A stretch of 64,000 nt of DNA from Clavibacter sepedonicus (GTDB lineage: Bacteria; Actinomycetota; Actinomycetes; Actinomycetales; Microbacteriaceae). The translations under genes were made by a program, and so were the position numbers. The notes under the pieces were generated by a model that ran no database searches, was not told the origin of the DNA, and worked only from the letters and a program-made list of their open reading frames with translations. Shown here in pieces: positions 1 to 64,000 of the stretch. The number at the start of each line of letters is the position of its first letter. Positions within the stretch are counted from its first letter, which is position 1. The DNA lies in assembly GCF_000069225.1 (NCBI RefSeq), contig NC_010407.1, positions 2,914,001 to 2,978,000 on the forward strand. Reading direction: 5' to 3'.

Positions 1-1634
1 CGGGGCGCTTCGTCGAGGGCGGCTTCGAGGTGCCGGTCGCGAAGACGATGGTGTCGTGGATCGACCGCGACACGGTCTTCGTCGGCACCGACTTCGGGCC
101 GGGCAGCCTCACCGAGAGCTCGTACGCCCGGACCGCCCGCCGCTGGAGCCGCGGGCAGGCGCTGGCGGACGCGCCGGAGGTGCACGCGGTCGCACCCACC
201 GACATGCTCGTGCACGTGACGCACGACCCCACGCCCGGATTCGAGCGCGACGTGGTGCGCGAGGTGCCCGACTTCTTCACGTCGCGCACGCTGCTGCTGA
301 CGGCCGCGGGCACGGTGTCGATCGAGGTGCCCGAGGACGTGGACGTCGACCTGCACCGCGAGTGGCTCGTGCTGCGACCGCGCACCGACATGGCGATGGG
401 CGGCGTCGTGCACCCCGCGGGATCGCTGCTGGCGGCGCGCCTCGACGACTTCCTCGCCGGATCCCGTGAGCTCGCGGTGCTCTTCGCGCCGACCTCCTCG
501 CGCAGCCTCGAGGACTGGGCCTGGACCGCGGGGCACCTCGTGCTGACGCTGCTCGAGGACGTGGCGAGCCGGATCCGCGTCCTGACCCCGCCGACCGCCG
601 ACGGATCGGGCGGCTGGCGCGAGGAGGACGTGCGCGTGGGGACGCCGTTCGCCTCCGTCTCCGTCGTCGCGACCGACCGCGACACCGACGAGTACTGGCT
701 CGCCGTGACCGGGTTCCTCACGCCGCCGACGCTGCTGCACGGTGTGGTCGGCGAGGGCGCGCCACGACCCGTGAAGGAGCAGCCGGCCACGTTCGACGCC
801 GAGGGGCTCGAGGTGCAGCAGCACTTCGCCGTCTCGGACGACGGCACGCGCTTGCCGTACTTCCAGGTGGGGCCGCGCGACCTGCCGCTCGACGGATCCG
901 CGGCCACGCTGCTGTCCGGCTACGGCGGCTTCGAGAACAGCCTGCTGCCGTCGTACAGCGGCGTCAGGGGGCGCGGCTGGCTGGCGCGCGGCGGCGTGTA
1001 CGTGCTTGCCAACATCCGCGGCGGCGGCGAGTACGGGCCGGCCTGGCACCGCGCTGCGCTGCGGAAGGACCGCCATCGCGCGTACGAGGACTTCGCGGCC
1101 GTCGCGCGCGACCTGGTGACCCGCGGCGTGACCGTGCCCGCTCGCCTCGGCTGCGAGGGCCGGAGCAACGGCGGGCTGCTGGTCGGCAACATGCTCACGA
1201 CCTACCCGGAGCTGTTCGGCGCCGTGGTCTGCGGCGTGCCGCTGCTCGACATGCGGCGGTACACGCGGCTGTCGGCCGGGGCGTCGTGGATCGCCGAGTA
1301 CGGGGACCCGGACGTGCCGTCCGACTGGGACTTCATCCGGACGTTCTCGCCGTACCACAACGTCCGCGCCGGGGTCGAGTACCCGCCGACGCTGGTCTAC
1401 GCGGCCACGAGCGATGACCGCGTCGGCCCGGTGCAGGCCCGGAAGATGGTCGCGCTGCTGCACGAGACCGGGGTCGAGGACGCCTGGTACTACGAGAACA
1501 CGGCGGGCGGCCACGGCGGATCCGCGGACAACCCCGCGACGGCGCGGCTGCAGTCGCTCATCCACGCGTTCCTCTGGGAGCGGCTCGGGGGCGTCGCGGC
1601 AGGCGGGTCGGTCGACGACGGCCGGGAGGCCTGA
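1..1634 (+). CDS. Prolyl oligopeptidase (S9 family), 5'-partial
   Basis: Serine peptidase of the prolyl oligopeptidase family (S9), which cleaves short peptides after proline or basic residues. The frame is already open at the first base, so the gene begins before the window; about 543 residues remain of a family usually near 700, and part of the N-terminal propeller is missing. The alpha/beta-hydrolase domain is complete: nucleophile Ser in GRSNGG (Ser codon 1164-1166), Asp in ATSDDRVGP, and His in GGHGGSAD near the C-terminus. A GTG at position 30 lies inside the propeller and is not a credible start. The next gene converges and its stop lies about 20 bases away. Family call is firm; substrate is not visible. 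Confidence 0.93.
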   Translation, partial: GRFVEGGFEVPVAKTMVSWIDRDTVFVGTDFGPGSLTESSYARTARRWSRGQALADAPEVHAVAPTDMLVHVTHDPTPGFERDVVREVPDFFTSRTLLLTAAGTVSIEVPEDVDVDLHREWLVLRPRTDMAMGGVVHPAGSLLAARLDDFLAGSRELAVLFAPTSSRSLEDWAWTAGHLVLTLLEDVASRIRVLTPPTADGSGGWREEDVRVGTPFASVSVVATDRDTDEYWLAVTGFLTPPTLLHGVVGEGAPRPVKEQPATFDAEGLEVQQHFAVSDDGTRLPYFQVGPRDLPLDGSAATLLSGYGGFENSLLPSYSGVRGRGWLARGGVYVLANIRGGGEYGPAWHRAALRKDRHRAYEDFAAVARDLVTRGVTVPARLGCEGRSNGGLLVGNMLTTYPELFGAVVCGVPLLDMRRYTRLSAGASWIAEYGDPDVPSDWDFIRTFSPYHNVRAGVEYPPTLVYAATSDDRVGPVQARKMVALLHETGVEDAWYYENTAGGHGGSADNPATARLQSLIHAFLWERLGGVAAGGSVDDGREA

Positions 1635-1653
1635 CGGGCGGAGGTGCCGGCGG

Positions 1654-2418
1654 TCAGCCGTCGCGGCGGGCGGCGGGCCGGGCGCGCAGGCCGGACACGA
1701 GGTCGGTGAGCATCGCGGTCGGCTCCAGGCCCACCTCGCGGTCGAGGCGCGTGCGGTAGATCTCGTAGGCGCGGATGGCGTCGGACCGGTTGCCCGCGGC
1801 GACGTGCACGGCGATGAGGCAGCGCTGCGCGGTCTCGCGGAGCGGATCTACGTCGATCGCCCGACGTGCCGCCGCGGCCGCCTCGTGCAGGCGCGACCGG
1901 GCGAGGAGCGCCTGCGACTGGGCCTCGAGCGCGTTGACGCGCAGGTGCCGCCACTCCTCGGCCGCGGGCTCCAGCCAGGCGTCGAACCAGTCGGGCAGGA
2001 GGTCGGCGCTGAAGAGGGCGACCGCCGCAGGGGAGATGTCCGCGTCGTCCGGTTCCTCCTGCCTCGGCTCGAGCAGGCGGGCGGCCGTCGCGCGGGCGGT
2101 CCTGAGGTCGACGGCGACCGCGTCGTGCAGCACGAGCCCGCCGGGTGCCGAGCCGACGATCTCGCGACCCCCGTCGCCGAGGCGGGCGATGGCCGAGCGG
2201 AGGCTCGACGCGGCGCGGCCGTCCAGCGCATCGGGCCACAGCTGGCTGGCGAGGGTGCTCCGGTCTGCGGGGCGGGCGCGGATCGCGAGCGCGGCGATGA
2301 GCCGCCTGGTGCCGTCGGAGAGGGCGGCTCCGGCCGGATCGGGCCCGGTCGAGGCGGATGCCGCATCGGCGCCCAGGCCCGCGACGCGGAAGCCGCCGAG
2401 CACGTCGACGCGGATCAC
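1654..2418 (-). CDS. SARP/BTAD-type transcriptional regulator
   Basis: Probable transcriptional regulator of the SARP/AfsR type. The first ~100 residues look like an OmpR-like winged helix (start VDVLGGFRV, then RRLIAALAIRA and ASQLWPD, then SLRSAIARL). Residues ~105-247 are a bacterial transcriptional activator (BTAD) TPR-like domain, with the typical GRLHEAAAAARRAI-like repeat and the YRTRLDREVGLEPT ending. It lacks the NB-ARC and long TPR parts of large AfsR proteins, so it is a small SARP. The start is GTG with a weak ribosome site. Target genes cannot be read from the sequence; neighbours on both sides are unrelated. Confidence 0.82.
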   Translation of the reverse strand: MIRVDVLGGFRVAGLGADAASASTGPDPAGAALSDGTRRLIAALAIRARPADRSTLASQLWPDALDGRAASSLRSAIARLGDGGREIVGSAPGGLVLHDAVAVDLRTARATAARLLEPRQEEPDDADISPAAVALFSADLLPDWFDAWLEPAAEEWRHLRVNALEAQSQALLARSRLHEAAAAARRAIDVDPLRETAQRCLIAVHVAAGNRSDAIRAYEIYRTRLDREVGLEPTAMLTDLVSGLRARPAARRDG

Positions 2419-2601
2419 GACGGCGCTACGGCGTGAGCCGCGGGGCCGGCGGGAGGGCGGGCGGAGGCGGGTGGGAGGCGCGCCGGGCGGAAGGATCCGC
2501 CGTCGTCTCGCTCATGCATCCTGCACCCCCCATCGCGGCCACCGTATCCGTTGGGACGCGAAAGCCCACCATGGGAGTGCTTTTGGGGCTACGCGTGACG
2601 G

Positions 2602-2629
2602 AGAGCCCGACGACGCGTCGTCGGGCTCT
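2602..2629 (-). terminator. Perfect 28-bp palindromic terminator
   Basis: A perfect inverted repeat with 14-bp arms (arm AGAGCCCGACGACG) and no unpaired spacer, so the real loop would be the central CG-rich bases. It lies about 40 bases past the stop of the LPVTG wall-protein gene and upstream of the SARP gene, which fits termination of the wall-protein transcript. There is no clear T-run. Confidence 0.7.
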
Positions 2630-2641
2630 TCGTCATGCGAT

Positions 2642-2680
2642 CCGCTGGGCGGCTACCGCTGGGCGGCTACCGCTGGGCGG
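2642..2680. repeat. 14-bp tandem repeat across a stop codon
   Basis: The unit CCGCTGGGCGGCTA occurs 2.8 times without mismatch. It spans the last codons and TAG stop (2667-2669) of the LPVTG protein. The period is not a multiple of three, so a change in copy number would alter the 3' end outside the coding frame. Confidence 0.85.
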
Positions 2681-3918
2681 ACCGGCGTCGGGCGTTCCAT
2701 CCCATCCCGAGCGCACCCAGGACCAGGGCGGCGAGGCCCCAGCCGATGGTGGGCGTGGGGTCGTAGCCCGTCACCGGCAGCGATCCGCCGGGCGTCGTGC
2801 CGCCGGGGACGATCGGGGCCGCGGTGGTGCTGGTCGGTCGGGGCGTCCCGGCGGTCGGCGTGGGCGTGCCCGCGGTCGGGGTCGGCGTGCCGACCGTCGG
2901 CGTGGGCGTCGGGGCCGTGGCGGTGGGCGTCGGGACGGTCGGCGTCGGGGTCGGCGCGGTGGCAGTCGGCGTCCGGACCGTCGGGGTGGGCGTCGGCGCC
3001 GTCGGCGTCGGGGTCGGCGCGGTGGGCGTCGGGGTGGGCGCCGTGGGCGTGGGCGTCGGAGCCGTTGCGGTGGGCGTGGGGACCGTCGGGGTGGGCGTCG
3101 GTGCCGTGGGCGTCGGGGTCGGCGCGGTGGGCGTCGGCGTCGGGACCGTCGGGGTGGGGGTGGGCGCCGTCGGGGTGGGCGTCGGCACCGTGGGCGTCGG
3201 AGCGGGCGTGGTGGGCTCGACCGTGGGGGTCGCGGTGGGCGTCGCTGTCGCCGTCGGAGTCGGCGTCACGACCGCGGTGACGAAGTTGCTGATGTTCGTG
3301 GCGCAGGTGACGGTCGCGCCGCCGCCGCCGCCGCCGTTGCCGGAGCCGTTGCACTGCGTGACGTCGGCGCCCGTCGTGTCGGAGACGGGCGAGCAGGCGG
3401 TGCCGCCCGCGGCGCCGTCGGTCGCGGAGCCGATGCACTGGTTCACCGTGGCGGGCGTGGTTGTGCTCTCGCCGACGATGTTGTTGGTGATGTCGACGTT
3501 GCAGATGACATTGCTGCCGCCGCCGTTGGCGACGCCGTTGCACTGCTCGACGGCGGTGATGATGATCCCGTCGCGCTGCGACACGGTGGTGTTGCAGAGG
3601 GGGGGCCGCTCCCGCGGCGCCGGCGCATACGCGGGTGGTGACCGTCGAGGATCCCGTCTGCGAGGCGACGTTCAATTCGTTGACGACCGTCACGTCGCAT
3701 TCGACCTGGTCGCCTCCGCCGTTCGGGGTGTCGTTGCACTGGGACGTGGTCGTGGGGGAGACGGCGGCGGATGCGGACTGCACCTGCCCGGTCATGCCGA
3801 CGACGGCGACGAGCGCGATGAGCGCAGCTCCCGCGGAGGCGAGGACGCGCGCCCGGATGCGGCGTCCCGGACGGCGGGCGGGAATTGTGGTCTCGGGTGA
3901 TGCGAGGTGTTTCGGCAC
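2667..3918 (-). pseudogene. LPVTG wall-anchored protein with Pro-Thr stalk, frameshifted at a C7 tract
   Basis: Sortase-type surface protein split over two frames. The N-terminal part starts at GTG 3918 with a strong AAGGAG site. It has a signal peptide (basic RRPGRRIRARV, hydrophobic ASAGAALIALVAVVGM, ending SASA), then a module carrying CNDTPNGGG and ECDV. That frame is lost at a run of seven Cs (seven Gs at 3599-3605 on the + strand). The second frame resumes at LCNTTVSQRDG with further CN..NGGG modules, a 17-heptad Pro-Thr stalk, and LPVTG, a membrane helix and a basic RRRSAQR tail. Removing one C restores a single protein of about 416 residues. It could be a phase-variable tract, a true mutation or a sequencing error. 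Confidence 0.8.
2832..3188 (-). repeat. 21-bp (heptapeptide) Pro-Thr stalk repeats
   Basis: Seventeen consecutive 21-bp units encode heptads of the form [A/V]-P-T-P-T-[P/A]-T; near the C-terminal end they degenerate to VRTPTAT, VGTPTPT, AGTPTPT and AGTPRPT. Such Pro-Thr rods usually lift a surface domain away from the wall. The array is coding and keeps frame. Confidence 0.9.
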
Positions 3919-4067
3919 GGTGCTCCTTCTTCCCGGCAAGCGTGCTCGCGCCCCCGCGACCGACCCGCGACACGGGCGTGACGCGCGCGTGACACCCGGC
4001 GCGCCGCGCGCCCCCCGCCCCGTTATTCCGGGGCTGCGTAATTCATTACGGGGCACCCGTGGGACGA
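3919..4067. promoter_or_regulatory. Leader region of the LPVTG gene with two short inverted repeats
   Basis: No gene is seen here. It holds the upstream region of the LPVTG protein on the minus strand. Two small dyads stand out: CGTAAT-TC-ATTACG at 4037-4050, and CCCCG-N6-CGGGG at 4018-4033. They are AT-richer than their surroundings and could be operator sites, but no -10/-35 pair is convincing. Confidence 0.35.
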
Positions 4068-4105
4068 CGAAGAGGGCCGATCCGCTGGCGGATCGGCCCT
4101 CTTCG
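4068..4105 (-). terminator. Terminator of lsr2
   Basis: An 18-bp stem (arm CGAAGAGGGCCGATCCGC) with a 2-base loop at 4086-4087, starting about 34 bases past the lsr2 stop. The strong GC stem without a long T-run is usual for actinobacterial terminators. Confidence 0.8.
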
Positions 4106-4138
4106 CACGTGCTGCGCGCGATGCGCGCGTCGTGTCGC

Positions 4139-4489
4139 CTACTTGTTGGCGCGGTACTCCTCGAGCAGGTCGGCGGAGATGCGGCCGCGCTCGGAGACCT
4201 TGTGGCCGTGCTCGCGCAGCCACTCGCGGGCGGCACCGAGGTCCTCCTTGGGGGCGCTGGAGGAGGAGCGGCGCGTGCCGGTCGAACGGCCGGTGGATGC
4301 ACGGCCGACGCGGCGGGCGCGGTCGACGTACGTGTCGAGCGCCTCGCGGAGCTTCGCGGCGTTGGCGTCGCTGAGATCGATCTCGTAATTCACGCCGTCG
4401 AGCGCGAACGGGACGGTCTCGCCCTTTCCCTCTTCGATGACGACGCCGTCGATGTCGTCGACGAGCGTGGTGACAACCTTGCGAGCCAC
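4139..4489 (-). CDS. lsr2: Lsr2, nucleoid-associated protein
   Basis: Histone-like DNA-bridging protein of actinobacteria that binds AT-rich, often horizontally acquired DNA and silences it. The 116-residue product starts ARKVVTTLVDDIDG, the dimerising beta/alpha region of Lsr2. It is followed by a basic linker (VGRASTGRSTGTRRS) and a C-terminal DNA-binding domain with the AT-hook-like RGR in SERGRIS and AREWLREHGHKVS. The length matches the usual ~112 residues. I chose GTG 4489 because AGAGGA sits about 6 bases upstream; an ATG four codons earlier would overlap that site. It is monocistronic, with its own terminator. Confidence 0.95.
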   Translation of the reverse strand: MARKVVTTLVDDIDGVVIEEGKGETVPFALDGVNYEIDLSDANAAKLREALDTYVDRARRVGRASTGRSTGTRRSSSSAPKEDLGAAREWLREHGHKVSERGRISADLLEEYRANK

Positions 4490-4799
4490 GTCTGTTCCTC
4501 TCATTGCAGATGATGCATCAGATGATGCGACGGGGGCCACGATACCTGTTCCGTCCGCAAAATCCGACATCGTCCGTGAATCGGCGACGGAATTGTCCGA
4601 CAATCCACGGGCAGGTCGTCTCCTGATACGTCCGCGCGCCCTCATCGCGCGCATTCCGTCTCGTCCGACGGGTGTCGGCGGCGCTGTTTCCGGAGCGTGC
4701 GGGCGACCACGGTCGGCATATCGCGACGGAATGCGGCGCCGTCTCCTCACCTAAGGAATTGGAGGGGCGCACCACGGATCAAGGCGCGCACATGCGGGA
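4490..4799. other. Intergenic region upstream of lsr2
   Basis: No gene is seen. The part nearest lsr2 is clearly less GC-rich than the genome, with repeated GATGATGC elements around 4508-4530 and a dyad ATTGTC-C-GACAAT at 4592-4604. This would be a natural place for the lsr2 promoter and possible self-binding, but I could not pick a confident -10/-35 pair. Confidence 0.4.
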
Positions 4800-4828
4800 G
4801 GGCCCGCGGAGACGTGCTCCGCGGGCCC
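4800..4828 (-). terminator. Terminator of the YrdC/Sua5-like gene
   Basis: A 12-bp stem (arm GGGCCCGCGGAG) with a 5-base loop (ACGTG), about 27 bases past the stop of the upstream minus-strand gene. Confidence 0.8.
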
Positions 4829-4854
4829 CCCCTCGGGTGCTGATCCGGACGGGA

Positions 4855-5637
4855 TCAGTAGTACTCGCCGTGGCGGTAGTCCCACGACGGGAACGACCGG
4901 GCGAGCGCCGACATGATGACGTCCACCGCGAGACCGCGGCGGATGAGCGTCGGGTTCGGGGTGACCGAGCGCTCGCCGCGCTGCTCGGGGATGAGCGCGC
5001 CGGACGCGTCGACCATGGACACCATGACTCCCTGCTCGTGGCGGCTCGTCTCGTCGAGGCCCGGCTGGATGGAGGCGACGTAGTCGTCTGCCGCCACGAT
5101 GACGTCGGCCTGCTGCTCGATGCGCTCCCCGATGCCCTCGACGCGCCCGCGGTTGCCCTTGCCCGACGGGTTGGCGGAGCTCGCGAACGACAGGCGGCCG
5201 CTCGCCCACAGGCGCTCGGCGAGCTGCTCGGCGGGGCGGCCGAAGCGGATCACGAAGCAGCTCGTGCCGCGGCGGTCCATCGCGAGCTCGCCCGCGACCT
5301 CGTCGGGGATGAGGTGCTTCGCGTCCTCGCGCCACGGGAGGATGCAGCCGAGGAGCACGTCGGCGTCCCAGTGCTCCTGGTAGAAGGCGAGGATCTCGTC
5401 GTTCAGCACCGCGAGCTGCTCCAGCTGCTCGATGCTCGTGCAGAGCACCACGCCCGGCTTGTCGCGGTTGCGCTGCTTGGCGTCGAACTTGCGCTCGAGG
5501 CCGACGCCGTCGGTCGTCATGAGGATGTAGCCGACCTTCGTGGCGGCGACCACGAGGCCGCCTGGCGCCTCGAGGGCCTGGGCCGCGCGCTCGTCGAGCG
5601 TGCCATCCCAGGGGATCATGCGGGTGGTGTCGGTCAT
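4855..5637 (-). CDS. YrdC/Sua5-domain protein (L-threonylcarbamoyladenylate synthase-like)
   Basis: A 260-residue protein of the Sua5/YciO/YrdC family, which in its best-known members makes threonylcarbamoyl-AMP for the t6A modification of tRNA. Visible family features are VAATKVGYILMTTDG near residue 30, the KFDAKQRNRDKPGVVL segment, and the SSANPSGKGNRGRVE motif that shapes the RNA/ATP pocket. The chosen ATG has GAGAGG upstream. It stands alone between terminators. It could be a YciO-like paralog rather than the essential t6A enzyme, because it diverges from the canonical KxR/SxN pattern; the family is safe, the exact reaction less so. Confidence 0.8.
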   Translation of the reverse strand: MTDTTRMIPWDGTLDERAAQALEAPGGLVVAATKVGYILMTTDGVGLERKFDAKQRNRDKPGVVLCTSIEQLEQLAVLNDEILAFYQEHWDADVLLGCILPWREDAKHLIPDEVAGELAMDRRGTSCFVIRFGRPAEQLAERLWASGRLSFASSANPSGKGNRGRVEGIGERIEQQADVIVAADDYVASIQPGLDETSRHEQGVMVSMVDASGALIPEQRGERSVTPNPTLIRRGLAVDVIMSALARSFPSWDYRHGEYY

Positions 5638-5847
5638 GTGGGCGTGCCTCTCGTGCGTGTCGTGGTGGATCCGCCGGGGCGCACCTGCGTCGGGCCGGGG
5701 TGCGCCTGGCCGCGCGTGCGGCGGGAGAGCGGTGGTCTCGACGGTAGGCGCGGTGGCCGGGCGGAGCGGGCGAGCGTCCACATGGGGCGCGGTCGTCGCC
5801 TCGAACGGGGGCTCCTGGCAGCGGGGGCGGCTGCCTAGCCTGAGGGG

Positions 5848-7455
5848 ATGAGCGCTGCCGCCGGCTGGTACGACGACCAGGATCCCCGCTACGTCCGCTG
5901 GTGGGACGGCGCGCAGTGGACCGAGCACGTGCAGCCGAAGCCCGAGGTCACCCCGACGGAGCCGGAGCCGGTGCCGGTCGCGCCCGCCGCGCCGCCCGTC
6001 GACCGCCTCTCGAAGCGCGAGGCCCGGGAGCGCGCGGCGGCCGCTGAGGCGCACATCGCCCAGCTGGAGGACCTGGTCCGGCGGCACGGCATGCGCGAGT
6101 ACGCCGAGGTGGACGACTACCGCCAGCGTGCCGAGGCGGAGGCCGAGGCCGCCCGGCGGACCGGTGCCGAGGCCGCGTCCGCGCTGGTCGCGGCGGCGCG
6201 CGAGGAGCGCGATCGGATGCTGGCGGAGGCCGGGGCCGAGCGCCGACGGGCGGAGGCCGATGCGGGAGCGGTGCGCGACCGTGCCGAGGCGGACGCCCGA
6301 GCGGCGCGCCTGCGGGCCGAGGCCGAACTCCACGCCGTGGACGAGGCCGTGCACGAGCGGATCGAGACCCGTCGCGCCCTCGACGCCGAGCTCGCAGCGG
6401 CCCGCGCCGAGCTCGTCGACGTGACCACGACGGCGGAGCTGCAGGGCGTCGGCCTGTTCGACTACGACCATCCGGCGGAGTCCTCAGCCGAGCTCGCGTC
6501 GCGCCTGGAGGCGCTGCGGTACACGATCAAGAACGCGGTCCGGGACAAGCGGGCCGTGACCGCCACGTCCGGGTTCACGTTCAACGGGTCCGAGGCGCAG
6601 GGGCGGCGGTTCGTGAGTGACATGTCGAAGGTGCTGCTGCGCGCCTACAACGCCGAGGCGGAGAACGCCGTGAAGGCGACGAAGGCGGGCAACCTGCACG
6701 TCGCGCAGAACCGGCTGACCAAGGCGGCGGAGCAGATCGCCCGGAGCGGCACGATGATCGACCTGCGCATCGAGGACGGGTACCACGAGCTGCGTCTCGA
6801 GGAGCTGCAGCTCGCGAGCGCGCACCTGCGCGTGCTGCAGGCCGAGAAGGAGATGGAGCGCGAGCGCCGGGCGGAGCTCCGCGAGCAGGCGAAGGCGTCC
6901 GCCGAGCTGCAGGCCGAGCACGACCGCCTCGACAAGGAGCGCGCCCACTACGCCGCGACCCTGGCGGCGCTGGAGAACAAGGGCGACCTCGAGGGCGCGG
7001 CGCGCATGCGGGACCGGATCGAGGACGTCGACCGCGCGCTCGTGGAGGTGGACTACCGGGCGGCGAACGTGCGCGCCGGATACGTCTACGTGATCTCCAA
7101 CGTCGGGGCGTTCGGGGAGCGCATGGTGAAGATCGGCATGACCCGGCGGCTCGAGCCGATGGACCGGGTGGTCGAGCTCGGCGACGCGTCCGTGCCGTTC
7201 CGCTTCGACGTCCACGCGCTGTTCTTCGCCGACGACGCGGTGGGTGTCGAGGCCATGTTGCACCGGACCTTCGCGGACCACCGCGTGAACCGGATCAACC
7301 TCCGACGCGAGTTCTTCTACGTCACGCCCGACGAGGTGCTCGACGCCCTGAAGGCGCACGCGGTGGAGATCGTCGAGTTCGCCCTGCACCCGGCGGCCGA
7401 GGAGTATCGCGCCAGCCGCGCGCTCGACGGGGCGGAGGCTGTGCCGGCCTCCTGA
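5848..7455 (+). CDS. DUF2510 / coiled-coil / T5orf172 (GIY-YIG-like) protein
   Basis: A 535-residue fusion. Residues ~4-35 (GWYDDQDPRYVRWWDGAQWTEH) are a DUF2510 domain, a short Trp-rich actinobacterial module. Residues ~50-190 form a long Ala/Glu/Arg coiled coil. Residues ~220-400 resemble DUF4041 (KNAVRDKRAVTAT..., VLLRAYNAEAENAV). Residues ~420-515 are a T5orf172/MUG113 domain (GYVYVISN, MVKIGMTRR, LHRTFADHRVN), related to GIY-YIG nucleases. Such proteins occur in phages and defence regions, though the role is not established here. It starts at ATG after GAGGGG and converges with the hydantoinase gene, leaving only 9 bases between. Confidence 0.85.
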   Translation: MSAAAGWYDDQDPRYVRWWDGAQWTEHVQPKPEVTPTEPEPVPVAPAAPPVDRLSKREARERAAAAEAHIAQLEDLVRRHGMREYAEVDDYRQRAEAEAEAARRTGAEAASALVAAAREERDRMLAEAGAERRRAEADAGAVRDRAEADARAARLRAEAELHAVDEAVHERIETRRALDAELAAARAELVDVTTTAELQGVGLFDYDHPAESSAELASRLEALRYTIKNAVRDKRAVTATSGFTFNGSEAQGRRFVSDMSKVLLRAYNAEAENAVKATKAGNLHVAQNRLTKAAEQIARSGTMIDLRIEDGYHELRLEELQLASAHLRVLQAEKEMERERRAELREQAKASAELQAEHDRLDKERAHYAATLAALENKGDLEGAARMRDRIEDVDRALVEVDYRAANVRAGYVYVISNVGAFGERMVKIGMTRRLEPMDRVVELGDASVPFRFDVHALFFADDAVGVEAMLHRTFADHRVNRINLRREFFYVTPDEVLDALKAHAVEIVEFALHPAAEEYRASRALDGAEAVPAS

Positions 7456-7464
7456 CGCCCGGCC

Positions 7465-8652
7465 CTACGCGCCCGCCGCCAGCACCGTGCGGCAGGCGAG
7501 GTGCAGGGCGAGGCGCGTCTTTGCGTCCTGGAGGTCGACCTGCAGGATGCGCTGCACGCGCTGGATCCGCTCGGCCACCGCCGCGACCGCGATGTCCGTG
7601 GTCGTGAGGGTGTCGCCGCCGAAGACGAGGGCGCGGCGGCCGAGCTCGTAGCCGACCGAGTCGGGGCCGACCAGGTCGCCGTCGCCGCGCACCAGGGATC
7701 CGCCGCCGATGCCGATGGAGAGCACGTCCGGCATGCGGAAGTTCGTGCGGACGCCGGCCACGCTGATCTCCGCAGTGGCCTCCCGCGGGAACCCGCCGGC
7801 GAGCACGCCCACGTCGCTCGTGGTGCCGCCGATGTCGACGACCGCGCACGTGCCGAGTCCGGAGAGCAGGGCGGCGCCGCGCATCGAATTGGTGGGGCCG
7901 CTGGCGAAGGTCGCGACCGGGTAGCGGCGCGCGAAGTCCACGCCCATGAGCGTGCCGTCGTTCTGTGACAGGTAGAGGGGAGCGGTGATCCCGTGCCCAC
8001 GCACCGCGCGCTCGAGCCCGCCCACGATCTGGTCGGCCAGCTCGCGCAGCGGCGCATTGATGATCGTCGCGTTCTCGCGCTCCAGCAGGCCGATGCGGCC
8101 GATCTCGTGCGAGAGCGAGATCGCGACGTCCGGCCCCAGCTCGGCGGCGAGCACCGCGGCCGCCTCCACCTCGAACTCGCTGTTCACGGGCGCGAAGACG
8201 CTGGAGATCGCCACGGACCGGAGCCTGCGCGCGGCGATGTCGGCCGCGTGCCGCTTGAGCTCGTCGTGGTCGAGCGGCGCGATGACCCGCCCGTCGAACT
8301 CGTGGCCGCCGTGCGCGAGGTAGCCCGTGCCGCGCACCGCGGCCACGAGCTCCTCGGGCCAGTCGACGAAGGGCGGCAGCGAGGCGGTGGCCGGCAGCGC
8401 GAGCCGCACGGCCGCCGTGGGTGCCAGCCGCCTGGCCTCGACGAGCGCGTTGATGAAGTGGGTCGTGCCGATCATGACCGCGTCGATGCCAGCGGGATCG
8501 AACGGGTGCTGCCGGTCGAGCTCCGCGAGCGCGCCGACGATGCCGCTCGTCACGTCCTGCGTGGTCGAGGACTTGATGCCGACGACCACGCGGTCGCCGT
8601 CCATGAGCACGGCGTCCGTGTTGGTGCCGCCGACGTCGATGCCGATCCTCAT
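7465..8652 (-). CDS. Hydantoinase/oxoprolinase family protein, short at the C-terminus
   Basis: ASKHA-type ATPase related to N-methylhydantoinase A and 5-oxoprolinase, which use ATP to open cyclic amides. Family signs are MRIGIDVGGTNTDAV (phosphate loop), IGTTHFINAL, VVDIGGTTSDVG and IGIGGGS. At 395 residues it lacks the last ~100 or more residues (the GGG..P..D..ANAIGAA region) that I expect in related proteins of 510-690 residues. The frame simply stops at TVLAAGA, next to a convergent gene, so it may be truncated and inactive. Its ATG overlaps the permease stop (ATGA), so the two are co-translated and probably share a substrate. Confidence 0.82.
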   Translation of the reverse strand: MRIGIDVGGTNTDAVLMDGDRVVVGIKSSTTQDVTSGIVGALAELDRQHPFDPAGIDAVMIGTTHFINALVEARRLAPTAAVRLALPATASLPPFVDWPEELVAAVRGTGYLAHGGHEFDGRVIAPLDHDELKRHAADIAARRLRSVAISSVFAPVNSEFEVEAAAVLAAELGPDVAISLSHEIGRIGLLERENATIINAPLRELADQIVGGLERAVRGHGITAPLYLSQNDGTLMGVDFARRYPVATFASGPTNSMRGAALLSGLGTCAVVDIGGTTSDVGVLAGGFPREATAEISVAGVRTNFRMPDVLSIGIGGGSLVRGDGDLVGPDSVGYELGRRALVFGGDTLTTTDIAVAAVAERIQRVQRILQVDLQDAKTRLALHLACRTVLAAGA

Positions 8653-10004
8653 CGGGTCGCCACCTTCCCCGCGGTCGCCGCATCCGGCGCCGCGACGCCG
8701 GGGGCGGGCTGCGCCACCGCCTCGGTGCACACCTCCCCGACGCCGCGGATCAACCCGGCCTTGCCGAGCACCGCGTAGAGCACGAAGGCCGTGATGACGG
8801 CGTTGAGGCTGCCGAGGCCGAAGGTGGCGAAGTAGCCGACGAGCGCCGAGACGACCCAGATCGCGAGGCTCACGGGGACCCAGCGCGGTGCGCTGGCCGG
8901 CAGCGCGCCGTTCTCGCGCGACGCGTCGAGCGCCGGCCGCCAGTTCTTCACGACGAAGTACTCGGCGATCATGATCCCCACGATGGGCGGGAACGCCACG
9001 CCCAGCAGGGTGAGGAACGCGGTGAACTGCCCGAGGATCCCGGCCGCCGCGAGCACGCCGACCACGACCGTGACGAGCGCCCGGTTCACGCGCCGCCCGA
9101 ACACCGTGTCGATGAAGTTCACGATCCCGAGGCCCGACGAGTAGAGGTTCCAGTCGTTGATCTTGATGGTGCCCAGCAGGATCACGAGCACGCCCACCCA
9201 GCCGACCGACGACAGGATGATGGCCGACACGTCGGCCGTGCGCACAGCGTGCGCGAGCAGCACGCCGGACAGGCCCGTGAGGTACTCGCCGACCGTGATG
9301 CTCACGATCGTCTGCTTCACGACGTCCGCGGCCGACCGGTTGTAGCGCGTCTGGTCGGGCGAGATGAGCGCGCCGACGATGAATCCGCCGGCCACGATCG
9401 ACGCGCCCGCGATGATCGACATCTGCGGCCCCGGAGCCGACTGCGTCACGAGCTCCGAGATGTCGTGCTTCTGCAGCTCGATGACGACGGCCCAGCCGAC
9501 CAGCAGCAGGAAGAGGGGCACGGCGACGTTCGCGACCCACTGCATCCCGTGGAAGCCGAGCATCACGACCGCGGTGATGATGAGGCCGAACGCGAGCGAC
9601 CAGGCCCACACCGGGAGCCACGGCATGATCGAGTTGAGGCCCGACGCGGAGACGCCCGACTGGATCCCGAACCAGCCGATGAGGCTGATGCCGACGGCCA
9701 GGCCGATGAGCGCCGACCCGTTGTGCCCGAAGCCCGTCCAGCGCGACAGCACCGAGGTGTTGAGACCCTCGCGCATCCCGATGAGACCGGTGAAGATGCA
9801 GACGACCTCGAGGATCACGGCGCCGATGGTGATCGCCCAGAAGGCGTCCCAGAAGCTCATGCTGAAGCCGAGCGTGGCGGCGACGACGAAGGCGCTCAGC
9901 GCCGAGAGCTGGCCGACCCGCTGCGTGGCGATCGGGAACCAGTGGTAGCGCGCCTCCTGCGGGACCCGCGCGAGTGCGTAGTCGTCGGGTGCGGTGGATG
10001 CCAT
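8649..10004 (-). CDS. NCS1-family cytosine/purine permease
   Basis: A 451-residue integral membrane transporter with about 12 hydrophobic helices, of the cytosine/purine/hydantoin (NCS1) family. Recognisable features are the N-terminal VPQEARYHWFPIATQRVGQLSAL, GFSMSFWDAF in helix 1, GLIGMREGLNTSVLSRWTG, and GIMIAEYFVVK toward the end. The start ATG has a good CGAGGAGA site 6 bases upstream. The stop overlaps the start of the hydantoinase-like gene, so it probably imports the nucleobase or hydantoin handled by that enzyme. The imported compound is an inference from this pairing. Confidence 0.88.
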   Translation of the reverse strand: MASTAPDDYALARVPQEARYHWFPIATQRVGQLSALSAFVVAATLGFSMSFWDAFWAITIGAVILEVVCIFTGLIGMREGLNTSVLSRWTGFGHNGSALIGLAVGISLIGWFGIQSGVSASGLNSIMPWLPVWAWSLAFGLIITAVVMLGFHGMQWVANVAVPLFLLLVGWAVVIELQKHDISELVTQSAPGPQMSIIAGASIVAGGFIVGALISPDQTRYNRSAADVVKQTIVSITVGEYLTGLSGVLLAHAVRTADVSAIILSSVGWVGVLVILLGTIKINDWNLYSSGLGIVNFIDTVFGRRVNRALVTVVVGVLAAAGILGQFTAFLTLLGVAFPPIVGIMIAEYFVVKNWRPALDASRENGALPASAPRWVPVSLAIWVVSALVGYFATFGLGSLNAVITAFVLYAVLGKAGLIRGVGEVCTEAVAQPAPGVAAPDAATAGKVATR

Positions 10005-10247
10005 GGAGTCTCCTCGGGTGTGGCGACGGGGTGCCACAGCGTAGGGATCCGCACGCCGAGGGCGCCATGTGCAGAGTGCCGTGTCGGGGGTGTGAAGCGG
10101 GGCGGTGTGCTGATTGAGGGGGGGGCAGGGGCGAGGTCGCCGTTGAGGGCGGGCAACCTGTGCAATGTGTGCTTTTCGCACGGCTGTTCTTCGGCATCCT
10201 GCTACGCGAGCAGGGCAGCGGTGTCCGCAGGCGGGAGGAATTGGCAG
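10005..10247. other. Divergent intergenic region with a G8 run
   Basis: Separates the permease (minus) from the exported-protein cassette (plus). No gene is seen. It carries an uninterrupted run of eight Gs at 10118-10125 and a small dyad around GTGCTTTTCGCAC near 10168. The strong ribosome site GGAGGAA lies at 10234-10240. Confidence 0.4.
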
Positions 10248-10935
10248 ATGAACAGTGGCAGGCGGACGAGAGCGCGCTTGGTTGCGGGCGCCGTCGTCAC
10301 GACGATCAGCGTGACGGCTTCGGCGGCCCTGATGGCGACTCCGACCCCTCATGCGACCGGTGCGGCGCGGTCGCACCTTTGTCCCATCGACGACGACTGC
10401 GCTTCTCGGCACCAGCACCAAGGCGGTCAGTGCGTCCCGAGCGACGTCTGATGCTCAGGACGATCAACTTGGTCAGATGCTGTCGCTTCTGGAGTCCCTC
10501 CCCGAGGATCTGAAGCAGGCCGACCCTCGGACGACTCCGAACTACGCTGACAGGCTTGACGCCGAGATCAAGGCGCGAAGCGGCGGTGCCTACGAGGGCT
10601 CGAGCGTTGCCTCTGACAGCCCTGTCCTCAGTACAGCTCTCTTCGCACGGGACTCGGGAGGCCCTCGCGCGTCCACGACTGGCCCGCGCATCGAACTGGC
10701 CGTCAACTGGGTCGCTTGTGCGACTGACATCGTCGGGCTGATCGTGCAATATGGCGTTCCCGTCGGGAAGGTCATCGGCTGGATCAAGGATGCACGCGCC
10801 ATCTACGGCTCTGTCCGCGCCATCGCGGCCGCCATCAGGCGAGGCGACTTCGGTGTGACCGAGGGAGAAGACGCCGCTCAGGTGCTGGAGGGTCTTCTGG
10901 GCATCGACGGTGTCATCGCGGATTGCTTCACATGA
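10248..10935 (+). pseudogene. Sec-exported protein of unknown function, frameshifted (cassette copy 1)
   Basis: I do not recognise the family. Translation should begin at ATG 10248, which has GGAGGAA upstream and encodes a clear signal peptide (MNSGRRTRARLVAGAVV then TTISVTASAALMATPT). This frame closes at 10451. The body lies one frame over (open from 10333 to 10935) and ends with a conserved block: ELAVNWVACATDIVGLIVQYGVP, VGKVIGWIKDARAIYGSV and a terminal IADCFT, with two cysteines that could pair. A single-base change between 10333 and 10448 would rejoin the halves into ~229 residues. An alternative is an independent 194-residue ORF from ATG 10351 without a signal peptide. A decayed copy lies at 11771-12011. 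Confidence 0.55.
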
Positions 10936-10952
10936 ATCTGGAGGGCAGCCAA

Positions 10953-11558
10953 ATGGGCAACGAACGAGCACGCAACTCAGAGACGTGGGAACCGCCCGGG
11001 TTCGGTGCCGCGATGTCCGGACACCTACTGTTCGGGGTCCTCAAAGCGCCGGGGGTCCTACTGGCCCTATGGCTTCTCACGACATTCTTTTTCGACGCCG
11101 ACGTGAGCTTCGGCGGCATGGTCGCCGGCGTGGCGGCGGCGACCATCGCGGCGGGACTGGTCGAGGTCCTGGTCGAGGACCGTTTCTCACGCGCACGTCG
11201 GCTGTCGTCGCCGGGTGGGTGGGATTTCGCCCTCGTGCCGGCGCTCGCCGCCCTCCCGCCAATAGTCCTCTTGGGCTGGTCGGTGACCGGGGCACTCGCC
11301 GGCGGCCTTGCCCTCGCCGGGGCGTGGGCGCTCGTCGAGGCCGTGGAGATCGCGTGGCTGCGTCCGTGGGAGCCCGGCATGACCCAGGCGGAGCACGATG
11401 CGAAGTGGGTCGAGCTCCAGGAGATGACGAAGGAGACCTTCGCCGACGATGTCGAGGAGATCCGCCGCCGCGCAGGGGAGCGGAGTATGCAGAGGTACCG
11501 GGATGCGATCGAGCGGAAGCGGCGCCAGGCGGGAGGCGACGAGCCCGGCGGTTGCTGA
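10953..11558 (+). CDS. Membrane protein of the duplicated cassette (copy 1)
   Basis: A 201-residue protein of unknown family. It begins with a polar head (ETWEPPGFG), then has about four hydrophobic segments: LFGVLKAPGVLLALWLLTTF, FGGMVAGVAAATIAAGLVEVL, FALVPALAALPPIVLLGW and ALAGGLALAGAWALVEAV. It ends in a charged helical tail (FADDVEEIRRRAGERSMQRYRDAIERKRR). I chose ATG 10953 because GGAGGG lies upstream and the paralog starts at the same point. It follows the exported protein by 17 bases. The pairing of a secreted protein with a membrane protein suggests export, immunity or anchoring, but that is inference. Confidence 0.7.
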   Translation: MGNERARNSETWEPPGFGAAMSGHLLFGVLKAPGVLLALWLLTTFFFDADVSFGGMVAGVAAATIAAGLVEVLVEDRFSRARRLSSPGGWDFALVPALAALPPIVLLGWSVTGALAGGLALAGAWALVEAVEIAWLRPWEPGMTQAEHDAKWVELQEMTKETFADDVEEIRRRAGERSMQRYRDAIERKRRQAGGDEPGGC

Positions 11559-11770
11559 CGCTTCCGTGACAGCCGATGCTTCGCCCGAGATGGGCGCATT
11601 AGCATTTTGAGCATGGTGCCCGCGTGCTCATCTCGACGCAGTAGCGGGCAAGGGCGGGAACCGCTGGGCAGCATGCCGAATCGGCCACCCGTTCTCGCCG
11701 ACCGACCGGGCATGCCGATGGCTTGGCCGCCTGAGCGAACGGGGCATCGGCGCGAGTCATCAGTACCTCC

Positions 11771-12011
11771 GTGGGAGAGCCGTGTGTGGTGGTCAACATC
11801 GCTTCTCAAGCCTTCGTGAATCGCTCGCCGTGCTCGCCACCTCATGAGGAAGCACAACTGGCTGTCGACCGATTCGCCTCTGCGACAGAAATCGGCGGAT
11901 CGATCGTGCGGTACGGCGTTCCGATCGGCAGGGTTATCGGCTCGAACGAGGACGCGAGATCTTCCTTCGACGGCGGGCATCGAGCGAGCCATCGCTGACT
12001 GCTTCGGGTGA
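11771..12011 (+). pseudogene. Decayed second copy of the exported protein
   Basis: A remnant of the exported protein of copy 1. It retains LAVDRFASATEIGGSIVRYGVPIGRVIGS (against LAVNWVACATDIVGLIVQYGVPVGKVIGW). After DARSSFDGG the rest is deleted, and the ending (GIERAIADCFG then TGA at 12009-12011) is in another frame. The first cysteine of copy 1 is replaced by Ser (FASATE). No signal-peptide region can be recognised, and 11559-11770 holds nothing else I can name. Confidence 0.7.
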
Positions 12012-12036
12012 TCGGTATGAGGAGAAGGGCACGGGC

Positions 12037-12637
12037 ATGACAGACGAACGACCGCGGAACCCCCACTCCTGGGAGCCTCCGGGTCTGTGGGCGCCCCTGT
12101 CGGGGCATCTCGTCCTCGGGGTCATCAAGGCACCGTTCGTCCTCGGGCTTCTCTGGGTCGCCACACTCCTCCCTGCCGTTCCGTCGACGGGTGTCGGGGA
12201 CCTGGTGGCGCTCGCGGCCGTAGCCGTCGGTGTCGGAGCGCTGATCGAGGTCCTGGTCGAGGATCCCTTCGCCCGGCGGCGGAACCTCTCGTCGCCGGGC
12301 GGGTGGGACTTCGCGCTGGTGCCCCCGTTGGTCGCGCTGCTCGGAGTCGTGGCCCTCGGTTGGCTCATGAGCGGCTCGCTCGTCATGGGCGGCGGTAGGA
12401 GCGGCGTGGGAGCTGGCATCCGCGGTCGGGATCGCCATCGGTCGCTCGTGGGAGCCCGGGATGACCCAGGACGAGTTCGACAGGAAGTACGTCGAGCTGA
12501 AGAACATGACCCGCGAGACCTTCGCGCCCGATGTGGAGGAGATCCGCCGCCGCGCCGGGGAACGGACCATGCAGAAGTACCGCGACGCCATCGAGCGGAA
12601 GCGGCGGGAGGCGGAGAGGGACGGGGACCCGCGCTGA
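12037..12637 (+). pseudogene. Frameshifted second copy of the cassette membrane protein
   Basis: A paralog of the copy-1 membrane protein: PHSWEPPGLWAPLSGHLVLGV, ALIEVLVEDPFARRRNLSSPGGWDFALVP and GWLMSGSLVMGG align closely with it. Reading frame is then lost around 12385-12405. One base over, the expected ending resumes: AWELASAVGIAIGRSWEPGMTQ, TRETFAPDVEEIRRRAGER, then KRREAERDGDPR and TGA at 12635-12637. The total length is one base more than a multiple of three, so a single inserted base explains it. The start ATG has AGGAGAAGGG upstream. Confidence 0.8.
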
Positions 12638-12661
12638 TGCCGTGCACCGGCGTGGAACTGC

Positions 12662-13282
12662 TCAGAGGCCGCGCGAGCCCCACGCCTCCGCGAGCAGCTC
12701 GTAGGAGCGGACCCGGGCGGCGTGATCGTGGGCGGTCGTCGTGATCAGCAGCTCGTCTGCGGCCGTGACGCGCCGGAGCGTCTCCAGCTTCCGGGTGACC
12801 GTTGCGGGATCCGCGACGATGTGCGTGTCGAGGCGGTCCTGCACCTGCGCGAGCGCGGCGGCCTCGTCGTCCGGTGCCGGGTAGGGGATCGCCCCGCAGC
12901 CCGAGCGGATGGAGAGCACCCAGCGCGCGAACCCGGAGGCGAGGCGCCGGCCCTCCGCATCGGTGCCGGCCACGAGCACGCCGGCCGAGACGATCACGTG
13001 CGGGGCCGCGACCACGCCGGGCACGAAGTGCTCGCGATACACCGCGACGGCATCGAGGACGCCCCACGGCGTCGAGTGGTAGTCGGCGCCGAAGGGCAGG
13101 CCGCGGGATCCGGCGACGCGGGCACTCTCGCCGGCCGACGACTACCGCGCGTGGCCGATCGCCTCCGTGCGGACGGCCAGGTCCACGCTGTCGCGGGCCG
13201 CCTGGGCGGACGACGACCCGGCGGAGACGGGGACCAGGTCGAGGACGGAGAGGGGGACGGGAGGGGAGACGGATGCACTCAT
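12662..13282 (-). pseudogene. Luciferase-like (LLM) flavin monooxygenase with internal deletion
   Basis: A remnant of a bacterial-luciferase-like flavin-dependent oxidoreductase. The N-terminus from ATG 13282 is typical (VPLSVLDLVPVSAGSS, then DLAVRTEAIGHAR) but hits a stop exactly where YWxAEHH should follow. The C-terminal part then continues in the same frame (SARVAGSRGLPFGADYHS, YREHFVPGV, HVIVSAGVLVAGTDAE, RLDTHIVADPATVTRKLE). About 150 codons carrying most of the flavin and substrate barrel are gone. The 126-residue ORF that remains at the 3' end is therefore not a functional enzyme. Confidence 0.85.
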
Positions 13283-13464
13283 CGGCGTCTGCTTCCACGG
13301 TGTCGAGGGTCCGGCTCCGCGTGCCGCGGTTCTCGTCGCGCAGGTCCCGGGCTCCTCTCGGCGGTGATGCCGATCCGGTGCGGCCGCGCGGACTACTCAT
13401 TCTCGGGTGCGGCGATGGAGCCCGAGCAGGCCGTCCACCGCGAGGAGCCGCGCTGCGGCCGCGA

Positions 13465-15243
13465 TCACGAACCGCGAGGGAGAAGGCGCTGCATGTGCTC
13501 GCATAGCGCGGGATCGATCACGTGCACGAAGGTCCCGCGGATGCCCCGCGTCATGAGCACCGCGTAGACGTTGCTGATGAGCAGGCGCAGGTCGTCGTCG
13601 GAGAAGGTGATGCCGAGCGTCGGGTTGTTCTCCTGGCCCTTCTTGTCGAAGTAGGAGTCCCGATCCATGAACAGGCGGCCGGCCTCGGGGTCGTAGCGGA
13701 GGTCCGGGCCGATGATCACGCCGGCGTAGTTGAGGTCGTATCCCTGCACGGTGTGGATCGACCCCACTTCCTCCAGTGCATTCGCCGACGCGATCCAGTC
13801 GCGCTGGGTGCTGTTCCATCGCGCACGGTACGCACCGATCTCGATGTCGAAGGCGTGGGGGTCCTTCCTCGACACCCACTCCCACGCGAAGCCCGCGACC
13901 ATGCGCGCGAGCCCGTGCTCCCGATCGCGGTCGCGGATGGCCGCGTGCATGTCACCGACATCGTCGAACATGCGGAGCTCGTAGTCGCCGAGAGCGTCCG
14001 CGGTCAGCGGCTTCTCCGGACGCGGACTCGGCGTCGCGCCGAGGACGCGGCGGATGTACCCGATGTAATCCGTCCCCGCTCTCACGCGCATCTGCGACAT
14101 GAGCGGCTGCCAGCGCCGATCGCGTCGCGCCTCCGCGATGACGCCGTCGATGGTGGACGCGCCGAGGTCGGCGGGCCTGACGCTCTGCGCGGGATCGATC
14201 ATGAGGATCTGGTGGATGCTCTTCGCCCGGATCCAGTCGAGCTGCGTCCTCTGCTTGTCGTCTTCCCCGAAGAGGGCGACCGTGATGTCCTCGAACTTGC
14301 GGTTCAGCGGGCCCGACGCCTGGTTCGCCCGGCGGTTCAGGCGATGCGCCTCATCGACGATCAGGAGGTCGAAGCGTCCGGCGCTCTCGCCGACCTGGAA
14401 GGGCGTCAGGACCTCGACGCCCTGCAATCCGGGGGTCCGGGTGAAGACCTTCTTCACGCTCTCGCGCAGGGACTGCTGCGGGATGACGAACCCGGTCCTC
14501 ATCCCCTGGAGCGCGTCGCGATTCTCGCCGAGGAAGAAGTCGGCGAACAGGGAATCACTGTCGAGCACGTCGTCGACCGGGAGCCGACCGATGTCCGCGA
14601 TCAGCTTGAGCAGGTAGATCCCCACCACGGTCTTGCCGGTGCCGGGCTCGCCCTGGATCACCGTCGTGCTCTCCTTGCCCGCCTGCCGGTCCGTCACCAG
14701 ACTCTCGAGGACCTGCTCCAGCGCGACCTCCTGGTCGGGCGAGAGCGCCTTGAACGGGGACAGCTTGAAGAGGTCGTCGTTCTCGATCTCCGCGATGGAG
14801 CGCTGGAACAGCCCCTCGGATCTCAGCTTCTCGAAGACGCGCTCGAACTCCGCGGTGTAGGTGACGCGGTCGTAGTAGTCCGCGTTCGTGATCCCGATGT
14901 TGCGATTCAGGACGGTATACGCGCCGTCGCCGGAGAAGAGGTTGATGAGCCGCGACTCGAAGTCGAGGCACACGGACTTGTTGAAGTTCTCGCCGACGAT
15001 CACCCGGGCGGTCGCCAGATGTCCGCGCGCGTCGGACTTGAGATGTTGGGCGAGGCGCGCGGCGGCCCGCAGCGATTCCCCCACGTAGAGGTCGTCGCGC
15101 ACGCGACCTCTCGCCCGCTGACCGGAGGGCGGACCGTCGAGGACGTAGACCACGGGCCAGTTCGAGTTGCGCGGATGCTCCGCTCCCCACCGCGCGACCG
15201 CATCGCCGGAGAGCGCGACGCGACGGACGTCAAAGTGCGTCAT
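13465..15243 (-). CDS. GIY-YIG / DUF2075 helicase-like ATPase
   Basis: A 592-residue two-domain protein. Residues ~30-105 look like a GIY-YIG nuclease fold (VVYVLDG, then LYVGES, then an acidic residue in CLDFESRLINLF). Residues ~165-585 form a DUF2075 (Schlafen group 3-like) P-loop helicase/ATPase: Walker A GEPGTGKT at 198-205, Walker B LLIVDEAH, MIDPAQSVRP, and late motifs SIHTVQGYDLNYAGVIIGPD and YAVLMTRGIRGTFVHV. Such GIY-YIG/DUF2075 fusions are often found in defence contexts, but the function is unproven. Its start overlaps the MazG-like gene by 14 bases, so the two are translationally coupled. Confidence 0.85.
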   Translation of the reverse strand: MTHFDVRRVALSGDAVARWGAEHPRNSNWPVVYVLDGPPSGQRARGRVRDDLYVGESLRAAARLAQHLKSDARGHLATARVIVGENFNKSVCLDFESRLINLFSGDGAYTVLNRNIGITNADYYDRVTYTAEFERVFEKLRSEGLFQRSIAEIENDDLFKLSPFKALSPDQEVALEQVLESLVTDRQAGKESTTVIQGEPGTGKTVVGIYLLKLIADIGRLPVDDVLDSDSLFADFFLGENRDALQGMRTGFVIPQQSLRESVKKVFTRTPGLQGVEVLTPFQVGESAGRFDLLIVDEAHRLNRRANQASGPLNRKFEDITVALFGEDDKQRTQLDWIRAKSIHQILMIDPAQSVRPADLGASTIDGVIAEARRDRRWQPLMSQMRVRAGTDYIGYIRRVLGATPSPRPEKPLTADALGDYELRMFDDVGDMHAAIRDRDREHGLARMVAGFAWEWVSRKDPHAFDIEIGAYRARWNSTQRDWIASANALEEVGSIHTVQGYDLNYAGVIIGPDLRYDPEAGRLFMDRDSYFDKKGQENNPTLGITFSDDDLRLLISNVYAVLMTRGIRGTFVHVIDPALCEHMQRLLPRGS

Positions 15244-15550
15244 ACCGGGTGCTGCGGCCGCGCGCTCTGTCGACGGGGTACTTGGCCTGCGTGACGGCCA
15301 GCTTGTCCTGCACGATCTCGTCGGGATCGAGGCCGAGTCGTTCGGCGAGGAGCAGGCAGTACGTGAGGACGTCGGCCAGCTCGGCCTTCACCTGCTCCGG
15401 GTCGCCGTCCGCATCCCACTGGTAGCACTCGAGCAGCTCGCCCGCCTCGATCGCGATGCTCTTCGCGAGGTTCTCCGGCGTGTGGAACTGCGCCCAGTCC
15501 CGCTCGGCGACGAACGCGGCGAGCTCCTCGCGCACGTCTCGGCTGGCCAT
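15230..15550 (-). CDS. MazG-like nucleotide pyrophosphohydrolase
   Basis: A 106-residue all-alpha NTP pyrophosphohydrolase of the MazG/dCTPase (RS21-C6) type, which hydrolyses non-canonical or surplus dNTPs to the monophosphate. The metal-binding pattern is present: EAGELLE (ExxE) in helix 2 and KAELADVLTY (ExxD) in helix 3, followed by KYPVDRARG. It precedes and overlaps the GIY-YIG/DUF2075 gene. MazG-like enzymes are frequent companions of defence or phage genes, but a housekeeping role is equally possible. Confidence 0.88.
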   Translation of the reverse strand: MASRDVREELAAFVAERDWAQFHTPENLAKSIAIEAGELLECYQWDADGDPEQVKAELADVLTYCLLLAERLGLDPDEIVQDKLAVTQAKYPVDRARGRSTRYDAL

Positions 15551-15658
15551 GCGGTCACGGTAGCAGTCGGCCACCCGACCCGAAATGGGGGCACCGGCAT
15601 CTCCATGAGCACGCGTCGACATCCGTATCGTCGGCATCACCGAGACGAGGGAGTCCCC

Positions 15659-16771
15659 GTGGAATTCGCCGAACGACTGGCCGCCCTGGCCCTGAAGGTC
15701 CGCAACCAGCGCGAGGCCATCCAGACGGAGGAGGCGACGAAGAACGCGTTCATCATGCCGTTCATCTCGACGATCCTCGGATACGACGTCTTCAACCCGC
15801 TCGAGGTGGTCCCGGAGTTCACGGCGGACCTCGGCCTCAAGAAGGGCGAGAAGATCGACTACGCGATCATGCGCGACGGCGAGGTGCAGATCCTCATCGA
15901 GTGCAAGAAGTCGACGGAGCCGCTCAAGATCGAGCACGCCTCGCAGCTCTTCCGCTACTTCGCCGTCACCAACGCGCGCATCGCGGTGCTCACGAACGGT
16001 GAGGTCTACCACTTTTACACGGACCTCGACGCGCCGAACCGGATGGACGAGAAGCCGTTCCTGGTGCTCGACCTCGCGGACATCGACGAGACGCTGCTGC
16101 CCGAGCTGATGAAGCTCACCAAGGACGTGTTCGACCTCGACTCGATCATCAGCGCCGCGGGCGAGCTCAAGTACGTCGGGGCGTTGAAGCGGGCGATCGC
16201 CGCCGAGTTCCGCGAGCCGACCCCGGAATGGGTGAAGCTCCTCACCCGCCGCGTGTACGAGGGATCCTTCACGGAGAAGGTCCGCGAGCAGTTCACGACG
16301 CTCGTGGGAAAGGCCTCGAAGCAGTACCTCAACGAGCAAGTGAACGACCGTCTGAAGACGGCTCTGGGGGCGCCCGCGTTCCCGTCGGCGCCGACCGCGC
16401 CGTCGGCCGACGCGATCACGAGCGAGGAGGTCGTCGAGGCCGACCTCGACCGGGACACCGAGATCGAGACCACCCTGGAGGAGCTCGAGGGCTACCAGAT
16501 CGTCAAGGCGATCACGTGCAGCGAGGTGAAGCCGCAGCGCGTCGTCCACCGCGACGCCAAGTCGTACCTCGCGATCCTCCTCGACGACAACAACCGCAAG
16601 CCCATCGCCCGCCTCCACTTCAACGGCAAGAAGCAGAAGTACCTCGGGCTCTTCGACGCGCACAAGGTCGAGACGCGGCACCCGATCGGATCGCTCGACG
16701 AGATCTACGCGCACGCGGACACCATCCGCGAGGCGATCCGGGTCCACGCGGGGGACGCGGTCGTCGCGTAG
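15659..16771 (+). CDS. HsdR N-terminal-domain (restriction endonuclease-like) protein
   Basis: A 370-residue protein whose first ~200 residues match the N-terminal nuclease domain of type I restriction HsdR subunits: KNAFIMPFISTILGYDVFNP, EKIDYAIM (catalytic Asp), QILIECKK (the E-x-K of the PD-(D/E)xK fold), and VLTNGEVYHFYTDL. No helicase or methylation partner is adjacent, so it is a stand-alone protein of this group. The C-terminal third (EGYQIVKAITCSEVKPQRV, LHFNGKKQKYLGLF) is a second conserved domain that I cannot name. GTG 15659 has GAGGGAG about 6 bases upstream. It is divergent from the MazG-like gene. Confidence 0.85.
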   Translation: MEFAERLAALALKVRNQREAIQTEEATKNAFIMPFISTILGYDVFNPLEVVPEFTADLGLKKGEKIDYAIMRDGEVQILIECKKSTEPLKIEHASQLFRYFAVTNARIAVLTNGEVYHFYTDLDAPNRMDEKPFLVLDLADIDETLLPELMKLTKDVFDLDSIISAAGELKYVGALKRAIAAEFREPTPEWVKLLTRRVYEGSFTEKVREQFTTLVGKASKQYLNEQVNDRLKTALGAPAFPSAPTAPSADAITSEEVVEADLDRDTEIETTLEELEGYQIVKAITCSEVKPQRVVHRDAKSYLAILLDDNNRKPIARLHFNGKKQKYLGLFDAHKVETRHPIGSLDEIYAHADTIREAIRVHAGDAVVA

Positions 16772-17390
16772 TACGAGGCGCCGACCGGGACGGATGGGCT
16801 GCGCCGCACCTCACCTCACCGCACCTCGTCGTGGAGACGAGGGCGGCTCGACGGACCGGCCGAACCGAGCCCGCTCCGATCAGCTCTGGCTCCGGGCCCG
16901 TGCACCATGCCTGGTCACCGTCCGCGTCCTCCGGGCGCATCACGGTGACCGGCGCCCCGCCCGAGCCGTGTCGCGGCTGGCGTCGCACGTCGGATGATCG
17001 CCGCCGGCGGTCCGGTGGGGCGTGTCCGCGGAGGTGGCGAGTCCCCTGCGCTCGCCGTCGCGGGGCCGTCTTCGGTTGGTCCATCTGTGCTTCCCGCGCG
17101 CGCGCGCCCGCTGACGTCACGGCAACCGATCTCGTTCCGTCCCCGGGGAGATCGTGCGGATGGGGCAGGTCGCTTCGGAGAGCCGACGCATCGCCCCGGG
17201 TGGAATCGCGCGCGGCTTCGATCCGCTCCTCCTGCTCCTCGCGTCTCTCGACGGGCGTCACGGCTGCTGCCTCGACGCTGTCCAGCAGCGCGTTCGGATC
17301 CGTTCCGTCGGCATGAGAGGGGATGCCCGCGGCGCCGATGAAGGCGACTCCTCCTACCAGGACGCCGCCCAGCACCCGGCGGCCCTTCAC
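16620..17390 (-). CDS. Putative exported ORF coupled to the paralog operon
   Basis: No known family. The GTG start overlaps the stop of the upstream paralog gene (GTGA), which argues for real translation. The first ~28 residues make a clear signal peptide (KGRR, then VLGGVLVGGVAFIGAAGI, then a likely SHA cleavage site before DGTDPNALL). The next ~35 residues (LLDSVEAAAVTPVERREEQEE) look like coding sequence. Further on the composition becomes Arg/Pro-rich, and the frame runs 152 bases antisense into the HsdR-like gene, so the true C-terminus is doubtful and a frameshift is likely. Trust the start, not the end. Confidence 0.35.
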   Translation of the reverse strand: MKGRRVLGGVLVGGVAFIGAAGIPSHADGTDPNALLDSVEAAAVTPVERREEQEERIEAARDSTRGDASALRSDLPHPHDLPGDGTRSVAVTSAGARAREAQMDQPKTAPRRRAQGTRHLRGHAPPDRRRRSSDVRRQPRHGSGGAPVTVMRPEDADGDQAWCTGPEPELIGAGSVRPVRRAALVSTTRCGEVRCGAAHPSRSAPRTTRRPRPPRGPGSPRGWCPRARRSRRAIRSGAASRPCARRRARGTSASCR

Positions 17391-17965
17391 GTTCGCTCGG
17401 TCGCCTCGAACGTCACGGCCACGCGACCCTGGAGGGCGGCGATGAGGCGGTAGGCCTCGTCCATCAGGAAGCGCTCGAACGACTGCCCGGTGCGCGCCAC
17501 GCCCTCCTCGATCGCGGCGCGGTCGGCCTCGTCCGCGAGGGCCTCGTCGCGCGTCGCCTCCGCGATCTCCCCGAGCGTGCGTCGGCCGTCGGCTTTGGTG
17601 AGGAACCTGGCGCCATACTCGGTCAGCTCGAACGGCTCGTCGGATCCCGAGCTGAAGCGGTATCCGTCGTCGAGCACCTCATCGAGGATGATGTCCACGC
17701 GCGGCACGGGTATGACGTCCAGGGCCAAGAGAGGTGCGTCGTCGCCGATGAGGGCGACGATGCCGAGCTTCGCGTACCCCACGAGGAGACGGCGCTCCTG
17801 CTCGTCGAGATCCTGGTCGGACAGGGTCGGGTCGATCGACCGCAGCAGCTGGGCCGTCTCCGGCGCGAGCGTGTGGTGCCTGGTCTTCGACGTGAGCGGA
17901 TCCAGCAGTGCGAGGTTCGGCTTGCCCTCGAATTCGCCGATGTACCCGAGCGGGACGACGTGCAT
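17387..17965 (-). CDS. PqqD-like tandem paralog A
   Basis: The last of five tandem paralogs, 192 residues. It begins MHVVPLGYIGEFEGKPNLALLDPLT. A first helical/winged region follows (LAPETAQLLRSIDP to RRLLVGYAKLGIVALIGDDAPL), then PVPRVDIILDEVLDDGYRFSS, then FELTEYGARFLTKADGRRTLGEIAEA. This last segment resembles the DGxRTLxEI signature of PqqD/RiPP-recognition winged helices. It ends EAYRLIAALQGRVAVTFEA. The start is certain: AAGGAGG lies 5 bases upstream. The ATPase frame upstream runs into it without a stop. I do not know its function; the PqqD likeness is my pattern reading. Confidence 0.72.
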   Translation of the reverse strand: MHVVPLGYIGEFEGKPNLALLDPLTSKTRHHTLAPETAQLLRSIDPTLSDQDLDEQERRLLVGYAKLGIVALIGDDAPLLALDVIPVPRVDIILDEVLDDGYRFSSGSDEPFELTEYGARFLTKADGRRTLGEIAEATRDEALADEADRAAIEEGVARTGQSFERFLMDEAYRLIAALQGRVAVTFEATERT

Positions 17966-18104
17966 GGGTCCTCCTTCTCTGTCGTGGGCCTGCTCCGATG
18001 CGTCGCGCATGCTCAGGCGCGCACCCCGGCTGGCGATGCTACCGACGGCGCGGTGCGGCTCGCCGGAGCTCTGCCCCGCGGTCCTCCCGCGACGTGGGCG
18101 ACGC

Positions 18105-19408
18105 CTACGCCGACGGCGCCGCGAACCGGAACCGGACACCGGCGGGCCGTCCGGAATGGCCGCGATGCAGGTCCCCACGCCGAGGCTCGACAGGTCCCAG
18201 TCCTCGACCACCGCCCCTGTGATGACCTCCTCGCGGAGTCCCGACCCGCGCACGGACGCGTCGAAGCGCGTCAGCTTGCGGTTCGCGCCGAAGCGGTCGC
18301 CGACGAAGCGTCGCGAGTCCCCGTCGTAGAGGCGGAACGCGAACACGGATCCGAACGCCGACAGCACCGACGCGGCCATCTCCGGCCCGTACATCTCCTG
18401 CACCTGCTTGACGTTCTGGGTGCCGACGATGAACCGCAGCCCGAGCGACCGGCCGAAGTTCACGCCGTCGGAGAGGTGCGTCAGCTCGGGGAGCAGCGCG
18501 AACTCGTCGAGCACGAAGAACACGCGCCCGCCCGCGCGGCGTCGGGACATGGCCTCCTTCATCGCGACGTCGAGCATGGTCGTGAACACCGGTGCGAGCG
18601 TGCTGCCCGAGGCGATGTCGTACTCGAGGAAGAGCGCCCGCGCGCCCTTCGCGCGGAGGAAGGCGCGGATGGAGAAGTCGCCCGGCCGCCCGAACGACGA
18701 GCGGAACGACTCCTGGATCACCTGCTGCATGAACGCCATCGTCGCCATGGTCGAGTTCGACCCCTCCTTGGCGATGTAGTGCCGCGCGCCGCGGAGGTCG
18801 GCGTTCTCTGGACGGTCCAGCAGCGCGTGCATCTCGGACGTGCCCATGCCGCCGACGATCATGCGGATGTCGCAGTTCGACCGCTCCTCGGATTCCCGGT
18901 ACATCGCGGTGACGAGGGCCGTGAACACGTCGCGCGCCGCGTTGGCGAAGTAGGCGTTGTCGCCGGCGTCGGCAATGAGACGCGAGAACAGGCCACTGCA
19001 CATCTCGAAGATCTCGTCCTCCGGCAGGCGGCCCGGGGGCAGCGCGCGGAACTCCTCGAACAGGTTCCACGACACCTGCCCCGCGAACTCGTCGGCGAGC
19101 GTGGCCGCGATGACCGCGTCACCCGGCCGGTGGAACGTCTCGTGGTAGTCGCCCTTCGTGTCGAACACGACCATCACGTCGTCGGCGGTCATGCTCGCGC
19201 GCACGGAGGCGACGAGCGCGGAGATGCCCACGGTCTTCCCCGTGCCGATGCCGCCGAGGTAGAGCACGTGCCGGCCGGCCATCGCGTCGTCGAACCCGAT
19301 GCTCGTGCCGTCGACGCCGTGGACCCCGAACTCCGCCGGCCGTGGACCGAGATGTCCCGCGCAGTCCCGCAGTGCCATGCCCGAGACCACCTCCTCCGAG
19401 TAGGGCAT
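18105..19408 (-). CDS. VirD4/HerA-like P-loop ATPase, C-terminus probably frameshifted
   Basis: Hexameric-type DNA-translocase-like ATPase related to type IV coupling proteins. From ATG 19408: Walker A GGIGTGKT at ~52-59, VMVVFDTKGDYHETF, Walker B VFFVLDEFALLPEL at ~296-309, and the sensor segment FIVGTQNVKQVQEMYG. It is compact (~434 residues) with no N-terminal membrane helices. At about 18140 the frame becomes Arg-rich and reads straight into paralog A with no stop; one frame over it ends naturally with VRFRFAAPSA and TAG at 18105-18107, which I take as the real end. GGAG lies just upstream of the start. It lies between paralogs B and A in one operon. Confidence 0.7.
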
Positions 19409-19457
19409 CACCACTCCGGGCGCACGGATGCGGGGAGCGTGAGAGGCAGCACGGCGC

Positions 19458-20042
19458 TCACGCCCGTTCCCCGGCGGTCGCTTCGAACGTGATCGCCTCT
19501 CGTCCGCGCAGGGCGGCGATGAAGCGGTAGACCTCGTCCTCGATGTACTCGTCGAACGTCTGCTGCAGCTCCACCTCGCCGACGCGGATCGCGGCCCTGT
19601 CCTCCTCATCCGCGAGCGCCTCCTGCTTGACGGCCAGAGCGATCTCTCCGAGAGTCGTCCTGCCATCGACCCGGGACATGAGGCGCGCGCCGTATTCACT
19701 GAGCTCGAAGGGCTCGTCGACCTCGGAGGTGAAGCGGTAGCCGTCTTCGAGGATGGCGTCGAGGATCACGTCGTATCGAGGGGCCGGGATGATCGGCAGC
19801 TCGGACAGCGGCGCTCCGTCCTCGACGAGCGCGACCATCCGGAGTCCGGCGCAGATTTGGAGGAGGCGACGCTCTTCCGGTGTGAACACGCGGCCGGTCT
19901 CGGTGGGGTCGAGGGAGAGCAGCAGCTCGAGCGCCTCCGGCGTGAGGTCGTAGCTCGCGGCCTTCCGCGTGAGGGGATCCTGGACCGCCATGTTGTGGCG
20001 GCCATCGAATTCGGCGATGTGGCCGAGCTGCACGACGCGCAT
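19458..20042 (-). CDS. PqqD-like tandem paralog B
   Basis: A 194-residue paralog starting MRVVQLGHIAEFDGRHNMAVQDPLT, with LTPEALELLLSLDPTET, EERRLLQICAGLRMVAL, FELSEYGARLMSRVDGRTTLGEIALAV and EVYRFIAALRGREAITFEA. I chose ATG 20042 over the ATG at 20051 because GAGAGG lies 9 bases upstream of the former but directly abuts the latter. It is the gene just before the ATPase (49 bases apart). It carries the same DGRTTLGEI motif as the others; function unknown. Confidence 0.72.
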   Translation of the reverse strand: MRVVQLGHIAEFDGRHNMAVQDPLTRKAASYDLTPEALELLLSLDPTETGRVFTPEERRLLQICAGLRMVALVEDGAPLSELPIIPAPRYDVILDAILEDGYRFTSEVDEPFELSEYGARLMSRVDGRTTLGEIALAVKQEALADEEDRAAIRVGEVELQQTFDEYIEDEVYRFIAALRGREAITFEATAGERA

Positions 20043-20088
20043 GTCGTTCATCCTCTCGAGGGTGCTGTGGGTGAGATGCCCTGCGTGC

Positions 20089-20739
20089 TCATTCGCCGGA
20101 CTCGCCCGCCGGGGAGAGTCTGCCTGTCTCCGCGTGACCCGGACTCGGCTCCTCCACGGCCACGGGGATCGTGTGCGGCTCGAACGAGACCGCCTCGTTC
20201 CCGCGGAGGGCCCGGATGAACCGATACGCCTCGGCTTCGAGGAACTCGCCGAATGACGCACCCGACTCCCGCTCCATCTCCTCGACGGCGGGCCGCTCCT
20301 CCACGCGGTCGAGGGCTTCCTGGTGGACAGCGGAGACGATCTCCGCGAGGCTCCGCTCGCTGTCGGCCATCCCGAGGAATCGGGTGCTGTGCTCGCTCAG
20401 CTCGAATTTCTCGCCGAGCGTCGACGTCAGCTGGTAGCCGCTGTCTGTCATCCCGACGAAGCTGATGTCGGCACGCGGGACCGGGATGAACGTGAGCTCG
20501 TCGACGGAGTCGTGGTCGCTGGTGAGGGCCACGATGCCCAGGCGCGCGAAGCCGCGGAGGTAGTGCCACTCCTCCGGCGTGAAGTCGTGCACCGTCTCGG
20601 TCGGGTCGAGTGACTGCAGCAGCTCGAACATGGGGTGCTCGAGCCGGTATCCCTTCCTCTCCCTGGTGCGCGGATCCTGGAGGGTGACGTTGGGCGCGCC
20701 GTCCACCTCACTGAGATATCCGAGTTGCACGACGTGCAT
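20089..20739 (-). CDS. PqqD-like tandem paralog C, most divergent
   Basis: A 216-residue paralog starting MHVVQLGYLSEVDGAPNVTLQDPRT, with LEHPMFELLQSLDPTET, EEWHYLRGFARLGIVAL, IPVPRADISFVGMTDSGYQL, FELSEHSTRFLGMADSERSLAEIVSAV and EAYRFIRALRGNEAVSFEP. The central motif has changed (ADSERSLAEI instead of DGRRTLGEI), and a ~20-residue Pro/Glu-rich tail is added. The start is fixed by AAGGAGG 5 bases upstream; an ATG seven codons earlier overlaps the stop of gene D and would cover the ribosome site. Confidence 0.72.
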   Translation of the reverse strand: MHVVQLGYLSEVDGAPNVTLQDPRTRERKGYRLEHPMFELLQSLDPTETVHDFTPEEWHYLRGFARLGIVALTSDHDSVDELTFIPVPRADISFVGMTDSGYQLTSTLGEKFELSEHSTRFLGMADSERSLAEIVSAVHQEALDRVEERPAVEEMERESGASFGEFLEAEAYRFIRALRGNEAVSFEPHTIPVAVEEPSPGHAETGRLSPAGESGE

Positions 20740-20756
20740 GTCGTCCTCCTTCTCGC

Positions 20757-21344
20757 TCATCGGCAGGTTCGTGCGGGCGCGGGCTCGAACGTCACCGTCG
20801 GATTCCCGCGGAGCGCGTCCACGAAGCGGTACGCCTCGGCCACGAGGAAGTCCTCGAAGCTCTGGCCGTGGGTGCGCTGGTGCTCCGCGATCTCCGCGCG
20901 GTCGCCCTCGTCGGCGAGGGCCTCCTGACGGACGGCCTCGGCGATCGTTCCCAGGTCCGTGCGGCCGTCGACCTTCTCGAGCAGGCGGGTCCCGTACTCG
21001 CTCAGCTCGAACGGCCGATGGAGGTCGGAGTCGAAGCGGAAGCCGTCGTCCAGCGCTGCGTCGAAGCGGACGTCGGCGCGGGTCACGGGGATGAAGCGGA
21101 GATCCCCGAGCGGCGCGTCGTCGGCGACCAGGGCGACGACCCCCAGGCGGGCCATGCCGGCGACCAGGCGGGACTCCTCCTCCGTGAACGCCCTGTCGGT
21201 CTCGCGGGGGTCGAGCGAGGGCACCAGATCCGCGAGGGGTGGGCTGAGCCGGTAGCTCCTCGCCTCCTCGGTGGACGGATCCTGCACCGTGACGATGGGG
21301 CCGCCCGCGGAGTCGCTGAGGTGGCCGAGGGGTACGACGTGCAT
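20757..21344 (-). CDS. PqqD-like tandem paralog D
   Basis: A 195-residue paralog starting MHVVPLGHLSDSAGGPIVTVQDPST, with LSPPLADLVPSLDPRET, EEESRLVAGMARLGVVALVADDAPL, IPVTRADVRFDAALDDGFRFDS, FELSEYGTRLLEKVDGRTDLGTIAEAVRQEALADE and EAYRFVDALRGNPTVTFEP. It ends within a few bases of the ribosome site of gene C, so the two are coupled. It is a close match to A, B and E over the whole length. Confidence 0.72.
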   Translation of the reverse strand: MHVVPLGHLSDSAGGPIVTVQDPSTEEARSYRLSPPLADLVPSLDPRETDRAFTEEESRLVAGMARLGVVALVADDAPLGDLRFIPVTRADVRFDAALDDGFRFDSDLHRPFELSEYGTRLLEKVDGRTDLGTIAEAVRQEALADEGDRAEIAEHQRTHGQSFEDFLVAEAYRFVDALRGNPTVTFEPAPARTCR

Positions 21345-21384
21345 GGTCTGCTTCCGTTCGGTGGTGGTGCGCGGGTCCAGGGAC

Positions 21385-21981
21385 CTAGGTGGCGGGCTCG
21401 TCCACCGGGCAGGCGCTGCCCGGCTCGAGGCTCAGGGCGGGATGGCCGATGCACGCCTTCGCGAACCGAAACGCCTCAGCCCGGAGCAGATCGTCGAACG
21501 AGATGCCGCGACGCTCGTCCTCCTCGATCTCCCGGCGCTCATCGTCATCGGCGAGCGCGCGGTCCCGGACGCTCTGCATGATCTCGCCGAGGGTGCGCCG
21601 GCCGTCCGCCTCGTGCAGGAACCTCGCGCCGGACTCGCTCAGCTCGAAGGGACCCCCGAGCTCGGAGGTGAGCCGGTACCCCTCCTCGAGCGCCGCGTCG
21701 AAGAGGATGTCGGCCCGGGTGGCGGGGATGAAGTCGAACCGCGTGAACGGCGCGTCATCCGGGACGAGGGCGATGACGCCGATCCCGGCCATGTTGCGGA
21801 GGATCCGGCGTTCATCCGCCGTGAAGGGCTGATCGGCGGCGACCGGGTCGACGCGTCGGATCAGGTCGAGCAGCCGCGGCGTGAGGGTGTAGCTCCGGGC
21901 CTCATCCGTCACGGGGTCCTGCACCGTGATGTCCGGTGTCGGTTCGGAGTCGTGGAGCTGTCCCAGTTGTATGACGTGCAT
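21385..21981 (-). CDS. PqqD-like tandem paralog E, first of the array
   Basis: A 198-residue paralog starting MHVIQLGQLHDSEPTPDITVQDPVT, with LTPRLLDLIRRVDPVAA, ERRILRNMAGIGVIALVPDDAPF, IPATRADILFDAALEEGYRLTS, FELSESGARFLHEADGRRTLGEIMQSV and EAFRFAKACIGHPALSLEP. AGGAGAG lies 7 bases upstream of the ATG. It is the promoter-proximal member of the array, 44 bases after the PH-like membrane protein. Confidence 0.72.
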   Translation of the reverse strand: MHVIQLGQLHDSEPTPDITVQDPVTDEARSYTLTPRLLDLIRRVDPVAADQPFTADERRILRNMAGIGVIALVPDDAPFTRFDFIPATRADILFDAALEEGYRLTSELGGPFELSESGARFLHEADGRRTLGEIMQSVRDRALADDDERREIEEDERRGISFDDLLRAEAFRFAKACIGHPALSLEPGSACPVDEPAT

Positions 21982-22025
21982 GTGTCTCTCCTGTCTCGTG
22001 CCTGATCCGCGATCCGTGGGGACGG

Positions 22026-22799
22026 TCAGTCCCAGGACCCCGCGAGCTTGCCGCGCGCCTGGGCGTCGAGGATCAGCGCGCCGGCCTCGAACGAGATGCG
22101 GTCGAGGTCGTCGGTGCGGATGTAGAGGCCCGCGTCCGATGCGCTGACGATGCCCAGCTCCCGCGCCAGCACCCAGAGCGCCGCGCTGAGGATCGCGATG
22201 GGCCCCAGCGCGACGAACAGGACGAGCACGAACAGGATCTTCGCCACGTCGTGCCGGGTGGTGATCTCCTGTCGCTGGCTGCCCGTGATCACGCTGAGGA
22301 CGGCCGCCCTGCTGCGGAGCACGAAGAACCCGATCACCCCGAGGACGAGGGCGAAGAAGGTTCCCACGCCGAACAGCCACGCGAGGCCGTCGAGGCTGGA
22401 GGAGCCGGCGCCCACGAGCACCAGCCAGGCGATGAGGCTGACCAGCAGGTTGATCGCGGTGCCGGCGAGCGCCGCCACGCCCAGCGCGTCGTAGCCGGTG
22501 TCGCGGCCCACCTCGATGCCGTCGACCTTGTCGATCTTGTACTCGCGCGAGTAGGTGGACGAGGATGTGACCGTCTTGGCCTCGGCCGAGTAGATCACGC
22601 GGGAGTCCGTGACGAAGAGGTAGCTCACCAGCCGGCCGAGCGGTCGGGTGCGGCGCGCGACGGGGTAGGTGCCGAGCACGGTCTCGTCCGGCAGCAGCCG
22701 GAACGGATGCGTCGGCGAGCCCGGGGCCGTGACGCCTCCGCCGCCGTCCTCGACGATCGGCTTGGTCGCGGCGTCGTCATCCATCTGCGGTTCGAACAT
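22026..22799 (-). CDS. Membrane protein with PH-like domain
   Basis: A 257-residue protein. An acidic N-terminus is followed by a region that looks like a bacterial PH-type fold (LLPDETVLGTYPVARRTRPLGRLVSYLFVTDSRVIYSAEAKT, YKIDKVDGIEVGRDTGYDALG). Three or four membrane helices come next (LGVAALAGTAINLLVSLIAWLVLVG, LFGVGTFFALVLGVIGFFVL, ILFVLVLFVALGPIAILSAALWVLA). The C-terminal ~30 residues (DDLDRISFEAGALILDAQARGKLAGSWD) form a soluble tail. It starts 4 bases after the lipoprotein stop and leads into the paralog array, so it appears to be the membrane base of the same operon. Function unknown. Confidence 0.7.
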   Translation of the reverse strand: MFEPQMDDDAATKPIVEDGGGGVTAPGSPTHPFRLLPDETVLGTYPVARRTRPLGRLVSYLFVTDSRVIYSAEAKTVTSSSTYSREYKIDKVDGIEVGRDTGYDALGVAALAGTAINLLVSLIAWLVLVGAGSSSLDGLAWLFGVGTFFALVLGVIGFFVLRSRAAVLSVITGSQRQEITTRHDVAKILFVLVLFVALGPIAILSAALWVLARELGIVSASDAGLYIRTDDLDRISFEAGALILDAQARGKLAGSWD

Positions 22800-22803
22800 G
22801 CGG

Positions 22804-24816
22804 TCAGGCTCCCCAGGTGTCGGTGCGGTCGGTGGTGCGTGTGGTGGTGGACGTCGTGGCCGAGGTGGGTCGGGCGTCTAGGAGGGTCGGTCCCGGGACC
22901 GGGACCGTGCTGCGGGGCGGCGGGGCCATGGCCAGTGCGCCGCGATGGGGTGGCCCGCTGACCACCTCGGGCGGCGGATCCACGTCGAGCGCACCCGTGA
23001 GGACGCCGGCCATGGCAGACGGGGCCGGGAACGCGAGCAGCGAGCCGTGCTCCACCGCGTCGGCGCCGAGGGATGGCTCGATCGGGAGCCGCTCGTCGAG
23101 CCGGGTCCGGCGTCGCGCGGCCAGCGCTGCGTCCAGCCGCGCCCGTGCCGTGGCGACGCGCGCCGCCACCGCCCGTCGACGCCGGATCAGGAGCGCGAGC
23201 CCGACGGCGAGCGCGAGTGCCAGGACGGCCACGGCGGCGACGCCCGCCGGCGTCAGGCTGCTGGTGCGGACGACGGTGATCCGGGCGCCGTCAGCGCCCG
23301 AGCCGCCCTGCGCCCCGGCGACCCACGAGCCGAACGGGAGGTCCAGCGTCACGTCGGTGCCGTCGAGGACGCGGTGCCCGGACGCGAGGGCGTCGAAGCC
23401 GGGGTCGATCGCGTACTCCGAGTGCTGGACGAGGAGCCCGTCGTCCACCAACCGCGCCCCCACGGACGCTCCCGGGGCCCACCGCGCGTAGCGGTCCGTG
23501 AAGTCCTCGACGCTCGAGCCCGCGATGGACACGGTGTAGGTCGTGCTGTCCGGTCCCGCGTCGGAGGCGATCGTGCCGACGTCCGGATCCGGCCGGTATC
23601 GCTGCAGGAACCCGTCCCCGACAGCGTCGGCGCTGGACTTCGGGACGACGATGGTGGTCGTGCCGGTGACGTTGCCGCTGGAGCCGATGGAGAGGTGCGA
23701 CGCGAGCGAGGAGATGGGTGGGCTGAGCACGAAGCTCACGGGGCCGGCGGTGGTCGACCCCACGTCCATCGACCCCACGTCCATCGACTCCGGGGAGTAG
23801 TCGGCGCCTGCGGTGAAGCGATCGGGCACCCCGCTGCGCCCGATGGCGTCGACGGCGCACACGGCCGCGCACGACGCCGTGTCGGTGAGCTGCATGACCT
23901 CCTGCGACGGGTCGTCCGCCCGCGGGGAGATGTCGACCGCGAAGCGCGTGGCGCCGCCGCCGAGCGCGGTCGTCGTGTCCGCCTGGATCGCCGCCGCGTC
24001 GCCGGTGAAGGCCAGCGTCCATGTGCCCGGCTCGGGCGCGGCGACCTCGCCTCCCGCCGGGACGGCGCCCCGGACGAACGCGTCGAGCCGCGCCAGGTCG
24101 GCCTGGTCCCTTCCCTGCTCGGCGCGGAACGTGATGGTCCGCGTGATGCGCCCCGGGTCGGATGCGTCCGTCGCCATCGAGACGCCGTCGAAGCCGTGGT
24201 TCTCCTCGTGCGAGTACGAGAGCGGATCCCCGACGTCCGCGTGCCGCTCTCCCGCGAACACGATGGCCGCGCGGCCCTCCTCGCGCAGCGATCCGACGCC
24301 CTCGCTGCCGTCCACGACGCTGTCCGCGATCAGGCCGGAGAACATCCACCCCAGCAGGTCGCTGCTCGTGAACGACTCCTGCAGCTCGATGCCCTGCACG
24401 AGAGCGGAGTCGGTGACCGCGAGCCGGGGCGCGGACGAGCCCGTGCGCGAGGAGAGGAGCGCGGCGACCTCGCCCGAGTAGTCCGCGGGAGACGAGAACG
24501 CGAGCGTGAAGGTCGCGGTGATGCCGCCGTCGGCCGTCGCGGAGATGCCCGAGTAGGCCAGCGGGGACGGCAGGTGCCGGCGGATGGACGCGTCGATGGC
24601 GGCCGAGCCGCCCGGGACCTTAGCGAGGTCCTGCTGGTTCAGCGTGACGGTCATCTGCCGGGAGCCGGATCCGCCGGCGTCCACGGACATCGTGGTGTCG
24701 ATCACCGCCCCGCAAGCGCTGAGGGCGAAGGCGATGACGATGCCCAGCACGGCGGCGGCGAGGCGGCGGCGCCCGCGCGCCCCCGGCGCGTCTCGGGTCG
24801 GTCGGCGCCTCGCCAC
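22804..24816 (-). CDS. Large membrane-anchored lipoprotein, LppM-like N-terminus
   Basis: About 670 residues. A basic head and hydrophobic stretch end in a lipobox (AFALSAC, with Cys as the lipidation site). The following domain (DTTMSVDAGGSGSRQMTVTLN, FSSPADYSGEVAALLSS) resembles the LppM-type actinobacterial domain. Much of the protein is extracytoplasmic beta-rich sequence with two close cysteines (SCAAVCAVD). A second membrane helix near residue 545 (GVAAVAVLALALAVGLALLIRRRR) leaves a ~120-residue cytoplasmic Pro/Thr-rich tail. The start is uncertain: GTG 24816 is the closest sensible codon, but no strong ribosome site is visible. A 15-bp repeat encodes SMDVGSMDVG near 23755-23790. It heads the paralog/ATPase operon. 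Confidence 0.65.
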   Translation of the reverse strand: MARRRPTRDAPGARGRRRLAAAVLGIVIAFALSACGAVIDTTMSVDAGGSGSRQMTVTLNQQDLAKVPGGSAAIDASIRRHLPSPLAYSGISATADGGITATFTLAFSSPADYSGEVAALLSSRTGSSAPRLAVTDSALVQGIELQESFTSSDLLGWMFSGLIADSVVDGSEGVGSLREEGRAAIVFAGERHADVGDPLSYSHEENHGFDGVSMATDASDPGRITRTITFRAEQGRDQADLARLDAFVRGAVPAGGEVAAPEPGTWTLAFTGDAAAIQADTTTALGGGATRFAVDISPRADDPSQEVMQLTDTASCAAVCAVDAIGRSGVPDRFTAGADYSPESMDVGSMDVGSTTAGPVSFVLSPPISSLASHLSIGSSGNVTGTTTIVVPKSSADAVGDGFLQRYRPDPDVGTIASDAGPDSTTYTVSIAGSSVEDFTDRYARWAPGASVGARLVDDGLLVQHSEYAIDPGFDALASGHRVLDGTDVTLDLPFGSWVAGAQGGSGADGARITVVRTSSLTPAGVAAVAVLALALAVGLALLIRRRRAVAARVATARARLDAALAARRRTRLDERLPIEPSLGADAVEHGSLLAFPAPSAMAGVLTGALDVDPPPEVVSGPPHRGALAMAPPPRSTVPVPGPTLLDARPTSATTSTTTRTTDRTDTWGA

Positions 24817-24969
24817 AGGGTGCACGCGGCGGCTGACCTGATCATGCGCTGAAAGTAGCGGCAGCCGACGGCCGGCCACCGGGGTTCTCCACGGCGGGGG
24901 CGGCATCCAGGGCGCTCGCGTGCGCCGTCGGGGTGCACGCGGCCGAGGCGATCCGCGTCTAGGGCTCCG

Positions 24970-25302
24970 TCACGCGCTCAGCGCGTCAGCGATCCGCGGG
25001 AACTCCACCGCGACCACGCGCCACAGCACCTCCATGTCGGTGCCGTCGTAGTCGTGGGCGACGTAGTTCCGCACCGCGCGGATCCCGCTCCAGTCGATCT
25101 CCGGGCGGGCGTCCCGGAAGGAGGCGGGCAGCCGGTCGGCCGCGCTCGAGAGGTCCACGACGAGCGAGCGCGCGATGCGGCGCTGTTCGTCGTCATCGGG
25201 GTCGACGAAGCGCGCATGGCCGCGCGCCGTCACCCGTCGGGCGGAGGCAGCGAACCGCGCGATGTCGGCGAGGAGCGCCGGCACGCGTTCCTCGTCGATC
25301 AT
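24970..25302 (-). CDS. hepT: HepT-like ribonuclease toxin
   Basis: A 110-residue HEPN-family protein (DUF86), the toxin of HepT/MntA systems, which acts as an RNase. The active-site motif Rx4HxY is intact in RNYVAHDY. The surrounding helices (ALLADIARFAASARRV, RIARSLVVDLSSAADRLP, WSGIRAVRNYVAHDYDG) are typical. Its ATG overlaps the last base of the MntA stop (TGATG), so it is translationally coupled downstream of its antitoxin. The family call is strong; activity in this host is inference. Confidence 0.88.
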   Translation of the reverse strand: MIDEERVPALLADIARFAASARRVTARGHARFVDPDDDEQRRIARSLVVDLSSAADRLPASFRDARPEIDWSGIRAVRNYVAHDYDGTDMEVLWRVVAVEFPRIADALSA

Positions 25303-25763
25303 CAGAGGGCCACGGCCTCTGCCCGGATGCGGTCCATCATCGGTCCCGAACCCCGGTCGGAGACCACGTCGACGTCGATCCCCAGCAGCGCGGCTACCTC
25401 AGCCATGAAGCCCGCGAGGTCGAAGAGCGATGCATCCGCCGCGGGATGCACGAGGAGGTCGAGGTCGGATCCTGCCGCGGCATCTCCCCGCGCGACGGAT
25501 CCGAAGACGCGGACGTCGCTGAGGCGGCGCCGAGCGGCGACCTCGAGGATGGGACCTCGGGATGCGCGGACCCGGTCGAGCGACGGCGCCCGGAGCGCGG
25601 CGCCGAGTCGGACGAGGGTCTCGGGCGACGGCTGCCGGCGCCCGCTCTCGTACGCTGCGATGTTCGGCTGCGGCACGCCGGTCACCGCGGCGAGCTCGCG
25701 CTGTGAGAGGGCGGCCTCGCGGCGGAGGCGGCGCAGCTCCTCACCGACGGACGCATCGCTCAT
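25302..25763 (-). CDS. mntA: MntA-like nucleotidyltransferase antitoxin with XRE DNA-binding domain
   Basis: A 153-residue fusion. Residues ~6-60 are an XRE/Cro helix-turn-helix (EELRRLRREAALSQRELAAVTGVPQPNIAAYESGRRQP). Residues ~75-150 are a minimal nucleotidyltransferase with the GS...DxD signature (FGSVARGDAAAGSDLDLLV). In studied HepT/MntA pairs this enzyme AMPylates the tyrosine of the Rx4HxY motif to silence the toxin. The HTH would let it repress its own promoter, a role stand-alone MntA proteins lack. It lies 40 bases beyond the 3' end of tRNA-Arg. Confidence 0.88.
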   Translation of the reverse strand: MSDASVGEELRRLRREAALSQRELAAVTGVPQPNIAAYESGRRQPSPETLVRLGAALRAPSLDRVRASRGPILEVAARRRLSDVRVFGSVARGDAAAGSDLDLLVHPAADASLFDLAGFMAEVAALLGIDVDVVSDRGSGPMMDRIRAEAVAL

Positions 25764-25802
25764 GCCCGCGATGATAGCGGCTCGATATCGCGATGCGGAG
25801 GG

Positions 25803-25874
25803 TGCCCCTGGAGGGACTCGAACCCCCAACCCTTTCCTTAGGACGGAACTGCTCTTCCATTGAGCTACAGAGGC
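25803..25874 (-). tRNA. tRNA-Arg (anticodon CCT)
   Basis: On the minus strand the sequence folds into a full cloverleaf. The 7-bp acceptor is GCCTCTG/CAGGGGC, the D arm GCTC/GAGC, the anticodon stem GTTCC/GGAAA (first pair mismatched) with loop GTCCTAA, and the T arm closes around TTCGAGT. The anticodon CCT reads the arginine codon AGG. CCA is not encoded. No duplicated tRNA 3' end was seen nearby. Confidence 0.93.
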
Positions 25875-26116
25875 TGACCGGCCCATGGTAGCGGAGCCCC
25901 GCCCGCGCGATCGAGAGCAGGCCGCCCGTGACGAGCCCGGGGACGAGCGTCGCCACGAGCGCCGCCGCGCCCGCCGGATCCACCCCCGCGCCGCCCCGCC
26001 TGCCGGTTTCCCCACCCGTCGCGTCGTACTGTTGCCGGGTGTGGCGTGCCAATGAACGATCCGACGACGACGACCTGCTCTCCGGGTTCGCCGCCGAGCA
26101 TCTTGAGGACCCCCAC

Positions 26117-29100
26117 GTGAACGCTTCCCACAACAGCACCAGCCCCCACGACCTCCGCGTCGGCGACGTGCAGCTCGGGAGCGGCAACGTGGCCGAGCCC
26201 CGCTGGCGCGAGTGGCGGGAGCAGCTGGCCGGCATCGGCGGTCCCTCTCCTCTCCTCCATTTCGTGGACGCTCCCGGCTCGCGCATCGAGCTGAGCACGA
26301 CGCATCCCGGCGGGCTCGCGCAATTCATCACGGGCAAGACGACGCTGCTGTCGTCCCTGATCCGCGACGACCTCGCGCTTCGCAGCGCCCGCAAGGCCGC
26401 CAACCGCATCACCCAGAAGGGCATCGAGCTGGTCTCGGCCCGCGGCATCGAGTCGATCCACCTGGCCATCGGCCTCGCCGAGTGGCGCTTCGCCGACGAG
26501 CAGTTCCGCGCGCCCGTGCTCCTGCGCCCGCTCGCGATCCGCCGCCACGGCAGCGACTACGAGGTGCGCCTCAAGGGCCAGCCGTTCCTCAACCCGGCGC
26601 TCGCGCGAGCGCTCGAGGAGCAGTTCCAGATCACGCTCGACGCCGAGTCGTTCGTCGCCCTCGCCGTGCAGAACGGCGCCTTCAAGCCGCAGCCCGTCAT
26701 CGACCGCCTGCGCGGACTCACCTCGCACCTCCCCGCGTTCGCCGTGCAGCCGCGCCTCGTCGTCTCCTCCTTCGCGGAGGTGGGTCGCGCGCTCGCCGAG
26801 GACGCGGAGCACCTCGACCACCTCGTGATCGACGCCATCGCCGGCAACCCGACGGCGAAGTGGGGCGTCGGCGAGGCGTACGCGCCCGTGGATCCGATCC
26901 CGCAGGACCAACGCCCGCCCGTCACCGACACCCTGCTGCTCGACGCGGATCCCGAGCAGGAGTACGTCATCGCGCAGATCAACGCGGGCAACTCGCTCGT
27001 GGTGACGACGCTCCCCGGCACGGGCGGCACGCAGACCATCGTCAACTCGATCGGCTGCCTCGTCGCGCAGAACAAGCGCGTGCTCGTCGTGAGCCCCCGC
27101 GCCTCCTCGCTCAAGGGCATCGGCCAGCGCCTCGCGGACGTCGGCCTCCCCGGCCTCGCGGTCGCGCCGAAGTCGCTGAAGCGCGACGTGGTGCAGTCCA
27201 TCGTGCGCAACGAGAAGGCCGCGCCCGCGCAGACCGCCGAGGTCGACGACGCCCTCGTGCGCCTCCGCCATGTGCTGCTCGACTACCGCTTCGCGCTCGG
27301 CCGCCCCGACAAGGACCTCGGCGTCTCCGTGCTGGACGCGCTCGGCGAGCTGTCCCGTCTCGCCCTCCTGCCGGATCCGCCGGCCACCACCGCGCGCCTC
27401 ACCCGCGACGCCGTGACGGCCATCGCGCACGACCGCGCGAGCGCCGCCGCGTCCCTCGTCAAGGCCGCGAGCCTCGGCGAGTTCCGCTACGGCCCGGGCG
27501 ACTCGCCCTGGTACGGCGCCACCTTCTCCACCAGCGCCGCCGCGACCCACGCGCACGACCTCGCGAAGTCGCTGTCCGCCGACGGCCTGCCGCGCCTCCT
27601 CGAGCGCGCCGACGAGCTCATCGGCCAGACGCGGATGCGCGCGTACAAGTCGATCGACGAGCTCGGCGTGTACCTGCGTCTCCTCCTCGACGTCCGCGAG
27701 ACGCTCGACAAGTTCCAGCCCGTGGTGTTCGACCGGTCGCTCAGCGAGATCATCGCGGCCACCGGATCCCGCCGCGACGCCCCCGAGATGACGAGCATCA
27801 CCCGCCGTCGCCTCCGCAAGCTCGCGCGCGAGTACGTGCGCCCCGGCGTCCACATCTCCGACATGCACGAGAGCCTCAAGGCGATCCAGAAGCAGCGGAT
27901 CCTGTGGCAGCGCTACGTCGCCGTCGGCTCCACCCCCGAGGTCCCGCGCGGCATCTCCGACGTGCACGTGCGCTACCAGGAGGTCGCCGCCGACCTCAAG
28001 GTGCTCGACGCGCCGCTGAGCATGCTGACCCGTCCCACCCCGCTCGGCGAGCTGCCCGTCGACGAGCTGCGCGAGAAGGTCGCCCAGCTCGCCGAGGACA
28101 GCGAGGTGCTGCAGAACCTGCAGGAACGCACCTCCCTGCTGGCGGAGCTCCGCCGCCTCGACCTCGATCCGCTGCTGCGCGACCTCTCCGACCGGCACGT
28201 GCCGCAGGAGGCCGTCGCCGCCGAGCTCGAGCTCGCCTGGTGGCAGTCCGTGCTCGAGCAGATGCTCGCGGGCGACAAGGCGCTCCTCAACGCGAACACG
28301 AGCGTGCTCGACCGCCTCGAGTCCGACTTCCGCCTCGTCGACGAGGCGCATGCCACGGCCAGCGCGGGCCTGCTCGCGTGGCAGCTCGCGGAGACGTGGA
28401 AGATCGGCGTGGTCGACTGGCCCGAGGAGGCGCACCACCTGCGTCAGCTGCTCGGCGGATCCGCCCCCGTCGACGCCGCGGCCCTCCACCACTCCGCGCC
28501 CCACCTCTCGCGCACCATCGCGCCGGTCTGGCTCGCGTCGCCCTACGAGGTGCCCGCGATCACCGACGAGATGCCCTTCGACGCCGTGTTCCTGGTCGAC
28601 GCCGGCGCCATGACGCTCGCGGAGGCCCTCGGCGGCATCCGGCGCGGCAAGCAGACCGTCGTCTTCGGGGATCCCGTCACGCAGACGCCGTCGCCGTTCA
28701 CCATCGCGGTGGTCCCGCAGTCGGAGCGCTCCACGCCCCAGCTCGCGGACGACGACTCGACGCTCGAGGAGCGCCACGCCGACTCCGCGCTCGCGCGCCT
28801 CGGCGAGCTGCTGCCCACGCTCTCCCTCACGCGCAGCTACCGCGCGGGTGGCGAGGACCTGGCCGAGCTCGTCAACCGCCGCTTCTACGGCGGCCGGATC
28901 CAGTCCCTCCCGTGGGCGGGCACGTTCCTCGGCCACGGCAGCCTGTCGCTCGACTTCGTCGCCGACGGCCACGGCATGCCCGACGAGGACACCGGAGCCG
29001 TCGAGAGCGTCGACGCCGAGGTGATCCGCGTGGTGGAGCTCGTGCTCGACCACGCGAGCCACCGCCCGCGCGAATCGCTCATGGTCATCACCGCGAGCGC

Positions 29101-29842
29101 CCGGCACGCCGTGCGCGTGCAGCAGGCCGTGCTCCACGCGGCCGCCAAGCGCAGCGACGTCACCGAGTTCTTCATCGGCGACCGCGCGGAGCCGTTCATG
29201 GTCGCGACGCTCGAGCAGTGCGTCGCGCAGAGCCGCGACCGGGTGATCTTCTCGGTCGGCTACGGCCGCACCCCGCACGGCCGCGTGCTGTCGAACTTCG
29301 GCGCCCTCGCGGCGCCCGGCGGGGAGCGCCTGCTCGCCGTCGCGATGACGCGCGCCCGCCGCTCCATGGTGGTCGTCTCCTGCTTCCAGCCCTCGGACAT
29401 CGACCAGGACCGGATGAAGCACGGCATCGTCGCGCTCGCCCAGATCCTCTCGGAGGCGGAGGCCCGCTTCAAGGAGGACCCGATCCCGGACGACGGCGAC
29501 GCCATGCTGGTGGACCTCGCCCGCCGCCTCGAGGGCCTCGGCCTCGCGCCCGCCCTCGGGCACCGCGACAAGCTCGGGCTCGTCGCGTCCTACGGCGGCC
29601 GGGCCATCGCGATCGAGACGGACCCGGTCGTCAACCAGACGAGCCTCCGCGAGTCCCTGCGCCTGCGCCCCGAGATGCTCAAGCGCCTCGGCTGGCACTA
29701 CCTCCGCGTGCACTCCTTCGAGCTGTTCGCGGATCCGGACGCCGTCGCCCGCCGCATCGCCACCGCCCTCGGCGCGATCTCGGACGCGCACCCCGCGACC
29801 GCCCCCGTCCAGGTCCAGGCCGGCGCGCACCGGGCGGAGTGA
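26117..29842 (+). CDS. Large SF1-helicase-like ATPase with degenerate Walker motifs
   Basis: About 1,241 residues, resembling the DUF4011/UvrD-type AAA helicases of actinobacteria. The N-terminal ~250 residues are a conserved non-helicase part. The P-loop reads LPGTGGTQT, with Gly304 where the catalytic Lys belongs. The Walker B position reads FLVDAGAM (Asp828, no following Glu). Later helicase motifs are partly kept: FGDPVTQTP, LTRSYRAG, VIFSVGYGRTPHGRV and LLAVAMTRARRSMVVVS. A C-terminal ~100-residue domain (GLVASYGGRAIAIETDPVV) looks nuclease-like. GTG 26117 has GAGGA 7 bases upstream; an earlier frame extension has no such site. ATP hydrolysis is doubtful, so a structural role is possible. 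Confidence 0.75.
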   Translation: MNASHNSTSPHDLRVGDVQLGSGNVAEPRWREWREQLAGIGGPSPLLHFVDAPGSRIELSTTHPGGLAQFITGKTTLLSSLIRDDLALRSARKAANRITQKGIELVSARGIESIHLAIGLAEWRFADEQFRAPVLLRPLAIRRHGSDYEVRLKGQPFLNPALARALEEQFQITLDAESFVALAVQNGAFKPQPVIDRLRGLTSHLPAFAVQPRLVVSSFAEVGRALAEDAEHLDHLVIDAIAGNPTAKWGVGEAYAPVDPIPQDQRPPVTDTLLLDADPEQEYVIAQINAGNSLVVTTLPGTGGTQTIVNSIGCLVAQNKRVLVVSPRASSLKGIGQRLADVGLPGLAVAPKSLKRDVVQSIVRNEKAAPAQTAEVDDALVRLRHVLLDYRFALGRPDKDLGVSVLDALGELSRLALLPDPPATTARLTRDAVTAIAHDRASAAASLVKAASLGEFRYGPGDSPWYGATFSTSAAATHAHDLAKSLSADGLPRLLERADELIGQTRMRAYKSIDELGVYLRLLLDVRETLDKFQPVVFDRSLSEIIAATGSRRDAPEMTSITRRRLRKLAREYVRPGVHISDMHESLKAIQKQRILWQRYVAVGSTPEVPRGISDVHVRYQEVAADLKVLDAPLSMLTRPTPLGELPVDELREKVAQLAEDSEVLQNLQERTSLLAELRRLDLDPLLRDLSDRHVPQEAVAAELELAWWQSVLEQMLAGDKALLNANTSVLDRLESDFRLVDEAHATASAGLLAWQLAETWKIGVVDWPEEAHHLRQLLGGSAPVDAAALHHSAPHLSRTIAPVWLASPYEVPAITDEMPFDAVFLVDAGAMTLAEALGGIRRGKQTVVFGDPVTQTPSPFTIAVVPQSERSTPQLADDDSTLEERHADSALARLGELLPTLSLTRSYRAGGEDLAELVNRRFYGGRIQSLPWAGTFLGHGSLSLDFVADGHGMPDEDTGAVESVDAEVIRVVELVLDHASHRPRESLMVITASARHAVRVQQAVLHAAAKRSDVTEFFIGDRAEPFMVATLEQCVAQSRDRVIFSVGYGRTPHGRVLSNFGALAAPGGERLLAVAMTRARRSMVVVSCFQPSDIDQDRMKHGIVALAQILSEAEARFKEDPIPDDGDAMLVDLARRLEGLGLAPALGHRDKLGLVASYGGRAIAIETDPVVNQTSLRESLRLRPEMLKRLGWHYLRVHSFELFADPDAVARRIATALGAISDAHPATAPVQVQAGAHRAE

Positions 29843-30090
29843 TGCCGGAGCGCGACGCGGTCGGGGACGACGCGCCGGCGGACGCCGCGGGGGAGCGTCG
29901 CCCCGCGCGCCGGTCGCGCCGCGCATCGACGCCGCCCGTGCCCGGATCCGATCCCACGCCGCAGGCCGCTGCGAGCGCGCCCGCGGTACCCGCGGCCGAG
30001 GACGCCCCGCAGGGCTGGGGTGACGCGCCCGCCGCCTCCGACGCGAACGACGACCGCCTCCGGCTCGACCGCCCGCCCCACTGGGGCTGA
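29842..30090 (+). CDS. Small Ala/Pro-rich protein coupled to the helicase-like gene
   Basis: An 82-residue polar protein of unknown function. Its ATG shares one base with the stop of the large ATPase (TGATG), so it is translated with it. The middle is low complexity (Ala/Pro, RRPARRSRRAS), and the end DNDRL-like LRLDRPPHWG motif with several Asp residues looks conserved. No domain is recognised. The first IS copy lies about 50 bases downstream. Confidence 0.6.
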   Translation: MPERDAVGDDAPADAAGERRPARRSRRASTPPVPGSDPTPQAAASAPAVPAAEDAPQGWGDAPAASDANDDRLRLDRPPHWG

Positions 30091-30142
30091 CGGGTCGACG
30101 CCGGAGGCGGTCGCCTCGTGCGGGAGCGCTGGTCGCGCTAGG

Positions 30143-31210
30143 TGTACTGGGTCATGACGTTGGTGACACTCGGGCCGCGGGCGTGAGCCCGTGGCTTGAG
30201 TGGATTCGTTCAGTGTTGTAGTGCTCGATGAAGGGGTCAAGCGCGTCGGCGCGGTGTTGGTTGCTGGTGAAGGGTTGCCGGTAGGCCCACTCGGTCGCGA
30301 GGGTCCGGTTGAAGCGCTCGACCTTGCCGTTCTGCCAGGGGCAGTGCGGGCGGATGAACTTCTGCCGCGCGCCCAGGTCCTGGACGGCGTTCTTGAACGC
30401 GGTCGAGTGCCGGTAGGCGAACGCGTTGTCCGTGATGACCCGCTCGATCCGGGTGATCCCGCGCCCGGCGAAGTACGCCGCTGCGCGGGTCAGGAACCCG
30501 GCCGCGGTCGCGCCTTTCTCATCGGGATGGATCTCCGCGTAGGCGAGACGGGTGTGGTCATCGACCGCGGCATGGACGTAATCGAACCCGATCCCGCGGC
30601 CGCGGACCTGCTCGCTGCGCCCGTGGACCCGCCAGCCGCCTCCGTCCGGGATCCTCCCGAGCTTCTTCACGTCCACGTGGATCAGATCACCCGGATGCTC
30701 GTGCTCATACCGGTGCGCCGTTGACCGGGATGCCCGGATCACGGCCCCGGTGACGGGGTCCAACCATGCCAACGGCGGCGCCCCGTGCCGGCGCAGGATG
30801 CGGGAGATCGTACGGGATGGAACACCTGTCACCGGCGCCAGCCGCGCAGGACCCGCCCGCAACTGGGCCCGCGCTTCCAGCACGGCCCGTTCCCGCTCCG
30901 GGCTCGTTCGCCTCGGTACTGACCGGGGCCGCGATGACCGATCCGTCAGCCCTCGCAGCCCCTCGGCACGGAACCGGTTCACCCATCGATGCGCGCACTG
31001 CCGCGACACCCCCAGCTCCCGCGCGACGTGCGCGACCGGCCGACGATCCTCCACCACCCGCCGCACGAGGAGAACCCTCCCGTGAACCGTCAGACGAGCA
31101 TTACCGTGGGACATCGAGGCCTCCTGGCGATGGTTGAACTGAACAGCTCCATCAAGCCAGGAGGCCTCTTCACACGCCCCGAAGTGTCACCAACGTCATG
31201 GCCGAGTACA
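30143..31210 (-). mobile_element. IS481-family insertion sequence, copy 1
   Basis: A 1,068-bp element bounded by near-perfect inverted repeats of about 28 bp. Both ends begin TGTACT and share CATGACGTTGGTGACACT; they differ at two positions. CTAG flanks both sides (30138-30141 and 31212-31215), separated from the element by one base each (G left, C right), which looks like a 4-bp target duplication. It carries one transposase. An apparently identical copy lies inverted at 47934-49001. It resembles the abundant IS1121 group of Clavibacter, from memory only. Confidence 0.92.
30152..31114 (-). CDS. IS481-family transposase (copy 1)
   Basis: A 320-residue DDE transposase. An N-terminal helix-turn-helix (VAHVARELGVSRQCAHRWVNRFRAEG) binds the ends. 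The rve-type catalytic core has Asp in DLIHVDVKKLG, Asp in VITDNAFAY and Glu in GKVERFNRTL, the usual DDE set. The ending HYNTERIHSSHGLTPA is typical of IS481/IS3 relatives. It is complete and appears identical to copy 2, so both copies could be active. Confidence 0.95.
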   Translation of the reverse strand: MSHGNARLTVHGRVLLVRRVVEDRRPVAHVARELGVSRQCAHRWVNRFRAEGLRGLTDRSSRPRSVPRRTSPERERAVLEARAQLRAGPARLAPVTGVPSRTISRILRRHGAPPLAWLDPVTGAVIRASRSTAHRYEHEHPGDLIHVDVKKLGRIPDGGGWRVHGRSEQVRGRGIGFDYVHAAVDDHTRLAYAEIHPDEKGATAAGFLTRAAAYFAGRGITRIERVITDNAFAYRHSTAFKNAVQDLGARQKFIRPHCPWQNGKVERFNRTLATEWAYRQPFTSNQHRADALDPFIEHYNTERIHSSHGLTPAARVSPTS

Positions 31211-31261
31211 CCTAGTCCCCCGCAGGATCCCCCCCGCACCCCTCGACCCGGGAGGCGCACC

Positions 31262-32332
31262 ATGACCGACATCCAGGACCGCTCGTCCGCCCCGACGTCC
31301 GCCCCCACGGCCGATGCCGCGCCGACCGACACCGCGCCGTCCGACACCGCGGCGATCGAGGCCCTCGAGCTGGACCTCGAGCTCGACCTGGACCTCGACC
31401 TCCTCGCCGAGGAGCTCCTGCTCGAGCCGGCCGCCCCGGCCGCCCCGGTCATCCCCGCCACCTCCCCCCACGTGCGCGGCGCGGCCCGACGCGCCGCGCG
31501 CACCTCCCGCTCCATCCGCCGCCGCACGGTGGTGATGCGGGCGGCGACGGTGCTCCTCACCGCGCTGGTCGCCGTGACGCTGCTCTTCCAGGCGTCCGGC
31601 GGCCGCTGGTTCGTCGTGCAGACCCCGTCGATGGGCACCACGGCCCCCGTGGGCACGCTGCTGCTCACCACCCCCGTCCTCCTCGAGGACGTCCAGCCGG
31701 GCGACGTCGTCAGCTTCCACCCCTCCACCACCCCGGACGAGACCTACACGCACCGCGTCATCGCGGTCGACGCCGACGGCCTCACCACCCAGGGCGACAT
31801 CAACGGCGCGGTCGATCCCTGGAAGACCGACCAGGCGCACCTCGTCGGCGAGGCCACCACGATCCTCCCCGGCTTCGGCTCGCTCGCGAAGGGCGTGCCG
31901 CTCATGCTCGCCGGCCTCGTCATCGTCATGATCCTGACCCGCCTCATCGGCTCGCCGACGCACCGCGCGTCGATGCGCATGCTCGGCGGCGCGCTCGTCG
32001 CCGCGTTCACCGTGTTCCTGCTCAAGCCGTTCGTCGGCCTCGTCGTGCTCGACGCCGCGACCCGCGGCAGCGACGTCGAGGCGACCGTCGTGTCCACCGG
32101 CATCCTCCCCATCCGCATCGCGGCCGAGGGTGGCACCGCCACGACGCTCGCCGCCGGCCAGGTCGGCACGATCACCGCCCCGGCGGGTGACGCCGGCCGC
32201 TTCCACGACGTGTCCTCCACGCTCGACCTGCCGCTCTGGGGCTGGGTCGTCTTCTTCGGCCTCTGTGCGATCCCCCTCATCTGGACCCTCGTGGTCGGCC
32301 TCCCCGCCGAGCGCGAGGAGCGTCGCGCGTGA
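31262..32332 (+). CDS. SipW-type signal peptidase I (first of two)
   Basis: A 356-residue membrane peptidase of the S26B (SipW/ER-type) group. After an acidic, Leu/Asp-rich N-terminus (about 90 residues) comes a membrane helix (AATVLLTALVAVTLLFQ). The catalytic segment VVQTPSMGTTAPVGTLLL holds the serine, and THRVIAV and TQGDINGAVDP are the following conserved boxes. In this type a His replaces the Lys of bacterial signal peptidases. Three further helices follow. GGGAGG lies upstream of the ATG. It overlaps the LamG gene, its likely client. Confidence 0.82.
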   Translation: MTDIQDRSSAPTSAPTADAAPTDTAPSDTAAIEALELDLELDLDLDLLAEELLLEPAAPAAPVIPATSPHVRGAARRAARTSRSIRRRTVVMRAATVLLTALVAVTLLFQASGGRWFVVQTPSMGTTAPVGTLLLTTPVLLEDVQPGDVVSFHPSTTPDETYTHRVIAVDADGLTTQGDINGAVDPWKTDQAHLVGEATTILPGFGSLAKGVPLMLAGLVIVMILTRLIGSPTHRASMRMLGGALVAAFTVFLLKPFVGLVVLDAATRGSDVEATVVSTGILPIRIAAEGGTATTLAAGQVGTITAPAGDAGRFHDVSSTLDLPLWGWVVFFGLCAIPLIWTLVVGLPAEREERRA

Positions 32333-33240
32333 GGCTCGTCGACCGGCTCCTCGGCCGTCGCGCGGGCGGGCCGGCGGCGGACGCGTCACCGCGCCGCGGA
32401 TCCCGCCTCGCCGGCATCGCCGCCGCGACCTCGGCCGCCGCCCTCGGCGCCGTGCTCTTCCTCGCGCCCGGGACGAGCGGCGCGTACACGGCCGCGATCA
32501 CGAACACGAACAACACGGCCGCGTCGTCCGCCGCCTACTTCACCTGCACGAGCGCGCTCGCGGCCGACAGGGCCGACGCGCTCTTCGCCTACGCGTTCAC
32601 GGAGGCGGCCGGATCCTCGCGCGCCACCGACATCGACTCGGGCGCGTACCCCGGCACCTACCGCGGCAGCATGCGCACCACGACCACCTCCCCGCAGGCG
32701 TGCCCGCGCGACTCGGGCTCCTCCTACCTGCTCGACGGATCCTCGAGCCAGGTGACCAACGGCCTGCAGCAGAACGCGCCGGCGGCGTTCTCGACCGAGC
32801 TGTGGTTCAAGACCACGGTCAAGGGCGGGAAGCTCATCGGCTTCGGCGACAGCCAGACCGGCCTGTCGGGCTCGTACGACCGCCACACGTACGTCAACAC
32901 CGCGGGCCAGCTCGTGTTCGGCGTCTACACGCAGGCCGCCGGGATCATGACCGTCACCAGCCCCGGCGTCGTGACGGACGGCGCCTGGCACCACGTCGTC
33001 TCGACGATGTCGCCCACCGCCGGCATGACCCTGTGGCTCGACGGGGTGGCCGTCGCGGCGAACTCGACGTACCGCACGGCGGAGAGCACGACCGGCTGGT
33101 GGCGCATCGGCTACGACAACCTCGACACGTGGCCGGGCGCCGGGAGCCGCTACTTCGCGGGCAGCATGCGCTTCGCCGCCGTGTACTCCACGGCCCTCAC
33201 GGGCCAGCAGGTGAGGAACCACTACAACGCCGGACGGTGA
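32329..33240 (+). CDS. Exported LamG-like (concanavalin-fold) protein
   Basis: A 303-residue exported protein. A basic head and hydrophobic stretch (LAGIAAATSAAALGAVLFLAPGTSGAYTA) resemble SipW-cleaved leaders of TasA-like proteins. Residues ~115-300 form a LamG/jelly-roll domain (AFSTELWFKTTVKGGKLIGFGD, DGAWHHVVSTMSP, LWLDGVAVAANSTY, FAGSMRFAAVYSTAL), which usually binds glycans or mediates adhesion. The GTG start overlaps the stop of the signal peptidase (GTGA). The gene ends before a strong terminator. Confidence 0.8.
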   Translation: MRLVDRLLGRRAGGPAADASPRRGSRLAGIAAATSAAALGAVLFLAPGTSGAYTAAITNTNNTAASSAAYFTCTSALAADRADALFAYAFTEAAGSSRATDIDSGAYPGTYRGSMRTTTTSPQACPRDSGSSYLLDGSSSQVTNGLQQNAPAAFSTELWFKTTVKGGKLIGFGDSQTGLSGSYDRHTYVNTAGQLVFGVYTQAAGIMTVTSPGVVTDGAWHHVVSTMSPTAGMTLWLDGVAVAANSTYRTAESTTGWWRIGYDNLDTWPGAGSRYFAGSMRFAAVYSTALTGQQVRNHYNAGR

Positions 33241-33270
33241 CGCGAGGACGCGAGGACGCGCTGACACGAC

Positions 33271-33298
33271 GACGGGACGGCCGCATGGCCGTCCCGTC
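33271..33298. terminator. Bidirectional terminator
   Basis: A 12-bp stem (arm GACGGGACGGCC) with loop GCAT, followed by TT. It lies between the LamG gene (plus) and the SnoaL-like lipoprotein gene (minus), so it can serve both. Confidence 0.82.
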
Positions 33299-33316
33299 TT
33301 GCGTGCGTGCGGCTGG

Positions 33317-34297
33317 TCAGCTGGCGGGCACGACGTCCCAGTGCTCGCGGATGAGGCCGCCGTCGACCCGGAAGATGTCGGCGGCGAGGAACGGGTCGTC
33401 CGCCTTCGCGCCGACCGGCTGCGAGAAGGTCCAGACGAGGTCGTCGTCGGCGATCGAGATCACGGACTGCTGCGCGGGGAACTGCGCGCCGCCGGAGAAG
33501 AAGGCCTTGAGCGCCGCGGTGCCGTTCGCGGCGACCGTGTTGTGCTGCAGATACGCCGGGTCGAAAGAGCGGTCGAGCACGCTCGCGTCGTGATCCCGGA
33601 AGAGCGTGTCGTAGGCGCCCACGGCCAGCTGCCGGTTCGCCTCCTCCTGCTGCTCGGTCAGCTCGGGCGCGTCGGCCCCGCCCTGGTAGAGGTCGCTGAA
33701 CATCGTGTTCGTGTTGCCGCTCGCGGGCTTCCCCTGCGGGATCGGCTGGTCGAACGTCCAGCGCGCGGTGACCTTGCCGTCCGCGAGGCGGAACAGGTCG
33801 ACCGCGGCCTCGCCGGTGCGCTCGTCGTCGGGGTTCGACGCGACCTGCCAGTGCACGGCCACGAGGTCGCCGTCGGCGGCGATGTGCTTGATCACGGCGT
33901 GCGCGCCCGGCACCCGCTGGTGCGCCGAGGCGAACTCGTCGAGGACGCCGCTCGGTCCGGCCTTCGCGCCGACGCCGTTCGCGGTGGAGTCGGGGGCGAC
34001 GGCCGCCAGCACGGCGGCCTGCGCGCCGGCGGAGGCGGGATCCGGGAACGCGGCGGTGAACAGCGTCGAGATGGTCGCCGCGTTCCGGTCCTCCGTGTCG
34101 GAGTCGGTGCGGTCGGCCGTCGTGCCGCCGTCGCCCGCGACGGGAGCGGCGGTGGCGACGGCGGTGGTCGCGTCGGGGGTGGTGTCGGAGGCGGCCGAGG
34201 CCGGGCCCGGGGCCGAGCAACCGGCGAGGACGACCACGCCGGCGAGGGCGGCGGTGCCGCGGGCGAGCAGGGAGGCGGGGATTCGTTGAACGCTCAT
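33317..34297 (-). CDS. Lipoprotein with two SnoaL/NTF2-like domains
   Basis: A 326-residue lipoprotein. The lipobox is VVLAGC after a short basic leader. An Asp/Thr/Ala-rich linker runs to about residue 75. Two repeats follow with the same plan: LDEFASAHQRVPGAHAVIKHIAADGDLVAVHWQVA with LFRLADGKVTARWTF, and YLQHNTVAANGTAALKAFF with IADDDLVWTFSQP and IFRVDGGLIREHWDV. This is the NTF2/SnoaL-like fold, found in small-molecule-binding or isomerase-like proteins. Ligand unknown. It is a single gene with its own promoter region. Confidence 0.8.
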   Translation of the reverse strand: MSVQRIPASLLARGTAALAGVVVLAGCSAPGPASAASDTTPDATTAVATAAPVAGDGGTTADRTDSDTEDRNAATISTLFTAAFPDPASAGAQAAVLAAVAPDSTANGVGAKAGPSGVLDEFASAHQRVPGAHAVIKHIAADGDLVAVHWQVASNPDDERTGEAAVDLFRLADGKVTARWTFDQPIPQGKPASGNTNTMFSDLYQGGADAPELTEQQEEANRQLAVGAYDTLFRDHDASVLDRSFDPAYLQHNTVAANGTAALKAFFSGGAQFPAQQSVISIADDDLVWTFSQPVGAKADDPFLAADIFRVDGGLIREHWDVVPAS

Positions 34298-34480
34298 GCA
34301 CGTACCATGCGACCCGCGGCTGTGAGCCTCCGATGTGGATGGATGCGGCGCTCACCGGGCATTCCTGGTACAGCACGCGCGAGGTGCCTCGTCCGGTCAC
34401 GGCCGTCCGGGGGCGCCCGCCCGCCCGATCGCCCCTCCGTTCCGAAGGTCATGCACCGGGTCCGAGTCACCCGGCAGGGG

Positions 34481-34505
34481 CCCCCTCGTCGCGCATGCGA
34501 GGGGG
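34481..34505 (+). terminator. Possible terminator-like hairpin
   Basis: An 8-bp stem (CCCCCTCG/CGAGGGGG) with a 9-base loop, followed by TTTCT, reading rightward. No plus-strand gene precedes it in 34298-34480, where I see only promoter-type sequence for the SnoaL lipoprotein. It may belong to an unrecognised short transcript. Confidence 0.35.
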
Positions 34506-34579
34506 TTTCTCTGCGCCGTCCGCCGGATCCGTCACGCGTGCGGCGACTCGGCCGCTGTCATCGTCTCCCGGGCGCACGA

Positions 34580-34612
34580 CGAACGGCCCGGCGTCGTGGG
34601 CCGGGCCGTTCG
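34580..34612 (-). terminator. Terminator of the exported lipoprotein gene
   Basis: A 12-bp stem (arm CGAACGGCCCGG) with a 9-base loop, starting about 36 bases past the stop of the minus-strand lipoprotein gene. Confidence 0.75.
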
Positions 34613-34648
34613 CGGTGGTGCGTCCCGGGGTCTGGCCCGGGTGGGGTG

Positions 34649-35335
34649 CTACTTGGTGTTGACGGTGATCTTGGCGATGCCGACGACGAGCTGGTCGGTG
34701 ACCGCGGTCGTGCCGAACGTGCTGTTCAGCAGCGACGCGGCGTCGGGGCTGACCTTGACGGTGGTGCCCTCGAGGACGGCGTTGTCGCCCTCCATGGCGA
34801 GGGGCTTCAGGGTCGTGCCGTCGAGGTTGAAGATGTAGACGTCCTTCATGACCTCGCCGTCGCCGACCTGGACCGAGCCCGTGAGGCGGCTGGTGCCGGG
34901 GTCGATGACGAAGTCGGTGAGCTTCACGACGGTGGAGCCGGCGGTGAGGCTGATGCCGGAGCCTGCGTGGTCGATCTCGCCCTGGACGTAGGGGCGGTAG
35001 GACTGCTGGGGGTCGAAGTACTTCACGTTGCCGCCGGTGATGGGGAACGCGAGGGTGCCGGTGGATCCGTCGAGGGTCGCGGTGCCGATGACGCCGGGGG
35101 TCAGGCCCAGGGTCGTGAGGGCGCCGGTGAAGCCGGAGTCGAGCGTGACCTTGGTGTCGACGCCGGTGAGCTTCGGGATCGTCGCGAGCGGCGTCGGGTT
35201 GGCCTCGGTGGTCGCGGTCGCGGCGGGCTTGGAGGAGGAGGACGGCGTCTCGGCGGGGGTCGAGCAGGCCGCGAGGCCGACGACGAGGAAGCCCGCGGTG
35301 GCGAGGCCGAAGACGGACTTGGTGAGGTTGCGCAT
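34649..35335 (-). CDS. Lipoprotein of unknown function
   Basis: A 228-residue lipoprotein: leader MRNLTKSVFGLATAGFLVVG, lipobox GLAAC, then a Ser/Pro/Thr-rich spacer. The mature part is beta-rich and ordered (GVDTKVTLDSGFTGALTTLGLTPGVIGTATLDG, LAFPITGGNVKYFDP, VKLTDFVIDPGTSRLTGSV, LAMEGDNAVLEGTTVKVSPDAA). This pattern resembles Htaa-like or cell-surface beta domains, but I cannot assign one. AAGGA lies about 7 bases upstream. It is flanked by a terminator, so probably a single transcript. Confidence 0.72.
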   Translation of the reverse strand: MRNLTKSVFGLATAGFLVVGLAACSTPAETPSSSSKPAATATTEANPTPLATIPKLTGVDTKVTLDSGFTGALTTLGLTPGVIGTATLDGSTGTLAFPITGGNVKYFDPQQSYRPYVQGEIDHAGSGISLTAGSTVVKLTDFVIDPGTSRLTGSVQVGDGEVMKDVYIFNLDGTTLKPLAMEGDNAVLEGTTVKVSPDAASLLNSTFGTTAVTDQLVVGIAKITVNTK

Positions 35336-35526
35336 GATGGGTCCTTACGTTTCAGGGCGGCCGACGTGGTCGCCGGTTGGAGTCGCAAGGTCCTTCGGCG
35401 CCCCCCGCCCGGTGGATGGGTCCGTGATGCTTTCGTGACCCTGGAGGTCCGATCCGGCGCCCGAGGCGGGGCCGCGACGGCGGCCGACGGGACCGGTGAC
35501 GGGCTGCCGACGGGCGACAGGGAGGG

Positions 35527-36171
35527 TCAGCGCTGCGTGCCGGGGCGCTGGTTGCCGTCGACCTGCAGGGTCACGGATCCGGTCGCACCCTGCGCGGTCG
35601 TGGGCGCGGACGCGGGCAGCCGCACCGTGATGCGCAGGTTGTCCCGACCGCCGACCGCGCGGGCCGGGGATCCGGGCAGCGCGAACCGCCCCGAGGCGGG
35701 GCGGTCGGCCACGACGGAGGTCGTCGTGCCCGCGCAGGTCGCGGATCCCGGGGCGCCGGTCCACGCGACGGTGCAGCGGTCGACCGCCACCTGGAAGCCG
35801 TCCGACGTGCTCGCGACGGCGGTCCCGCCGAGCGTGACCATGAGCTCCGACGCGGTGACGGTGCCGGTGTTCGCGAGGTCCACCAGCCGCACCTGGGCAT
35901 CGCCCGGCCGCAGCCCGGCGATCGGGACGGCGAGCTGATCCGCACCGCCGGCGCCCCAGTCGAGCTCCACGGCGCCGGCCGTGACGGAGACGGTCGTCGT
36001 GGCGCGGTCCGCGAGCACGGCGTACGCGGTGCCGGCCCCGGCGAGCGCGATGACCACCGCGATGGCGGGGACGAGCAGGGGTCGCGCGCGAGGAGCCGGG
36101 CGGTGGGCGGAGCGGCGGCCGTACGACGCGGGAGCGACGTCTGCGGTCCGAGCGGCGCGATGGCGGCGCAT
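35527..36171 (-). CDS. TasA/CalY-like exported protein
   Basis: A 214-residue exported protein. A long basic head leads to a hydrophobic leader (LLVPAIAVVIALAGAGTAYAVLADRATTTVSVTAGAVELDW); this long leader followed by SVTAG resembles SipW-dependent TasA/camelysin proteins. The mature domain is a beta sandwich (LAVPIAGLRPGDAQVRLVDLANTGTVTASELMVTLGG) with two cysteines (RCTVAWTG, ATCAGTT). Its ATG overlaps the stop of the signal peptidase gene (ATGA), which strongly links substrate and peptidase. Confidence 0.75.
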   Translation of the reverse strand: MRRHRAARTADVAPASYGRRSAHRPAPRARPLLVPAIAVVIALAGAGTAYAVLADRATTTVSVTAGAVELDWGAGGADQLAVPIAGLRPGDAQVRLVDLANTGTVTASELMVTLGGTAVASTSDGFQVAVDRCTVAWTGAPGSATCAGTTTSVVADRPASGRFALPGSPARAVGGRDNLRITVRLPASAPTTAQGATGSVTLQVDGNQRPGTQR

Positions 36172-36959
36172 CAGGCCGGTCCGCCGGTCGTGCGGGCCGG
36201 GTCGGCGTGGAAGCCGGTGCGCGCGTCGGTGCCGTCGGGCGCACCGTCGGCGGAGGCGGAGGCGGAGGCGGAGGCGGAGGCGTCGGCGGAGGCGGAGGCG
36301 GAGGCGTCGGCGGAGGCGTCGGCGTCCGCGACCGGTCGCGGCGGGCGACGCCAGATCACGGTCAGGAGCCAGATGGTGCCGACCGCGCCGACGACCGCGA
36401 AGGCGATCGCACGGGTGATGGGGTCACCGAGCCAGACGAACGGCCAGCCGAGGAACGGGACGACCGACGTGCGCTCCCAGACGGCGTCGTCGCCGATGGT
36501 GACGATCCACGGATCGCCCGAGGGGTTGTTGTCGCCCTTGGTCTGGATGGCGAGGCGGTCGTCCGACCAGCCGTCGAGGCGCTCGGCGTCCTCCGGGCCG
36601 AAGACGTGGGTGACGCGGTGGATCACCCGCACGCGCGGGCCGCTGGGGGCCGTGAAGACGACGACGTCGCCGGTCGCCACCTCCGCGCGGGGCGTCGGCG
36701 CGGTGATCGCGAGGGAGCCGACGGGCATGCCGGGGGCCATCGAGTCGGAGAGGACGGGGACGAAGCGGGTGACGCCGAGCACGGAGAGGGCGACGACGGC
36801 GACCACGGCCAGCCCGACGGCGGCCGTGAGGAGCCCGCCGAGGACGCCGAGGGCGCGGCGGGCCGGGCTGCGGCGGGCCTGCGCGCGCACCGGGGCGGCG
36901 GGCTCGGTGGCGGGCGCGGCGGCGGCACGCGCGGCGCGGTCGGCGCGCTCGCGGGTCAC
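36171..36959 (-). CDS. SipW-type signal peptidase I (second), with Ala/Ser/Asp tail
   Basis: About 262 residues. After one membrane helix (LGVLGGLLTAAVGLAVVAVVALSVLGV) comes the active-site box PVLSDSMAPGMPVGSL with the catalytic serine, then VVVFTAPSG, VIHRVTHVFG and IQTKGDNNPSGDPW. A second helix (AIAFAVVGAVGTIWLLTVI) precedes a low-complexity tail of alternating Ala, Ser and Asp (bases ~36249-36329). GTG 36959 overlaps the stop of the LPVTG gene (GTGA), and its own stop overlaps the TasA-like gene. It probably processes the TasA/CalY-like proteins of this locus. Confidence 0.85.
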   Translation of the reverse strand: MTRERADRAARAAAAPATEPAAPVRAQARRSPARRALGVLGGLLTAAVGLAVVAVVALSVLGVTRFVPVLSDSMAPGMPVGSLAITAPTPRAEVATGDVVVFTAPSGPRVRVIHRVTHVFGPEDAERLDGWSDDRLAIQTKGDNNPSGDPWIVTIGDDAVWERTSVVPFLGWPFVWLGDPITRAIAFAVVGAVGTIWLLTVIWRRPPRPVADADASADASASASADASASASASASADGAPDGTDARTGFHADPARTTGGPA

Positions 36960-37777
36960 GACGCGGCCTCTGCGGTGCGACGGCGGTGGCGGCCGGCGAG
37001 CAGCAGGATCCCGCCGCCGAGGAGGGCGAGGAGGGCGCCGGCCAGGGCGGACGCGATGTCGCGGCCGGTGACGGGGAGCAGGTCGCGCGGCGCGTCGGCG
37101 GCGGGGGCGGATCCGGCGGGCGAGGTACCGGCGCCGGTGCCCGTCCCGCCTCCGTTCCCCGTGCCCGCCCCGCCGCCGGGGGCCGGGTCGGGGTCCGTGC
37201 CGGTGCCGCCGTCGCCGACCAGGGCGAAGCTGACGCGGACCATGCCGGCGGTGGACTCCATCCGGTTGTCGGCGCGCTCGGGGAACTGCACGCGCACGGC
37301 GATGCCCACGGTCTGGCCCGGCTCGAGCGGGGTGCGCGTGACGACGCCGTCGAGGGTGGCGGCGGGGCCGGATCCGAGGGGCTCGACGGGCCCGCGGCAG
37401 CGCATGGGCGCCGTGAGGGTCTCGAAGCCGTCCGCGCAGAGCCGGACGGACAGCTGGATCCCGCCCTCGGCGTCGCCGGTGAGCGCCATCGAGCGCATGG
37501 CGTCGAGTCGGACGGCGAGCGGCGAGCCGGCGGCGGAGACGTTGGTGACGTCGGCGGCCCAGTCGACGGTGTCGCCGGGGGCCAGGTCGTCGAGCGGGAT
37601 GTCGGGGCCGGTGAGCTCGCGGACCTCGAGCGCGGGGGAGTCGATCGCGGCGGGCGCGGCAGCGCGGGCGGCGACGGAGCCCGCGGCGGCGCTGGCCGGA
37701 GCCGCGGCACCGGAGGCGACCAGCGTCAGGCACAGCGCGGCGGCGGCGACGCTGCCGGTGCCGTGGTGTGCGCGCAT
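36956..37777 (-). CDS. LPVTG wall-anchored surface protein
   Basis: A 273-residue sortase substrate. The signal peptide ends around ASAAAG; the mature domain (LEVRELTGPDIPLDDLAPGDTVDWAADVTNVSAAGSPLAVRL) has the beta pattern of TasA/CalY-type fibre proteins, with one cysteine pair (RLCADGF, MRCRGP). A Gly/Thr-rich spacer leads to LLPVTG, a membrane helix (ALAGALLALLGGGILLLAG) and a RHRRR tail. No sortase gene is in the window. It begins a three-gene chain (LPVTG, SipW, TasA-like) joined by 4-base overlaps. Confidence 0.85.
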   Translation of the reverse strand: MRAHHGTGSVAAAALCLTLVASGAAAPASAAAGSVAARAAAPAAIDSPALEVRELTGPDIPLDDLAPGDTVDWAADVTNVSAAGSPLAVRLDAMRSMALTGDAEGGIQLSVRLCADGFETLTAPMRCRGPVEPLGSGPAATLDGVVTRTPLEPGQTVGIAVRVQFPERADNRMESTAGMVRVSFALVGDGGTGTDPDPAPGGGAGTGNGGGTGTGAGTSPAGSAPAADAPRDLLPVTGRDIASALAGALLALLGGGILLLAGRHRRRTAEAAS

Positions 37778-37866
37778 GGTCGGATCCTCCGGGGATGCAT
37801 GAGGGGTGGTGCCGATGAGGGGCGGTGCGGTGGAGCAGGGCGACGCGCGGGCGCGACGCCGGTCGA

Positions 37867-37894
37867 TCGGGCCCCGGCGCGTGCCGGGGCCCGA
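37867..37894 (-). terminator. Terminator of the CalY-like gene
   Basis: A 12-bp stem (arm TCGGGCCCCGGC) with loop GCGT, about 10 bases past the stop of the minus-strand gene. Confidence 0.8.
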
Positions 37895-37904
37895 CCGGAG
37901 GCGA

Positions 37905-38606
37905 TCAGCGCTGGAGGCCGTCGCGCTGGATCGCGGCTGCCGTGAACGTCAGCGATGCGGCCGCGTTCTCGTAGTCGTTGTCCGCGGTGTCGGGCAGCTG
38001 CAGGACCATCAGGGTGTTGAGCGTCACGTCGGCGGTGTCGCTCGGGAAGGTGCCGTCGGCCGTCGGCGCGACGCCGAAGTTCGCCGGCAGCAGGGTGACG
38101 GAGTTGCCCGCGCCCGTGATCGACGCGAGGGTGCCCGCGCCGGTCTGCTGCACGGTGCCGGAGCACGTGTACGCGCCCACCGGTGCGGTGGCCGACGTCC
38201 ACTCGCCGCCGACGCAGGTCTGCAGCGAGTAGGTGAGCCCGGCGGCACCGCTGACGAGGGACTCGCCGCCGCCGGCGAGGGCCGGGTCGTCCGTGCCGGG
38301 CGTCTCCGCCGTCACGGCGTAGGACAGCTGGACGGACTCGACGAGATCGCCGTCGTTGGTGGCGTCGGGCAGCTCGAGCAGGATCGGGCGCTGGACCGTG
38401 TCCCCGGGCGCGATGTCCGAGACCGTGTAGTCGCCGGTGGCGACGATGTCGAGCTGGCCCGCGTCGGCCTGGAGGGTCGCCGTGTCCGAGTCGGTGAAGA
38501 TGGCGAACGCGCCGCCGGTGATGAGGGTGCCCACGGCGACGACCGCGCCGGTGGCGACGATCTTCTTCCAGGGGCGGCGACGCTGGGGTGCTGTGGTGGT
38601 GCTCAT
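37905..38606 (-). CDS. TasA/CalY-like SipW-dependent exported protein
   Basis: A 233-residue protein with the classic start of this family: basic RRRPWKK, hydrophobic IVATGAVVAVGTLITGGAFAIFTDSDT, then QADAGQLDIVATGDY. These proteins form biofilm fibres or act as metalloproteases (camelysin) in Bacillus; here the role is inferred. The mature domain has PILLELPDATNDGDLVESVQLSYAV and one cysteine pair. The start has AGAGGAAA upstream. It has its own terminator and sits between the SipW chain and the giant surface protein. Confidence 0.82.
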   Translation of the reverse strand: MSTTTAPQRRRPWKKIVATGAVVAVGTLITGGAFAIFTDSDTATLQADAGQLDIVATGDYTVSDIAPGDTVQRPILLELPDATNDGDLVESVQLSYAVTAETPGTDDPALAGGGESLVSGAAGLTYSLQTCVGGEWTSATAPVGAYTCSGTVQQTGAGTLASITGAGNSVTLLPANFGVAPTADGTFPSDTADVTLNTLMVLQLPDTADNDYENAAASLTFTAAAIQRDGLQR

Positions 38607-38709
38607 GGTGTTTCCTCTCGATGGGTCTCGCGGTGCGCGGTGCGCGCGGATGGTGGTGGTGCTGCTGTTCCTGCTGGTGCGGTGATGGACGTGTCGGTGG
38701 AGGTGCGTG

Positions 38710-38733
38710 GCCGCATCCGGTGGCGGATGCGGC
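38710..38733 (-). terminator. Terminator of the giant surface protein gene
   Basis: A 10-bp stem (arm GCCGCATCCG) with loop GTGG, about 23 bases past the stop. Confidence 0.75.
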
Positions 38734-38755
38734 ACGGGAGGCGGCGGGGCGGGCA

Positions 38756-41700
38756 TCAGCAGCCCGCCGCGGAGAAGGCCGCCGGCTGGGCGACGGCGAT
38801 GGAGGGCGCGCTCGCGACGCCGAGCCAGCGCTGCAGGTCGGGCCGGACGCGCCACTGGTAGGAGCGGGACTCGCCGAGCCGGTCGTCCGAGAACGACGTC
38901 GCGGTGCCGGCGAGGCGGGCGACGGTGGTCCAGGCGCCGGGCGTCGTGCCGTCGAGGCGCCGCTCGACGACCCAGTCCGTCGCTCCCGGTGCCGCCGCCC
39001 ACGCCAGCCCGGTGACGGGCCGTCCGGCGACGCAGCTGGCGGTCGCCGTCGTGATGGACGACGTGCCCGCCCAGGTCCCCGTGCTCACGCCGAGGCTCGT
39101 GTCGGCCCGGTCCGTGAACCCGCGGGAGGTGAGGGGCGCGGGATCCACGTGCACCGTGAGCGTGGACGTGGCCGTGATGCCCGTGGCGGGCGCCGCCGGG
39201 CGGTCGGTGATCGAGTACGTCACGACCACGGATCCCGTCCACCCGTCCGTGGGGGGCACGTAGGTGCAGAGCGCGGCCGCGCAGGTGAGGGTGCCGCGGA
39301 GGGCGGCCGGCTGCGGGGCGCTCGTGATCGCGAGCGCGTCCCCGGCGGGATCCGTGTCGTTGGCGCGCGGGTCGATGGTCACCGTCGCGCCACCCGTGGT
39401 GGCGACGAGGCGGTCCGGCCGGGCGACCGGCGTGCGGTTGACGGGCGTGACCGTGACGGTGACCCGGACGTTCCAGGTGTCGACGCTGCTCGAGAGCGCG
39501 TAGTCGAAGACGTCCACCCCGGTGAACCCGAGGATCGGGCTGTACGTGCAGCGCCCGCGCTCCGTGCCCGAGTCGACGCACGTGACGCTGCCGGAGGCGG
39601 GGGCCGTGGGCACCGGCCCGGACGCGCCGCCGATGAGCTTCGGGGTCGCGGACAGCTGCGCGCGGCTGAAGGCGGCGCCCGTGGCGGCCCGGCCGTCGTT
39701 GGCGAGCACGTCGATCACCACGGCGGTGCCCTGGGCGGTGGTCGCGGCGTCGGCGACGGGATCCGGCACCGCGGTGACGGTCGCGGAGGCCGTCCGGGTG
39801 ACGGTCGCCCCCGCTGAGGTCGTCGCGGTCGCGGTCGCGGTGTTGACGATGGATCCCGCCTGCACGTCGGCCGCGGTGGCCGAGTACCGGGCGGTGGCCG
39901 TCACCACATGACCGGGCGCGAGCGTGCCCGCGGTCTGCGGCCAGGTGTAGGTGAGCGCGGAGACGCCGGGGCGCGGATCGGCGACGCCGACGCCCGTGAG
40001 CGTGGTCGTGCCCGTGTTCCGCACGAGGAAGCCGTACGTCACGATGTCGCCCGCCGCGATGACGTTCGACGGGGAGGCGGTCTTCGTGAAGTCGAGGGTG
40101 GCGGTGCGCGCGAGGGCCAGGGTGCGGCTGGCGCTGCCCTGCACGACCGTGCCGCCCGAGAGCGTGCCGCTCGCGGTCGCCGTGTTCGCGATCTGGCCCG
40201 CGTCCACGTCGGACTGCTTCACGGAGTAGGTCGCGGTGGCCGTGACGGATGCGCCCACGGCGAGCGTGCCCGCCGTGCCCGGCCACGTGTAGGCCATGGC
40301 GGACAGCCCGGCGAGCGGATCCGCGATCGTCACGCCGGTCATCGCCGCGCCGCCCGTGTTGGTGGCCCGGAGCGTGTAGGTCACCGTGGCGCCCGGGACC
40401 GAGCCGCCCACGAGCGACGCGTCCTTCGTCAGCGTGATCGCGCCGGCGGCCCGCACGGGCGTCGTGACCGTGGACAGGGCGGCAGGCGCCTCCTGCCCGG
40501 CGAGGGTCCGGCCGGTGACGGTGGCCGTGTTGGAGATCGGCGTGCCCGCGGCGACATCGGCGGCCGTCACCGTGTACGCGGTGGAGGTGAAGGTCTGCGA
40601 CGCGCCCGGCGCGAGCGTCGCCGTGGCCGGGGCGACGCCCGTCACGCGCGGATCCGTCACCGCGACGCCCTGCAGCGTCACGTTGCCGCTGTTCCGCGCG
40701 ATGAACGAGTACGCGATGCGCTCCCCGGCGTCGGCCACGCCGTTGACGTTCGTGTCGGTGAGCGTGCCCACCTTCGTGAGGGCGAGGAGCGGCGAGGGCC
40801 GCGTGATCGGCACGGAGACCGAGTCCGCGTTGCTCGAGAGCCTCGAGCTCAGCACGGGCTGCCCGGACGCCACCGCCGTGTTGACGAGCGATCCCTGCAT
40901 CGCCTCCTGGGCGGTGACGCGGTGGGCGCCGGTGCAGGTGATCGTCCCGGCCAGCAGGAACGCGTTCGCGCTGCACTGCACCGAGGGCACGAGGGGATCC
41001 GCGACCTGCACGTCGTTGATGACGCTGAGGAGCTGAGGCGCGGTGATCGAGAACCGGTAGCGCACGTCCTGGCCCTCCGCGTAGGAGGCCTGCGCGAACG
41101 CCGGGTCGAGGGTCTTCGTCAGCTGGAGGACGCCGCTCGTCGGCGCCACGGACGCGATGCGCACGTTCTGGATGAGGTGCGTGTCGGTCAGCGTGCCGGT
41201 GGTCGCCGTGAACCCGAGCTTCACGGAGGCCGGGGGCGACGTGGTCATCGTGTACTGGTGCACGACCGCGAGCTGCGCGTCGGGCAGGCCGGCGCTGGCC
41301 CCGTAGGAGACGGTCACCACCGGCAGGGCGGCGTTCGAGACCTGGACGCGGATGGTGCGCCCGGCCGTGCCCGGCGGCGCCGCGTTGGACGAGCTCGGCA
41401 GGGCGGCGTGCAGCTGGCGGCTGGTGCCCAGGCCGCTCCCGGAGAGGTAGCAGTAGCCCGTGCCGCCCTGACCCGCGCCGCGCAGGGCGACGGCGTTGGG
41501 GCGCGAGCCCGGCGCGACCTGCGCGCAGCCGGTCCCGCGGCCGTCCGCCGCGACCGAGAAGCTGCCGCCCGAGTCGAGGCCCACGCCGAGGTACGCGCCG
41601 TCGATGCCCGCGCGTGCCGTCGTCTGCGCGTAGCCGAGCGACCCGGCCCCGCCGCCGATCTGGGCGACGGGGCGGGATCCGTCGGCGAGGAAGAACGCGA

Positions 41701-42151
41701 TGCCCTCGTTGCCGTTGGTGCCCTGGCCGTACTGGAACTGGTCGAACCGCACATCCAGGCCGCCGCTGACGGGCAGCGGGGTGTCGTAGACGATGCCGCC
41801 GCTGCTGTTCACGGTGTTGTCGGTGAGCTGGAGGGATCCCGGCGTGGCCGCGCTCGCGGGAGCGCCGGTGCGGCTGGCGCACACGCCGACGCCCGACTGG
41901 CCGGCGTGCGGCGCGACGGTGGCGCGGGTGAGGCAGGCGGCGCCGAGCGTCCGCCAGGCGGGATCCGCGACGCTCGTGCCGGTGAACGACTCCGTCACGT
42001 TGAGCGGAGCCGCGACGGCTGGCGCGGCAGGCGACGCGACCAGGGTGACGGCGGCGAGGGCGGCGATGACGAGGGCCGCGAGCCGCCGGGTCCCGCGGGA
42101 GCGGGGTGCAGGAGGTCGCGATGACGCCCTGTGCGCACGCGCTCGTGCCAT
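38756..42151 (-). CDS. Giant exported surface protein: lectin-like domain plus DUF11 repeats
   Basis: About 1,131 residues. Signal peptide: LAALVIAALAAVTLVASPAAPAVAA. Residues ~35-310 resemble an L-type lectin or bacterial adhesin sandwich (ESFTGTSVADPAWRTLG, GIAFFLADGSRP, GAYLGVGLDSGGSFS). From ~330 to ~790 come four or five DUF11/isopeptide-type repeats (LALTKVG..., ITLTKDASL..., LDFTKTASPSNVI...). Then come two cadherin/Ig-like repeats (ANDGRAATG, RANDTDPAGDALAIT). The last ~120 residues are a fibronectin-like domain ending AAGC. No LPxTG or C-terminal helix is visible, so it is secreted or held otherwise. The start is ATG 42151; GTG and TTG codons within 30 bases upstream are alternatives. 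Confidence 0.8.
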   Translation of the reverse strand: MARARAHRASSRPPAPRSRGTRRLAALVIAALAAVTLVASPAAPAVAAPLNVTESFTGTSVADPAWRTLGAACLTRATVAPHAGQSGVGVCASRTGAPASAATPGSLQLTDNTVNSSGGIVYDTPLPVSGGLDVRFDQFQYGQGTNGNEGIAFFLADGSRPVAQIGGGAGSLGYAQTTARAGIDGAYLGVGLDSGGSFSVAADGRGTGCAQVAPGSRPNAVALRGAGQGGTGYCYLSGSGLGTSRQLHAALPSSSNAAPPGTAGRTIRVQVSNAALPVVTVSYGASAGLPDAQLAVVHQYTMTTSPPASVKLGFTATTGTLTDTHLIQNVRIASVAPTSGVLQLTKTLDPAFAQASYAEGQDVRYRFSITAPQLLSVINDVQVADPLVPSVQCSANAFLLAGTITCTGAHRVTAQEAMQGSLVNTAVASGQPVLSSRLSSNADSVSVPITRPSPLLALTKVGTLTDTNVNGVADAGERIAYSFIARNSGNVTLQGVAVTDPRVTGVAPATATLAPGASQTFTSTAYTVTAADVAAGTPISNTATVTGRTLAGQEAPAALSTVTTPVRAAGAITLTKDASLVGGSVPGATVTYTLRATNTGGAAMTGVTIADPLAGLSAMAYTWPGTAGTLAVGASVTATATYSVKQSDVDAGQIANTATASGTLSGGTVVQGSASRTLALARTATLDFTKTASPSNVIAAGDIVTYGFLVRNTGTTTLTGVGVADPRPGVSALTYTWPQTAGTLAPGHVVTATARYSATAADVQAGSIVNTATATATTSAGATVTRTASATVTAVPDPVADAATTAQGTAVVIDVLANDGRAATGAAFSRAQLSATPKLIGGASGPVPTAPASGSVTCVDSGTERGRCTYSPILGFTGVDVFDYALSSSVDTWNVRVTVTVTPVNRTPVARPDRLVATTGGATVTIDPRANDTDPAGDALAITSAPQPAALRGTLTCAAALCTYVPPTDGWTGSVVVTYSITDRPAAPATGITATSTLTVHVDPAPLTSRGFTDRADTSLGVSTGTWAGTSSITTATASCVAGRPVTGLAWAAAPGATDWVVERRLDGTTPGAWTTVARLAGTATSFSDDRLGESRSYQWRVRPDLQRWLGVASAPSIAVAQPAAFSAAGC

Positions 42152-42167
42152 CTCCACCACCCCATCG

Positions 42168-42190
42168 CGCTCCCGCTCCAAGCGGGAGCG
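42168..42190 (-). promoter_or_regulatory. Hairpin just upstream of the giant surface protein
   Basis: A perfect 10-bp stem (CGCTCCCGCT/AGCGGGAGCG) with a 3-base loop, ending 16 bases before the chosen start codon. In RNA it would sit over or next to the ribosome site region, so it could control translation; alternatively it belongs to a longer N-terminus if an upstream start is used. Confidence 0.45.
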
Positions 42191-42358
42191 CAGAGGCCCC
42201 CCGGCCTCGCGTCGGCAACGCTAAATCAGCTGATGGACCAGTGAAAAGGGGCCCAGTAGCGATCTAGGTGAACCAGTAGCCCCCGTCCCGCGCCCCCGGC
42301 CCCCCAGCCGGGGCACACCGTCGCCGCACGGATGGGTCACGGGCCCGCGATTCTGTGA

Positions 42359-42379
42359 GTTGAGCCGAGATCGCTCAAC
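42359..42379 (+). promoter_or_regulatory. HAIR box 1 (HspR operator)
   Basis: GTTGAGC-N7-GCTCAAC, a perfect dyad with the spacing of the HspR-associated inverted repeat (consensus CTTGAGT-N7-ACTCAAG). It lies upstream of the -35 of dnaK. Confidence 0.85.
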
Positions 42380-42394
42380 TTCCGACGCCGTGAC

Positions 42395-42422
42395 TTGACG
42401 CTCGCGGAGGCTCCGCTAGAGT
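42395..42422 (+). promoter_or_regulatory. dnaK operon promoter
   Basis: TTGACG (-35), a 16-base spacer, then TAGAGT (-10). The -10 runs into HAIR box 2, so bound HspR would block RNA polymerase. The leader to the dnaK ATG is about 125 bases. Confidence 0.65.
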
Positions 42423-42441
42423 TGAGTCATCGCGGCTCAAG
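42421..42441 (+). promoter_or_regulatory. HAIR box 2 (HspR operator)
   Basis: GTTGAGT-N7-GCTCAAG, closer to the HAIR consensus than box 1. It overlaps the -10 of the dnaK promoter. Two boxes about 40 bases apart suggest cooperative HspR binding. Confidence 0.88.
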
Positions 42442-42554
42442 TAGCACGCCGCTGACGAAGCGGCACCGCGAGCGAGACTCCACGGGACACCCGCGTCACC
42501 ACACGAAGCGACCCCGTGATCCGGGCGCCGCGGCAATAGTAAGGAGAACACCCC

Positions 42555-44422
<1,868 letters not shown>

Positions 44423-44426
<4 letters not shown>

Positions 44427-45076
44427 CCGAGGACACCGCGAACGGCGAGGGCACCACACCCGAGGACGAGGGAGCCGAGCAGTCGGCTCCCGCGTCCCCG
44501 GCCGGGCCTGACGCCACGGCGGACCAGGCGGCCGATGAGGCCTCCGTCCCGGGAGCCGACGGCGCGTTCGTCGAGGCCGAGGGCCCCGACGTCGAGACGA
44601 CCGACCCCATGGACGAGGAGCTGCAGGACCTCATCGAGCAGACGCGCGCCGAGCCCGCCGAGGGCGACAGCGAGCACCTCGCGGACTTGAAGCGCGTCAC
44701 CGCCGAGTACGCCAACTACCGCAAGCGCACCGAGGCCAACCGCGAGATCGAGCGCCAGCGCGCGGTCGGCGACGTGGTCAAGGGCATCCTCCCGGTGCTC
44801 GACGACCTCGACCGGGCCGAGAAGCACGGCGACCTCGCGGAGGGCGGACCGCTCACCGCGATCGTCGCCAAGCTGCGGACGAACGTGGAGCGCATCGGGC
44901 TGGTCAAGGTCGGCGCCGTCGGCGACGCCTTCGACCCGCAGGTGCACGAGGCGATCTTCCAGAAGCCGAACCCCGAGGTCCAGGTGGACACCGTCGCGGA
45001 CGTCGTCGAGAGTGGCTACTACATCGGCGAGACGCTGCTGCGGGCCGCGAAGGTCGTCGTCGACAAGCCGGAGTAG
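44423..45076 (+). CDS. grpE: GrpE nucleotide exchange factor
   Basis: A 217-residue GrpE. The N-terminal ~85 residues are acidic and disordered; the long dimer helix covers [34 protein letters not shown]. The C-terminal beta domain includes [18 protein letters not shown] and [16 protein letters not shown]. It releases ADP from DnaK. The ATG overlaps the dnaK stop (ATGA). Confidence 0.97.
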
Positions 45077-45112
45077 CGCCATCAACCGCAGCGAAGATCC
45101 GGCTGCACCCAC

Positions 45113-45152
45113 CCCGGTCCGGGCGTCCGCACGCGCGGGCGCCCGGACCGGG
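45113..45152 (+). other. Intercistronic hairpin between grpE and dnaJ
   Basis: A 13-bp stem (arm CCCGGTCCGGGCG) with a 14-base loop. It lies within the operon, about 35 bases after the grpE stop and 44 bases before the dnaJ start. It could be a partial terminator or mRNA-stability element setting lower DnaJ/HspR output. No T-run follows. Confidence 0.55.
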
Positions 45153-45196
45153 TCGTGCGGCCCCCACCACGAGACGAAGAAGAAGGGAGGCGTCTG

Positions 45197-46210
45197 ATGG
45201 CCAGCCAGGACTGGTTCGACAAGGACTTCTACAAGGTCCTCGGAGTGTCCAAGGACGTCTCGGAGGCCGACCTCAAGAAGGCCTACCGCAAGCTCGCGCG
45301 GCAGTACCACCCGGACAGCAACCCGGATCCGTCGGCGGAGGCGCGCTTCAAGGAGATCAGCGAGGCGCACGCCGTGCTCGCCGACAAGGAGCAGCGCAAG
45401 GAGTACGACCAGATCCGCGCGATGGGATCCGGCGCCCGATTCAGCGCGCCGGGTGCCGGCGCGCCGGGCGGTGGCTTCGAGGACGTGTTCGGCGGCATGT
45501 TCGGCCAGCAGTCCGGCGGCCGCGGGCGGCGTACGGCCGGGTTCGGATCCGGCCAGCCGCAGTACAGCCAGGGCGGGTTCGAGGACATCCTCGGCGGTAT
45601 GTTCGGCAACGGCGGCTTCGGCCAGTCGACCGGCGGCTACCGGGGCTACGGCGCTCCCACCAAGGGGCGCGACGTCACGGCGTCCACCACGGTCGACTTC
45701 CTCACCGCGGTGCAGGGCGACGTCGTGCGCCTGCAGGACTCCGACGGCCGCCCCCTCACGGTGCGCGTGCCGGCCGGGGTCTCCGACGGGCAGAAGATCC
45801 GCCTCGCCGGCAAGGGCGAGCCGTCGGGCGACGGGGGCGCCTCGGGCGACATCATCCTCACGGTGCACGTGCGACCGCACCCCGTGTTCGAGCGCGACGG
45901 GCTGAACCTCCGGGTCAACGTGCCCGTGACGTTCCCCGAGGCCACGCTCGGCGCGACCATCGAGGTGCCCACGCTCGGCGGCGACCCGGTGCGGCTGAAG
46001 GTCGCGCCCGGCACGTCGAGCGGCAAGGTGCTGCGCGTCAAGGGCCGCGGCGTCACGACCCCGAAGGGCACGGGCGACCTGCTCGCGCGCATCGAGGTCG
46101 CGGTGCCGTCGCGCCTCACCGACGCCCAGCGCGTCGCGCTCGACGCGTTCGCCAGCTCGGGACCCGCCGAGGACCCGCGCCGGGAGCTCATCGAGCGGGC
46201 CAGGAGCTGA
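45197..46210 (+). CDS. dnaJ: DnaJ-type co-chaperone without zinc finger
   Basis: A 337-residue J-protein. The J domain (residues ~9-75) has the HPD motif in RQYHPDSNPDP. A Gly/Phe-rich region with repeats GGGFEDVFGGMFG and GGFEDILGGMFG follows. The C-terminal substrate domains begin KGRDVTASTTVDFLTAVQG. The CxxCxGxG zinc-finger repeats of type I DnaJ are absent, as in DnaJ proteins of many actinobacterial dnaK operons or CbpA. AAGGGAGG precedes the ATG. Confidence 0.95.
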   Translation: MASQDWFDKDFYKVLGVSKDVSEADLKKAYRKLARQYHPDSNPDPSAEARFKEISEAHAVLADKEQRKEYDQIRAMGSGARFSAPGAGAPGGGFEDVFGGMFGQQSGGRGRRTAGFGSGQPQYSQGGFEDILGGMFGNGGFGQSTGGYRGYGAPTKGRDVTASTTVDFLTAVQGDVVRLQDSDGRPLTVRVPAGVSDGQKIRLAGKGEPSGDGGASGDIILTVHVRPHPVFERDGLNLRVNVPVTFPEATLGATIEVPTLGGDPVRLKVAPGTSSGKVLRVKGRGVTTPKGTGDLLARIEVAVPSRLTDAQRVALDAFASSGPAEDPRRELIERARS

Positions 46211-46211
46211 G

Positions 46212-46679
46212 ATGGATCCCCGCGACACGATGGACGAGGACGCCCCCGTCTTCGTGATCTCCGTGGCGGCCGAGCTGTCGGGCATGCACCCGCAGACGCT
46301 CCGGCAGTACGACCGCCTCGGGCTCGTGTCGCCCACCCGGACCGCCGGGCGCTCCCGCCGCTACTCGATGCGCGACATCGTGCAGCTGCGGGAGGTCGCC
46401 CGGCTCGGCGCGGAGGGCGTGAGCCTGGAGGGCATCGCGCGGATCCTCGAGCTCGAGAACCAGGTGTCCGAGCTCCGCGGACGCGTGCGCCAGCTGGAGT
46501 CCGCGCTAGCCGACGAGCTGCTGTCGCGGCCCGGTCGGCGCGTGTTCGCGGCCCGCGGCGACGGCGACGTGGTGTCGCTGCGCGCGGGCGTGCGTCCCTC
46601 GCAGCCCACCGAGGTGGTGCTGTACCGTGCGGCGCTCGCCATGCCGGACGACGACCGTTCCGAGCGCGACGCGCGGTGA
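46212..46679 (+). CDS. hspR: HspR heat-shock repressor (MerR family)
   Basis: A 155-residue MerR-family repressor. The winged helix is VAAELSGMHPQTLRQYDRLGLVSPTRTAGRSRRYSMRDIVQL, followed by a coiled coil (ENQVSELRGRVRQLESAL). HspR binds HAIR boxes with DnaK as co-repressor and here closes its own loop at the dnaK promoter. It starts one base after the dnaJ stop and overlaps the methyltransferase start. A C-terminal ~45-residue extension is unassigned. Confidence 0.95.
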   Translation: MDPRDTMDEDAPVFVISVAAELSGMHPQTLRQYDRLGLVSPTRTAGRSRRYSMRDIVQLREVARLGAEGVSLEGIARILELENQVSELRGRVRQLESALADELLSRPGRRVFAARGDGDVVSLRAGVRPSQPTEVVLYRAALAMPDDDRSERDAR

Positions 46680-47932
46680 GCGACGCTCCCGCCGCCGCTC
46701 CCGACGCCGCCGCTCCCGACGCCGCACGCGTATCCGCCGCCGACGACCTGCTCGACCTGGGCGCACTGCGACGCCGGCCTGACGTCGAGGCCGAGAACCT
46801 CTTCGCGGTGGACGCGGCCGACCGCCTGCTCCTCGACGAGCTGGTCGCGCTGCTCGCCGCCGCGTCCGCCGACGGCCGCCCCCTGCGGCCCGAGGACGTC
46901 GTCGTGATCGGCGACCACTACGGCGCCCTCGCCCTCGGCGCCGCGGCAGCGCTGCGTCGGGCCGGGGCGGCGGATCCCGTGCGCATCCGCGTGCACCAGG
47001 ACGCCCTCGCCTCCGAGACCGCGCTCCGCCTCAACGCGGAGCTGATCGGCGAGACCGCCGAGATCGCCCACCACGGGCTCGACGCCGCGCTCGCCGCGCA
47101 CGCCCGCGTCGTGATCGCGCGCCTGCCCTGCAGCCTCGACGCGCTCGACGAGTGGGCCGGGGTGGTCGCGGGCGCCGCCGCCGACGACGTGACCGTGCTC
47201 GCCGGCGGGCGCGTGAAGCACATGACGCCCGCGATGACGGACGTGCTGCGCCGCCGCTTCGGCGACGTGCACGCGACCCTCGCCCGGCAGAAGTCGCGGA
47301 TCCTCGTGGCGCGCGAACCCGTGCGCCCCGCCGCCGCCGCCGACGCCGACGCCGCCTACCCCCGCAGCGAGTCGCACCCCGACCTCGGCCTCGAGGTGCG
47401 CGCGCACGGCGCCGCGTTCGCCGGCGCCCGCATCGACATCGGCACGCGCTTCCTCCTCTCCTTCCTGCCCGACCTGCCCGAGGACGCCCGCGTCGCCGTC
47501 GACCTCGGCTGCGGCACGGGCGTCATCGCGTCGGCCGTCGCGCTCGCCCGGCCGGGCATCCGCGTGATCGCGACCGACCAGTCGTGGGCCGCCGTCGACT
47601 CCGCGCGCGCGACCGTCGCCGCGAACGGGGTCGCCGAGTGGGTGACCGTGGTGCGCGACGACGCCGGTTCCACCGTGCCCGACGGATCCGCCGACCTCGT
47701 GCTCCTGAACCCGCCGTTCCACACGGGCGCGACCGTGCACGCGGGCCTCGCGCCGCGCCTGTTCGCCGCCGCCGCGCGCATGCTCCGCCCGGGCGGCCAG
47801 CTCTGGACCGTCTACAACAGCCCGCTCGGGTACCGACCGCAGCTGACGCGCATCGTCGGGCCCACGCGCGAGGCGGGTCGGAACGCGAAGTTCACGGTCG
47901 CCGTCTCGACGAAGCCGGATCACCGGGCCTAG
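46676..47932 (+). CDS. RsmC/RlmG-like rRNA (guanine-N2) methyltransferase
   Basis: A 418-residue two-domain SAM methyltransferase. The C-terminal half has VDLGCGTGVIASAVAL (SAM site), DQSWAAVDSARATV and the catalytic NPPFH motif that marks N2-guanine methylation of rRNA. The N-terminal half is the degenerate methyltransferase-like domain of the family (VVVIGDHYGALALGAAAAL, RLPCSLDALDEWA). GTG 46676 overlaps the hspR stop (GTGA), so it belongs to the heat-shock operon. Its stop codon TAG is part of the CTAG at the IS junction, so the last residues before it may or may not be original. Confidence 0.88.
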   Translation: MSDAPAAAPDAAAPDAARVSAADDLLDLGALRRRPDVEAENLFAVDAADRLLLDELVALLAAASADGRPLRPEDVVVIGDHYGALALGAAAALRRAGAADPVRIRVHQDALASETALRLNAELIGETAEIAHHGLDAALAAHARVVIARLPCSLDALDEWAGVVAGAAADDVTVLAGGRVKHMTPAMTDVLRRRFGDVHATLARQKSRILVAREPVRPAAAADADAAYPRSESHPDLGLEVRAHGAAFAGARIDIGTRFLLSFLPDLPEDARVAVDLGCGTGVIASAVALARPGIRVIATDQSWAAVDSARATVAANGVAEWVTVVRDDAGSTVPDGSADLVLLNPPFHTGATVHAGLAPRLFAAAARMLRPGGQLWTVYNSPLGYRPQLTRIVGPTREAGRNAKFTVAVSTKPDHRA

Positions 47933-47933
47933 A

Positions 47934-49001
47934 TGTACTCGGCCATGACGTTGGTGACACTTCGGGGCGTGTGAAGAGGCCTCCTGGCTTGATGGAGCTG
48001 TTCAGTTCAACCATCGCCAGGAGGCCTCGATGTCCCACGGTAATGCTCGTCTGACGGTTCACGGGAGGGTTCTCCTCGTGCGGCGGGTGGTGGAGGATCG
48101 TCGGCCGGTCGCGCACGTCGCGCGGGAGCTGGGGGTGTCGCGGCAGTGCGCGCATCGATGGGTGAACCGGTTCCGTGCCGAGGGGCTGCGAGGGCTGACG
48201 GATCGGTCATCGCGGCCCCGGTCAGTACCGAGGCGAACGAGCCCGGAGCGGGAACGGGCCGTGCTGGAAGCGCGGGCCCAGTTGCGGGCGGGTCCTGCGC
48301 GGCTGGCGCCGGTGACAGGTGTTCCATCCCGTACGATCTCCCGCATCCTGCGCCGGCACGGGGCGCCGCCGTTGGCATGGTTGGACCCCGTCACCGGGGC
48401 CGTGATCCGGGCATCCCGGTCAACGGCGCACCGGTATGAGCACGAGCATCCGGGTGATCTGATCCACGTGGACGTGAAGAAGCTCGGGAGGATCCCGGAC
48501 GGAGGCGGCTGGCGGGTCCACGGGCGCAGCGAGCAGGTCCGCGGCCGCGGGATCGGGTTCGATTACGTCCATGCCGCGGTCGATGACCACACCCGTCTCG
48601 CCTACGCGGAGATCCATCCCGATGAGAAAGGCGCGACCGCGGCCGGGTTCCTGACCCGCGCAGCGGCGTACTTCGCCGGGCGCGGGATCACCCGGATCGA
48701 GCGGGTCATCACGGACAACGCGTTCGCCTACCGGCACTCGACCGCGTTCAAGAACGCCGTCCAGGACCTGGGCGCGCGGCAGAAGTTCATCCGCCCGCAC
48801 TGCCCCTGGCAGAACGGCAAGGTCGAGCGCTTCAACCGGACCCTCGCGACCGAGTGGGCCTACCGGCAACCCTTCACCAGCAACCAACACCGCGCCGACG
48901 CGCTTGACCCCTTCATCGAGCACTACAACACTGAACGAATCCACTCAAGCCACGGGCTCACGCCCGCGGCCCGAGTGTCACCAACGTCATGACCCAGTAC
49001 A
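47934..49001 (+). mobile_element. IS481-family insertion sequence, copy 2
   Basis: Same 1,068-bp element as copy 1, in opposite orientation. The ends are TGTACT...AGTACA. CTAG flanks both sides (47929-47932 and 49003-49006) with one extra base next to each end (A left, G right). Its left side abuts the methyltransferase stop; its right side cuts into a PosA-like gene whose 5' part is absent. Confidence 0.93.
48030..48992 (+). CDS. IS481-family transposase (copy 2)
   Basis: A 320-residue transposase that appears identical in sequence to copy 1: same helix-turn-helix, same DDE residues (HVDVKKLG, ITDNAFAY, KVERFNRT). It is complete. The identity of the copies suggests recent transposition or gene conversion. 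Confidence 0.95.
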   Translation: MSHGNARLTVHGRVLLVRRVVEDRRPVAHVARELGVSRQCAHRWVNRFRAEGLRGLTDRSSRPRSVPRRTSPERERAVLEARAQLRAGPARLAPVTGVPSRTISRILRRHGAPPLAWLDPVTGAVIRASRSTAHRYEHEHPGDLIHVDVKKLGRIPDGGGWRVHGRSEQVRGRGIGFDYVHAAVDDHTRLAYAEIHPDEKGATAAGFLTRAAAYFAGRGITRIERVITDNAFAYRHSTAFKNAVQDLGARQKFIRPHCPWQNGKVERFNRTLATEWAYRQPFTSNQHRADALDPFIEHYNTERIHSSHGLTPAARVSPTS

Positions 49002-49002
49002 G

Positions 49003-50838
49003 CTAGGCGCGCGCATCGCCGACGACGTCGACCTGCACACGCTGCCGCCCGTCACGGGCATGCTGCGCATCGGCCGGGGCGCATCGGTCGAGCCGGAGGT
49101 CGACCTCTCCGGCTACTGGATCGACGGCGACACCGTGCGCGTCGGCGCCGTCCGCATCGGCGCGGGATCCACCGTCGGCACGCGCTCGACGCTGCTGCCG
49201 GGCACGCGCATCGGCAAGGGCGCGGAGATCGCGCCCGGCTCCGCCGTCTTCGGCCGCGTGCCGGCGGGCCAGCGCTGGGCCGGGTCCCCCGCCGCGCGCG
49301 AGGGCAAGGCGCGCGTCTGGTGGCCCGACCACCGGCCGCCGCGCAACACGCGCTGGGTCACCGCGTACGGAGCAGCGTCCGTCGCGACCGCGCTCGTCCC
49401 GGTGCTCGGCTTCGTCGCGGGCGGCGCGATCCTCGCGGCCGCCATCCGCGGATCCGCCGACCTCGGCGACGTCTGGTGGCGCGGCCTCGGCGCGCTCGTG
49501 CCCGCCGTACTCGTGACCGGGCTCGTGCTCGCGCTGCTCGTCGTCGGATCCGTGCGCCTGCTCGGCCTCGGCGTGACGGAGGGCATCCACGCGGTGCGCA
49601 GCCGCGTCGGCTGGCAGCTCTGGACCACCGAGCGCCTCCTCGACATGGCCCGCACCGTGCTCTTCCCGCTCTACGCCGGCCTCTTCACGCCCGTGTGGCT
49701 CCGGCTCCTCGGCGCGCGCGTGGGCAAGGACGTCGAGGCGTCGACCGTGCTGCTCATCCCGGCGATGACCACCATCCGCGACGGCGCCTTCCTCGCCGAC
49801 GACACGCTCGTCGCCGGCTACGAGCTCGGCGGCGGCTGGATGCGCGTCGCCCGCGCCGAGATCGGCCAGCGCGCGTTCCTCGGCAACTCCGGCATGGCGG
49901 GGCCCGGCCACAAGGTGCCGAAGGACGGCCTCGTCGCCGTGCTCTCGGCGGCGCCCACGAAGTCGAAGGCCGGATCCTCGTGGCTCGGCTCCCCGCCCGT
50001 CCGGCTCCGGCGCACGGTCGCCGCGGCGGACGACTCCCGCACGTTCGCCCCGCCGATGCGGCTGCGCGTCGCCCGCATCCTCTGGGAGCTGCTGCGCGTC
50101 GTGCCCGTGTTCGTCACCTGCGCAATCGGCCTGGCCGTGCTCGTGACCCTCGCCGCGCTCACCGAGGCGTGGGGCCCGTTCGTCGCGTTCCTGCTCGGCG
50201 GGGTCGTGCTGCTGGTCGCCGGCGCGGTGGCGGCGGGCGTCTCGACGGCGGCCAAGTGGATCCTCATCGGCCGCATCCGCGCGGAGGAGCACCCGCTGTG
50301 GTCGTCGTTCGTGTGGCGCAGCGAGGTGTCGGACGTCTTCACCGAGATGGTCGCCGCGCCCTGGTTCGCGTCGTCGGCCGCGGGCACGCCCGCGCTCGTG
50401 TGGTGGCTGCGGAGCCTCGGCGCGCGCATCGGATCCGGCGTCTGGTGCGACTCGCACTGGCTGCCCGAGGCCGACCTCGTGACGCTGGGGGACGCTTCCA
50501 CGATCAATCGCGGGTGCGTCGTGCAGACGCATCTGTTCCATGATCGGATCATGAGCATGGACACCGTCACCCTCGACGCCGGTGCGACCCTCGGGCCGCA
50601 CAGCGTCATCCTCCCCGCGGCGCGCATCGGCCCGCAGGCCACCGTGGGCCCCGCGAGCCTCGTGATGCGCGGGGAGCTCGTGCCGGAGGCGAGCCGCTGG
50701 AGCGGCAACCCGATCGGCCCGTGGCGCGAGGTGACGCTCGGCCGCTACCTGCCCGCGAGCGCCGCCGCGGCGTCCGCGGGCGCCGCCGCGACCGCTCCGA
50801 CCGACGCCACCGCGCGCGCGACCGCCGGTCACCGGTGA
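49003..50838 (+). pseudogene. Pls/PosA-like membrane protein, 5' truncated by the IS
   Basis: About 611 residues from the C-terminal part of a Pls/PosA-type protein, a ~1,300-residue family with an NRPS-like adenylation domain, a carrier domain, membrane helices and left-handed beta-helix repeats, implicated in surface polymer or polylysine-like chemistry. Seen here are hexapeptide repeats (VRVGAVRIGAGSTVGTRSTLLPGTRIGKGAEIAPGSAVFG), several helices (LGALVPAVLVTGLVLALLVVG, VAFLLGGVVLLVAGAVAAGV) and a second repeat block. The adenylation and carrier domains are missing. The frame is open back through the IS end to an ATG at 48904, so a chimeric product is possible. The stop overlaps the aminopeptidase start. 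Confidence 0.72.
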
Positions 50839-52148
50839 GGGCCGCGGCAGGTCCGTCGTCCGGCGACGCGTACACCCCCGAGGTCGGATCCACCGCCTAC
50901 GCGGTCGGGCGCTACGACCTCGACCTCGACTACCGCGTGGCCCGCAACCGACTGAAGGCGCGCGCCGTCATCACGGCCGTCGCGCGCGAGCCGCTCCCCC
51001 GCCTCGAGCTCGACCTCACGGGCCTCCGCGCGGGCGACGTGCGCGTCGACGGCCGCCGCGAGACCCGGCACGTGCAGCGCGGCGGGCGGCTCGTCGTCAC
51101 GCCCGCGGCTCCCATCCCCGCGGGCGCGACGTTCACGGTCGACGTCGCCTACTCCGGCGAGCCGGGTCCGCGTCGCACGGTCTGGGGCGACCTCGGCTGG
51201 GAGGAGCTCGGCGACGGCGTGCTCGTCGCGTCGCAGCCGAGCGGCGCGTCCACCTGGTTCCCCTGCAACGACCGGCCGGACGACCGGGCCGCCTTCCGGA
51301 TCCGCATCGCGTGCGAGGTCGACTACTCCGTGATCGCGAGCGGCCGGCTCGTCTCCCGCCTCGAGCGCTCGGGCCGCGCGACCTGGACGTACGAGCAGGA
51401 CGCGCCCACCGCGCCGTACCTCGCGACCGTGCAGATCGGCCGCTACTCGGAGCGGCGCGTGCCCGCCGGATCCACGCAGGCGGTCTTCGCGTACCCGAAG
51501 CCGCGCGAGGCCCGCGTGCTGCAGGACCTCGCGCTCGTGCCCCGCATGATGGCCTTCTTCGAGACCCTGTTCGGGCCGTACCCGTTCGACGAGTACCGCG
51601 TCGTCGTCACGGACGACGAGCTGGAGATCCCGCTCGAGGCGCAGGCGATGGCCGTGCTCGGGTCGAACCACGCGGACGGGACGGGCGGATCCGAGCGGCT
51701 CGTCGCCCACGAGCTCGCGCACCAGTGGTTCGGCAACGCGGTGGGCCTCGCGTCGTGGCAGCACATCTGGCTCAACGAGGGCTTCGCCTGCTACGCCGAG
51801 TGGCTGTGGTCGGAGGAGGCAGGCGGCGCGACCGCCGACCAGCTCGCGCGCCAGCACCACACTCGTCTCGACCGCTACGGCACGCAGCTCGGCATCGGCG
51901 ATCCCGGACCGGAGTCGATGTTCGACGACGTCGTCTACAAGCGCGGCGCCCTCGCGGTGCACGCGCTGCGGCTGACGCTCGGCGACGCGGCGTGGCGGCA
52001 GCTGCTGCTCAAGTGGACGGATCCGGCGTGGACGGCGCCGCGCACGACCGCGGACCTCGTCGGCGCGGCCGGCGACGCGGGCGCGCTGCTCCGCGCATGG
52101 CTCGCGGACGGGCCGCTGCCGGCGCTGCCGCGGGTGCGGCGGCGCTGA
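50835..52148 (+). CDS. M1-family zinc aminopeptidase
   Basis: A 437-residue metallopeptidase of the M1 family. The zinc site HELAHQWFG plus the downstream Glu in WLNEGFACYAEWLW is complete, and the exopeptidase segment reads LEAQAMAVLGSNH in place of GAMEN. An N-terminal beta domain precedes it (VGRYDLDLDYRVARNRLKARAVITA). It lacks the large C-terminal helical domain of PepN, so it is a short M1 form. No signal peptide is seen. GTG 50835 overlaps the stop of the truncated PosA-like gene, showing they once formed an operon. Confidence 0.9.
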   Translation: MRAAAGPSSGDAYTPEVGSTAYAVGRYDLDLDYRVARNRLKARAVITAVAREPLPRLELDLTGLRAGDVRVDGRRETRHVQRGGRLVVTPAAPIPAGATFTVDVAYSGEPGPRRTVWGDLGWEELGDGVLVASQPSGASTWFPCNDRPDDRAAFRIRIACEVDYSVIASGRLVSRLERSGRATWTYEQDAPTAPYLATVQIGRYSERRVPAGSTQAVFAYPKPREARVLQDLALVPRMMAFFETLFGPYPFDEYRVVVTDDELEIPLEAQAMAVLGSNHADGTGGSERLVAHELAHQWFGNAVGLASWQHIWLNEGFACYAEWLWSEEAGGATADQLARQHHTRLDRYGTQLGIGDPGPESMFDDVVYKRGALAVHALRLTLGDAAWRQLLLKWTDPAWTAPRTTADLVGAAGDAGALLRAWLADGPLPALPRVRRR

Positions 52149-52180
52149 GGAGGCGGATCGCGACACCTCTGACTGCGCGC

Positions 52181-52219
52181 CATCGTTGTTATACTTCGGG
52201 TCGATGTATAACGACGATG
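52181..52219. promoter_or_regulatory. Palindromic operator over a probable leaderless start
   Basis: Arms CATCGTTGTTATAC and GTATAACGACGATG (13 of 14 pairs) with an 11-base spacer. A -10-like TATACT lies at 52190-52195, and the ATG of the AAA ATPase at 52204 is 8 bases downstream, so the transcript probably starts at or next to the ATG. The right arm covers the first codons. A dimeric repressor bound here would block transcription directly. Confidence 0.6.
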
Positions 52220-53424
52220 GGCGCCACCCCAGTGAGTCGCTGAGTCCCTACACGCCGGGATCCGTGCCGACGAGCCTGCCCGGGCGGGCGGACAAGCTGC
52301 AGCAGTTCCGCGAGGCCGCCCAGCGCATGGCGTCCGATGGGCTGTTCATCCCCCGCGTGCACGTCGACCACGGTCCCCGCGGGATCGGCAAGACGTCGCT
52401 GCTCCGGGAGGCGCAGCGCATCTTCGGCGGGTACGGCGTCCGGACCGTGCTGATCACGGCGGATCCCGACGAGGATCTGGTCCGATCCCTGCTCGGCGAG
52501 CTCCGGCAGGTCGTCGGAACCGGCACGCGTCTGCGGAAGGCCGCCCTCGAGGCGATCGACTCGGCCACGGTCACGCTGGGGGCTCCCGGCATCGTGCAGG
52601 TCGGCGTCTCGATGACCCCGGAGAAGAGACGGACGGCCGCATCCGCGAAGCAAGTCCAGCAGGCGATCCGCGCCGCGATCGACGCCGTGATCCATGACGG
52701 GGACGCGGGGGTCGCGATCCTCATCGACGAGATCCAGGAGGCGGACCCCGAGAGCCTGCGCACCCTCGCCTACGCGTGGCAGGAGATGGCCCCGCTCCGC
52801 GCCTTCGAACCCGGGCAGCCGCGGACCGCGCTCTTCGCCGTCGGGCTGCCGGGTGCCCCGACGAAGATCAACAAGGCCGTGACGTTCAGCGAGCGGTTCA
52901 GCTTCCAGCCGATGCACGGCCTGTCCGACGCTGGCGCGCGCGAGGCGCTCGAAGGCACGGCCACGACCGTCGCCGTGAACTGGGACGTGGCTGCCCTCGA
53001 TCGGGCTGTGGCGGAGTCGAGCGGCTATCCCTACAAGGTCCAGCTGATCGGCGACGCGTCGTGGCGTGCAGCTGCCGGGCGCCTCGCCCGTGACGGCTTG
53101 CGACCAGATGACACCATCGCGCTCGAGGACGTCCTGGCCGCGCTGCCGTCCGTCGGTGCGGAGATGGATACGCTCTTCACCGCGCGCTGGAGGTCCGCCA
53201 GTCCGCGACAGCAGGACATGCTCGTGGCGGTAGCGCGGCTGGGTGGAGTGGACGTGAAGCGCGCCGATCTCGCCGAGGCTCTGTCGACGACCACTCGAGC
53301 GATCTCCGTCGCTCGCCAGAAGCTGCTGGACAAGGGCCTCCTCGACGCGAACAAGCACGGGCACCTGTCGTTCACCGTGCCGGGGTTCACGGAGTTCGTG
53401 CTCGACCAGGCGGAGAACGAGTGA
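52204..53424 (+). CDS. AAA ATPase of the ORC/STAND-like type with C-terminal winged helix
   Basis: A 406-residue ATP-binding protein: SLPGRADKLQQF, Walker A HGPRGIGKTS, Walker B VAILIDEIQEAD, sensor-like LFAVGLPGAP. The C-terminal part looks like a winged helix (SPRQQDMLVAVARLGGVDVKRADLAEALSTTTRAISVARQKLLDKGLL). Such proteins are ATP-driven switches; many occur on mobile or defence regions. The ATG has no ribosome site but follows a -10-like TATACT by 8 bases, so it is probably translated from a leaderless mRNA. The palindrome over the start suggests self-repression. Confidence 0.8.
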   Translation: MYNDDGRHPSESLSPYTPGSVPTSLPGRADKLQQFREAAQRMASDGLFIPRVHVDHGPRGIGKTSLLREAQRIFGGYGVRTVLITADPDEDLVRSLLGELRQVVGTGTRLRKAALEAIDSATVTLGAPGIVQVGVSMTPEKRRTAASAKQVQQAIRAAIDAVIHDGDAGVAILIDEIQEADPESLRTLAYAWQEMAPLRAFEPGQPRTALFAVGLPGAPTKINKAVTFSERFSFQPMHGLSDAGAREALEGTATTVAVNWDVAALDRAVAESSGYPYKVQLIGDASWRAAAGRLARDGLRPDDTIALEDVLAALPSVGAEMDTLFTARWRSASPRQQDMLVAVARLGGVDVKRADLAEALSTTTRAISVARQKLLDKGLLDANKHGHLSFTVPGFTEFVLDQAENE

Positions 53425-53451
53425 ATCGCCTTCGCTGATGCCGCGTCCCGT

Positions 53452-54030
53452 TCAGAGGGCGAGCGAGCGGATCTCCGCCGTGAGCGGCTGCGCACCGGCG
53501 GGCCCAGCAAAGCGCGCGACAGCAGCCACGAGGTCGGACGCGAGCGCGACCTCGACGACCCGGTAGCGCGCTTCCTCGCCGTCGATCCACGCGACGGTCC
53601 CGTCCGCGTCCCCGGCGAAACGCACGCGCCCCGGATCCACGAGGAGCCCGCGCCCGTCGGCCTTCAGCACCGCCTCGATCCGCACCCACCCCGCGAGGGC
53701 CATCCCGGGGGGCGCCTCACGGTCGCGCGGCTCGGCGTCGATCCCGACCGGCCCGTCAGCGCTGACGGCGACCACCACCGCGTCGCCCGCGTGCGCCACG
53801 CTCGCGTGCAGGCCGTCGAGCGCGCGGGATCCGCCGAGCACCGGCCGGCCGTGCTCGCCGCCGCACGTGGCGCAGCGGGCGCGGACGGTGACGGCCGCGG
53901 GATCCGCACCCACGAGCCCCGCGGCGAGCGCCCGGAGAGCGTCACGACCGGCCGCGGTGCGCGCGGAGCGGTCGGCCGACGCGGCCACCCGCGCCACCGA
54001 CACGTGCACGACGGCGGGAGCGGGGATCAC
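53452..54030 (-). CDS. 4'-phosphopantetheinyl transferase-like protein
   Basis: A 192-residue Sfp-type enzyme that moves 4'-phosphopantetheine from CoA to carrier proteins. The diagnostic motifs are present: VGIDAEPRD (magnesium-binding Asp and Glu) and WVRIEAVLKADGRGL (W-x3-EA-x2-K). LHASVAHAGDAVVVAVS supplies the SxSH-like segment, here SVAH. It sits close to a truncated Pls/PosA-like gene whose full form would carry a carrier domain, so that protein may have been its client. It starts at GTG with a weak ribosome site. Confidence 0.82.
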   Translation of the reverse strand: MIPAPAVVHVSVARVAASADRSARTAAGRDALRALAAGLVGADPAAVTVRARCATCGGEHGRPVLGGSRALDGLHASVAHAGDAVVVAVSADGPVGIDAEPRDREAPPGMALAGWVRIEAVLKADGRGLLVDPGRVRFAGDADGTVAWIDGEEARYRVVEVALASDLVAAVARFAGPAGAQPLTAEIRSLAL

Positions 54031-54050
54031 GTGTCGACCCTAGGCGGCCG

Positions 54051-54713
54051 TCACGCGGCCATCCGCGCGAGCACGACCGCGCCGGCCACGAGCGCCCCGG
54101 CGAGCAGCACGGTCGACGGGCCGACCCACCACCAGCCCCGACGCGCACGTGTCCCCTCCACGACCGCGGCGACGGCGAGCAGCAGGAGCGCCAGGGCGGC
54201 ACCGCCGCGCGCGAGCGGCGTCGCGTCGTCGCCGGTCATCGCCACGCAGCCCGACACCAGCAGGGAGCCCCCGAGCATCAGCCAGCCGAGCACGGCCAGG
54301 GTGCGCACGACCTGGCTCCGCCGGTCGGAGCGCCGCAGCGGCTTGGCGCCGCGCCACCCGTCGGGCGCGCGCAGACCGCCCACGACGACCATGACCTCGT
54401 CGAGCTCCGCCGGCCGCTCGCCCGCCGGCAGCGCGAGGAAGCGGCCGAGGTGCTCGTCCCGGACACCGGACGAGGCGATCAGGCGGGCCAGCAGCTCTCG
54501 CTCGCGCGGTGTGGTCCAGCCGTGCAGGGCGATGCCCCACCGAGCAGCCTGGTCGGGCGCGCGCACCTCGCGGTACCAGGACGCGAGGAGCAGCCGCGCC
54601 ACCGCGTCGCCCGGCTCCTTGCGCACCCGCGTCCGCAGCTCGACGATCGCGTCGCGTCGGCGGCCATCGGCCCACAGCGTCCGGGCGCGGTCGACGGCCT
54701 CGGATGTCTGCAT
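54051..54713 (-). CDS. Small membrane protein with TPR-like N-terminus (DUF6584-like)
   Basis: A 220-residue protein. The N-terminal ~120 residues are helical (VDRARTLWADGRRRDAIVELRTRVRKEPGDAVARLLLASWYREV), like a TPR unit. The C-terminus has three membrane helices (LAVLGWLMLGGSLLVSGCVAM, AALALLLLAVAAVVEG, GPSTVLLAGALVAGAVVLA). I recall it as DUF6584-like; function unknown. ATG 54713 was chosen because homology-like structure starts at MQTSEAVDRA; a start further upstream adds only polar residues. Confidence 0.65.
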   Translation of the reverse strand: MQTSEAVDRARTLWADGRRRDAIVELRTRVRKEPGDAVARLLLASWYREVRAPDQAARWGIALHGWTTPRERELLARLIASSGVRDEHLGRFLALPAGERPAELDEVMVVVGGLRAPDGWRGAKPLRRSDRRSQVVRTLAVLGWLMLGGSLLVSGCVAMTGDDATPLARGGAALALLLLAVAAVVEGTRARRGWWWVGPSTVLLAGALVAGAVVLARMAA

Positions 54714-54751
54714 GCGCCCAGGCTCGCGGATCCCGTCGGGCCGCGTGCGGT

Positions 54752-55210
54752 TCATCCCCGGGCGCGCACCAGCATCTCGTCGGTCTCCGTCGCCCGCCGC
54801 GTGACGCCCGCGTCGTCCACGTAGGCGTACGTGGTCGTCGTGTTCTCCCCCGTGCCGCGGTAGCCGAGCCGCTCGTACAGCGCGCGGGCCCGCGGGTTGT
54901 CGAGGCCGACGCCCACCGCGAGGGGCCCGGATCCGACGCGCTCCTCGGCCGCGCGCATGATCGCCGTGCCGATGCCGCGTCCGCGCTCGGCCTCGTCCAC
55001 CCGCAGGTTCCGCAGCTCGGGCACGTCGCCGCGCAGGTCGAGCTGGCCGGCGCCCACGGGACGGTCGCCGTCCCACGCGACCAGCAGCGTGGATCCGCCC
55101 GCCTCCTGCAGCGCCCACATGGCGCGCGCGAACCCGCGGCCGGGCGGCTCCTCCTGCTCGAGCCGCCCGACCTCCGAGGCCGCCAGCGCGCGGACCTCGA
55201 TCCCGGTCAC
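54752..55210 (-). CDS. GNAT-family N-acetyltransferase
   Basis: A 152-residue acetyltransferase. The acetyl-CoA loop is ERGRGIGTAIM after the strand LRNLRVDEAE. LAVGVGLDNPRARALYERLGY is the usual C-terminal segment. The acceptor substrate is unknown. The GTG start directly follows the putA stop, so it is probably the second gene of the putA transcript. Confidence 0.88.
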   Translation of the reverse strand: MTGIEVRALAASEVGRLEQEEPPGRGFARAMWALQEAGGSTLLVAWDGDRPVGAGQLDLRGDVPELRNLRVDEAERGRGIGTAIMRAAEERVGSGPLAVGVGLDNPRARALYERLGYRGTGENTTTTYAYVDDAGVTRRATETDEMLVRARG

Positions 55211-58200
55211 CTAGATGACCGCCTCGCTCCAGTCGTCCGGGTTGCCGAAGCGGTGGGCCGTGATGCTGATCGCCTGCTCGCGCAGGAACGTGAGCATCTC
55301 GACGCGGCCGGCCGCGGTGACCTCGTCGGCGAAGACCGCGACGTCGGGGGTGCCGCGAAGCGCATCGGACAGGGCGCGCGCCTCCACCAGCCGCGACGAG
55401 CGCGCGGCGACGAGCCTCACGCGCTCCGTCGCGATCCCGGACGCCGCGACCCGGGCGAGCCACGCGTCGTCCGTCTCGATGGTCACGTGCACGGTGGGCA
55501 GGTCGTCGAGCACCTGGCCGAGGCCGGCGGGCAGGATCCCCGGCACCGACACGTGCATCTCCGCGCGCGCGAGGCGCCCGGCCGCGAGCACCCGGAGCAG
55601 GTCGGCGAGCGCACCCGACTCGGTGAGCCGCACCGTGACGGGCAGCGGCCGGTAGCGGAACAGGTTCCGCTCGACGCCGAGGCCGCTCGGGTCCTTCACC
55701 TGGCCGAACTCGTCGTGCCAGGCGACCGCGTCGCTGAGCGCCGAGCGGCGGACCAGGTCGAAGTCCTCGTAGCGGATGGCGGGCTGCGCCGACTCGATGA
55801 GCTCCGTGACCCGCGGCGACAGCCCGCGCAGGTGCAGCGAGCTGGAGTGCCGACCGGCGTCCGCGACCCAGGTGCCCAAGCCCATGAGGTAGTTCGGGCC
55901 GCCGGCCTTGGTGCCGGATCCGACCGAGGAGCGCTTCCAGCCGCCGAACGGCTGGCGCTGCACGATCGCGCCCGTGATCCCGCGGTTCACGTAGAGGTTG
56001 CCGGCCTCCACGGTCTCGAGCCACTGCTCGAGCTCGCGCGCGTCGAGGCTGTGCAGGCCCGCGGTGAGGCCGTAGGGGATGGCGTTCTGGAAGCGGATCG
56101 CCTCCTCGAGCGTCCGCGCGCGCATCACGCCGAGCACGGGTCCAAAGAACTCGGTGAGGTGGAAGTACGACCCGGGCTTCACGCCGTCGCGGACGCCGGG
56201 CGACCAGAGGCGGCCGGTCTCGTCCATCTGCGACGGCTCGACGAGCCACTTCTCGCCGACGCCGAGCTGCGTGAGCGCGTGCTTGAGCTTGCCCGCGGCC
56301 GGCTCGATGATCGGGCCCATCTGCGTCGTCGGGTCCGACGGGTAGCCCACGCGCAGCGACGACACCGCGTCGGTGAGCTGCGTGAGGAAGCGGCGGGACT
56401 TCCCGACCGAGCCCACGAGGATCACGAGGCTCGCCGCCGAGCACTTCTGGCCCGCGTGGCCGAACGCGCTCTTCACGACGTCGGCCGCGGCCAGGTCGAG
56501 GTCGGCGCTGGGGGTCACGATGATGGCGTTCTTGCCGCTGGTCTCCGCGAGGAGCGGCAGATCCGAGCGCCAGGAACGGAAGACCTCGGCGGTCTCGTAG
56601 CCGCCCGTGAGGATCACGCGGTCGACCGCCGGGTGCGAGATGAGGTGCTCGCCGAACTCGGCCTCGCCCGCGTCGACGAGCGCCAGGAGCTCCCGCGGCA
56701 CGCCGGCCTCGCGGAGCGCCTCGACCAGCACGGCGCCGGAGCGGCGGGCCTGGCCGGCGGGCTTGACGACCACGCCGCTGCCGGACGCGAGGGCCGCGAG
56801 CATGCTGCCCGCGGGGATCGCGACGGGGAAGTTCCACGGCGGCGCCACGACGGTGACGCGCGACGGCACGAACCGGGCGCCCTGCACGCGGTCGAGCTCG
56901 CGGGCGCGCTCAGCGTAGTAGTGCGCGAAGTCCACGGCCTCGCTGACCTCGGGGTCGGCCTCGGCGATGGTCTTGCCGGTCTCGGACGTCATCACCTCGA
57001 TGAGGCGCGCGCGGTTGCGCTCGATCGCGACGCCCACGCGGTGCAGGAGCGCGGCACGCTGGTCGCCGGGGCGGGCACCCCAGCGGGCTGCCGCGGTGCG
57101 GACGCCGTCGATGATGTCGTCCAGCTGCTCCGTGGAGTCGATGCGCGCGGCCTCGATGGTCGCGACGCCCAGCTGCGAGGCCTCCACGCGCGACAGGATC
57201 TCGCGGCCCCAGGCGCGGTTCGTCGGCAGCGCCGGATCCGTGTCGGCCGCGTTGTGGAACGGCGTCGCGGAGGCGTCGGGGTCCACGAGCGCGTCGGGCG
57301 TCAGCAGCGAGCCGCGCGTGAAGCCCTGGACCACGCTCGTGAGCTGCGGGTCGACCTCCTCCTCGGGCTCGGCGGGCGTCTCCGGCTCGGCGAGCGGATC
57401 CACGTCGTCGAGCTCCGGCGGGAAGCGGCGGTCCTGCGTGCGGTTCGGCGCGGGGACGGTGTCGTCGACGCCGGCGAGCGACGCGCGGAACCGCGACTCC
57501 TCGCGCGCGAACAGCTCAGCCGACGTGCTCAGCTCGAACACCGCCGACATGAAGTTCTCCTGGCTCGCGTTCTCCTCCAGGCGGCGGATGAGGTACGAGA
57601 TGGCCACGTCGAACTCGGTCGGGTGCACGACGGGCGTGTAGAGCAGCAGCCCGCCGACCGTGCGCTTCACGGCCTCGGCCTGGCCGGTCGCCATGCCGAG
57701 GAGCATCTCGAACTCGATCCGGTCGGTCACGCCGCGCTCCTCGGCGAGCAGCCACGCGTAGGCGACGTCGAAGAGGTTGTGGCCGGCGACCCCGACCTTC
57801 ACGGCGTCGGCCGCGGCGGGCTGGAGCGCGTGCTCGAGCATGCGCTTGTAGTGCGTGTCGGTCTGCTCCTTCGTGGACCAGGTGGCGACGGGCCAGTCGT
57901 GCATCCGGCCGTCGACCTGCTCCATCGCGAGGTTCGCGCCCTTGACGATACGCACCTTGATGGGCGCGCCGCCCGCCGCGCGACGCTCCTGCGCCCAGGC
58001 GGTGAGTCGCTGCAGGCCGGCGAGCGCGTCGGGCAGGTACGCCTGCAGCACGATCCCGGCCTCGAGGTCCTTCACCTGCGGCTGGTCGAGCACGCGCGTG
58101 AACACCTCGATGGTGAGGTCGAGGTCCTTGTACTCCTCCATGTCGAGGTTGATGAACTTCGGGGTCGCGGCCTCCGACGCCAGCTCGTACAGCGGGGTGA

Positions 58201-58870
58201 GCCGCTCGACGACCTTGTCAACGGCCTCGTCGAACGCCCACATCGACAGCTGCGACACGACGCTCGACACCTTGATGGAGACGTAGTCGACGTCGTCGCG
58301 GGCGAGCAGCTCGCGCGTGCCCGCCAGGCGGCGCGCGGCCTCCTTCTCGCCGAGCACGGCCTCGCCGAGCAGGTTGAGGTTGAGGCGGGATCCGCCCTCG
58401 CGCAGCTTCTGGATGGCCGGCCCGAGCTTCTCGCTCGTCGCGTCGACGATGAGGTGCCCGACCATCTCGCGCAGCACGCGGCGCGCGACCGGGACGACGA
58501 TCTGCGGGAGGACCAGGCCGAGGATGCCGCCCGCGCGGATCGCGCCCTGCATGTACCAGGGCAGGAACCCGGGGGTCTTGGCGGTGAGCGCGGCGAGGCT
58601 GTTGCCGGCGACCGGGAGGTCCTCGGGGCGCACGACCCGGTCGACGAAGCCGATGGTGAAGTCGAGGCCGTTCTCGTCCTTGAGGACGCCCGCGAGGCGC
58701 TCGGCCGAGGGATCCGCGGGGTGCTGGGCCGCCTCGGCGAGCCACGTGCGCACGAGGGCGACGGACCGGTCGGCGAGCGCCTCGCGATCCGGAGCGGCGG
58801 ATGCGCCGTCGATCGTCGGGGACTGCGCCGTCGTGGAGGCGGATGCGGTCTCGGGGCCGGATGCGGTCAT
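55211..58870 (-). CDS. putA: Bifunctional proline dehydrogenase / P5C dehydrogenase PutA
   Basis: A 1,219-residue enzyme that oxidises proline to glutamate via P5C. Residues ~30-470 are the FAD proline dehydrogenase barrel (INLDMEEYKDLDLTIEVF, LQAYLPDAL, VRIVKGANLAMEQ, EFEMLLGMA, and YLIRRLEENASQENF with the substrate-binding RRxEN). Residues ~530-1030 are the aldehyde dehydrogenase: PPWNFPVAIPAG, catalytic Glu in LLAETSGKNA, catalytic Cys in GHAGQKCSAAS, and FGPVLGVMRA. The C-terminal ~190 residues are a further conserved domain. There is no RHH DNA-binding domain, so regulation is left to the divergent LysR protein. Confidence 0.96.
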   Translation of the reverse strand: MTASGPETASASTTAQSPTIDGASAAPDREALADRSVALVRTWLAEAAQHPADPSAERLAGVLKDENGLDFTIGFVDRVVRPEDLPVAGNSLAALTAKTPGFLPWYMQGAIRAGGILGLVLPQIVVPVARRVLREMVGHLIVDATSEKLGPAIQKLREGGSRLNLNLLGEAVLGEKEAARRLAGTRELLARDDVDYVSIKVSSVVSQLSMWAFDEAVDKVVERLTPLYELASEAATPKFINLDMEEYKDLDLTIEVFTRVLDQPQVKDLEAGIVLQAYLPDALAGLQRLTAWAQERRAAGGAPIKVRIVKGANLAMEQVDGRMHDWPVATWSTKEQTDTHYKRMLEHALQPAAADAVKVGVAGHNLFDVAYAWLLAEERGVTDRIEFEMLLGMATGQAEAVKRTVGGLLLYTPVVHPTEFDVAISYLIRRLEENASQENFMSAVFELSTSAELFAREESRFRASLAGVDDTVPAPNRTQDRRFPPELDDVDPLAEPETPAEPEEEVDPQLTSVVQGFTRGSLLTPDALVDPDASATPFHNAADTDPALPTNRAWGREILSRVEASQLGVATIEAARIDSTEQLDDIIDGVRTAAARWGARPGDQRAALLHRVGVAIERNRARLIEVMTSETGKTIAEADPEVSEAVDFAHYYAERARELDRVQGARFVPSRVTVVAPPWNFPVAIPAGSMLAALASGSGVVVKPAGQARRSGAVLVEALREAGVPRELLALVDAGEAEFGEHLISHPAVDRVILTGGYETAEVFRSWRSDLPLLAETSGKNAIIVTPSADLDLAAADVVKSAFGHAGQKCSAASLVILVGSVGKSRRFLTQLTDAVSSLRVGYPSDPTTQMGPIIEPAAGKLKHALTQLGVGEKWLVEPSQMDETGRLWSPGVRDGVKPGSYFHLTEFFGPVLGVMRARTLEEAIRFQNAIPYGLTAGLHSLDARELEQWLETVEAGNLYVNRGITGAIVQRQPFGGWKRSSVGSGTKAGGPNYLMGLGTWVADAGRHSSSLHLRGLSPRVTELIESAQPAIRYEDFDLVRRSALSDAVAWHDEFGQVKDPSGLGVERNLFRYRPLPVTVRLTESGALADLLRVLAAGRLARAEMHVSVPGILPAGLGQVLDDLPTVHVTIETDDAWLARVAASGIATERVRLVAARSSRLVEARALSDALRGTPDVAVFADEVTAAGRVEMLTFLREQAISITAHRFGNPDDWSEAVI

Positions 58871-58937
58871 GCGGGAACCTCTTCGTCTCAGGTGGGCCGG
58901 AGCCCCGGCGTCGGCCGCGCTGCGGGCGCGTCCTCCC

Positions 58938-58989
58938 AGTGTGGGACCACACTCTCATCGGATGCGCTGAACGTTTCCGATGATCATCG
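58938..58989. promoter_or_regulatory. Operator candidates between putA and the LysR gene
   Basis: Two perfect dyads in the 170-base divergent region: AGTGTGG-GA-CCACACT at 58938-58953, and the 12-bp palindrome CGATGATCATCG at 58978-58989. A further CCGATGAT half-site lies near 59000. The first is placed to control putA; the second lies midway and closer to the LysR gene. Either could be the LysR site. Confidence 0.5.
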
Positions 58990-59040
58990 TGCGGCCCTGC
59001 CGATGATTCCACGCTCGCCTGACATCCCCGGGAGGCGCAC

Positions 59041-59943
59041 GTGCTCGAGATGCGACGACTGCGGCTCCTGCGCGAGCTCAAGCTCCGCGGCACGATCGGC
59101 GCGGTCGCCGACGCGCTCTCGTTCAGCCCGTCGTCGGTGTCGCAGCAGCTCGCGCAGCTCGAGCGCGAGGCGGGCGTCCCGCTGCTGCGCCGGGTCGGCC
59201 GGCGGGTCGTGCTCACGCCGCAGGCTGAGATCCTCGTCGAGCACACGACGGCGCTGCTCGAGCGGCTGGAGCGGGCGGAGACCGAGGTGAACGCGTCGCT
59301 CGCGAACGTGTCCGGCACGATCCGCGTGGCCGCGTTCCAGTCGGCGCTGCTCGCGCTCGTGCCGCCCGCGCTCACGATCCTCCGCGACGACTACCCCGAC
59401 CTGCGGGTCGAGATCACGATGCGCGAGCCGGAGTCGGGCCTGCACGACGTGTGGGCGCGCGACCACGACCTCGTCATCGCCGAGCAGTACCCGGCGCACG
59501 CGGCACCCCGGCCGGCCGACCTCGACCGCGAGGAGCTGTGCGTGGATCCGCTCCGCCTCGGCCTCCCGCCCGGCCGCGACGACGTCCGGTCCATCTCCGA
59601 CGCGCGCCGCCTGCCCTGGGTGATGGAGCCCGCGGGCACGGCGTCGCGCCACTTCGCCGAGCAGGTGTGCCGGGTCGCGGGCTTCGAGCCGGACGTGCGG
59701 TACGTGACGGCCGACCTGCAGGCGCACATCGACCTGGTGCGCGGCGGGCACGCGGCGTCCGTGCTGCCGGATCTGGTGTGGGCCGGACGCGAGCCCGACG
59801 TGCGGCTGATCGGCCTGCCCGGCTCGCCGCGGCGCACGGTCTTCACGTCGTCGCGCGTGGGCAGCCTCGACCGGCCGGGGATCCGCGCCTGCCGCGACGC
59901 CCTCGCGCGCGCGGTCGAGGACATGGGGCCGGTCGCAGGCTGA
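59041..59943 (+). CDS. LysR-family regulator, probable control of putA
   Basis: A 300-residue LysR-type regulator. The winged helix is RLRLLRELKLRGTIGAVADALSFSPSSVSQQLAQLEREAGVPLLRRVGRRVVLTP. The effector domain begins VSGTIRVAAFQSALLALVPPAL. It is transcribed away from putA across 170 bases, the classic arrangement for a LysR activator of its neighbour, so proline or P5C is the likely effector (inference). It starts at GTG after GGGAGG and ends before a strong terminator. Confidence 0.9.
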   Translation: MLEMRRLRLLRELKLRGTIGAVADALSFSPSSVSQQLAQLEREAGVPLLRRVGRRVVLTPQAEILVEHTTALLERLERAETEVNASLANVSGTIRVAAFQSALLALVPPALTILRDDYPDLRVEITMREPESGLHDVWARDHDLVIAEQYPAHAAPRPADLDREELCVDPLRLGLPPGRDDVRSISDARRLPWVMEPAGTASRHFAEQVCRVAGFEPDVRYVTADLQAHIDLVRGGHAASVLPDLVWAGREPDVRLIGLPGSPRRTVFTSSRVGSLDRPGIRACRDALARAVEDMGPVAG

Positions 59944-59959
59944 GCCGTCGGCGCACCGA

Positions 59960-60002
59960 CGACGACGGGCCCGGATCCGCGGGGGATCCGGGCCCGTCGT
60001 CG
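59960..60002. terminator. Bidirectional terminator
   Basis: A 19-bp perfect stem (arm CGACGACGGGCCCGGATCC) with a 5-base loop GCGGG, between the LysR gene (plus) and the CopC gene (minus). Confidence 0.85.
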
Positions 60003-60016
60003 CGGGTGGCGTGCGG

Positions 60017-60865
60017 TCAGGCGCCGGGCGGTCCGCCGTCACGCGGGGTGTCGCCGTCGGCGTCGTCCGTCGCGGCCGCCGCGGCGGGCTTCCGCCGACC
60101 GGTCACCACGATGAGCACGACCGCGGCCGCCGCGAGCACGACGATGCCGATGCCCACGCCGACGATGACGCCGAGGTAGGGCGCGACGCCCTGCTCCTGC
60201 CCGGCCGCGGTGCCCGGGTCCGCGGCGGACGTGTCCGCGCCGCCGGTGCCGCCGGACGCGGTGCCGCCCGACGAGGCCGCGCCGGATCCGGCCGCCCCCT
60301 CCTGCGCCGCGGCGCAGCCCGGGCCGTCGGCCGTGCCCGCCGACGCCGTCGCGCCCGCGGGCGCCTGGTACGTGAACGCGATCGAGTCGGAGACCGGATG
60401 CCCGTCCGCCGAGACCACGCGCCACGTGACCGTGTACTGGCCGGATCCGCCGAGCGCGACCGGCACGGTGACCGAGCGTCCGGAGTCCGTCGCGCAGCCG
60501 GTCTCGAAGTGCCTGCCCTGGCCGTCCGGTCCCGTCACCTGCACGACGGACGAGCCGCCCGCGGGCGCGGAGCCGGTCGACGCGTCGCCGCCGGCACCGC
60601 CCGCCGCGGCGAGGTCGAGGATCACGTCGTTGAAGGTCAGCGTGACCTCCGACGGCGGCGCGTCGATCGTGGATCCGGCCGCGGGCGAGCTCGACACGAG
60701 GTAGTTGTGCGCGGACGCCGACAGCGCGCCATCGGGCCCGCTCCCCTGCGCGAGACCCGCGAGCGCGAGCGCCCCGGTCGCGAGCGCGGCACCGGCGACC
60801 GCCGCGGCGAGCCGCCGGAGCGGACGCCGACCGGTGCGGGTCGGGATCCGGTCCCCGGGCGTCAC
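60017..60865 (-). CDS. copC: CopC-domain copper-handling protein
   Basis: A 282-residue exported, membrane-anchored protein. The leader is RRLAAAVAGAALATGALALAG. The CopC beta domain spans ~50-170, starting SAHNYLVSSSPAAGSTIDAPPSEVTLTFN with the N-terminal His ligand and ending VVSADGHPVSDSIAFTYQAP with a second His. A Gly/Ser/Ala-rich linker leads to one C-terminal helix (YLGVIVGVGIGIVVLAAAAVVLIVV). It overlaps the YcnI gene by four bases. Copper delivery or resistance is the usual role. Confidence 0.88.
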   Translation of the reverse strand: MTPGDRIPTRTGRRPLRRLAAAVAGAALATGALALAGLAQGSGPDGALSASAHNYLVSSSPAAGSTIDAPPSEVTLTFNDVILDLAAAGGAGGDASTGSAPAGGSSVVQVTGPDGQGRHFETGCATDSGRSVTVPVALGGSGQYTVTWRVVSADGHPVSDSIAFTYQAPAGATASAGTADGPGCAAAQEGAAGSGAASSGGTASGGTGGADTSAADPGTAAGQEQGVAPYLGVIVGVGIGIVVLAAAAVVLIVVTGRRKPAAAAATDDADGDTPRDGGPPGA

Positions 60866-61626
60866 GCCTGGCCGCCGCCCTCGCGGCGCGCGCGGGTGAG
60901 GGCGAAGACCGCGACCACGAGGGCGACCGCGCCGAGGGCGAGCCCGCCCACGCCGAGGCCGACCGCGACCGCGCTGCTCGTGGCGCTCGTGTCGGACGCC
61001 GCCGTCGTGACGGTCGCGTCGGGCGCCGCGGTGGTCGTCACGGCGCTCATGGAGTCGGCGGGCGGGGCGTCGTCCACGTAGAGCGTGGGCGCGGGGTGCT
61101 CCGGCTCCTCACCGGAGGCCGGGGTCGTCTGGTCCCAGTCGACGACGGATCCGTCCGAGTAGCCCTGGTGCGCGGGGAGCATGATGCTGCCGGTGTCGGG
61201 CACGGGTCCGACGGAGACCGTGAAGCGCTGGAACTCGCCGGCCTTGATGCCCACGCCGTCGTCCGCGGTCCACGTGACCTCGACGGGCGCGTCGGTGATG
61301 GTCGCGTCGTCGGTCTTCACCGGGGTGTCGAGCTTCTCGGTCGTGACCTTGGCGGTCCAGCCGGGCACGGGCTCGGTGGAGAGGCTCGAGAACGGGGCGT
61401 CCTTCGGCAGGTCGACCGTGACGCTCGTGGTCGTCGCGGTCGCGGACTCGGTGGGGACCTTGAAGGTCAGCGTGCTGTAGCTGCCGGCGGCCGCCTGGTC
61501 GGGCGAGACGCGCACGTGCGCGGAGGCTGCGAGCGGCACGGCGACGGCGAGCGCGACGCCGCCGATGAGCGCGGTGGCCGAGCGGAGGATCCGGCGGCGG
61601 GGACGGGAGGGGGATGAGGTGGTCAT
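60862..61626 (-). CDS. YcnI-domain (DUF1775) copper-associated protein
   Basis: A 254-residue exported protein. After the signal peptide the mature part begins AHVRVSPDQAAAGSYSTLTFKVPTES, placing a His at the mature N-terminus as in YcnI copper-binding proteins. The domain continues through VPGWTAKVTTEKLDTPVKT, VEVTWTADDGVGIKAGEFQRFTVSVGP and IMLPAHQGYSDGSVVDW. One C-terminal helix anchors it. It is the first of the YcnI-CopC pair; the stop overlaps the CopC start. Confidence 0.9.
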   Translation of the reverse strand: MTTSSPSRPRRRILRSATALIGGVALAVAVPLAASAHVRVSPDQAAAGSYSTLTFKVPTESATATTTSVTVDLPKDAPFSSLSTEPVPGWTAKVTTEKLDTPVKTDDATITDAPVEVTWTADDGVGIKAGEFQRFTVSVGPVPDTGSIMLPAHQGYSDGSVVDWDQTTPASGEEPEHPAPTLYVDDAPPADSMSAVTTTAAPDATVTTAASDTSATSSAVAVGLGVGGLALGAVALVVAVFALTRARREGGGQA

Positions 61627-61799
61627 GTGCGGGTGTCCTGTTCCGGGCCGCGCGGAGCGGCCCCGGGAGCGGACGCGGCGGTGCCGGCGTCCGGTGAGGG
61701 AAGGTGAGGGGCGGGCGATGCGCGGGGCATCGCGTCCGCGGCGCGAGCGGGCTCGCGTGGTGGGCCGGGATCCGCGGGTCGCGGGATCCGGCCGGCGCG

Positions 61800-62456
61800 T
61801 CAGGCTGCGGCGAGCGCGCGGGCGCGCGGCGGGCCGCGGTGCCGCAGGCGGCCGAGCCGGGCGCAGCGGTCGCGCAGCGCCAGCGGCGCGCGGACAGCCC
61901 GGGCGAGCGCGGTGTCGCGCCGCCCCTCGGGCCGGAGGAACGGGATCGCGAGGGCGAGCACGACCCGGAGGCCGGTGGCCTGGACGAGCGCGCGGATGGC
62001 CGCCTCGCCGTGCCGCAGCGCGAGCACGGTGACGACGAGGGCGGCGCCGTGCGAGAGGAGCATGCCGGGGGCGATCGCGCCGCCTGCGCCCGAGGGGACG
62101 GCGTCGAGGCCCGGGATCGCCAGCGCCGACGCGCCGTGCCCCATGCCCGCGTGCGGATCCGCCGCGACGGACGCCCCGGTCGCGTCGCCCGCCGCCGTGA
62201 ACAGGCCGTGGAAGAGGAGCTGGCTGACGCCCACCGCGGCGACGAGGCGCCACAGCGCGGTGCGCGTGCCGGCGAGCGCGATGGCCGCGAGCGACGCGAG
62301 CGCGAGCCCGAACGCCACGACGCCCCACGCGGGAGCGGCCCCGCCGCCGGCCTCGTGGAAGAGGGCGGCCACGAACGTGGCGGTGGTGGATGCGGCGAGC
62401 CCCCGGATCACGCGCTGGACGCGCGGCGGGATCGGGTTCGGGGACGGGGCGGGCAT
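61800..62456 (-). CDS. Membrane protein of the copper operon
   Basis: A 218-residue integral membrane protein with about five helices (GLAASTTATFVAALFHEAGG, GVVAFGLALASLAAIALAG, RLVAAVGVSQLLFHGLFTAAG, MLLSHGAALVVTVLALRHGEA) and a small His/Met-rich loop (ADPHAGMGHGASA) that could bind copper. It lies upstream of ycnI-copC on the same strand, separated by 173 bases in which I see no gene. This kind of protein often accompanies YcnI and CopC. The Arg-rich C-terminus is cytoplasmic. Confidence 0.72.
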   Translation of the reverse strand: MPAPSPNPIPPRVQRVIRGLAASTTATFVAALFHEAGGGAAPAWGVVAFGLALASLAAIALAGTRTALWRLVAAVGVSQLLFHGLFTAAGDATGASVAADPHAGMGHGASALAIPGLDAVPSGAGGAIAPGMLLSHGAALVVTVLALRHGEAAIRALVQATGLRVVLALAIPFLRPEGRRDTALARAVRAPLALRDRCARLGRLRHRGPPRARALAAA

Positions 62457-62528
62457 CGACAGCGAGTGTAGAGGAGCGGCCCGGGAGGACGCGGCGACGG
62501 CGGAGGGGCCGCCGTCGCCGCGCCTCGC

Positions 62529-64000
62529 CTACTGCGGCGGGTGCGCCGGGTCGAACGCGCGGGTCGTCGGGATGTCGGCGTACCCGCCGAGCCCTCCCTT
62601 GCCGTAGCCCCGGTCGAGCTCGGAGGTGTCGCCGTCGAACTCGAGCCTCACCGTCGGCCCGAGCGTCCCGCCACGGCGGAAGGACTCCTTCGAGCCGACG
62701 GCGTCGATGAACGACTCCACCAGCCCGCCCGGGAGGATGTAGCTCGAGTACGCCTGGAACGCGCCCGGCGTCTGGTTGTAGTCGGGCGCGTACGCGGTGC
62801 CGCCCGCGTAGTTCAGGTTCGTCGGGTTGCCGAGCACGAGGCCGGATCCGCCGTTCATCGGCTTGTAGTCGCTCCGCAGGCCGTTGCCCACGAAGCCGTA
62901 CACGCCCTCGGGGCCGTCGATGCCGTTGGCGAACGTGGACCGATGGCTGATCGTGAACAGGTAGTGCTTGCCGTTCTCGATCATCACCTCGGGCCGCTCG
63001 GTCTGGTCGGTCACGCACGCCGACTCGAGCAGCGGATCGAGGTAGTGCCACTTCGTGAGGTCCGCGTCGTCCGCGACCGCGAGGCCGATGGACGCCATCT
63101 GGTAGTTCGCACCGCTCGCGGTCACCTCCTTCGGGTCCTCCGCCGCGGGGTCGCCCTTCCGGTAGCCGAGGTCGGCCGCATCGCACCGCTGCTCGCCGCG
63201 CTTCCCGGCGACGTTGGCCTCGAACACCATGTAGGTCTTGCCCGGGTGGTCCGGATCCGTGAACGTGAACGGGTCGCGGAAGTTGGTGGACCAGTTCTGC
63301 TCGTTGGTCTGGTACTTCTGCCCGTCGGGGCGCAGCAGCGGGGTCACCGTCTCGAAGCCCTTCAGCGCGACCGCGCCGTCGACCTTCTCGACGCGCCCCT
63401 GGCTGAGCGAGATGACCGGGTCCGCGGGCTTCACGTCCTGGCCCTTCGCGTCGCGGTAGAACGCGACGTCGGTGAAGAACAGCTTGACCGTGCCGTCGGC
63501 CATGATCCGCGCGGATCCCGACCACTCGGCCTGCTGCGAGAACGACTGGTCGGGGAAGATCCCGTCCGTCACGCCGTCCTCGAACACGTTCCCCTGGTAG
63601 GTCCAGCCGCCGTTCTCCGGGCGCTGCTCCGCCGGGATCCCGGTGGGCCGCGTGAAGTAGCCGATCTTGGCGTACGTGTGCCGGTCGTCGAACGACAGGG
63701 TGCGCGGGGCCGTGAGCGCGAAGATCACGTCGTAGCCGTCGACGCTGTAGGTCTGGCCCGACGAGTCCGTCAGGGGCCAGGTGTCCCAGACGTAGGCCTG
63801 GTCGGTCATGGACGGGAAGTCCTGCGGCACCTGCGGCATGGTCAGCGCCTCCGGCATGGAGTTCTGCCGGGGCGCCGCGGTCGGATCGGACAGCTTGGCG
63901 ATCTGCTTGGCGTCCGCGCGGGTCCAGTGGGCCGTGAAGTCGTCCTCCGGCGCGTACGCCTCCTGCGTGTGGACGGTAGGCCGCGGTGGCGTCGTGCCTG
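62529..64000 (-). CDS. Levansucrase (GH68), 5' end beyond the window
   Basis: Extracellular fructosyltransferase of family GH68 that turns sucrose into levan and glucose. The catalytic triad is visible: nucleophile Asp in VWDTWPL, transition-state stabiliser Asp in NFRDPFTF, and acid/base Glu in TERPEVMIE. Other family segments are VFEDGVTDGIFPDQSFSQQAEWSGSARI and GPEGVYGFVGNGL. The frame is open to the last base of the window, so the signal peptide lies outside; about 490 residues are present. An internal ATG at 63857 is not the start, since coding sequence (FTAHWTRADAKQIAKL) continues upstream. Levan often contributes to plant-associated biofilms. Confidence 0.94.
   Translation of the reverse strand, partial: GTTPPRPTVHTQEAYAPEDDFTAHWTRADAKQIAKLSDPTAAPRQNSMPEALTMPQVPQDFPSMTDQAYVWDTWPLTDSSGQTYSVDGYDVIFALTAPRTLSFDDRHTYAKIGYFTRPTGIPAEQRPENGGWTYQGNVFEDGVTDGIFPDQSFSQQAEWSGSARIMADGTVKLFFTDVAFYRDAKGQDVKPADPVISLSQGRVEKVDGAVALKGFETVTPLLRPDGQKYQTNEQNWSTNFRDPFTFTDPDHPGKTYMVFEANVAGKRGEQRCDAADLGYRKGDPAAEDPKEVTASGANYQMASIGLAVADDADLTKWHYLDPLLESACVTDQTERPEVMIENGKHYLFTISHRSTFANGIDGPEGVYGFVGNGLRSDYKPMNGGSGLVLGNPTNLNYAGGTAYAPDYNQTPGAFQAYSSYILPGGLVESFIDAVGSKESFRRGGTLGPTVRLEFDGDTSELDRGYGKGGLGGYADIPTTRAFDPAHPPQ

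What the first reader, a model, noticed from the sequence alone, without database searches (positions are those of the whole stretch)
17387..24816. Five PqqD-like paralogs with a VirD4/HerA-like ATPase and membrane partners: possible undescribed system
Seen: five tandem genes of 192-216 codons share MHVVxLG starts, an IPxxRAD segment, an FELSExGxRxL...DGRxTLGEI core and an EAYRFIxALRG ending. A compact P-loop ATPase sits between the fourth and fifth. A PH-like membrane protein and a large LppM-like lipoprotein lie directly upstream on the same strand with short gaps. Known: DGxRTLxEI is the PqqD/RiPP-recognition winged-helix pattern, and VirD4/HerA ATPases pump DNA or protein. Inference: a membrane complex in which diverged recognition proteins present partners to the ATPase, perhaps for export, competition or defence. 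No radical-SAM or cyclodehydratase gene is visible, so an ordinary RiPP cluster is unlikely.
Basis: partly seen in the sequence, partly recalled or inferred. Interest (0 to 1): 0.85.

Follow-up and report, generated by a model that had tools for sequence, protein, structure and literature searches.

The report
Mobile motor-and-adaptor envelope gene cassette
A discrete block of genes that comes and goes in Clavibacter combines a DNA/protein-transfer type motor, surface proteins and a row of look-alike peptide-gripping proteins; it looks like an undescribed membrane machine, but what it does is not yet known.

Summary
Five paralogs A-E (192-216 aa), a cytosolic TrwB/VirD4-family ATPase, a three-TM protein and an LppM-like lipoprotein form one minus-strand block. 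It is a discrete insert of about 8.2 kb: 5 of 18 Clavibacter genomes carry it, and 5 others show its flanks nearly joined. It is not a RiPP cluster.

The window copy is incomplete. Relatives carry a gene P, overlapping D's stop, encoding a protein with an N-terminal hydrophobic segment and an acidic Glu-Pro tail; the window keeps only a scar. E and F (a sixth paralog in relatives) are likewise followed by small partners. Curtobacterium and Paenibacillus plasmids carry related chassis genes. Between two Curtobacterium plasmids the motor is 97% identical, but the 210-aa gene before P is 26% and P's N-terminus 32%.

Best reading (0.4): RRE-like adaptors deliver cognate anchored proteins to a coupling-protein-type motor at the membrane. 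Rivals: effector-immunity competition, phage defence, DNA transfer. No substrate, channel or phenotype is shown, and the plasmid 184-210 aa genes match the paralogs by position, not sequence.

The parts
16772..24968 (.). Inserted cassette, about 8.2 kb; absent from 13 of 18 Clavibacter genomes
   Evidence: flanking genes in 18 of 18 and 17 of 18 genomes; in L087 window position 16772 is followed by 24969, in L083/L084/L085/L089 16771 is followed by 24994 after about 35 bp
22804..24816 (-). LppM-like lipoprotein (lipobox LSAC) with a C-terminal TM helix; GTG start uncertain
   Evidence: (hydrophobic windows 31 and 536 of a stretch with 10 extra upstream residues)
22026..22799 (-). Membrane protein, three hydrophobic segments, 'PH-like' by eye; relatives in Curtobacterium and Paenibacillus plasmids
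   Evidence: (no Pfam)
21385..21981 (-). Paralog A, double winged-helix, PqqD/RRE-like (fold modelled for D)
20757..21344 (-). Paralog B
20089..20739 (-). Paralog C
19458..20042 (-). Paralog D; modelled at pLDDT 92.4; only paralog over the Pfam PqqD cut-off
19409..19457 (-). Scar of gene P (adaptor partner with acidic Glu-Pro tail), deleted here; a similar scar in L027
   Evidence: relatives L026 and L028 carry P of 243 and 219 aa ending DPEPEW at this point
18160..19408 (-). Cytosolic TrwB/VirD4-family ATPase without TM domain; given to where it was aligned with relatives; its frame continues past the usual end into E
17387..17965 (-). Paralog E
17130..17390 (-). Small partner of E with a hydrophobic N-terminus, start overlapping E's stop; frame departs from relatives after about 87 residues (end approximate)
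   Evidence: 158 aa in L026, L028 and L029

Best explanation
The cassette encodes an envelope-associated machine of Gram-positive (monoderm) bacteria. Double winged-helix adaptors (A-F) act like RiPP recognition elements: each grips the N-terminal or juxtamembrane segment of a cognate small anchored protein encoded directly behind it (P after D, p after E, p' after F) and brings it to a TM-less coupling-protein-type ATPase. The three-TM 'PH' protein supplies the membrane seat that the ATPase lacks, and the LppM-like lipoprotein is the outer-face part. ATP hydrolysis then translocates, assembles or displays the Glu-Pro-tailed P protein. SHOWN by sequence: gene set, order, precise insertion, paralogy, ATPase family, predicted fold, overlap of D-P, E-p and F-p'. 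INFERRED: adaptor-partner binding, ATPase-membrane protein pairing, membrane topology, direction of transport. The window copy, lacking P and with two altered frames, is probably partly or wholly inactive; the G015 copy (L028) looks complete.
For: Insert boundaries coincide with the gene set. All five Clavibacter copies keep the order lipoprotein-PH-adaptors-ATPase-E, though L026 lacks B. D-P, E-p and F-p' starts overlap the adaptor's stop, and partner N-termini resemble one another (38-55% over 82 residues). A second genus (G100) has lipoprotein 39%, PH 44% and ATPase 74% identical with a P-like acidic gene, Glu-Pro tail ending DPEPDW. Curtobacterium plasmids carry lipoprotein (45% to the window's), PH (42%), ATPase (70%), a P-like gene and, before it, a 207-210 aa gene, overlapping P in pS16. 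Between two of these plasmids lipoprotein, PH and ATPase are 83, 95 and 97% identical, the 207-210 aa gene 26% and the P N-terminus 32%. Paenibacillus plasmids have a PH relative (BLASTP 2e-7, hhalign 1.7e-6 over 79 columns), ATPase (37%), two 184-198 aa genes and a Glu-Pro-rich protein. Adaptors are acidic, pI 4.4-4.7, which fits peptide rather than DNA binding. A distant paralog relative (E 5.7e-21) lies in an element with a VirB4-like ATPase. Precedents read in passages: coupling proteins without TM domain that may pair with another membrane protein (PMC7431656); RRE order (PMC12710340).
Against: No translocation channel is seen in the insert. G100 has no adaptor next to its ATPase. A, B and C have no partner gene behind them. 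Co-diversification rests on one pair of plasmids; the start of P in pCPAA3 is uncertain, and the gene upstream of that cassette is also only 49% identical. Several copies are broken, so the function is dispensable. That P and p are anchored rests on one hydrophobic window each; G100's and Paenibacillus' P proteins have none.
Confidence: 0.4

Rival explanations
1. Interbacterial competition module: P and p are effectors delivered through the coupling-protein-like ATPase by their C-terminal tail, and the adaptors are their immunity proteins, A-C being orphan immunity genes.
For: Variable N-terminus plus shared C-terminal tail in P, a diverging gene directly upstream of P, tandem paralogs 44-56% identical to D with varying copy number. 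In X-T4SS the immunity gene usually lies upstream of the effector, and the effector C-terminus binds VirD4 (PMC6536674, passages).
Against: No recognisable toxin domain in the two P proteins scanned (L030 and L028; one search gave one low-complexity match below cut-off and one insignificant match; the Curtobacterium and Paenibacillus P proteins were not scanned). Clavibacter P has only about 115 residues before its repeat. No secretion channel seen. The adaptors have no signal-like N-terminus, although PMC6536674 mentions cytosolic immunity forms too.
Confidence: 0.2
2. Anti-phage defence: adaptors sense phage peptides, the ATPase is the signalling or DNA-acting motor, and anchored P/p proteins are the effectors.
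For: The insert sits between conserved defence-candidate genes (PDC-S37 1.8e-96, Schlafen-group helicase, HsdR_N) and beside an HTH/MntA-like and HepT-like pair. G100's copy lies beside ApeA (PF18862 2.2e-52). The ATPase weakly matches MADS mad8 (5.1e-15) and HerA models.
Against: None of the adaptors, PH or lipoprotein matches any PADLOC model at E 1. No nuclease or NADase seen in the insert. A lipoprotein with an outer-face domain would be unusual for cytosolic sensing (general knowledge). The Curtobacterium and Paenibacillus copies are on large plasmids.
Confidence: 0.2
3. A DNA-transfer accessory (conjugation, uptake or exclusion): the ATPase is a DNA pump and the winged helices bind DNA.
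For: TrwB-family motor; large plasmids; NlpC/P60 and ssb genes near the Curtobacterium copy; a distant adaptor relative in an element with a VirB4-like ATPase.
Against: Adaptors are strongly acidic (pI 4.4-4.7). No relaxase or integrase seen in the insert. The four plasmids are typed non-mobilizable.
Confidence: 0.1
4. A decayed RiPP cluster that lost its modifying enzymes.
For: RRE-like fold and small partner genes.
Against: No modifying enzyme seen in the insert or in the stretches read of the four other Clavibacter copies; the motor and membrane genes are conserved instead.
Confidence: 0.03

Closest known systems
PqqD / RiPP recognition elements (e.g. lasso peptide B1 protein TbiB1, 5v1u/5v1v)
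   Same: C-terminal unit has the strands-then-three-helices order; Pfam PqqD over cut-off in D; TbiB1 best two chains prob 0.94-0.96, TMt about 0.6
   Different: Two linked units per protein, tandem paralogs, no modifying enzyme seen; the first unit has only two helices; Foldseek E 0.14-0.21 is not significant alone
Type IV coupling proteins (TrwB/VirD4/TraD), above all those without TM domain (TraJ of pIP501, per PMC7431656)
   Same: Walker A/B core, TrwB_AAD_bind over 336 residues, no TM segment
   Different: No channel, relaxase or other VirB genes seen in the insert; usual partners are the lipoprotein, PH protein and acidic P
X-T4SS effector/immunity pairs (PMC6536674)
   Same: Gene pair, upstream partner then protein with a shared C-terminal tail, linked to a VirD4-type ATPase
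   Different: No toxin domain found in the two P proteins scanned, no T4SS seen; XVIPCD not tested
M. tuberculosis LppM (2nc8)
   Same: Best fold match of the lipoprotein (E 3.0e-4)
   Different: Longer, with apparently three repeated units and a C-terminal TM helix; low-confidence model

Membership tests
RiPP recognition element (strict definition, PMC12710340) | beta-beta-beta then alpha-alpha-alpha order | tested here: met
   residues 84-178 of D, strands then helices 116-122, 131-144, 146-159 (and 163-178); the first unit (2-73) has only two helices and does not meet it
RiPP recognition element (strict definition, PMC12710340) | Match to curated PqqD model PF05402 | tested here: inconclusive
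   over cut-off in 1 of 5 (D, 24.2 vs 23.4); A, B and E 15.0-19.5, below; C none
RiPP recognition element (strict definition, PMC12710340) | Binds a leader or follower peptide | not testable with these tools
   Coupled partner genes exist; binding untested
RiPP gene cluster | Modifying enzyme (radical SAM, YcaO and others) beside precursor and RRE | tested here: not met
   None seen in the insert or in the stretches read of the 4 other Clavibacter copies; no family search for such enzymes was run on the genome
Type IV coupling protein | Nucleotide-binding domain with Walker A and B | tested here: met
   GGIGTGKT (G-I-G-GKT positions invariant in 6 rows) and LDEF invariant; PF10412 9.6e-43
Type IV coupling protein | All-alpha domain | tested here: inconclusive
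   PF10412 aligns across residues 40-375, which spans that region; no structure was made of the ATPase
Type IV coupling protein | N-terminal TM domain (most, not all, members) | tested here: not met
   No hydrophobic window
Type IV secretion system | VirB4-type ATPase and channel subunits with the coupling protein | tested here: not met
   No other gene seen in the insert; not searched genome-wide
Known anti-phage systems (PADLOC 2.0.0) | Component models matched by the set | tested here: not met
   7 of the 8 cassette proteins given have no match at E 1; ATPase only weak mad8/HerA hits
Integrative element or genomic island | Discrete insertion at a shared site | tested here: met
Integrative element or genomic island | Own integrase and att repeats | tested here: not met
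   No integrase among its genes; no repeat seen at the junctions by eye, no repeat search was run
X-T4SS effector/immunity | Toxin domain and XVIPCD | tested here: inconclusive
   no toxin family in the two P proteins scanned; XVIPCD was not tested

The most novel reading that the evidence does not exclude
An undescribed, horizontally mobile machine of monoderm bacteria, found in Actinomycetota and Bacillota, in which rapidly diversifying double-RRE adaptors select cognate acidic-tailed membrane proteins and load them onto a conserved, TM-less coupling-protein motor seated by a separate membrane protein: peptide-recognition folds used for protein trafficking instead of peptide modification.
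Probability: 0.3. Interest if true: 0.85.

Novelty: categorically new. Interest (0 to 1): 0.62.

Why it matters
If right, RRE-type peptide recognition is used outside RiPP biosynthesis, as an interchangeable adaptor layer for a T4CP-type motor in single-membrane bacteria. The Curtobacterium plasmid pair (nearly the same motor, different 207-210 aa gene and P N-terminus) is a ready natural swap experiment. The term 'categorically new' refers to the gene assembly, which matches no named system among those I could search (Pfam, NCBIfam, PADLOC; ten literature searches, in open-licence PMC papers only); its folds are known and its function is open.

Tried and rejected
Rejected: ordinary RiPP cluster (no enzymes seen). 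Winged helices as DNA binders (pI 4.4-4.7). Phage origin: the Paenibacillus and Clavibacter ATPases have no match in 50,697 phage records, and none of 126 pattern-matched stretches in viral contigs encodes a relative. Chance similarity of the paralogs (E 6.4e-45 or better).

Led nowhere: sequence comparison of the Curtobacterium and Paenibacillus 184-210 aa genes with the adaptors; internal-duplication test of the adaptor by hhalign (E 0.32, although the short aligned stretch is in the register expected of a duplication); viral fold library (no match at E 0.001); adaptor D on plasmids (no match); adaptor profile against PDB sequences (only PqqC/D 5sxy at E 0.27); sigma-70 scan (0 promoter-like sites). 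The first SF1-helicase tree was wrong because part of the sequences were in reverse orientation; it was remade and only that one is used.

Weak matches not followed: 6 of 9 family genomes, E 0.001-0.008.

Rows dropped before counts: the broken A copies of L026 and L029 and the broken E copy of L029 were left out, B is absent from L026, and the intact E copy of L026 was left out too. In one search I had translated E of L026 past its stop and dropped it as if broken; one search shows 192 residues to its stop. It is also missing from alignment A3. and alignment A7 used a lipoprotein stretch with 10 residues upstream of the GTG start given here.
Full report
What is there. The window is G000:C2:2914001-2978000 of a 3.4-Mb genome. 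Its nearest named relatives are Clavibacter: loci L001 and L002 are records named Clavibacter sp. VKM Ac-2872 and Ac-2873, with the contig lengths of G013:C7 and G012:C10. On the minus strand, in this order, lie an LppM-like lipoprotein (24816-22804), a three-TM protein (22799-22026), paralogs A, B, C and D, a TrwB-family ATPase (from 19408), paralog E and a small ORF. D finds A, B, C and E and nothing else in its genome at E 0.001. In L028, where all five are intact, paralogs A-E are 42-52% identical to one another; with F of L027 added, pairs reach 58% (D-F) and 70% (E-F).

It is a discrete insert. The SF1-type helicase gene on one side is present in 18 of 18 Clavibacter genomes, and the HsdR_N-like gene on the other side in 17 of 18, two of them partial. 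The paralog model finds the cassette in 5 of 18. Twelve of the 13 genomes without it were fetched across this site (G004 was not). In L087 window coordinate 16772 is followed, after 5 bp, by 24969; in L083, L084, L085 and L089 16771 is followed by 24994 with about 35 bp between. In six others (L079-L082, L086, L090) the HsdR_N-like gene is followed, after 0 to about 580 bp, by sequence matching from 25783-25800 on, so the HTH/HepT pair is missing as well; L088 lacks the HsdR_N-like gene. So the insert is about 8.2 kb and ends where the gene set ends. No integrase was seen in it. On a tree of the flanking helicase the five carriers do not form one group: G012+G013, G003, G000 and G015 sit apart, two of them paired with non-carriers at support 0.97 and 1.00. 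Repeated gain or loss is therefore likely.

The paralogs. Pfam PqqD is over its cut-off only in D (24.2 vs 23.4 bits); A, B and E score 15.0-19.5 and C none. AlphaFold2 with 24 rows gives pLDDT 92.4 and pTM 0.89: strands 2-32, helices 35-43 and 55-66, strand 70-73; then strands 84-114, helices 116-122, 131-144, 146-159 and 163-178, strand 184-188. The second unit meets the strict RRE order of strands then three helices (PMC12710340, passages read); the first has only two helices. That paper also warns that Foldseek gives many false positives for this small fold. Foldseek against the PDB has no match at E 0.001 or better. The best are a mycobacterial methyltransferase, Rv2067c (E 0.0075, prob 0.99), and the carbamoyltransferase GdmN (prob up to 0.93); among small targets it is the RRE TbiB1 bound to its leader peptide (best two chains prob 0.96 and 0.94, TMt 0.61 and 0.62, E 0.14 and 0.21). 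That supports, but does not prove, an RRE relationship. All paralogs are acidic, pI 4.4-4.7.

The ATPase. PF10412 E 9.6e-43; F-type TraD 1e-22, far below its cut-off; TrwB structure 1.8e-16. It has no TM window. Coupling proteins without TM domain, which may or may not pair with another membrane protein, are a described class (PMC7431656, passages). In the window its reading frame leaves that of its relatives in the last residues and is open into E. I describe this and do not mend it.

What the window copy lacks. In L026 and L028 a gene P (243 and 219 aa) starts inside the stop of D and ends, with DPEPEW, at the ATPase start: a short hydrophobic N-terminus, a segment DPEALLDGIEAVAVTPTERREEL, then a Glu-Pro repeat. 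In L029 a transposase gene lies within P. In the window and L027 only a scar of about 50-80 bp remains. E is followed in the same overlapping way by p (158 aa in L026, L028 and L029; altered in the window and L027), and the sixth paralog F by p' (113 aa, L027 and L029). So both P-less copies also have an altered p: 2 of 5 genomes, too few to weigh. Copy L028 (G015) looks complete. A is broken in L026 and L029 and E in L029; E of L026 is intact; B is missing from L026.

Wider distribution. The adaptor model at E 0.01 gives 9 of 349 family genomes: own, two strong (G292 5.7e-21, G320 5.6e-18) and six weak. The ATPase is rare: 2 of 249 and 2 of 398 family genomes, both times own and G100; 1 of 394 of the class; and 2 of 346 of the phylum at 1e-15, the second (G807) a distant one among unrelated genes. 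The four other Clavibacter carriers were not in these draws, since they would have matched, and only a few candidates per genome are scored, so these are lower bounds. G100, another genus, has lipoprotein 39%, PH 44%, a 500-aa Glu-Pro protein ending DPEPDW and ATPase 74%, but no adaptor beside them. On plasmids, 1030 of 72,556 records match the ATPase, 844 of them typed conjugative; the best are two Curtobacterium plasmids at 70% and two Paenibacillus plasmids at 37% over the full length.

The plasmid copies. Curtobacterium pS16 and pCPAA3: lipoprotein (45% to the window's), PH (42%), a 207-210 aa gene, P with Glu-Pro tail (RefSeq annotates the opposite strand there in pS16), ATPase. Between them lipoprotein 83.4%, PH 94.8% of aligned residues (91.2% by tblastn), ATPase 97.2%, but the 207-210 aa gene 26.2% and the first 200 residues or so of P 32.0%; the last 60 residues of P are 69.0% and the gene upstream of the cassette 49.1%. 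The start of P in pCPAA3 is uncertain. Paenibacillus pY5S7-1 and pART37: a zinc-ribbon protein whose first part is related to the PH protein (BLASTP 2e-7; hhalign 1.7e-6), ATPase, two genes of 198 and 184 aa, and a Glu-Pro-rich protein of 620 aa in pY5S7-1. I treat them as positional counterparts only.

Relatives of the adaptor elsewhere. In G292 the relative (31% to D) follows a 114-aa hydrophobic protein, and about 13 kb further on lies a VirB4-like ATPase (PF12846 1.2e-11). In G320 it is followed by an ORF with a hydrophobic segment near its apparent start.

How it may work. The repeated adaptor-then-partner gene overlap, the likeness of the partners' N-termini, and the joint divergence of the upstream gene and P's N-terminus in an otherwise near-identical Curtobacterium cassette are best explained if adaptors recognise their partners. 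The only motor is of the coupling-protein kind, whose usual work is to take up selected substrates at the membrane. I therefore favour adaptor-loaded export, assembly or display of P (0.4). The competition and defence readings (0.2 each) remain open: the setting is a defence-candidate region in both chromosomal cases, and the gene layout is similar to X-T4SS effector/immunity pairs (PMC6536674, passages).

Literature. Ten searches of open PMC text found no paper that holds PqqD with TrwB, LppM with VirD4 or the three terms RiPP recognition element, PqqD-like and winged helix. PqqD with polymorphic toxin gave 1 genome paper, and RiPP recognition element with type IV secretion gave 2 papers that look unrelated from their listings. 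Searches listed nothing on this system as far as titles and abstract starts show. Subscription papers were not searched.

Noticed in passing
window 24970-25763: HTH plus MntA-like nucleotidyltransferase followed by a HepT-like gene, a likely toxin-antitoxin pair just outside the insert; matching sequence at 6 of the 12 empty sites fetched.
   Followed up: partly
window 13465-15243 and 25928-29842: Schlafen-group helicase and a DUF4011/MTES_1575 helicase-nuclease (PDC-S37, 1.8e-96) frame a conserved defence-candidate region.
   Followed up: partly
L033 8551-9825 (NZ_CP126255.1): RefSeq gene annotated on the strand opposite to P; the P frame, coupled to its neighbours and with relatives, is more likely the real one.
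   Followed up: partly
L030 11102-16078 (G100): ApeA gene (PF18862) and a large protein with a sub-cut-off nSTAND_NTPase5 match downstream of the G100 cassette.
   Followed up: partly
L041 4163-12632 (G807): Distant ATPase relative among genes that look by eye like a vWA (TerY-like) protein, a PP2C phosphatase, a protein kinase and a transglutaminase; names not tested.
   Followed up: no
L031 8501-12678 and L091 3774-7279 (G292): Distant adaptor relative inside a conjugative-looking element with a VirB4-like ATPase.
   Followed up: partly
L029 10810-11769: Transposase gene inserted in P in G003.
   Followed up: no
L026, L029 (A) and L029 (E): Frame breaks in A near residue 109 in two genomes and in E near residue 88; not known whether real or sequencing errors.
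   Followed up: partly
L095 13936-48001 (NZ_CP043762.1): dpd (deazaguanine DNA modification) genes downstream of the Paenibacillus pART37 cassette.
   Followed up: no
L036, L037: Haloarchaeal plasmids with a TrwB-type ATPase carrying a hydrophobic N-terminal region (by eye) behind a small gene, annotated relaxase in L037: a different context for the same motor family.
   Followed up: no
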